Virus record (IMG/VR): IMGVR_UViG_3300019487_000222
Coordinates: 1-22,234 of that record
From: a virus
Length of the DNA: 22,234 nt
Strand: one strand, 5' to 3'
How positions within the stretch are numbered: the stretch's first letter is position 1; every line of letters begins with the position of its first letter. Of this stretch, positions 1-22,234 are shown piece after piece. Both the position numbers and the translations under genes were made by a program. The notes beneath the pieces are model-generated. The model had not been told where the DNA came from. It saw only the letters and a list, made by a program, of their open reading frames with translations, and searched no databases.

Positions 1-342
1 ACGAACGACGACATCAGTTTCCGTATCAGTCAGGCGACGGCGTCCATTGTTGCCGGCACGTTTACCGGGATTGACTTTGTGGTCTTGAACCGCAGCGCAT
101 CGAATGCGACGCAGGCTTACAGGCGCGGAGCTGCGCTGACGGTTACCACCGCCCCGAATCAGACCTCCACCACGCTCAACTCGGGCAGTTTTCGCTTGGG
201 GCAAGTCCGGTCGGGCATCTTCGGAGCGCAGCGGTTTTTTGCGGTCACTGTCGGCGGCTCGCTCACGGCCGGCGAGCATTCGGCGCTTTGGGACGAGGCG
301 CTGAAGCCGATGATGGCCTACAAAGGTTTCGGAGTTCTGTAG
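1..342 (+). CDS. Phage fibre/lectin-like protein, C-terminal part (start lies outside the window)
   Basis: The frame is open from the first base to a TAG at 342, so the gene is cut by the window edge; 113 codons are visible. The sequence alternates short hydrophobic and polar strands and ends with GEHSALWDEALKPMMAYKGF. It looks like the last strands of a LamG/concanavalin-A-like jelly roll, a fold common in phage adhesins. That fold assignment is an inference from pattern only. The next gene starts 9 bases downstream and is a glycine-rich adhesin, which fits a receptor-binding gene block. The ATG at 79-81 is in frame but is not favoured as the real start, because coherent coding sequence continues upstream of it. 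Confidence 0.6.
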   Translation, partial: TNDDISFRISQATASIVAGTFTGIDFVVLNRSASNATQAYRRGAALTVTTAPNQTSTTLNSGSFRLGQVRSGIFGAQRFFAVTVGGSLTAGEHSALWDEALKPMMAYKGFGVL

Positions 343-350
343 AAGGAAGC

Positions 351-1235
351 ATGTCAATGGCCTTCGCTCTCATCGATGCACAGGTCTACACCGCGAGCAA
401 CACCTGGACCAAACCCGCCGGGGCCGTTCTCGTCCGATTCGACGTGATCGCGAGCGGCGGCGGTGGCAACAACGGATCGGCGGGCGCCGGTGACGAGGGC
501 GCTGGGGGCGGTGGCGGGGGCGCCCGCTCCGATCAAATGTTCAACGCCAGCGACCTCGGCGGCACGGTTGCGATAACCGTTGGCGGCACGGCTGCCGCCA
601 CCAACGCAGGCAACGCAAGCGATGCGGTCCATGTTTTTGCGTTTGGCGGGGGCACGGGCGCTGCCGGCGGCGCGGCAGCGCGCAGCGGTGGCGGTGGCGG
701 TGGCGTTATGGGCGCCGGCCCTGCCGGTGGCACTGCGGTGATTGCAGGCGGCTCGCCGTCGACGGCAACGGGCGATAGCGGCATGGGCGGCGGCGGCGGC
801 GGTGCCCGCATCACGTCAGCCGGCGGCCTCCCCGCTGAATGGGGCGGGGGCGGTGGTGGTGGCGATCCTGCGAACGCGAACGGCGCCCCAGGCGGCTGTT
901 CGCAATGGGGCGGCGGTGGCGGCGGCGGCGGCTGCTCTGACAGCACCGGGACGACAGGTGGCGCTGGCGGCGACAACGACGTCGGCACGACTGGTGGCGG
1001 TGGGGCCGGGGGCATAGGTGCTGGCGCGGCCGGCGGGACTGGCGCCGACGGCGACAACATTCGTTCGGGCAAGGGCGGTGGCGGCGGTGGCTCGGACGGC
1101 ACGACCGGCGGCAACGGCGGCAACGGCGGCACGCCAGGTGGCGGCGGCGGCGGTGGTGCTTCCGCAAATACGCCGGGCACAGGTGGCGTCGGCGCGCGCG
1201 GTGAGGTTCGCGTCTACACTTACGGCAACACCTGA
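351..1235 (+). CDS. Glycine-rich phage adhesin / tail fibre protein, copy 1
   Basis: This 294-residue protein has a short non-glycine N-terminus (about residues 1-35, including YTASNTWTKPAGA) followed by a poly-glycine body. Runs of 5-8 glycines are separated by short loops such as AEWGGGG, GCSQWGG, GDNDVG and NIRSG, and it ends in a beta-like GARGEVRVYTYG. This is the layout of the phage glycine-rich domain. In adhesins such as T4-like phage S16 gp38 that kind of region forms a polyglycine-II sandwich with receptor-binding loops. The start is ATG at 351, preceded by AAGGA about 4 bases upstream. A second ATG two codons later is an alternative. It is paralogous to the gene at 1435-2454. Host-receptor binding is inferred from family architecture. 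Confidence 0.8.
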   Translation: MSMAFALIDAQVYTASNTWTKPAGAVLVRFDVIASGGGGNNGSAGAGDEGAGGGGGGARSDQMFNASDLGGTVAITVGGTAAATNAGNASDAVHVFAFGGGTGAAGGAAARSGGGGGGVMGAGPAGGTAVIAGGSPSTATGDSGMGGGGGGARITSAGGLPAEWGGGGGGGDPANANGAPGGCSQWGGGGGGGGCSDSTGTTGGAGGDNDVGTTGGGGAGGIGAGAAGGTGADGDNIRSGKGGGGGGSDGTTGGNGGNGGTPGGGGGGGASANTPGTGGVGARGEVRVYTYGNT

Positions 1236-1236
1236 A

Positions 1237-1431
1237 ATGGCCGAACCATCCTGGGTGCAGAAGCTCCGCGAGAGGCACCCGGAAGCGAATATCGGGTATC
1301 ACGACCCAGACGGCGCCGCGAACTGGAAGGTCATTCGCGAGTCCGATGGCGTTGTCGTCAACGTCGTTCGCTGGGACGGCGACACAAAGAAGTGGAGCCC
1401 GCCACCGGGGCATCGCGCCGAAAGGCAGTAG
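1237..1431 (+). CDS. Small phage protein with a WDG/PP motif, next to adhesins
   Basis: This is a 64-residue protein starting one base after the stop of the first glycine-rich adhesin and ending three bases before the GTG of the second. The C-terminal half reads as a short beta unit, VVVNVVRWDGDTKKWSPPPGH. It resembles the small phage proteins with a VVNVVVWDG...W.PP.G pattern that are often found next to tail fibre genes. The N-terminal 25 residues are polar and probably helical. No catalytic motif is visible. A role as a fibre-associated or assembly protein is plausible from position only. The tight packing between the two adhesin paralogues suggests that it belongs to the same unit. Confidence 0.7.
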   Translation: MAEPSWVQKLRERHPEANIGYHDPDGAANWKVIRESDGVVVNVVRWDGDTKKWSPPPGHRAERQ

Positions 1432-1434
1432 GCC

Positions 1435-2454
1435 GTGGCCTTTGCACTAATTGACAGCCAGACCTACACGGCGAACGATACTTGGAACAAGCCTGCAGGC
1501 GCCGTCTTCGTCATCGTTGACATCGTCGGTGGTGGCGGCGGTGGTGGCGGCGGCGGCGGCGCTGGCGCTGGTTCGTTTCGACAGGGCGCGACTGGCGGCG
1601 GCGGTGGCGCTCGTCGCAAGATGCTGCTCAACGCCGCCGATTTGTCCTCTGCGGAGACAGTAACTGTCGCGGGGACAGCGGGCGGCGGCACCGGAGGCAC
1701 TAACGCCGTGGGTGGCGCGGGAACCGCAGGGAACAATTCCTCCTTCGGCCCGCACGTCTTTGCCTTCGGCGGTGGCGCGGGCGTATCGAATAACGGCCTT
1801 ACCAATTTCGCGGGAGGTTCGGGCGGCGGCGTCATGGAGGCCGGCGCCGTATCCGCGGGCGCTGCGAACATCGCAGGCGGGTCGCCTTCGACCAGAATAG
1901 CCAGAGGCGGTCAAAGCGGTGGTGGCGGCGGTACGACGCTTGGCGCGGCGGGATCCCCGGCGGAATGGGGTGGCGGCGGTGGCGGCGGCAACGTCAATGC
2001 CGCGACGGCCGGATTCGCCGGAGGCTGCTCACAGTGGGGCGGCGGTGGCGGCGGCGGTGCGGGCGGCGTCACGAGCGGCAACGCCGAATCGACCGGGGCC
2101 GCGGGCGGCGATAATGACGTCGGAGGGAGCGGCGGCGGCGGGACACTTGGTGCCGTCGACGGGGGCGCTGGTGGTGCCGGCGCAAACGGGAACAACATCC
2201 GCTCCGGCCAAGGCGGCGGCGGTGGCGGGTCGCAGGACAGCGGCACAGGCGGCGTTGGCGGCAACGGCGGCACGCCGGGTGGCGGCGGCGGCGGCGGTGC
2301 AGCAGGGACGAACACCGGCGGCGCTGGTGGTGTCGGCGCACGCGGCGAAATCCGCGTCTATACCTATGGCGACGATGGCAGCGGCGCCGGCCAGCCTATG
2401 CGGAAGCGTTTAGGGGGCATTCCGTTCATGGCACAGCAGCGAGGCGTTTGGTAG
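1435..2454 (+). CDS. Glycine-rich phage adhesin / tail fibre protein, copy 2
   Basis: This 339-residue paralogue of the protein at 351-1235 starts at GTG 1435 (MAFALIDSQTYTANDTW matches the other copy's MAFALIDAQVYTASNTW), with a purine-rich AAAGG upstream. The poly-glycine body has the same ordered anchors (AEWGGGG, GCSQWGG, GDNDVG, NIRSG, GARGEIRVYTYG). The loops between the anchors differ, which fits diversification of binding loops. It carries an extra C-terminal tail of about 26 residues, GDDGSGAGQPMRKRLGGIPF and onward, that the first copy lacks. The tail could anchor it to the virion. It probably acts in receptor binding; whether the two copies form one complex or are alternatives is unknown. 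Confidence 0.8.
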   Translation: MAFALIDSQTYTANDTWNKPAGAVFVIVDIVGGGGGGGGGGGAGAGSFRQGATGGGGGARRKMLLNAADLSSAETVTVAGTAGGGTGGTNAVGGAGTAGNNSSFGPHVFAFGGGAGVSNNGLTNFAGGSGGGVMEAGAVSAGAANIAGGSPSTRIARGGQSGGGGGTTLGAAGSPAEWGGGGGGGNVNAATAGFAGGCSQWGGGGGGGAGGVTSGNAESTGAAGGDNDVGGSGGGGTLGAVDGGAGGAGANGNNIRSGQGGGGGGSQDSGTGGVGGNGGTPGGGGGGGAAGTNTGGAGGVGARGEIRVYTYGDDGSGAGQPMRKRLGGIPFMAQQRGVW

Positions 2455-3909
2455 ATGGCATCGACGGACGCAAGGCCGGTTCCGCGGAAGAACGTCGCCT
2501 ATCGCGTGACGTTTCCGATCCTGGACGCCGATGGCGATCTCGTCACGGGCGCGGCCTCGCTCGATAGCGAGGTGTCGATCGATGGCGGCACCTTCGCGGA
2601 CTGCACGAATGAAGCGACGGAGATCGCGACCAACAGCGGCGTGTACTTCCTCGATCTCACATCGGGGGAAATGAACGGCGACACCGTCGCGGTTATCGTC
2701 AAGACCGGAACGGCTGGCGCGAAGACAACGGTCCTGGTGTTTTACCCGGAGGAAGTGGGCGACTACCGGGCCGACGTCGTGCAAATCAGCGGTGACACGA
2801 CAGCGGCCGACAACCTCGAGGCCGCCTATGATGGTGCCGGCTACGCTGGCGGCACGATCAAGCAGCAGGTCGACGTCGTCGCCATCTCCGGCGACACCAC
2901 GTCGGCCGATAACCTGGAGAGTTACACCGACGGCACGACGCCGATGCCGGTCAATGCCACTCAGATCAGCGGCGATTCGGCGGCTGCCGACAACCTGGAA
3001 ACCATGCTCGATGGCACGGGCGGGCAGACTTTGAGCCTCGGTGTCCTGTCGGTTACGGGCGGCGCGACCTTCGCCAACAGCGGCGGCAGCGGCCTGACGT
3101 GCAGCAGCTCAGGCAGCAACGGTCACGGCATCGTCGCTACCGGTAACGGCACCGGCGAAGGCATCAGCGCCACGGGCGGAGCGACGAATGGGCACGGGAT
3201 CCAGGGACTCGGACAAGGTTCCGGTTCCGGCATACGCGGCTCGGGCGGATCGTCATCCGGCGTCGGCATTTTCGGCGAGGCGACGGGCGGGAATACTCAC
3301 GGCATTTCGGCGACGGGTGCCGGTTCTGGCCACGGGCTCAACGTCACTGGCGGCACGTCGGGCGGGGATGGGTTCAGGATCAATGGCGGGCTGAGCGGCG
3401 GCAATGGCGTCAACGCCATCGGCAATACCGGCGGCGCTGCATTTCGTTTCCAGGCCGGCGCTACGGGCCACGGAATGCGGATTATCGGCGGGAGCACCTC
3501 CGGCGACGGTATCAATGTCTCGGTGACATCGGGCGATGAGATCAATGCGGATATCACCGGCAACTTGTCGGCGGCCACCGCTGACATCCAGTCGCGTCTG
3601 CCAGCGGCGCTCGTTTCAGGCCGGATCGATGCCTCGGTCGGCGCGATGGCAGCAAATACGCTGACGGCCAGCGCCCTGGCGGCCGATGCCGTGACCGAGA
3701 TCGTCGCCGGGCTGCTGGCCGGTGTTATCGAGGGCACGGTGACGCATCAGCAGGCGTTGCGCGGCATCCTGTCGGCGTGCGCCGGCAAAGCATCCGGGCT
3801 GGCGACGACGACGGCGGTCTATCGCGACACGACGGACGCGATCGACCGGATCACGGCCACGGTCGATGCCGACGGCAACCGCTCGGCCGTCACGCTGAAC
3901 CTGTCCTGA
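2455..3909 (+). CDS. Repeat-rich phage tail fibre protein
   Basis: The ATG directly abuts the TAG of the preceding adhesin, and the product is 484 residues. Residues 1-105 look like a beta-sandwich baseplate/fibre N-domain (RVTFPILDADGDLV, then GVYFLDLTSGEMNGDTV). Residues 108-182 carry three VVQISGDTTAADNLE-type repeats, a motif common in phage fibres. Residues 223-360 form a glycine-rich solenoid-like run of about 12 short units. The last 120 residues are alanine-rich and probably helical, ending in a small beta unit, TTTAVYRDTTDAIDRITATV. Those C-terminal elements are typical of fibre tips. It probably forms a trimeric fibre. No enzymatic motif is seen. Confidence 0.75.
   Translation: MASTDARPVPRKNVAYRVTFPILDADGDLVTGAASLDSEVSIDGGTFADCTNEATEIATNSGVYFLDLTSGEMNGDTVAVIVKTGTAGAKTTVLVFYPEEVGDYRADVVQISGDTTAADNLEAAYDGAGYAGGTIKQQVDVVAISGDTTSADNLESYTDGTTPMPVNATQISGDSAAADNLETMLDGTGGQTLSLGVLSVTGGATFANSGGSGLTCSSSGSNGHGIVATGNGTGEGISATGGATNGHGIQGLGQGSGSGIRGSGGSSSGVGIFGEATGGNTHGISATGAGSGHGLNVTGGTSGGDGFRINGGLSGGNGVNAIGNTGGAAFRFQAGATGHGMRIIGGSTSGDGINVSVTSGDEINADITGNLSAATADIQSRLPAALVSGRIDASVGAMAANTLTASALAADAVTEIVAGLLAGVIEGTVTHQQALRGILSACAGKASGLATTTAVYRDTTDAIDRITATVDADGNRSAVTLNLS
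2776..3000 (+). repeat. Three ISGDTTAADNLE-type coding repeats in the fibre gene
   Basis: Three copies begin near 2776, 2875 and 2956. They encode VVQISGDTTAADNLE, VVAISGDTTSADNLE and ATQISGDSAAADNLE. The offsets are 99 and 81 bases, so the linkers vary in length. The conservation is at protein level with many synonymous differences, so the repeats are old and selected rather than a recent DNA duplication. Confidence 0.8.
3121..3534 (+). repeat. About 12 tandem 10-13-residue solenoid repeats (GxG[hydrophobic]) in the fibre gene
   Basis: Residues 223-360 of the fibre divide into about twelve units, each opening with a GHGI, GEGI, GSGI, GVGI, GDGF, GNGV or GHGM type tetrad. The tetrad is followed by three residues, a glycine and a short linker. 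The hydrophobic residue after GxG is kept in nearly every unit (I, L, F, V or M). Regular units of this length with one inward-facing hydrophobic residue suggest a parallel beta-helix or a related solenoid. The structure is inferred. Confidence 0.65.
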
Positions 3910-4391
3910 TGTTCGGGAACCGGTACTGGGGGCCACGCCACTTCGGCGATCGGTACTGGGGGGACGGAAGCGGCGTCGCGCCACCGACACCCACGCCCGA
4001 GCCCGGGCTGCCTCCAGCTGGGGGGCACCGCCGCCGCGATGACCGCCGCCGGTTCCTGCTGCCGGACGGCACGATCGTCCTGGCGCGGACGCAAGATGAG
4101 GTCACGCGGCTGATCGGGCGCACGGTCGCCGAGGCGGTGCCGGAAGCGGTCGAGAAGACGGTCCTGCACCCGCGGTTGAACCGCAAGGGCAAGCCGGTAG
4201 GGCCGGCGCGGGAGCCCGTGCCGCAGATTTCGGCCGAGGTGCTCGATGCCATATCGCGGCTGCAGATGCAATCCGACCTGTTCGCGCTCGCCGATGCCAT
4301 CGCCGTGGCGCGGGCGAAGACGATCTCGGCGAGGCGGTCGCAGGACGAGGACGCATTGGCGGCAATTCTGATGGTGGTGGCGGCGACATGA
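3909..4391 (+). CDS. Hypothetical phage protein with an N-terminal RYWG aromatic repeat
   Basis: This 160-residue protein overlaps the fibre stop by one base (TGATG). The first 18 residues, MFGNRYWGPRHFGDRYWG, are a tandem aromatic/glycine motif seen in small phage proteins near fibre genes. A proline-rich linker follows (TPTPEPGLPP), then a basic segment with RRRDDRRR. A helical C-terminal half (about residues 55-160) contains LPDGTIVLARTQDEVTRLIG. The function is not recognised. Position just before the scaffold and capsid genes suggests a virion or assembly role. The C-terminal helix could mediate oligomerisation. Confidence 0.6.
   Translation: MFGNRYWGPRHFGDRYWGDGSGVAPPTPTPEPGLPPAGGHRRRDDRRRFLLPDGTIVLARTQDEVTRLIGRTVAEAVPEAVEKTVLHPRLNRKGKPVGPAREPVPQISAEVLDAISRLQMQSDLFALADAIAVARAKTISARRSQDEDALAAILMVVAAT
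3921..3962 (+). repeat. Pair of 12-bp direct repeats encoding RYWG
   Basis: CGGTACTGGGGG occurs at 3921-3932 and again, identical, at 3951-3962, exactly 30 bases apart. Both copies are in the same reading frame and encode the two RYWG motifs at the start of the protein at 3909. Identity at DNA level, including third positions, contrasts with the diverged repeats in the fibre gene just upstream. Confidence 0.85.
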
Positions 4392-4684
4392 GCGAATACG
4401 AGGGAAAGTTCCGCGACGAGCGGCTGCGCGGCGAACATGCGCGGCGGCTGCTAGAGGACGGGCTGCTGCAGGAAGCCTTTGCCAAGGTCGACGCGAGCAT
4501 CATCGGCAAGTGGCGCAACGAAGAGACGATCGGGCCGGAGAATCGCGAACGCCTGTGGATGATGTTGGGCCTCCTCGCACGTGTGAAGGCGCATATCGCA
4601 GAGGTCGCGAAGACCGGAGAACTGGCCGCGCAATCGCTGGCCGAAATTGAAGCGCGCAAGGAGAGCGGAAATGAACGACGATGA
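4388..4684 (+). CDS. Small helical phage protein upstream of the scaffold gene
   Basis: This 98-residue protein is coupled to the preceding gene by an ATGA overlap and overlaps the next gene by 14 bases. It is nearly all helical and charged (RDERLRGEHARRLLEDGLLQ, then RERLWMMLGLLARVKAHIAE). It resembles small uncharacterised phage proteins that lie just before scaffolding genes and share a LLEDxLLxEAFxxxDxxIxxxW / RExLWxxLxxLxxIxxHI pattern. An assembly or scaffold-associated role is inferred from position only. Confidence 0.65.
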   Translation: MSEYEGKFRDERLRGEHARRLLEDGLLQEAFAKVDASIIGKWRNEETIGPENRERLWMMLGLLARVKAHIAEVAKTGELAAQSLAEIEARKESGNERR

Positions 4685-5690
4685 AATCGGCCTGAGCGAC
4701 TCCGAAGTCGCCAGCAAGATCGAAGCGGCGCTATTCCCGGAGAAGAAGAAGGCCCCGGCAGTGACGCCCCCGGCCGCGCCTGAACAGGCAGCGCCGGCAA
4801 AGGAACCCACCGGGGACGACGGCGAAGAGCCGGAGCCCGAGGAAGACGAGACCGAAGATTCGGACGACGGCGAGAGCGAAACGGACGGCGACAACGCCCC
4901 GGACATCGAACCGCCATCGTCCATGCCCGAAGAGCTTCGGGCCGCATTCGCACAGCTCACACCGGAGATGAAGAAATTCCTCATCGACCGGGAGGCCGAC
5001 GTGTCGAAAGGCGGCGCCAAGCTGACGGGCAAGCTGGCCGAAGACCGCAAGGCGCTGGAAACGGCCCAGGCGGAACTGGCCAGCCACACTGCACAGCTCA
5101 ACGAGCTGGCAAAGCAGTATCGTCACCCTGACATCATCGCGTTCGAGACGAAATACGCCGACATCCTGTCCGGCAAGAAGGACTTGGCGGAACTGGCGGC
5201 CGATCCCATCGGCCTGCAGGACTACCAGGTCATGGAGCGGAAGGCGATCACCGCCCATCATCGCGAAGCGGCTAACCGGGAGAAGGCGCAAGCCGACTTC
5301 AAGGCCGACATCGCGAAGAAACAGGCCGCGACGCACGAGAAGCTGGCCGAGAAGATTCCGAACTGGTTCGGCGACACGGTCAAGGCCGAAAAGTCGTACA
5401 AGGCCATCGGCGAGTATCTCGTCAAGGAATATGGCATGGACCCGCAACGGGTCAGCCTGCTGCACGAATTCGGCCAGATCGACATCGTGCGGAAGGCCAT
5501 GCTGTATGACCGCGCCCAGAAGGCGAAGGCCGAGCGGGAGAAGGCCCCGGCCGTTCCTCCGCCGAAGGTCATGCGCCCCGGCACGAAGGTCTCGAATGCG
5601 AAGGATGAAAGGCGCGACGCACTGCGCAGCCGGCTCAAAAAGTCGGGCCGCATCGACGATGCCGCCCGGCTCATCGAAACAATGCTCTAG
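4671..5690 (+). CDS. Putative head scaffolding protein
   Basis: This 339-residue protein lies immediately upstream of the major capsid gene, the usual place for a scaffold. The start is ATG 4671 with AAGGAGAG about 5 bases upstream. Residues 45-85 are extremely acidic (EEPEPEEDETEDSDDGESET). A region rich in K, E, A and Q with coiled-coil character spans about residues 95-230. The C-terminal 50 residues are basic (RRDALRSRLKKSGRIDDAARLIE), matching the positively charged coat-binding helix-turn-helix tail known in podoviral scaffolds. The function is inferred from composition, layout and position, because scaffold sequences are poorly conserved. Confidence 0.75.
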   Translation: MNDDEIGLSDSEVASKIEAALFPEKKKAPAVTPPAAPEQAAPAKEPTGDDGEEPEPEEDETEDSDDGESETDGDNAPDIEPPSSMPEELRAAFAQLTPEMKKFLIDREADVSKGGAKLTGKLAEDRKALETAQAELASHTAQLNELAKQYRHPDIIAFETKYADILSGKKDLAELAADPIGLQDYQVMERKAITAHHREAANREKAQADFKADIAKKQAATHEKLAEKIPNWFGDTVKAEKSYKAIGEYLVKEYGMDPQRVSLLHEFGQIDIVRKAMLYDRAQKAKAEREKAPAVPPPKVMRPGTKVSNAKDERRDALRSRLKKSGRIDDAARLIETML

Positions 5691-5702
5691 AGGAGCACGA
5701 CA

Positions 5703-6674
5703 ATGGCTGTTCCAACCGGCACGACGCAGACCTTCCAACAGGTCGGCATCCGCGAGGATCTGGAGGACATCATCTACGACATCAGTCCGATGGATACCCC
5801 GTTTCTCTCCAAGGCTGACCGCATGAAGGCGACTCAGTCTAACCACGAATGGCAGACCGACGCGCTTTCGGCCGCGGCCAACAACCGCGTGATTGAAGGC
5901 GACGACGCGGCGATCGACACCATCGTCGCGACCGTCCGCCTCAACAACTACTGCCAGATTTCGGACAAGGCGATCTCGATCTCGGGCACCGCCAACACCG
6001 TCAACACGGCAGGCCGCAAGCGTGAGCTGTCCTACCAGATCACGAAGCGCGGCAAAGAACTGAAGCGCGACATGGAGTTCGCCCTGACGCAGAATCAGGC
6101 GAGCTCCGTCGGCGGCGCCGGCACCGCCCGTTCGCTGGCATCGCTCGAAAGCTGGATTTCGACCAACCGGACGTCGGTCGGGACCGGCACCTCGCAGACG
6201 ACGCCCGGGTTCTCCGGCGGCGTGGTGGCGGCTCCGACCGATTCCACCGTCACCGGGTCGATGTCGGAAACGACGCTCAAGGCAATGATCCGGGAAGCCT
6301 TCGTGCAGGGCGGCGATCCGTCGCTGATCCTGGTGGGTCCCGGATCAAAGCAGAAGATGAGCACCTTCACCGGCATCGCGACGCAATATCGCGAGAACAG
6401 CGGCGTGAAGCAGGCGACGATCCTCGGGGCGGCGGCGGTGTACGTCTCCGACTTCGGCGAACATCGCATCATGCCGGATCGCTTCTCGCGCGATCGCACG
6501 GTCCTCGGCCTCGACATGGAATACTGGGGGGTCGCCTACCTACGGCCGTTCCAGCAGTTCGAGCTGGCGAAGACCGGCGACTCCGAAAAGCGGCAGATGC
6601 TGGTGGAATACACCCTGGTCGCGAAGAACCAGGCCAGCAGCTTCAAGATCGCCGACGTCAACTCGGCGCTGTAA
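5703..6674 (+). CDS. Major capsid protein, SU10 major head protein type
   Basis: This 323-residue protein starts at ATG 5703 after a good ribosome site (AGAGGAG, about 7 bases upstream). The N-terminus, FQQVGIREDLEDIIYDISPM with DTPFLSKADR after it, then WQTDALSAAANNRVIEGDDA, YCQISDKAISISGTANTV and a C-terminal MEYWGVAYLRPFQQFELAKT, are features of the SU10/DUF5309 family of major head proteins with an HK97-like fold. The length fits. About 400 copies would build an icosahedral head (family knowledge). It is followed by a terminator-like hairpin, which fits a highly expressed gene whose transcript is partly ended or processed here. The identification is firm at family level. Confidence 0.9.
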   Translation: MAVPTGTTQTFQQVGIREDLEDIIYDISPMDTPFLSKADRMKATQSNHEWQTDALSAAANNRVIEGDDAAIDTIVATVRLNNYCQISDKAISISGTANTVNTAGRKRELSYQITKRGKELKRDMEFALTQNQASSVGGAGTARSLASLESWISTNRTSVGTGTSQTTPGFSGGVVAAPTDSTVTGSMSETTLKAMIREAFVQGGDPSLILVGPGSKQKMSTFTGIATQYRENSGVKQATILGAAAVYVSDFGEHRIMPDRFSRDRTVLGLDMEYWGVAYLRPFQQFELAKTGDSEKRQMLVEYTLVAKNQASSFKIADVNSAL

Positions 6675-6685
6675 TTCCTCTCTGG

Positions 6686-6709
6686 CGGGCGGCTGGCAAC
6701 GGCCGCCCG
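6686..6709 (+). terminator. GC-rich hairpin after the capsid gene, probable intrinsic terminator
   Basis: An 8-bp stem (CGGGCGGC at 6686-6693 with GCCGCCCG at 6702-6709) closes over a short loop and is followed by GTCTTTC. It lies 11 bases past the capsid stop and 7 bases before the next ATG. The T-tract is weak, so termination is probably partial. It could also stabilise the 3' end of the capsid mRNA. Confidence 0.5.
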
Positions 6710-6716
6710 GTCTTTC

Positions 6717-7055
6717 ATGGAAATACTCGAACACGATCCGGTCACGGGGATCACGCTCTATCACGATTACGATGCCGTGACCGACACGACGACGCTGGTC
6801 ACCCGCCAGGATTGCGAGCCGATCCTGGAGAACAACAAGATCCTGCAGAACCTCCAGGATCGCGGCTATACGGCCGGCAGGGAATGGCGCCGCGTCGCCG
6901 AAATTCCGCTTGCGCTGCTCGAAAAGTGGCGCGTCGAGGAAGGCATCGACATATTCAACGAAAATCACTGGCCCGCGATCGTGCGGAAGCTCAATGACAC
7001 CGATTATCGCTTCCTGCGCACGGCGCCGGGGCACTTGAGCGGCAAGCTTGGATAA
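6717..7055 (+). CDS. Small conserved phage protein downstream of the capsid gene
   Basis: This is a 112-residue protein. It contains HDPVTGITLYHDYDAVTDTT and then QDCEPILENNKILQNLQDRG. This resembles a family of small proteins found beside podoviral and SU10-like capsid genes, with a DPxTGI...YD...D...I...QD.EPIL..NK.LQN pattern. Its biochemical role is unknown to me. Candidates are a minor head protein or a neck protein. The ATG lies 7 bases after the terminator-like stem with no clear ribosome site, so translation may be low or depend on the state of the hairpin. The last 8 bases overlap the TTG start of the next gene. Confidence 0.65.
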   Translation: MEILEHDPVTGITLYHDYDAVTDTTTLVTRQDCEPILENNKILQNLQDRGYTAGREWRRVAEIPLALLEKWRVEEGIDIFNENHWPAIVRKLNDTDYRFLRTAPGHLSGKLG

Positions 7056-8436
7056 GCGTCTCGCGGCGGCGCAGGCCTGGCTCAACCGCGAAGAGCCGGA
7101 TGAAGCCCTGGCGCTCTGCCATCAGGTGATGAACGATTGTCCAGATGACCTCGGGGCGCTGCACATCGCCGGCCACGCCTACATCAAGGCCGAGCGGTGG
7201 GGCATGGCGTACCAGATGTATTGGCGGGCGACGCAACTGCATCCCGCGAGTTCCGAGTCCTGGAACAACATGGGACGCTGCCTGCAGGAACTGGGGCGCG
7301 TCGACGAGGCCGAGGCCGTCTTCCGGCGCTGCATCGATATGTCGCCAGATGACTACGCCGCCTGCAACAACATGGTGCAGACGTGCACCGTAGCGGGGCG
7401 GCATGGCGAGGCGGTCTATTGGTACAAAGAGGCGCTGAAGCGGGCGAAGGACGAAAACGACCGCCAGGAAGCGCGGATGAACGTCGGCCTGTCCTTGCTG
7501 GCCACGCGGCAATGGGAGGAAGGCTGGACGTGCTACGACGCCGGGCTGCAGCGTAATAAATGCCGGCCGGATATCTCGTTCAAGGGCGAGCCCCGCTGGA
7601 ACGGCGAGCCGCACCAGGGCCTCGTGGTCTATGCAGAGCAGGGATTAGGCGAGGAGATCCTGTTCGGTTCGATGATCCCTGATCTTCTCGCCGACAAGCA
7701 GCGCAACGCGCAGGTGGTGATCGAATGCGACCCGAAGATGTCAGGTTTATTCAGTCGCGCTCTGAAGCTGCCCGTGTATGGGACGCGGTTCTCGAAGGAG
7801 CGTTCCTGGACGCAGCGCCACCGAATCACATCGCACGTAGCGATGGGCAGCCTGGGCCGGTTCTACCGGACGGAGCCGAAGATGTTTCCTGCGCGAGCCT
7901 GTCTGCGTGCCGAGCCGCAACGTTCCCTGATGTATCGGACGCTCCTGGAGCAGCTGGGGCCGGGCCGGACGATCGGGCTGGCGTGGACGGGCGGAAGGAA
8001 GAACACGGGCGCGCCGCAGCGTTCGATTGGCTTGGCTCAATTCGCACCGCTTGCGGGCGATGACGTACACTTGATTTCACTCCAGTACTGCGACCCGGCG
8101 AAGGACATCGCCGACTGCGGGTTCAGGGTGCATCACTTCCCGTTCGCGACGGAGACGCAGGACTATGACGACACTGCCGCGCTCGTCAGCAACCTGGATG
8201 CTGTGGTGTGCGTCACGACCGCTGTGGCTCACCTGTGCGGCGCTCTTGGCGTTCGCTGCCATGTTCTCGTCCCCGAGCATCCGCAATGGCATTGGAACGC
8301 GGACGGACCGAATGCATGGTGGAGCAGCGTCGAGCACTATCGACAGGGAAAGGATGAGCCCTGGTCCGCCGTCATCGCGCGAGTAGAGGAGGTATTGCGT
8401 GGCGATCGAGCCCGTAGTCTGGAAGCTGCTGAGTGA
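7048..8436 (+). CDS. TPR-repeat glycosyltransferase (GT-B, heptosyltransferase/GT9-like C-domain)
   Basis: This is a 462-residue protein. The N-terminal 150 residues hold about four TPR helical pairs (for example SSESWNNMGRCLQELGRVDE followed by AEAVFRRCIDMSPDD). The C-terminal half carries the signatures of TPR-linked GT-B transferases: VVYAEQGLGEEILFGSMIPD near residue 191, IGLAWTGGRK with PQRSIGL near 308, and NLDAVVCVTTAVAHLCGALG near 381. It probably transfers a sugar from a nucleotide-sugar to a protein or glycan acceptor in the cytoplasm, with the TPRs recruiting the acceptor. The start is TTG 7048, overlapping the upstream stop by 8 bases; the next in-frame ATG (7129) would cut into the first TPR. 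It is the first gene of the modification cassette. Substrate and acceptor are unknown. Confidence 0.8.
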   Translation: MDKRLAAAQAWLNREEPDEALALCHQVMNDCPDDLGALHIAGHAYIKAERWGMAYQMYWRATQLHPASSESWNNMGRCLQELGRVDEAEAVFRRCIDMSPDDYAACNNMVQTCTVAGRHGEAVYWYKEALKRAKDENDRQEARMNVGLSLLATRQWEEGWTCYDAGLQRNKCRPDISFKGEPRWNGEPHQGLVVYAEQGLGEEILFGSMIPDLLADKQRNAQVVIECDPKMSGLFSRALKLPVYGTRFSKERSWTQRHRITSHVAMGSLGRFYRTEPKMFPARACLRAEPQRSLMYRTLLEQLGPGRTIGLAWTGGRKNTGAPQRSIGLAQFAPLAGDDVHLISLQYCDPAKDIADCGFRVHHFPFATETQDYDDTAALVSNLDAVVCVTTAVAHLCGALGVRCHVLVPEHPQWHWNADGPNAWWSSVEHYRQGKDEPWSAVIARVEEVLRGDRARSLEAAE

Positions 8437-9076
8437 GCTGAGGCCGCCGCAGCTGCTGTGCCTCGGCTATCCGGACCTGCTGCTGCCGCACGGCGAGCCC
8501 TATCCGATCGCACAGGACGCGGCGGCGATCGCCGGATGGCACGGCTGGAACGGGATGGTCTACGAGACGACCGCCGCGCTGGCGACCATCGGTTGCGAGC
8601 CGGCATTCATCGACATCCATCCGTCGCGCGGAGTTGAGCGGGTCGTGGATCTGAACCAGCCGTTGCCGGGGGATTTGGCGGGACGTTTCGATGCCGTGCT
8701 TGATCCCGGGACGCTGGAACACTGTTTCAACATCGGACAGGCGTTTCGGACTTGCATTGCGGCGCTGAAAGAGACAGGCACGGTGATCCACACCAACCCC
8801 TTGCAGCAGCTCAATCACGGCTTCTGGAACATCTCGCCGACGGCCTATGCCGACCTGTACGAACACTGCGGTTTCACGATCGAATTGTCGATCCTCGCCG
8901 GGCCGCTGGCGGATCGGCAGATATCCCCGAGCAAACCGCATGCCCGGTTTGGCGTCCACGGCGAGGCGGTCAATCTCTGCGTAGCCAAGAGGGCCAAAGA
9001 CCACGGTCCGGTGGGCTGGCCGACCCAGCATAAGTATCGCGCGAACCCGAACCTTAGGGCTGCGAATGTCTATTGA
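8399..9076 (+). CDS. Class I SAM-dependent methyltransferase-like protein
   Basis: This is a 225-residue protein. The start is GTG 8399, fixed by AGGAGG at 8387-8392 with a 6-base spacer, inside the end of the upstream gene (38-base overlap). LLCLGYPDLLLP occupies the place of SAM motif I, replacing the usual DxGxGxG. VLDPGTLEHCFNIGQAF near residue 100 matches motif IV of the methyltransferase-11/23 group, followed by VIHTNPLQQLNHGFWNISPT. It probably methylates a sugar or glycan made by its neighbours. The degenerate glycine motif leaves room for a diverged or altered activity. It overlaps the FkbM gene by 11 bases. Confidence 0.7.
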   Translation: MAIEPVVWKLLSELRPPQLLCLGYPDLLLPHGEPYPIAQDAAAIAGWHGWNGMVYETTAALATIGCEPAFIDIHPSRGVERVVDLNQPLPGDLAGRFDAVLDPGTLEHCFNIGQAFRTCIAALKETGTVIHTNPLQQLNHGFWNISPTAYADLYEHCGFTIELSILAGPLADRQISPSKPHARFGVHGEAVNLCVAKRAKDHGPVGWPTQHKYRANPNLRAANVY

Positions 9077-9671
9077 GAAGCGCGGCGAATGGTGGTGGCC
9101 GTCGCGGGACACGGAATATCTGAAGGTCGCGGCCTGCCTGCAATCGCTGCACCTGGCGGTGAAGCGGGTCCAGGCACGCAACGTCGCGGTACAGGCCGGA
9201 GGGTGCGTCGGCGTATGGCCCCGCCAGCTCTCCGCATGGTTCCAGGCGGTCTACACCTTCGAACCCGACACTGAGAACTTCGAGTGCTTGGTGAAAAACC
9301 TCTCCGGCCTGACCAACGTGGCGAAGATGCAGGCGTGTCTCGGCGCGGGGCAGGCTCCGGTCGGCATGGCGCGGTCCGATGCCAATGTCGGCGCCGGCTA
9401 CATCTGGGGTGACGGCGTGACTCCAGTCATCAAGATCGATGACCTTCATCTCGCCGCCTGCAACTTGATCTGCCTCGACGTCGAGGGTTACGAACTGCCG
9501 GCGATGATGGGGGCAAAGAACACACTGGCGATGTTCCGGCCGGTGGTGTTGTGCGAGGACAAGGGCCTGCATAGGCGATACGGTTTCGGCAATCTGACGG
9601 AGTGGTTGGCGGAGCAGGGATACAAGGAGGTCGGGCGCGAGGCCCGCGACGTGGTGTTCGCGTGGAGCTAG
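9066..9671 (+). CDS. FkbM-family methyltransferase
   Basis: This 201-residue protein has the FkbM layout: AGGCVGVWPRQL at residues 44-55 (motif I), YTFEPDTENFECLVKNL at 63-79, VIKIDDL at 121-127, and ICLDVEGYELPAMMGAKNT at 135-153, with RPVVLCEDKG after that. FkbM enzymes usually O-methylate sugars or small molecules using SAM. Motif I normally reads DxGANxG; here the first position is Gln (QAGG), which should be checked for effect on SAM binding. Start ATG 9066 overlaps the upstream stop and the stop overlaps the next GTG, so the cassette is translationally coupled. A glycan target is inferred from the surrounding glycosyltransferases. Confidence 0.82.
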   Translation: MSIEKRGEWWWPSRDTEYLKVAACLQSLHLAVKRVQARNVAVQAGGCVGVWPRQLSAWFQAVYTFEPDTENFECLVKNLSGLTNVAKMQACLGAGQAPVGMARSDANVGAGYIWGDGVTPVIKIDDLHLAACNLICLDVEGYELPAMMGAKNTLAMFRPVVLCEDKGLHRRYGFGNLTEWLAEQGYKEVGREARDVVFAWS

Positions 9672-10447
9672 CCTTCGTCTTCGTGGACCTCGGCAAGCCG
9701 TTCTATCGCGGCGCCGTGCGGCTGATGGTCGACAGCGCGCGGCTGGCGATGCCGGATGCCAGGATCGTGCAGCTCTCCGACAAGAGCACGCGGGCATACC
9801 CGGGTGTCGATGGGATCGCGACCGCCGACATAGACTGCACGACGGAAACCATCTGCAAACTCAAGGGCCAGATGTTTGCCGACCGCGCCCTGACGGCGGA
9901 CGACAATACGGTTCTCTGCGATATCGATCTGATCTGGAATCGCTCGCCAGAGGAGATATTCGAGCGTCACTTCGACGTGGCGGTCATGTGGCGGCGCGAG
10001 ACGCTGCTGCAGCCGTACAATTCCGGGGTCATCTTCACGAAACCGACGCCCGCAGCGCGGCTGTTCTGGTCCGCCTATGCGCGTTGCATGCTCGAACTGC
10101 CGCCTTCGCTGGCGATGTGGTTCGGGGACCAGGTGGCGCTGGCGTCGCTCATCGGGCCTTCGGCGCCGGGCAACGTGCTGACGCGCAGCGGTGCCAAGGT
10201 GCTGATCCTCGACATGGACGAGATCGCGCGGGCGCCGAAGACGGAGCCGAGGGAAACGACGGACAGCTACTGCGCCCACTTCAAGGGCCTCAAACGACGA
10301 GCATGGATGGCGCCATATGCTGAATATCTTCATCGGCTACGACCCCCGGCAGGCGATAGCGTACAACGTCCTGCAGTTCTCGATTCTGCGGCGCACGTCG
10401 CGGCCGGTGGCGATCTGCCCGCTGGTGCTGGGAACGCTGCCGATTGA
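9662..10447 (+). CDS. GT-A fold glycosyltransferase-like protein with an overrun C-terminus
   Basis: This 261-residue protein starts at GTG 9662, just inside the FkbM gene. Residues 65-90 give the GT-A pattern CKLKGQMF...NTVLCDIDLIW with a DxD metal motif at D87/D89. Then come PYNSGVIFTKPTPAARLFW and the late YCAHFKGLKRRAWM, where the His is typical of the last conserved motif of these transferases. The recognisable domain ends near residue 217. The remaining 43 residues (10314-10447) are read in a different frame over the next gene and look like non-selected sequence (RPPAGDSVQRPAVLDSAAHV). A lost stop or a 3' frameshift is likely. Donor and acceptor are unknown. Confidence 0.7.
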   Translation: MELAFVFVDLGKPFYRGAVRLMVDSARLAMPDARIVQLSDKSTRAYPGVDGIATADIDCTTETICKLKGQMFADRALTADDNTVLCDIDLIWNRSPEEIFERHFDVAVMWRRETLLQPYNSGVIFTKPTPAARLFWSAYARCMLELPPSLAMWFGDQVALASLIGPSAPGNVLTRSGAKVLILDMDEIARAPKTEPRETTDSYCAHFKGLKRRAWMAPYAEYLHRLRPPAGDSVQRPAVLDSAAHVAAGGDLPAGAGNAAD

Positions 10448-10982
10448 CCGCCAAGGACTGACGCCGTTCACCTATTCGCGGTTTCTGGTGTCTTGGCTGT
10501 GCGACTACCAAGGGTGGGCGCTGTTCCTCGATCTCGACATTCTCTGCGTGGCGGACATCGCGGAGATATTCGAGCACGGCTTCGGCGACGAGCAGAGACA
10601 CGCCGTCTGGACCGTCGACACAGACCCCGCATATGAGCGCGCGGCGGTGATGCTGTTCGCCTGCGGTCATCCCGACAACAAGGTGCTGACCCCGGACGCG
10701 GTGAACGAGCGTGGCGACCTGCACCTGATCGGCTGGACGAAGAACCGGGGACGGCTGAGCCCCCGCTGGAACCATCTCGTCGGCTACGACGCGCCATGCA
10801 GCGACCCGGCGCTGATCCACTACACCATGGGCGTGCCGGCGCACAAAGAGACGCAGGATTGCGAACACGCAGACCTCTGGCGGCAGGAGCAGCGCGCGAT
10901 GAATTCGACGCAGGACTGGCAGACGCTCATGGGCAAGAGCGCCCATGTCGTTGACGGCAAGCCTCGCTACAAGGTGGCCTGA
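10317..10982 (+). CDS. GT8-like glycosyltransferase
   Basis: This is a 221-residue protein. The start MLNIFIGYDPRQAIAYNVLQ, the FTYSRFLVSWLCDYQGWALF segment and LDLDILCVADI (DxD at D72/D74) are typical of GT-A transferases of the GT8 type. LIHYTMGVP near residue 167 supplies the expected late metal- or substrate-binding His. The size is close to a minimal GT-A domain. It is the last gene of the modification cassette and shares a base with the adaptor gene start (TGATG). It probably adds a hexose or related sugar to an acceptor made by the upstream enzymes. The first 131 bases overlap the previous gene in another frame. Confidence 0.75.
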   Translation: MLNIFIGYDPRQAIAYNVLQFSILRRTSRPVAICPLVLGTLPIDRQGLTPFTYSRFLVSWLCDYQGWALFLDLDILCVADIAEIFEHGFGDEQRHAVWTVDTDPAYERAAVMLFACGHPDNKVLTPDAVNERGDLHLIGWTKNRGRLSPRWNHLVGYDAPCSDPALIHYTMGVPAHKETQDCEHADLWRQEQRAMNSTQDWQTLMGKSAHVVDGKPRYKVA

Positions 10983-11653
10983 TGAGCCTCGCAACCTACG
11001 TCGACCTGCTCACTGGCATCGCCGCCTGGTATGGCACCCCGGGCGATTTGGTCATCACGGACAACGACGACGATTTCGTGACGCTGGCCGAATCCCGCAT
11101 CTACAATGGATACGGCGAGCCTGGCGACCCGTTCTATTCGCCGGCCGTGCGCACGCGGCTCATGGAAGCGAGCACGGACTTGACGATCTCCGCGCAGACG
11201 GCGGCGATGCCGAGCGATTTCCTGGCGCCGCGGCGGCTGTATCTGAACAGCAACCCGATCGTCGTGATGGATTTCCTGGCCTCGACCGACTTCTGGTCCC
11301 GGTTCATGGCGAGCGAGAGCGGCCAGCCGGTGGCGTACACGATCGAAGGCTCCGACTTCGTGTTCGGCCCGTCTCCGGCCACGACCTACACCGGCAAACT
11401 GCTCTATTGGAAGAAATTCGCGGCGCTGTCCACCGCGGTCAATGGCCTCTTCACCGCGGCCCCGGATCTCTGGCTCTGGGGGTCGTGTTTACTGGCGGCG
11501 GTGTTCAAGGACGATCCCGAAGCCATGTCGCGGTTCCATGCGCTGTACATGGGCACCGCCAAGGGCCTGAACGCAAGCGACCGGGCGGCCAAGTACGGCG
11601 GCGCCCCGCTGATGATGCGCAGCGACACCGGCAACCCGCCGGCTATTGCCTAG
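10982..11653 (+). CDS. Head-tail adaptor protein, SU10/P22 gp4-like
   Basis: This 223-residue protein has the order of motifs seen in phage adaptor proteins. An N-terminal helix MSLATYVDLLTGIAAWYG leads to FVTLAESRIYNGYGEPGDPF and MPSDFLAPRRLYLN. A beta region follows, with GQPVAYTIEGSDFVFGPSPA and LLYWKKF, then a C-terminal helical part APDLWLWGSCLLAAVFKDDP. These proteins form a ring beneath the portal and connect the head to the tail. An SU10-type adaptor agrees with the SU10-type capsid protein at 5703. It is normally close to portal and capsid genes; here five sugar-modifying genes intervene. Confidence 0.78.
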   Translation: MSLATYVDLLTGIAAWYGTPGDLVITDNDDDFVTLAESRIYNGYGEPGDPFYSPAVRTRLMEASTDLTISAQTAAMPSDFLAPRRLYLNSNPIVVMDFLASTDFWSRFMASESGQPVAYTIEGSDFVFGPSPATTYTGKLLYWKKFAALSTAVNGLFTAAPDLWLWGSCLLAAVFKDDPEAMSRFHALYMGTAKGLNASDRAAKYGGAPLMMRSDTGNPPAIA

Positions 11654-11658
11654 ACACG

Positions 11659-11663
11659 AGGAG
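11659..11663 (+). promoter_or_regulatory. Ribosome binding site supporting an ATT start
   Basis: AGGAG lies 7 bases before ATT at 11671. This is ideal spacing and there is no ATG, GTG or TTG at a suitable distance in this frame. It sits just after the adaptor gene stop and is the main evidence for starting the next gene at 11671. Confidence 0.6.
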
Positions 11664-11670
11664 ATCGACC

Positions 11671-12657
11671 ATTTCACAGATCCAGACCTCGAATTGGTCG
11701 CAGACGGCGGCCAGCAACAACGCCGCGCCTCCCAACGGAATGCCGGAAGGCATGGCGCCGAGCGGGGTCAACGATTCCGTCCGCGAGATGATGTCCGCCC
11801 TCAAGATCAATTGGGCGAACGTGCACGGCGTGGACAGCTCCGGCGCGCTGCTTTCGACGGCAGGGACCTCGACCGCCTACACGCTGACGTTCTCGACGGC
11901 CCCGGCCTCGCTCTATACGAGCTTCATCTTCGGCTGCAAGATTCACACGGACTGCGGCGCGGGCCCGACCATCAACGTGAACGGCCTCGGGGCGGTCAAC
12001 ATCCAGAAGATGACGACCGCCGGCTATGCGAACCTCGCTGCCGGCGACCTCAAGCAAAATCAGCACCCGCTGCTCAAGTACGACGGCACGTTGGCGAAGG
12101 TCATCCTGCTGGCACCGACGGCGACCGCAGAGTCGGGCTTTGCCGACCCCATGACCACGCGGGGCGACATCATCGTCCGCAACTCCTCGAATGTCTCGGC
12201 GCGGCTGCCGGCCGGTGCCAGCGGCACGGCGCTGCAATCGGACGGTACCGACCTGGCCTATGTAGCGGCGGCGACCTCGTCCGAATTCCGAACTGGGACG
12301 GACACGACGAAGCGGCTGGTAACATCCGGTGTCTGGGGCGCGCTGGCCGAGGTAACGCTCACCGACGCCGCAACGGTCGCGGTCGACATGGCGACCGGCT
12401 TCGATTTCACCGTGACGCTTGGCGGCAACCGCACACTCGGCAACCCGACGAACGTCAAGGTCGGGCAGCGTGGACGCATCCGAGTGGTGCAGGATGGGAC
12501 AGGGTCGCGGACGCTGGCATTCGGGGGCAACTACGAATTCGAGGATGCAACCGCAATCACGCTGTCATCGGGGGCGGCGGACGAAGATATCCTCTACTAC
12601 GATTGCATCTCGGCGACCCGCATTCTGATCACGGGATTCGTGGGGAATATCGGCTAA
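11671..12657 (+). CDS. Phage tail fibre-like protein, probable ATT start
   Basis: This is a 328-residue product if it is initiated at ATT 11671. The N-terminus, ISQIQTSNWSQTAASNNAAP followed by PNGMPEGMAPSGVND and VREMMSALKINW, is a known fibre N-terminal module (SQIQTSxxSxTAASN...PEGMAPSxVND.xREMM). Such proteins normally begin right at this point, so the first in-frame ATG (11740) would delete half the module. The middle is beta-rich. Residues 162-200 have the TTRGDIIVRN...ARLPAG...LQSDG fibre linker, and the C-terminus is a beta domain (FTVTLGGNRTLGNPTNVKVG, a frequent fibre segment). It probably attaches to the tail. The stop overlaps the next ATG. Confidence 0.75.
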   Translation: MSQIQTSNWSQTAASNNAAPPNGMPEGMAPSGVNDSVREMMSALKINWANVHGVDSSGALLSTAGTSTAYTLTFSTAPASLYTSFIFGCKIHTDCGAGPTINVNGLGAVNIQKMTTAGYANLAAGDLKQNQHPLLKYDGTLAKVILLAPTATAESGFADPMTTRGDIIVRNSSNVSARLPAGASGTALQSDGTDLAYVAAATSSEFRTGTDTTKRLVTSGVWGALAEVTLTDAATVAVDMATGFDFTVTLGGNRTLGNPTNVKVGQRGRIRVVQDGTGSRTLAFGGNYEFEDATAITLSSGAADEDILYYDCISATRILITGFVGNIG

Positions 12658-13331
12658 TGCTTCCGGGCATGGCTACACCAATTGCGCGGCGTCCGCGCGT
12701 CCGCATCGTGGCCGTGGCGCAGGCGACGACATCTGGCACGGCCCACACGTTTTCCGGCGTCAACTTCGGGGCGCCGTTCCCGGGACGCGTGCTCATCGCC
12801 TGCGTGGCCCTGCGCGACACGGCAGGTTCGGCGATTGACCAGATTGCCTGCACGATCGGGGGCGTGACCGCCGCGGGGGACGATGATGGGGAATTCTTGA
12901 GTGGCGGTCCGGCGATCGGTGCCGGGATCTGGGCGGCGGCTGTCCCTACTGGCCAGTCCGGCGACGTGTTCGTGGATTGGACCGGGCAGACCGCCCCGGA
13001 AGCGACTCTCATCCTGCTGTCTGTCGATGGCTTCAGCGCCACGGCGCACGATCAGCAATCGCCCGTCGGCGGCGGGTCGGGCGGCACGTCCAGAACGGAT
13101 ACGGTCGATATTCCGGCAGGCGGTCTGCTCGTGGTGGCCGCTTCGCACACGAACAACAACAACACGACGTTGAGTGGTGTCACAGAGCGGAGTGAGCAGA
13201 CCGTCGGCGTCGGGCAGTTCGCGGTCGGCTGGGATTTCCATCTGGCTCAGGAAACCGGGCGCACCATTACATCGTCATGGACGACCACCGCGGCGCGGGG
13301 CTTGCGGCTGGCGTCATATCCGAGAGCCTGA
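12657..13331 (+). CDS. Hypothetical beta-rich phage virion protein
   Basis: This 224-residue protein is coupled to the fibre gene (TAATG overlap). After a basic start (ARRPRVRIVAVAQAT) it alternates short strands: HTFSGVNFGAPFPGRVLIAC, VFVDWTGQTAPEATLILLSV, IPAGGLLVVAASHTN, RTITSSWTTTAARGLRLASY. It looks like an all-beta sandwich of the kind found in phage decoration or fibre-tip proteins. I do not recognise a specific family. It is the last plus-strand gene before the reversed pair, and its stop is 24 bases from the stop of the minus-strand protease gene. Confidence 0.6.
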   Translation: MLPGMATPIARRPRVRIVAVAQATTSGTAHTFSGVNFGAPFPGRVLIACVALRDTAGSAIDQIACTIGGVTAAGDDDGEFLSGGPAIGAGIWAAAVPTGQSGDVFVDWTGQTAPEATLILLSVDGFSATAHDQQSPVGGGSGGTSRTDTVDIPAGGLLVVAASHTNNNNTTLSGVTERSEQTVGVGQFAVGWDFHLAQETGRTITSSWTTTAARGLRLASYPRA

Positions 13332-13354
13332 GGGCAGTCTGCCCCATAGCGGGG

Positions 13355-13909
13355 TTAGCGGTCGTCGATGACCTGCCAAGTGGTGCCGCCAAACAGCCGC
13401 GAGACGAATACCCAGCCGTTGCTGCGAGCTTGACGCCACGGGGCGATGTAGTCAGTCAGATTGTCCATGACGAAATCGCCCTGATCGGTGACCAGGACGA
13501 GGACCATATGGCCATCGGGATCGGTCGGGTGCGCGATGAGCGCCGGCAGCATGGCCGCGGCCGGGATGCCAGCCTGGATCAGCCGGTCGCGCTTCGTCAG
13601 GACGTAGTCCTCGCAGTCGCCGCCGTCCGGCCCGAGCAGCGTCCAGACATCCTCGTCGTCGCGGGGGCCGTCGTCGCGGTAGGGCGCCCGGTTGACCTCG
13701 ATGTTGATGCGCTTCGTCAGCGCCTTGAATTCGTCGGTGAGCGGCACGATCAGCGGCCGGGTGTTGTAGTGCAACGGATGGTCGGCCAGGAAGGCATTCC
13801 ATTCTGCAAATTCCTGGGCTGTGGCGCTAGCCGGCATGTAGTTCCGCTCGCCGCCGGCCAGGGCCGGCGAGGAGGCCAACAGCAGGGCCGCTAATGCAAT
13901 CTGGCGCAT
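13355..13909 (-). CDS. Secreted transglutaminase-like cysteine protease (BTLCP/LapG-type, peptidase C93)
   Basis: This is a 184-residue protein on the opposite strand to its neighbours. Residues 1-18 form a signal peptide (MRQIALAALLLASSPALA, with Ala-Leu-Ala before the cut). The catalytic triad of bacterial transglutaminase-like cysteine proteases is present: Cys99 in GGDCEDYVLTKRDRLIQAG, His134 in DGHMVLVLV and Asp149 in FVMDNL. The relative LapG cleaves cell-surface adhesins in the periplasm; this target is not established here. It follows the 32-residue lipoprotein gene by 12 bases and probably shares its promoter. An exported enzyme that could act on the host envelope, transcribed against the virion genes, looks like a moron. 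It may alter host adhesion or exclude other phages (inference). Confidence 0.85.
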   Translation of the reverse strand: MRQIALAALLLASSPALAGGERNYMPASATAQEFAEWNAFLADHPLHYNTRPLIVPLTDEFKALTKRINIEVNRAPYRDDGPRDDEDVWTLLGPDGGDCEDYVLTKRDRLIQAGIPAAAMLPALIAHPTDPDGHMVLVLVTDQGDFVMDNLTDYIAPWRQARSNGWVFVSRLFGGTTWQVIDDR

Positions 13910-13921
13910 GGTCCCGAGCGA

Positions 13922-14020
13922 CTAAGCCTGGCAGCCCGCGAGCAGGAGGACGGCGATCACGAATAGAAGAGTCGATACGCCGGAAGCCAATAAGGCATCA
14001 AAGAAAGCTGAAGGTTTCAT
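13922..14020 (-). CDS. Tiny 32-residue lipoprotein
   Basis: The sequence reads MKPSAFFDALLASGVSTLLF then VIAVLLLAGCQA. A strong hydrophobic stretch ends in the lipobox L-A-G-C at residues 27-30, followed by only Gln and Ala. If signal peptidase II cuts before Cys30, the mature product is a lipid-modified tripeptide. AGGAG at 14029-14033 lies 8 bases before the ATG, and a promoter-like sequence is just upstream, which argues that it is real. It ends 12 bases before the protease start, so the two probably form one unit. Alternatives are an uncleaved membrane peptide or a leader whose translation couples to the protease. Confidence 0.6.
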   Translation of the reverse strand: MKPSAFFDALLASGVSTLLFVIAVLLLAGCQA

Positions 14021-14044
14021 GGCCGAGGCTCCTATCCTCTTAAG

Positions 14045-14073
14045 AAAATACGCCCATTAACCATCGCCCGCAA
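14045..14073 (-). promoter_or_regulatory. Sigma-70-like promoter for the minus-strand lipoprotein/protease pair
   Basis: Read on the minus strand, TTGCGG (14073-14068) and TATTTT (14050-14045) are separated by exactly 17 bases. A start near 14038 would give a leader of about 17 bases containing the AGGAG ribosome site of the lipoprotein gene. The local AT content is higher than in the surroundings. It is predicted by eye. Confidence 0.4.
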
Positions 14074-14085
14074 GGTGAACAGAAC

Positions 14086-15561
14086 ATGCCTTTGATTCCC
14101 TTCGCGCCATACCTGCCGGACATCCCCCCGAGGGACAACCCTGGCGCTTTGGAGGCGAAGAATGTCATCCCGAAAATCGCCTCTTACGGGCCGTTCGCCG
14201 ATTTCGCTGCCAACACCGATGCGCTGACGGCTCGGCCCCAGGGCGCGTTCGCCTGCCGGGACCTCAGCGGCGCCGCGCACAGCTTCGCCGGGGATGCGAC
14301 CAAGCTCTACAAGCTGGCATCTTCCGGCCTGACCTGGGACGACGTGTCCCGCACCTCCGGGGGCGCCTACACGACCGATACGGCCAACGGCTGGAGTTTC
14401 ACGCAGTTCGGCAATGTCGTGATCGCCGTCAACGGCACCGACGCGCCGCAGGCGTATACGCTGGGCTCCTCGACCGACTTTGCGGCGCTGGCGGGCTCGC
14501 CGCCGGTGGCGCGGTTCGCCGCCACGGTGCGGGAGTTCGTCATGCTCGGACGCGTTGCCAGCCTGTTCAACGAGGTGCGCTGGTGCAAGTTCAACGACCC
14601 GACGACCTGGACGGTTGGCGTCGACCAAGCCGACCTGCAGGACATCGCCGACGGCGGCCAGGTCATGGGCATCACGGGTGGCACCGGGGCGACCGTGTTC
14701 CAGCGCAACGGGATCACCCGCGGCACGTACATCGGCGGCGACTTCATCTTTCAGTTCGATCCGATCTCTAAGTCCATCGGCGTTGCCGCGGAAAACTCCA
14801 TCGCCGCGTTTCAGAATGACAGCTTTTTCCGCGGTGATGACGGCTTCTGGCGCTTGGCCGGCGGCATCCAGCTGCAGCCGATCGGCGACAGCAAGGTCAA
14901 CAAGACGCTGCTGGACGACCTCGACCCGTCCTATCCACATCGGGAGGTCGGGGCCATCGATCCGCAGCGCAGCCTGTATTTCTACATCTACCCCGGCTCC
15001 GGCAATTCCGGGGGCACGCCGAACAGGGGTTTCGTCTATCACTGGCCGTCCGACCGCTTCGCCCGTTTCGAGCTCGAATTGGAGTACGTCTATCAGGCGC
15101 TCACGGCCTCGGGCTACACGCTGGACAGCCTTGATCCGGCCATGCCCTCGATCGACGGGCCGCCGCAGATCAGCCTGGACTCGCCCATCTGGGCCGGCTC
15201 CGGCAAGATCGTGCTTGGCGGCTTCAATACCAGCCGTCGGCAGGGCTTTTTCTCCGGTGCGCCGCTGGAAGCCACGGTCGATACTGGCGAATTCGCGCTC
15301 AATGATGGCTACAAGACGCGGGTACGCTCTATCCGGCCGATCAGCGATGGCGGCGCCCTCTCCATCGTGCCGATCGTGCGCAACAAGCCGACGGACTCGC
15401 CAACGGTCGGGACGGCAGTGGCGGCCAATACCTACGGTGCCTGTCCGCTGAACGCAGTAGGGCGGTATCACCGGGCGCGCGTCCAGGTGGCGGCCGGGGG
15501 CACCTGGAACCACTTGCATGGCGTCGATGATGTCGAATCCTCACGGGCCGGCAAACGCTGA
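14086..15561 (+). CDS. Phage tail hub / packaged-DNA stabilisation protein (P22 gp10-like)
   Basis: This is a 491-residue protein with ATG 14086 after AAGGTG. The start PLIPFAPYLPDIPPRDNPGA with VIPKIASYGPF, followed by repeated beta blades, is typical of phage tail nozzle/stabilisation proteins. The blades include FTQFGNVVIAVNGTDAPQAY, FAATVREFVMLGRV, VRWCKFNDPTTWTVG with DLQDIADGGQVMGI, FQRNGITRGTYIGGDFIFQF and FFRGDDGFWRLAGG. In P22-like phages gp10 forms a hexameric hub under the adaptor and keeps DNA in the head. It is separated from the adaptor gene here by two virion genes and the reversed pair. The family call rests on motifs and layout. Confidence 0.7.
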   Translation: MPLIPFAPYLPDIPPRDNPGALEAKNVIPKIASYGPFADFAANTDALTARPQGAFACRDLSGAAHSFAGDATKLYKLASSGLTWDDVSRTSGGAYTTDTANGWSFTQFGNVVIAVNGTDAPQAYTLGSSTDFAALAGSPPVARFAATVREFVMLGRVASLFNEVRWCKFNDPTTWTVGVDQADLQDIADGGQVMGITGGTGATVFQRNGITRGTYIGGDFIFQFDPISKSIGVAAENSIAAFQNDSFFRGDDGFWRLAGGIQLQPIGDSKVNKTLLDDLDPSYPHREVGAIDPQRSLYFYIYPGSGNSGGTPNRGFVYHWPSDRFARFELELEYVYQALTASGYTLDSLDPAMPSIDGPPQISLDSPIWAGSGKIVLGGFNTSRRQGFFSGAPLEATVDTGEFALNDGYKTRVRSIRPISDGGALSIVPIVRNKPTDSPTVGTAVAANTYGACPLNAVGRYHRARVQVAAGGTWNHLHGVDDVESSRAGKR

Positions 15562-16637
15562 TGGCCGAGACCGACAACCTGCAGGGCCTCGATAGCGGGC
15601 AGCTGGCGAGCGATCCGATCGGCACGGCGCAGAAGTTCAATGCGCTGCTGCGAGGCGTGCGGGCATCCGTGGCGACGGCTGCAGCGACGATCCTGACCAC
15701 GCGCGGCGATCTGCTGACGCGCTCGGCATCGGCACTGGCCCGGCTGGCCGTCGGCGCGGCCAACACGGTCCTGCGCTCGGACGGGGCGGACCCGTCATGG
15801 GGCAAGATCGTCAATGCGGACATCACCGACGACACGATTGCAGTCGGCAAACTCGCCGATGGGACCGCCGGGCAGCTCATCACCTGGGATGCCGCTGGCG
15901 AAGCGACCACGGTTGCGACGGGCAACAGCGGGCAGGCGCTGACCAGCAACGGAGCGGGAGCGGCGCCGACGTTCCAGGCTCAGACCGCTGGCGATATAAA
16001 TGGGCTCACGACGACAGATAACCCGGCGTCAACGGCATACGTCGCGGGGTCCATCGGGTCGGGGGTTTCGAATAACCGCAAGTTCCGTGTTGGCGAGGTC
16101 GGCGGGTGGTGTGCCCTGGAAGAGCAGACAGCCAGCACCAGCGCGTCGCTAAGCTTTGTCCTTACCAGCTACACTGCTGACTTTGAGGATTTCGAGTTCA
16201 TCATCCACGCGCTCAGACCGGAAACGGATGCTGTGTTTTTGTTTTTGCGGACCTCGACGGATGGCGGGTCCAACTACGACGCGGGCGCGAGCGATTATGC
16301 GTGGTGTGGATATCGCTCCGATCAAGGCGCGCTGACCGGGGATCGCGATGCGGCGGACAGCGAGATCGAGTTGACGACCGGATTGGACAGCGTTGGAAAT
16401 ACCGCCGGCTCGGAGGCATTCTCCGGCCGGGTCATGCTCTACAATCCCGCCGCAACAGTTCACACGCGGATCACATCGCATGGCAATTTCACGGACGCCG
16501 CGGGGAATCTGATCGATGTTGCGATCTCCGGCATCCGGTTGGCCGCCGCCGATGTGGATGCTGTTCGGTTTCTGATGAGCAGCGGAAACATCGCTTCCGG
16601 CAAGATCACATTGATGGGCCGCAGAAAGGTTACATGA
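15561..16637 (+). CDS. Phage tail fibre-like protein
   Basis: This is a 358-residue protein overlapping the hub gene by one base (TGATG). Residues 45-80 carry the ILTTRGDLLTRSASALARLA...VLRSDGADPSW linker that also occurs in the fibre at 11671. Residues 85-150 are a linker with the DITDDTIAVGKLADG pattern common in fibres. The C-terminal 180 residues form a beta domain (FEFIIHALRPETDAVFLFLR followed by TSTDGGSNYDAGASDYAW) found in phage tail proteins, probably the ligand-binding tip. No enzymatic motif is visible. Its placement between the hub and ejection genes suggests attachment near the tail. Confidence 0.7.
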   Translation: MAETDNLQGLDSGQLASDPIGTAQKFNALLRGVRASVATAAATILTTRGDLLTRSASALARLAVGAANTVLRSDGADPSWGKIVNADITDDTIAVGKLADGTAGQLITWDAAGEATTVATGNSGQALTSNGAGAAPTFQAQTAGDINGLTTTDNPASTAYVAGSIGSGVSNNRKFRVGEVGGWCALEEQTASTSASLSFVLTSYTADFEDFEFIIHALRPETDAVFLFLRTSTDGGSNYDAGASDYAWCGYRSDQGALTGDRDAADSEIELTTGLDSVGNTAGSEAFSGRVMLYNPAATVHTRITSHGNFTDAAGNLIDVAISGIRLAAADVDAVRFLMSSGNIASGKITLMGRRKVT

Positions 16638-17059
16638 ACCTGATCTTTCGCGCCGTCCCGACGCTTGAAACGGCGTCGATCTGGCCGGAGGCGGCAGCTT
16701 TGCTGGCGCCGGTGCTCGAGCGGTTGGCGAGCCGCTTCCTGCCGTCCGACATTCAGAGTCGGCTGGCGGATGAGCGGATGCAACTCTTCGTCGCCGAATG
16801 CGATGGCCGGGTGACGACCGCATGCTTGACGCAGGTGCTCATGTTCCCGCGCTGCCGCACGCTCGATATCGTCGGCATTGGTGGCGACGGATACGGACTT
16901 TGGAGCGCGTGGTTTCAAGACCTCATCAATTGCGCGAAACTGATGGATTGCCAATTCATCAGCGCCAGCGCCGGCCGTGACGGGTGGTCCCGCGTGATGG
17001 CCGGATCTGAACTGAAGAAATCAGGGACGATGTATCAGATGGAGATCGGTCATGCCTGA
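16634..17059 (+). CDS. GNAT-fold-like small protein upstream of the ejection genes
   Basis: This is a 141-residue protein, coupled by ATGA to the fibre gene and overlapping the next gene by 8 bases. LFVAECDGRVTTACLTQVLM...LDIVGIGGDG is followed by WFQDLINCAKLMDCQFISAS and AGRDGWSRVMAGSELKK. This resembles the GNAT acetyltransferase core in its phage form (a GCxxI...GRxGWxRV pattern). The canonical acetyl-CoA loop (Q/RxxGxG/A) is not clear. T7 gp13, a small protein of this fold made next to the internal virion proteins, is a useful parallel. The neighbours here are likewise putative ejection proteins. A structural or assembly role is as likely as catalysis. Confidence 0.6.
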   Translation: MNLIFRAVPTLETASIWPEAAALLAPVLERLASRFLPSDIQSRLADERMQLFVAECDGRVTTACLTQVLMFPRCRTLDIVGIGGDGYGLWSAWFQDLINCAKLMDCQFISASAGRDGWSRVMAGSELKKSGTMYQMEIGHA

Positions 17060-17867
17060 CGGCGGCGGCGGGACACAGACGCAATCATCGGGGCCTCCGG
17101 GTTATGTAAAGCCCTATATCATCGGGCAGACCCCCAAGGGCGGCAAGCCGGGGATTACTGGCGTCTTGCCCGAGGCGCAGCGGCTGTACGAGGCGGCGGG
17201 GCCGACCTATTTCCCTGGGGAAACCGTCGCCGGCCTGACGCCGACGCAGCAGCAGGCCATGGACCTGACGACGCAGCGGGCCACGCAGGGCGCCAATCCG
17301 CTGAACGCCACCGCCAGCAATTACCTGCAGGGCGCGATCGGCGGCAACTATGTGAATCAGTTCCTCGGCAGCCCGGCCGATAGCGCCCTGTTCCAGTCGA
17401 TCCAGTCGCGCGTGTCCCCGGCCGTGAACAGCGCCGCCAGTCTCGCCGGACGCACCGGCTCCGGTGCGCATGAGGGCGTGCTGGCGCGCGAGCTGACGAA
17501 CGCCTATGCGCCGATCGCGGCACAGATGTACGGCCAGGAACGGGGACTGCAGCAGCAGGCGGCCGGCATGGCGCCGGGGCTCGCTGGTGCCATGCAGGCG
17601 CAGGACTACACCGACCTCGGGATGCTGCAGAACGTCGGCGCGTTGCAGCAGCGGCAGAACCAACTCGGCATCAACGCCGACGTTGCACGGTATGATTTCG
17701 AGCAGAACATCCCGCAGCAGAAGCTCAACCAGTATCTTGCCGCGGTCTATGGCAGCCCGGGCTCGACGACAACGACACAAGTTCCCGGACAGCCGATGTG
17801 GCAATCCATCCTGGGGGGCGGGTTGGGCCTCGGCGGTCTCGGCATTCAAGCGGCGGGGCTATTCTGA
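17052..17867 (+). CDS. Putative internal virion / DNA ejection protein 1
   Basis: This is a 271-residue protein. After a flexible GGGGTQTQSSGPPGYVKPY start, it is Ala-, Gln- and Gly-rich and helical (LTPTQQQAMDLTTQRATQGA, LQQRQNQLGINADVARYDFE), ending in a short hydrophobic glycine-rich segment, ILGGGLGLGGLGIQAAGLF. Long helical Gln/Ala proteins with a terminal Gly-zipper hydrophobic segment, coded in series after the tail genes, are typical of podoviral ejection proteins, which leave the head and form a channel across the envelope. No direct family match is recognised; the call rests on composition and position. Confidence 0.55.
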   Translation: MPDGGGGTQTQSSGPPGYVKPYIIGQTPKGGKPGITGVLPEAQRLYEAAGPTYFPGETVAGLTPTQQQAMDLTTQRATQGANPLNATASNYLQGAIGGNYVNQFLGSPADSALFQSIQSRVSPAVNSAASLAGRTGSGAHEGVLARELTNAYAPIAAQMYGQERGLQQQAAGMAPGLAGAMQAQDYTDLGMLQNVGALQQRQNQLGINADVARYDFEQNIPQQKLNQYLAAVYGSPGSTTTTQVPGQPMWQSILGGGLGLGGLGIQAAGLF

Positions 17868-19171
17868 TGGCCGGGATGCTGGACTATCTCTCGCAACTCA
17901 CGGGCCAGACGCCGCAGCAGATCCGGCTGGGGATGATCGGCCAGGGGTTGACGGGCCTCGGGGCCGGTCTTCTCAGCGGCCGGACGCCGGGCGAGGGCCT
18001 GTCCCGCGGGCTGCTCGGCTTCCAAGAGGCGCAGTCCCGCGGCCTTGAGGACGCCATGCGCCAGGCGACGTTCGGTTACAACACGGAACGGATGGCGTCG
18101 GAGCGCGAGAAGGACGCGGCGAAAAAGAAGGCGCTCGACGACTACATTATGTCGCAGCCGCTCGAGCAGCAGCCGCGGTTGCGGGCTGCGGCGGAAGCCG
18201 GGGCGCTGGACAACATCATCGCCGACCAGTTCAAGCCGGCGGAGGCGCCGAAGACTCGCGACGTGCGGCGCGGAACGCAACTCGTGACGGAGGAATGGAA
18301 TCCGGCGACCCAGACCTGGAACGAAGTCGGCAGCGGGCCGGCATGGGCGCCGGCGACGCAGATCAACATGCCGAAGCCGCCGCCGTCGATCGAGGAACGG
18401 GATCAGCAAGTTCTGCTGACCGGCGATCCGAGTTCGCCCGAATATGCGATGTCTTTCCAGCGCATTTATGGGACTCCGGTGCTGGTGCCAAGCGGCATCG
18501 ACGAGAACGGCAAGACCATCGTCACGCCGCAATATCTCCCGGTTCCGCCGAACGTTCGGAAACCGGCATATCTTGCCGGCGATATGTCCGCGCCGCCTGT
18601 TGCCCAACCGGCCGCTCCGGCGCCACCCATCAGTCAACCCAGCGCGGCGCCAGCGACGGCGGCCCCGCTTGCGGGTGCGCCCAACACCTCCGGTCTATCC
18701 TCCGGCTCTCCGGTGACGACTGGAGTCGCGCCCAAGCGTGACCAGCCGCTCACCGAGGGACAGCGCAGGAACCAGCAACTCTATCAGGTGACGCAGCCGG
18801 AATTGACGATTGTCGAAAAGAACTTCGACGCACTGACGGAGATTGGTAATCAAGCTGGCGGCACGATTCCGGTCGTCAGTAACTACTTCACATCCCCTGA
18901 ATATCAGCAGGCGGAAAACTCGCTGCGCGTCATCGTCGCAAACTATCTCTACAGCGTGTCGGGCGCCACGGCCAACCCTGGCGAGGTGGCTAACCAAGTC
19001 GCTGTTCTCACGCCGAGGCCCGGTGAAAGCAAAGAGAGTATCGAGAACAAGCGAGCCCGCGTTCGCACGATGGTAGAGAGCATCAAAACCGGCATCGGGC
19101 AGCCGCCGCAGCCGCAGGGCGCGCAGCCGCAGGTGCTTAGGTTCGATGCACAAGGGAATCTTATCCCATGA
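17867..19171 (+). CDS. Putative internal virion / DNA ejection protein 2
   Basis: This is a 434-residue protein. The start ATG 17867 shares a base with the upstream stop (TGATG). The N-terminus MAGMLDYLSQLTGQTPQQIR, then IGQGLTGLGAGLLSGRTPGE and GLSRGLLGFQEAQSRGLEDA, looks like a glycine-zipper helix followed by an amphipathic helix. A charged helical part (to about residue 140), a proline- and alanine-rich disordered section (about 245-300, PAAPAPPISQPSAAPATAAP) and a C-terminal helical domain (about 310-420, LYQVTQPELTIVEKNFDALT) follow. The composition and place in a coupled three-gene series suggest an ejection protein. No catalytic site is seen. Confidence 0.55.
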   Translation: MAGMLDYLSQLTGQTPQQIRLGMIGQGLTGLGAGLLSGRTPGEGLSRGLLGFQEAQSRGLEDAMRQATFGYNTERMASEREKDAAKKKALDDYIMSQPLEQQPRLRAAAEAGALDNIIADQFKPAEAPKTRDVRRGTQLVTEEWNPATQTWNEVGSGPAWAPATQINMPKPPPSIEERDQQVLLTGDPSSPEYAMSFQRIYGTPVLVPSGIDENGKTIVTPQYLPVPPNVRKPAYLAGDMSAPPVAQPAAPAPPISQPSAAPATAAPLAGAPNTSGLSSGSPVTTGVAPKRDQPLTEGQRRNQQLYQVTQPELTIVEKNFDALTEIGNQAGGTIPVVSNYFTSPEYQQAENSLRVIVANYLYSVSGATANPGEVANQVAVLTPRPGESKESIENKRARVRTMVESIKTGIGQPPQPQGAQPQVLRFDAQGNLIP

Positions 19172-20574
19172 CCGTAAGGGCGGAATTGGCGGACGGCAGA
19201 GTGTTGGAATTCCCGGAGGGCACGGACCCGGGCGTGATCCAACAGACCGTCAAGCGAATGCTCGGCGCTACGCCTGCGCCCATCGGCACGGGTCGTCCGA
19301 AGCAGACGCTTTCTGTGGAAGGCGGGCGCAAGGGCTCGTTTTTGCCGCTGAGCACGGACCCCGAGGGCAATCTGCAATTCGATCTGAGTGCGGGGATTAC
19401 CGGAGCGATCGGCAGCGCGCTCTCGCTCCCTGGCGACGTCGTGACGGGCAAGACCGATGTTTACAGCCCAGAGGCGGCGGAACGTGCCATAGGGCTTGCA
19501 ATGCTGGCCACAGGCGCCCCGCCGGCAAGCCGGATACTGCGGACGCCGCCGCGCCAAGTCTTGCCGAAAGCCCCCACGGCTGCGGAGCTGAAGGCGGCCG
19601 GGAGCGCGGGATTCGAGAAGGCCCGGGCGATGGGCGTTGACTACTCGTCGGCTGCCGTCAAGACTATGGCCGACGATTTCCAGCGGGGCCTCGAGGCCGA
19701 TGGCATCATTGCCGAGCTCACCCCCAAGACGTTCGCAGTCCTCCGCAAGCTCCAGGAGCCTCCAGAAGGTTCCGTTGCCAGTCTCGCCGGCCTCATCGCC
19801 GCTCGGAGGACGTTCCAAAATATCGCTCTGGGAAGCGATGCGACGGAACGTCTGGCGGCAAAAAGAGCCATCGATAAGCTTGACGAGTTCATTGCTGGGC
19901 CTGGCCAGGCGGGTGCTATGGCTAGACCCGCTGCCACCGCGGAAGCCGTTGTGCCGGCAGGACCAATCCCGTCGGGCGGGCCAGCCGAAGAAGCCGCGCG
20001 AGTCCTCGCCGAAGCCCGCGGAAATTATGCCGCCGCCAAGCGATCCGAGAAGCTTACCGCAACAGAAAAGCTCGCAGCAGATCGCGCCGCCGCATCCAAT
20101 TCCGGCAAGAATAGCGGCAACGCCACACGACAGCGCCTTGCCAGCCTGCTTGCCAGCGACAAGGCCAAGCGCGGCTATTCCAAGGAAGAACTAGCCTTCA
20201 TTCAGCAGGTTGTGGACGGCAAATGGGGCTCGGAGATGGCCCGCTATGCCGGCAACCTGATGGGCGGCGGCGGCGGGCTAGGCCAAGCTGGCACGGGTCT
20301 CGGCGCGGCCGCGTTCGGCCTCGCGGTCGGTGGCGGTCCGGGCGCTGTTGCCGGCGCTGCCGTGCCCGTGATCGGCGCTGCCAGTCGCGCGCTCTACAAC
20401 CGAGCCGTCAAGGGCCAGGTCGCGAAGCTGGACGAGATGATCCGTCAGCGTTCTCCGCTCTACCAGGATCTTCTGAAGAACGCCGCGGAAGCCCCCACCA
20501 GCCCGGAAGCCCGGGCTCAATTACTTCGTTCTCTGCTTCTAATGCTTGGCGTGGAGGAAGCGGCCAAGCCCTGA
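19168..20574 (+). CDS. Putative internal virion / DNA ejection protein 3
   Basis: This 468-residue protein is coupled to the preceding gene by an ATGA overlap. A small N-terminal beta unit (MTVRAELADGRVLEFPEGTD, then PGVIQQTVKRMLG) looks like a short phage virion motif. Residues 130-260 are helical. At about 360-405 there is a long hydrophobic glycine-zipper tract (GGGGGLGQAGTGLGAAAFGL...GAVAGAAVPVIGAAS) that could insert into a membrane. The C-terminal helices contain DEMIRQRSPLYQDLLKN. This type of hydrophobic tract is frequent in ejection proteins that form the envelope channel. The ending, about 125 bases before the next gene and followed by a hairpin, marks the end of the virion operon. 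Function is inferred. Confidence 0.55.
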   Translation: MTVRAELADGRVLEFPEGTDPGVIQQTVKRMLGATPAPIGTGRPKQTLSVEGGRKGSFLPLSTDPEGNLQFDLSAGITGAIGSALSLPGDVVTGKTDVYSPEAAERAIGLAMLATGAPPASRILRTPPRQVLPKAPTAAELKAAGSAGFEKARAMGVDYSSAAVKTMADDFQRGLEADGIIAELTPKTFAVLRKLQEPPEGSVASLAGLIAARRTFQNIALGSDATERLAAKRAIDKLDEFIAGPGQAGAMARPAATAEAVVPAGPIPSGGPAEEAARVLAEARGNYAAAKRSEKLTATEKLAADRAAASNSGKNSGNATRQRLASLLASDKAKRGYSKEELAFIQQVVDGKWGSEMARYAGNLMGGGGGLGQAGTGLGAAAFGLAVGGGPGAVAGAAVPVIGAASRALYNRAVKGQVAKLDEMIRQRSPLYQDLLKNAAEAPTSPEARAQLLRSLLLMLGVEEAAKP

Positions 20575-20623
20575 GAGTAGCGATTGAGAGCCGAGAAGCC
20601 CCCCGGCCCTCAATCTGCAAGGC

Positions 20624-20659
20624 GACCCCCTGCCGCCGCGCCAACGGCGCCAGGGGGTC
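20624..20659 (+). terminator. Strong hairpin at the virion/lysis gene boundary
   Basis: GACCCCCTG (20624-20632) pairs with CAGGGGGTC (20651-20659). After one C/C mismatch, CGCCG (20634-20638) pairs with CGGCG (20645-20649), leaving a loop of about 6 bases. It lies 50 bases past the last virion gene. No T-tract follows, so a Rho-independent stop is uncertain; it could instead block exonuclease or help separate expression of the two gene sets. Confidence 0.4.
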
Positions 20660-20700
20660 TAACCCCACGGGTAAAGCTTATACCCAGGAGGCTGAATAAA

Positions 20701-21030
20701 ATGTTAACGCGTGTCGGGCTACCAAAAATCGTCACTTTTGTGACCTGTATCACTGCATTCCCAGCAGTCACCTTTCCCGCCTATGGGCAAGCCGCCTGCG
20801 GACCGCGGGAGGATATCCTTGCCGCTCTCGGCTCGGTCGCCCGCGAGCAGCCGGAGGGCGTCGGGCTTTCCCAGCGTGGGTACATCCTTCAGCTGATGAC
20901 ATCGGACAACCGGCGGACGTTCTCGCTGGTGGCGATCTACGCCGACGGCCGCGCCTGCGTCGTGGATGCCGGGCAGGGCTGGGAATGGTTGAACAAGCTG
21001 GACTATCCTACGTTCGGAGACGGCACATGA
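20701..21030 (+). CDS. Small secreted hypothetical protein
   Basis: This is a 109-residue protein. AGGAGG at 20686-20691, 9 bases before the ATG, decides this start over upstream in-frame options. Residues 1-32 form a signal peptide (hydrophobic KIVTFVTCITAFPAVTFPAY, then GQA before ACGPRED). The mature part has two cysteines (in ACGPRED and in ACVVDAGQGWEW) that may pair in the periplasm. The segment RTFSLVAIYADGRACVVDAG is of a kind seen in small alphaproteobacterial exported proteins of unknown function. It is the first gene of the lysis-type cluster; whether it takes part in lysis is not known. Confidence 0.65.
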   Translation: MLTRVGLPKIVTFVTCITAFPAVTFPAYGQAACGPREDILAALGSVAREQPEGVGLSQRGYILQLMTSDNRRTFSLVAIYADGRACVVDAGQGWEWLNKLDYPTFGDGT

Positions 21031-21338
21031 GCGCCCTCTTCCGTTTCTCCGATCACACGATCACCAACGATGCTGGCAGGGCCGTTCTGGCAGAGTCCGA
21101 GGCGACGATCCTCGGCCTTCTGGCGAAGTATCATAACCGCGTCGTGAGCTTCGAGAGGATCGCCAAATCCCTCTGGCCGATCTCCGCCGACGAGGTGAAA
21201 AACGAACACAACCAGATCGCCATCTATGTCCACCACCTCCGGGCGAAGCTGGTTCCGTTCAACTTGGCGGTCAAGAACATCCACGGCGTCGGCTACTACC
21301 TGGAAGGCGAGCTGGACGTCGATTGGACGGCGATATGA
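21027..21338 (+). CDS. Stand-alone OmpR/PhoB-type winged-helix DNA-binding protein
   Basis: This 103-residue protein is coupled to the previous gene by ATGA. It consists of a single Trans_reg_C-like domain. ESEATILGLLAKYHNRVVSF with ERIAKSLWP corresponds to the first helices. NQIAIYVHHLRAKLVPFNLA holds the recognition helix, and IHGVGYYLEG is the characteristic beta-hairpin wing. No receiver domain and no transmembrane part is present. It probably binds DNA, possibly controlling late or lysis genes, but could have a non-DNA role. Its place between a secreted protein and a holin-like gene is unusual. Confidence 0.75.
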   Translation: MSALFRFSDHTITNDAGRAVLAESEATILGLLAKYHNRVVSFERIAKSLWPISADEVKNEHNQIAIYVHHLRAKLVPFNLAVKNIHGVGYYLEGELDVDWTAI

Positions 21339-21766
21339 TGCCGCATGGAGAGGACATGGCAGACGGCCACAAGACGACAACGCAGCGGGTCGGCGACATC
21401 GCCGCAAACCCGTACCTGACGGTCATCGCGCGGACGGCGATGGTGTTCGTCACCTTCATCGCCGCGCCGGTCATCTACTGGGTGATCTCGACGATGATCG
21501 ATGTGAACAACACAATGTCGACCATCGTCCTGATCCAGACGACGCAGCAGGAACAGATACAACAGCTCGTCTCCACGCAAAGCACGGTGATCAACACGCA
21601 GGCGAACGAGGGACAGACGCGGGCAGTCACCGACGCGCAACTCAATGCGCAGATCGATGCCGTGAGGGACAACCTGGCCCGTACGGAGCGGCAGCTAGAA
21701 GCCCAGGATGCCCGCATCAACGACCTGCAGCGCCGCATCTACGATAGCCGGAGACCCGCGCAATGA
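21335..21766 (+). CDS. One-TM coiled-coil holin- or spanin-like protein
   Basis: This is a 143-residue protein from ATG 21335 (ATGA overlap with the winged-helix gene). ATG 21356, with GGAG 5 bases upstream, is a credible alternative start, giving two possible products that differ by 7 residues. One membrane span (YLTVIARTAMVFVTFIAAPV then IYWVISTMI) is followed by a long polar coiled coil (about residues 60-140; TDAQLNAQIDAVRDNLARTE then RQLEAQDARINDLQRRI). This resembles single-span phage holins and inner-membrane spanins. It overlaps the endolysin gene start, supporting a lysis role. Which of the two it is cannot be decided from sequence. Confidence 0.65.
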   Translation: MMPHGEDMADGHKTTTQRVGDIAANPYLTVIARTAMVFVTFIAAPVIYWVISTMIDVNNTMSTIVLIQTTQQEQIQQLVSTQSTVINTQANEGQTRAVTDAQLNAQIDAVRDNLARTERQLEAQDARINDLQRRIYDSRRPAQ

Positions 21767-22218
21767 TAGACGTTTTCCCACAAGCATTTGACCACGTCAT
21801 CAAGTGGGAGGGCGGCGAGAAGATCACCGACGATCCGCGCGACCCCGGCGGCCTGACGAAGTGGGGTGTGTCTCTCCGCGCGCATCCGAAGCTCGGCCGC
21901 GACGGCATCCGCAACCTCACGCGCGAGCAGGCGGCCGACATCTACAAGCGCGAATACTGGCTACCATGCGGGTGCCACAAGCTGCGGCCGGCGCTCGCGC
22001 TCGCCGTGTTCGATGCCGCAGTCAATGTCGGCGTGAAGCGGACCAGGTTATGGCTCGATGAGTCGGGCCGCGACCTCGTCAAGTTCACGGTGAAACGGGC
22101 AACGCACTACGCGCTGCTCGACTCGATCGATGACATCTATGCGAAGGGCTGGTTCAATCGCCTCTTCGATACCTATACGAAGTGCCTTCTGCTCGACATG
22201 AAAGGAACATCGACATGA
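21763..22218 (+). CDS. GH108-family endolysin (N-acetylmuramidase)
   Basis: This is a 151-residue protein. FDHVIKWEGGEKITDDPRDP followed by GGLTKWGVS near the N-terminus is the hallmark of glycoside hydrolase 108, with Glu16 in WEGG as the catalytic acid. LTREQAADIYKREYWLPCGC and ALAVFDAAVNVG match later conserved blocks. The C-terminal GWFNRLFDTYTKCLLL corresponds to the usual small end region. The enzyme cuts the peptidoglycan sugar backbone to release progeny phage. No signal peptide is seen, so access to the wall would need the adjacent holin-like protein. It starts by ATGA overlap with that gene and ends by ATGA overlap with the next. Confidence 0.88.
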   Translation: MIDVFPQAFDHVIKWEGGEKITDDPRDPGGLTKWGVSLRAHPKLGRDGIRNLTREQAADIYKREYWLPCGCHKLRPALALAVFDAAVNVGVKRTRLWLDESGRDLVKFTVKRATHYALLDSIDDIYAKGWFNRLFDTYTKCLLLDMKGTST

Positions 22219-22234
22219 ATTCCAGCAAAGCCAT
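22215..22234 (+). CDS. Start of a further gene, cut by the window end
   Basis: ATG 22215 overlaps the endolysin stop (ATGA), the same coupling used through this cluster. Only MNSSKA and part of the next codon are visible, so no product can be assigned. In phage lysis clusters a spanin or another small lysis gene often comes here. Confidence 0.5.

Follow-up and report, generated by a model that had tools for sequence, protein, structure and literature searches.

A family of TPR-containing glycosyltransferases (TPR-GTs) is encoded next to the capsid genes of uncultured phages with two dissimilar capsid families, which suggests that these phages glycosylate their own shells. The member described here lies in a cassette of five glycosyltransferase and methyltransferase genes in the head region of its phage. 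We consider it probable that this cassette is a virion-protein glycosylation system: the TPR-GT would be an FlmG-like enzyme with the capsid protein as its most likely acceptor, and its companions would extend and methylate the glycan. To a broader proposition we give about even chances: that the TPR-GTs are dedicated capsid glycosyltransferases which diversified in step with two dissimilar capsid families in uncultured podovirus-like phages, so that coating the shell with a variable, methylated glycan would be widespread and ancient even though cultured phages hardly show it. The window, i.e. the whole stretch of DNA analysed, is the complete IMG/VR record IMGVR_UViG_3300019487_000222 of 22,234 bases; it is probably a fragment of a larger genome, with records of relatives reaching ~41-44 kb. 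The census of genes around the cassette covers 22 kb of phage genome.

The cassette and its products

All the features of this region are on the plus strand. The gene for the SU10-type major capsid protein, the putative acceptor (5703-6674; SU10_MCP, E 2.1e-90; major head protein phrog_1328, E 1.5e-94), is followed by a terminator-like hairpin (6686-6709; 10-pair stem, -26.5 kcal/mol, z -4.06) and by a small conserved head-region gene (6717-7055; phrog_3982, E 3.7e-20), which is found in most relatives. Then come the TPR-GT (7048-8436, TTG start), a class I SAM methyltransferase (8399-9076), an FkbM-type methyltransferase (9066-9671) and two GT-A glycosyltransferases (9662-10447, GTG start, and 10317-10982); the SU10 adaptor gene (10982-11653; SU10_adaptor PF24175, E 1.6e-20) forms the right border of this slot. 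A sequence-only reading had described a cassette of exactly these five genes at 7048-10982, and both its composition and its coordinates are borne out. Its placement between the capsid gene and the SU10 adaptor likewise holds, with the refinement that the small gene also intervenes upstream. Starting at the small gene and ending with the adaptor, successive genes overlap by 8, 38, 11, 10, 131 and 1 nt as read from the sequence, with no junction lacking an overlap; hence, coupled translation of the whole run is probable. Hairpins comparable to that behind the capsid gene, as judged by simple shuffles, are present in 57 of 71 relatives with a TPR-GT and 35 of 38 without one. With the hairpin behind the capsid gene, expression of the cassette probably depends on read-through and stays below that of the capsid gene, which would fit enzymes.

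The TPR-GT is a soluble protein with a TPR region at its N-terminal end (approximately residues 1-165; TPR_2, E 4e-13) and a GT-B domain at its C-terminal end, as indicated by Pfam, the structural model and hydropathy, and in this it has the layout of FlmG. Predicted folds were obtained for two cassette proteins, the TPR-GT and the methyltransferase at 8399-9076. The AlphaFold model of the former (mean pLDDT 95.4) displays TPR helices followed by a Rossmann-like C-terminal part, and its best matches among solved structures in Foldseek are SPINDLY (E 3.2e-12) and OGT (E 6.8e-10), i.e. the TPR-GT-B fold of GT41; the global TM-scores are low (0.33-0.43), which a different angle between the two domains would explain. 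By sequence no match to the GT41 catalytic domain is listed for the window protein, and membership of GT41 on this basis was ruled out. Across 42 members of the family the catalytic-domain family listed is Glyco_transf_9, matched weakly in eight (best E 2.9e-4) and not in the window protein itself; the catalytic domain thus appears nearer to GT9 than to GT41 by sequence. Thus, the TPR-GT shares TPR and GT-B parts with OGT and SPINDLY, the GT41 protein O-GlcNAc and O-fucosyl transferases, but has a catalytic part that may weakly resemble GT9 and superposes on them poorly as a whole. On the model, it resembles in architecture a TPR protein glycosyltransferase, without proven GT41 membership.

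Among the companion enzymes, the methyltransferase at 8399-9076 has a weak match to Methyltransf_12 (E 0.009); its AlphaFold model (pLDDT 84) fits class I SAM methyltransferases, with UbiG as the best match (E 7.7e-7), and its motifs are conserved among 16 sequences. The protein at 9066-9671 falls within the FkbM family, with a PF05050 score of 42 bits against a cut-off of 22.7 (E 1.4e-10), and also matches phrog_8156 (E 1e-25). The first GT-A enzyme (9662-10447) is of the Nucleotid_trans type (PF03407, E 3.5e-6) and has a DxD motif (DID) on direct reading. The second (10317-10982) matches phrog_28018 (E 1.3e-17) and, below the cut-off of that family, GT8 (E 0.0018); the aspartates of its DxD motif, D72 and D74, are invariant in 11 sequences, and its profile retrieves the O-antigen enzyme WbbM among solved structures (E 0.0012). 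Hydropathy reveals no membrane-spanning segment in any of the five proteins, and a GtrABC-type serotype-conversion module was ruled out on this ground.

A conserved slot beside two capsid families

Many SU10-family capsids occur without a TPR-GT. When the best 80 relatives were taken from a scan with the capsid protein, 26 sequences including the window were found to carry a TPR-GT, located behind either the capsid gene or its small neighbour; in the cassette-less phages the small gene mostly adjoins the adaptor. In the best 80 loci from a scan with the TPR-GT alignment, capsid, small gene and adaptor were all seen in 54, a proportion that applies to the sampled relatives only; the remaining loci miss one or two of the three, often from contig ends. 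In most relatives the small gene sits between the capsid gene and the TPR-GT. The space from the TPR-GT to the adaptor is variable: across the 93 relatives having both, between 0 and 7 additional genes are found there, altogether 209 ORFs. Going by cluster sizes, ~150 of these belong to clusters of glycosyltransferase, methyltransferase or other sugar-related type, among them DegT sugar aminotransferases (L120, L136) as well as radical SAM-SPASM proteins (L156, L179).

The earlier reading had proposed a search for the same five families beside SU10-type capsid genes, and had judged their set, order and placement to look unusual for a podovirus-like phage. All five families recur in the slot of three further contigs (L115, L117 and L152), and four of the five in another three (L103, L104 and L116); hence the set is shared. 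An unusual placement was ruled out by the conservation of the capsid-adaptor slot across the clade. Only the order in the window differs, the arrangement in these six contigs being TPR-GT, GT-A, FkbM, (methyltransferase), GT-A. On sequence comparison, the TPR-GT appears as the stably inherited part of the slot and the other genes as a changeable set.

This stability is also seen on the capsid tree. A TPR-GT accompanies 71 of 109 distinct capsids, and 3 changes suffice to account for its distribution, where shuffled labels need 31.6. Recent gain of the TPR-GT was ruled out by this low number together with a G+C content that matches the flanks (63-65% within the cassette and flanks). Pairwise distances of the TPR-GT correlate with those of the capsid at 0.88, of the small gene at 0.81 and of the adaptor at 0.79, and the higher value for the capsid may serve as a pointer but no proof, pairs being non-independent and longer proteins giving less noisy distances. 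The capsid itself correlates with the small gene at 0.83 and with the adaptor at 0.78, and the partial correlation of TPR-GT and capsid given both of these is 0.56. As the TPR-GT is farther from the capsid gene than its small neighbour is, genomic distance alone does not account for this ranking. Linked genes that descend together yield similar correlations without contact between their products.

The second capsid family came to light through relatives of the window's methyltransferase: in two of them (L086 and L101) the TPR-GT directly follows a capsid gene of the Phage_capsid_3 family (E 1e-54 and 4e-57). A scan led by L101 yielded 77 loci with a TPR-GT, these two counted. A capsid gene lies at most 1.5 kb upstream of the TPR-GT in 68 of the 69 testable loci sampled, 50 of them with Phage_capsid_3 and 18 with SU10 capsids; another eight are cut off. 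In the one exception (L268) the TPR-GT is upstream of putative terminase, portal and scaffold genes, judged as such from their size and order, and the Phage_capsid_3 gene is further downstream. The SU10 and Phage_capsid_3 profiles have no detectable similarity to each other (hhalign probability 1%); kinship of the two capsids as a trivial cause of the shared neighbour was rejected on this account, though an ancestral common head module may lie behind both. A tree of 92 SU10-linked, 45 Phage_capsid_3-linked and 21 bacterial TPR-GTs resolves into three groups with two changes, the minimum, and no exchange between the two capsid families is seen on it. Either the TPR-GT reached capsid genes twice, or it belongs to a shared head module whose capsids diverged past recognition; the link between capsid and TPR-GT is kept under either origin.

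Proposed function and alternatives

The bacterial relatives of the TPR-GT occur as tandem arrays, for the most part in Betaproteobacteria. Of 68 bacterial loci, 32 contain a major type IV pilin gene, usually no more than a few hundred bases from a TPR-GT, and 3 further loci contain flagellin. The background is low: 25 hits to the pilin pattern in ~91 Mb (19 of these genomes) correspond to ~0.006 expected per 20-kb locus. We found no description of a TPR-GT beside pilin in the open literature, most subscription papers being outside the search. This adjacency predicts a cytoplasmic route of pilin glycosylation in Betaproteobacteria. The simplest common rule would be that the enzyme modifies an abundant, self-assembling protein whose gene it adjoins, which in the phages would be the capsid gene.

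The closest functional model is FlmG of Caulobacter crescentus, whose TPR domain binds flagellin and which is both required and sufficient for flagellin modification (PMC7591256). As compared by its description, FlmG is soluble like the TPR-GT, with the same N-terminal TPR and C-terminal GT-B parts, and acts on an abundant self-assembling protein, as is proposed for the TPR-GT; its acceptor is flagellin and its sugar pseudaminic acid, whereas the gene for the phage enzyme lies by that of the capsid. Gene content and order, the predicted folds of two proteins, the conserved slot and the capsid tie are observed; acceptor, sugar, the sequence of steps and any advantage to the particle are inferred, as follows. 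In the cytoplasm, the TPR domain would bind an abundant structural protein when freshly synthesized, the major capsid protein being the likeliest one, and the GT-B domain would move the first sugar from a nucleotide sugar onto it. The two GT-A enzymes may then attach more sugars, and the two methyltransferases may cap the glycan with methyl groups; the variable companion genes would alter the glycan from phage to phage. The particle might gain shielding, stability or adhesion.

The sequence-only reading had left two outcomes side by side, modification of virion proteins and remodelling of the host surface. The former is favoured by the fold like that of protein O-glycosyltransferases, by the tie to two capsid families and by the pilin-adjacent relatives. 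The latter, in which the genes would alter lipopolysaccharide or capsule, for instance against superinfection or the loss of progeny to debris, appears quite improbable to us. GT8-like and FkbM families are also found in surface polysaccharide clusters, and this, like the WbbM match of one GT-A profile, speaks weakly for it; against it are the want of membrane-spanning segments in the five proteins, the fact that no flippase, carrier or ligase gene was seen within the window, a TPR-GT-B architecture typical for protein acceptors and the strict tie to head genes. We rate no higher the notion that the genes are accessory cargo which a permissive gap in the head operon has taken up and which does nothing for the virion, or that they modify bases of the phage DNA. 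The companions do vary in number, from none to seven, as well as in order, and where the cassette is missing the small gene directly adjoins the adaptor; but the TPR-GT is stably inherited and was met outside the capsid-adaptor slot only once in the scans (L268), there still ahead of both head genes and capsid. Moreover, the cargo of the slot is mostly of glycan type, and a gene for base hypermodification was not noticed within the 22 kb window.

That the acceptor is a virion protein other than the capsid is in our estimate unlikely (candidates being the product of the small gene at 6717-7055, a decoration protein or head fibre, and the glycine-rich adhesin-like proteins encoded at 345-2454), while deserving more weight than the two preceding readings. 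The small gene does intervene between capsid gene and TPR-GT in most relatives, and the capsids bear no Ser/Thr signature: those of phages with a TPR-GT have a Ser/Thr fraction of 0.183 versus 0.197 in those without, more alignment columns lean the opposite way, and enrichment as a sign of an acceptor was accordingly rejected. On the other side, TPR-GT distances follow the capsid above the small gene and the adaptor, and Phage_capsid_3 loci gave no hit to the profile of the small gene but nonetheless have the TPR-GT. Were glycosylation of the capsid by the TPR-GT confirmed, many environmental phages would own a shell-decorating sugar system in which a specificity domain followed the capsid through evolution, and, with natural pairs of TPR domain and capsid at hand in both capsid families, the choice of protein by an O-glycosyltransferase would become directly testable. 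It would also provide a compact, soluble tool set to glycosylate assembled particles and would bear on their stability, adhesion and recognition.

Precedents among phages

Virion glycosylation is established in mycobacteriophages such as Che8 (Freeman 2023, via PMC11652166 and PMC11256854), and, in the portions of these two accounts that we consulted, glycosylation of capsid or tail proteins by phage-encoded glycosyltransferases is either presumed or demonstrated. These are other phages and other genes: the glycosyltransferase genes of Maravista lie towards the 3' end of its genome and not by the capsid gene, and the same portions make no mention of a TPR-GT. We found no open paper describing a capsid-linked TPR-GT in phages, with most subscription papers outside the search. 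Phage-encoded virion glycosylation is known, and what looks to be new is its capsid-linked TPR-GT form. The same slot can be recognized in MW202512, an uncultured podovirus-like genome from Manatee Spring, which has a capsid gene, two small genes, a TPR protein, an HNH gene, a methyltransferase, a GT-A enzyme and a gene in the adaptor position. It differs in the HNH insertion and in a methyltransferase of another type, and its record proposes no function. Among 50,697 phage records, MW202512 is the sole one matching the TPR-GT over at least 80% of its length.

Cargo and conserved features around the capsid genes

In relatives, the slot between the SU10-type capsid gene and the SU10 adaptor gene also contains radical SAM-SPASM proteins (L156:5574-6647, L179:2808-3863), suggesting additional chemistry on a peptide or sugar. 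Other slots contain DegT/DnrJ/EryC1 sugar aminotransferases (L120:11358-12422, L136:11731-12753); therefore, some phages of this group may make their own amino-sugar donor. In a further locus (L101:6295-8699), an NAD-dependent epimerase (E 1.7e-25), a GT-A glycosyltransferase and a methyltransferase lie immediately upstream of the gene for Phage_capsid_3, the second capsid family bordered by the TPR-glycosyltransferase (TPR-GT), which flanks that gene on its other side. An HNH endonuclease-like gene is inserted in the cassette of sugar- and methyl-transfer genes of the uncultured podovirus-like genome MW202512 (L082:20848-21324), with the TPR protein gene on one side and the methyltransferase gene on the other. 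The terminator-like hairpin immediately 3' of the capsid gene (window 6686-6709) is, across the window and its relatives, a feature kept in SU10-type phages with the cassette present or absent.

Bacterial TPR-GT arrays

A major type IV pilin gene adjoins the bacterial TPR-GT arrays in 32 of the 68 loci (e.g. L189:12974-13405, L191:11429-11953), which suggests that the pilin is glycosylated in the cytoplasm. These arrays (L185-L252) come mainly from Betaproteobacteria.

Other genes of the window

Inside the virion operon, yet on the opposite strand, lies a gene for a transglutaminase-like cysteine proteinase of the LapG family (BTLCP, 13355-13909; PF06035, E 9.7e-25), whose product looks to bear a signal peptide; a LapG-like protease carried by a phage could free biofilm adhesins from the host. 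Two tandem glycine-rich paralogues with similar N-termini (MAFALID..YTA; 345-1235 and 1435-2454), neither with a match in a Pfam search, are possibly adhesin tips. A GH108 endolysin is encoded at 21763-22218 (E 2.4e-26). Close to the lysis genes is a Trans_reg_C DNA-binding domain (20985-21338; E 4e-11) that stands alone and lacks a receiver.

Follow-up and report, generated by a model that had tools for sequence, protein, structure and literature searches.

The question raised by this locus is why two small reversed ORFs should stand in the middle of a virion gene module. The stretch of DNA analysed, called the window here, is 22,234 bases long and is an entire IMG/VR virus record, probably a fragment. 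It carries a podovirus-like virion module with an SU10-type major capsid protein, adaptor, nozzle, ejection protein and lysis genes, the last at about 20.6-22.2 kb, and the relatives of this phage show an alphaproteobacterial affinity. The two reversed ORFs encode a lipobox peptide and a bacterial transglutaminase-like cysteine proteinase, BTLCP (Table 1). A first-pass annotation had called them the only minus-strand genes in 22 kb, and this was borne out: the BTLCP ORF has the top coding score among the minus-strand ORFs of the window and the second-best is antisense to the adaptor gene. Two other features of the window were observed on the plus strand. Between the capsid and adaptor genes, at 7048-10982, there are genes for a TPR protein, a methyltransferase-like protein, an FkbM methyltransferase, a nucleotide-sugar transferase and a GT8-like protein, a cassette that is possibly surface or virion glycosylation cargo, and at 288-1235 and 1435-2454 there are tandem paralogous Gly-rich tail-fibre-like genes.

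Table 1. Features of the adaptor-nozzle region of the window
Feature	Position	Strand	Basis or remark
Head-tail adaptor (SU10_adaptor PF24175)	10982..11653	+	Profile match; left edge of insertion slot
Slot cargo gene 1	11653..12657	+	No Pfam match
Slot cargo gene 2	12660..13331	+	No Pfam match above cut-off
Exported BTLCP (PF06035), 184 aa	13355..13909	-	Pfam, triad, coding score, model
Lipobox peptide ORF, 32 codons	13922..14020	-	MKP...LLAGC-QA; sequence pattern
Shine-Dalgarno region of lipopeptide ORF	14021..14034	-	TAGGAG, 8 nt before ATG
Promoter-like TTGCGG-17-TATTTT (first-pass annotation)	14045..14073	-	7/12, chance-level
Tail nozzle / P22 gp10-type stabilization protein (phrog_3287)	14086..15561	+	Right edge of slot; relatives annotated stabilization or nozzle

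When the BTLCP ORF was compared with Pfam it matched PF06035 (Peptidase_C93) with an E value of 9.7e-25 and 87.7 bits, the cut-off being 27, and the catalytic residues C99, H134 and D149 were found to be intact and are invariant across 18-19 phage BTLCPs. Its N-terminus, MRQIALAALLLASSPALA followed by GG, reads as a classical Sec signal of about residues 1-18, a call that here and for the other BTLCPs is a heuristic one made by eye and from hydropathy and not by a signal-peptide predictor. The earlier claim of a signal-peptide BTLCP with a Cys99/His134/Asp149 triad is upheld by these data, and that of an envelope-directed product holds at the level of sequence. The coding score of the ORF, 0.336 per codon, and its GC3 of 0.85 are like those of the phage's own genes, and the plus-strand ORF antisense to it scores 0.032. 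The AlphaFold2 model has a mean pLDDT of 82, which exceeds 90 over most of residues 51-170, and holds the Cys-His-Asp triad within a transglutaminase-like fold; among solved structures it is closest to LapG (Z 15.1, rmsd 2.8 over 121 residues), and the BFVD structure matches include phage BTLCPs. The putative Ca2+ loop, GDCEDY, is kept. From this we concluded that the window probably carries an exported, active BTLCP. The GC content of the region, 63-66%, and its codon usage match those of the neighbouring genes, so the foreign base composition that is taken as a mark of morons was not found; such deviation is common among morons and is not required. No close relatives of the window were found for a dN/dS analysis, the nearest nozzle relative being 55% identical.

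The ORF that precedes the BTLCP gene encodes MKPSAFFDALLASGVSTLLFVIAVLLLAGCQA, with the lipobox LAGC, and it shares its frame with the BTLCP gene, with one TAG and 12 nt lying between the two. Six ORFs with the lipobox pattern were found in 1.66 Mb of DNA, and only this one has a Shine-Dalgarno sequence; 0.017 such ORFs are expected per window length and none with a Shine-Dalgarno sequence arose in 60 Markov shuffles, the search criteria having been fixed after this ORF had been seen. Thus, of the tiny lipoprotein with a good ribosome site that the first-pass annotation described, the lipobox and the ribosome site stood up, but the mature lipopeptide would be CQA only, i.e., three residues, and no homologue of it was found. 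The codon usage of the ORF is uninformative, and a similar ORF was not found upstream of any of eight other signal-bearing phage BTLCPs. A role as an outer-membrane spanin was considered and rejected because the three-residue mature part is too short and the lysis module is elsewhere.

As to the transcription of the pair, the proposed promoter-like sequence with 17-base spacing was not substantiated, as it matches at 7 of 12 positions and equally good sites occur at 2.3 per kb per strand, which is chance level. Nothing in the region passed a stricter scan for promoters of this type, and no terminator for the pair passed the terminator scan. The region upstream of the BTLCP gene is among the most AT-rich in the window. 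The stops of slot cargo gene 2 and of the BTLCP gene converge and are 23 nt apart, with no terminator found between them. A search for structured RNA gave no Rfam match. That the segment is invertible was also considered and rejected, as no inverted repeats border 13332-14085. A 14-nt perfect inverted repeat does occur at 13949-13962 and 14417-14430, but each of its arms encodes VIAV in its own gene and strand, so it probably reflects shared codon usage.

The slot between the adaptor and nozzle genes was surveyed in the window together with 80 IMG/VR relatives and four GenBank phages, and both genes were present in 75 records. In 55 of these records the two genes abut (-12 to +37 nt), whereas in the other 20, which include the window, 213-3668 nt lie between them, the distance in the window being 2433 nt. 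The inserts in the 19 other records are unrelated and comprise tail-fibre-like, Gly-rich and uncharacterised genes, nearly all of them forward; in the window two forward genes come first and then the reversed pair. Besides the window, a BTLCP was found in only one of 47 nozzle-bearing records (L037), where it lies directly after the adaptor gene in the same slot at 4315-4821, forward on the plus strand, without a signal peptide and with the loop GDCNTF as against GDCEDY in the window. A gene similar to the tandem Gly-rich tail-fibre-like genes of the window is also seen in the L037 slot. Nozzle-bearing regions were found in 5 of 398 Pseudomonadota genomes and, for one class taken as Alphaproteobacteria, in 8 of 385. 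These 8 regions and an integrase on the L037 contig show that the relatives include temperate members. None of 11 prophage nozzle-bearing regions, from about 780 genomes sampled, holds a BTLCP. Since the slot is empty in most records and BTLCP is absent from nearly all of them, the pair is dispensable, gained cargo, and the conclusion that it is accessory cargo, a moron in the broad sense, is well supported. The first-pass annotation had named it a candidate moron and had proposed to look for its presence or absence among related phages; both the sporadic presence of BTLCP and the position of the pair between genes that are mostly adjacent agree with that suggestion, broadly taken.

Two observations were made in passing during this survey. 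Beside a prophage nozzle gene (L149, G564:C2:597000-610000, positions 1-7134) there are forward genes of 475-519 aa, the 519-aa one with a GH108 muramidase domain, and interspersed among them are six or more reversed paralogues, each about 200 aa long and hydrophobic at the N-terminus; this looks like a muramidase toxin and envelope immunity array built on the prophage. In Phage C72C1 (L004:6683-7884) the annotation splits the major head protein in two, and the gap of about 470 nt between the parts contains three small reversed ORFs; an intron, an insertion or an error are all possible.

Reversed BTLCP genes are not confined to the window. BTLCP was found in 31 phage records, 30 of them of Caulobacter phages and one of a Brevundimonas phage, and in the five that were examined (phiCbK, Magneto, Colossus, BL57 and Bajun) the BTLCP gene, accompanied by at most a few small genes, opposes long uniform blocks and adjoins the portal gene or, in BL57, the corresponding unnamed ORF. 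The N-terminus is lipobox-like in the BTLCPs of Colossus (LLSC) and Bajun (LFAC), and the phiCbK BTLCP has a TM segment. The phiCbK-like BTLCPs form a separate tree branch (100/100), so it is probable that their reversed orientation and their targeting to the envelope evolved independently. Other phage BTLCP genes are forward or at operon ends; reversal of BTLCP in phages is recurrent, not universal. Well-supported tree branches force at least four label changes, which means that phages have acquired BTLCPs repeatedly. Since phiCbK is a virulent phage (PMC3556154), its reversed envelope BTLCP shows that lysogeny is not required. That such a unit is typical of lysogenic conversion is unproven, as no integrase was found within the 22 kb window, a fragment, and virulent phiCbK-like phages carry BTLCP; lytic-cycle roles are equally open. 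Two details of these phages were also seen. An uncharacterised 67-aa gene follows the reversed BTLCP gene in the same orientation in both phiCbK (L172:12010-12964) and CcrMagneto (L170:3095-4058), and in BL57 (L174:4001-4750) the annotation has two short ORFs in the BTLCP region, though a protein match spans it, so that a frameshift or a mis-annotation is possible.

What the window BTLCP would do is suggested by HvyA of Caulobacter, which is its best precedent as judged by analogy. HvyA is a periplasmic BTLCP whose catalytic activity, which needs its triad, prevents capsulation, and Caulobacter cells that lack HvyA make a capsule and resist phage phiCr30. Of five heterologous BTLCPs tested in its place, those of S. 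meliloti and S. fredii substitute in part and the other three fail (PMC4241560). The window BTLCP has the same combination of a Sec signal and an intact C-H-D triad, and by this analogy it most likely remodels the host surface. The fuller reading, that the pair is acquired accessory cargo in the slot and that the exported BTLCP acts on the host surface in the manner of HvyA, we put at about an even chance. On this reading the pair would have been acquired horizontally and have entered, along with other genes, a slot between adaptor and nozzle that tolerates insertions, and it would be transcribed independently, from a start in the AT-rich stretch at about 13956-14085, its antisense orientation shielding it from late transcription. 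After export by Sec, BTLCP would work with the help of Ca2+, as the retained GDCEDY loop suggests, as a protease or amidase of the Cys-His-Asp type, either periplasmic or at the outer membrane. Its target would be a host envelope protein, and cleavage or modification of this protein would reduce the capsule or some other surface layer, which in turn may alter phage adsorption, progeny spread or superinfection. The lipopeptide, if made, would be a tripeptide with a lipid anchor and may serve mainly in translational coupling, as its ORF stops 12 nt from the BTLCP ATG. The glycosyltransferase-like, FkbM and other methyltransferase genes of the window phage are consistent with surface modification. 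Against the HvyA-like reading are the chance-level promoter, the failure of three of the five tested BTLCPs to take over from HvyA, the long branch of the window BTLCP (1.9), which leaves its exact tree position unsure, and the signal-less BTLCP of the slot neighbour L037. A broader proposal is that unrelated alphaproteobacterial phages have repeatedly placed a reversed envelope BTLCP among their virion genes, thereby seizing an HvyA-type switch, so that the capsule or some other layer is removed or blocked in the infected cell or the lysogen, with the window lipopeptide, translated just ahead, helping to target or couple BTLCP; this we regard as tentative and on balance doubtful.

A different reading is that BTLCP is a LapG-like protease whose target is a large adhesin of the host; by cutting the N-terminal retention module of this adhesin it would release the host from surfaces and help lysogens or progeny to disperse. 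LapG frees adhesins and is restrained by LapD (PMC4359373), both LapA and CdrA are cleaved by the LapG family (PMC4359373, PMC4694147), and it is with LapG that the model of the window BTLCP has its best match among solved folds, the Ca2+ loop being kept as well. The first-pass annotation had suggested that a LapG-like activity could cut host surface adhesins; an identity with LapG had to be rejected. In two trees the window BTLCP groups with alphaproteobacterial and phage BTLCPs (98/91 and 97/91) and lies outside the beta/gammaproteobacterial LapG-type set, its H-D spacing is 15, as in alphaproteobacterial and phage BTLCPs, and not 17 as in that set, and it scores 24.3 bits against the NCBIfam LapG equivalog NF045674, for which the cut-off is 320. 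Moreover, no adhesin or LapD gene was recognised in the 22 kb fragment. We therefore consider an adhesin protease rather improbable. An envelope factor of the lytic cycle, which would loosen the capsule or outer layers and thereby let progeny out or keep a secondary phage from entering, with no lysogeny involved, also appears unlikely; the virulent phiCbK-like phages with their reversed, anchored BTLCPs adjoining the portal gene speak for it, but the pair opposes the late operon without a terminator between them, so that late expression would meet antisense transcription, and the lysis genes are elsewhere.

It is very unlikely that BTLCP is a virion-associated or assembly enzyme, for instance one that processes tail fibres. 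Such a role would fit L037, in which the gene for a signal-less BTLCP reads forward in this slot ahead of tail-fibre-like genes, and it would fit further phage BTLCPs that lack a signal and are encoded close to virion genes, but the window BTLCP has a Sec signal and is on the wrong strand for a virion operon, and the relatives make virions without BTLCP. That the pair is a passive hitch-hiker, i.e., a host gene that was acquired, is rarely or never expressed and is kept by chance, the lipopeptide ORF being a coincidence, is also very unlikely. The lack of a strong promoter, of a lipopeptide homologue and of close relatives for selection analysis would be in keeping with it, yet the triad and signal are intact, the codon usage is phage-like and phages have acquired BTLCPs repeatedly.

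Phage BTLCPs as such are already known from GenBank annotations and from river single-virus genomes (PMC11283719), where BTLCP is given as the commonest auxiliary gene; what is new in detail is that the reversed placement is convergent and that a lipopeptide ORF accompanies the BTLCP gene. In the literature searched, no discussion was found of the role of BTLCP in Caulobacter and Brevundimonas phages. The matter is of interest as a Caulobacter BTLCP decides capsule and hence phage infection, and if phages carry their own BTLCPs as separately oriented envelope genes they may be able to operate the capsule switch on their own. This idea is directly testable with the phiCbK copies, which belong to a model phage of a model host.

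Compared with known systems, the window BTLCP resembles HvyA in its Sec export signal, its alphaproteobacterial BTLCP type, its C-H-D triad and its H-D spacing of 15 (H226 and D241 in HvyA), this spacing being the only sequence comparison made, with HvyA outside the trees; HvyA also has predicted Ca2+-binding residues, comparable to the GDCEDY loop. Unlike the window gene, HvyA is 272 aa long, is chromosomal in a capsule export locus and has a function that was shown genetically. LapG of Pseudomonas fluorescens and Legionella pneumophila (4fgo, 4u65) is alike in its transglutaminase-like fold (Z 12.6-15.1), triad and Ca2+ loop, and differs in subfamily by tree, spacing and equivalog cut-off, as well as in its LapD/LapA context, which was not recognised in the window. 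Rhizobium phages L338C, RHph_I4 and P11VFA have a BTLCP of the alphaproteobacterial type that is about 33% identical to that of the window and, at least in L338C, has a signal peptide; in L338C and RHph_I4 the gene is forward in a run of small, mostly uncharacterised genes. The BTLCP auxiliary metabolic genes of river-water viruses are likewise phage-borne and horizontally spread among viral clusters (PMC11283719). A similar arrangement is seen for phiCbK gp041, CcrMagneto gp039, CcrColossus gp037 and the Bajun BTLCP, which are also envelope-directed and encoded by an antisense unit of one or two genes adjoining virion genes, with GDCEDY conserved and in alphaproteobacterial phages. They differ from the window in that these are siphophages of 200-300 kb, the BTLCP gene is beside the portal gene, the protein is anchored by a TM segment or its own lipobox, the third triad position, as judged by eye, is not Asp as D149 is in the window, and the small companion gene is downstream of the BTLCP gene, whereas in the window it is upstream.
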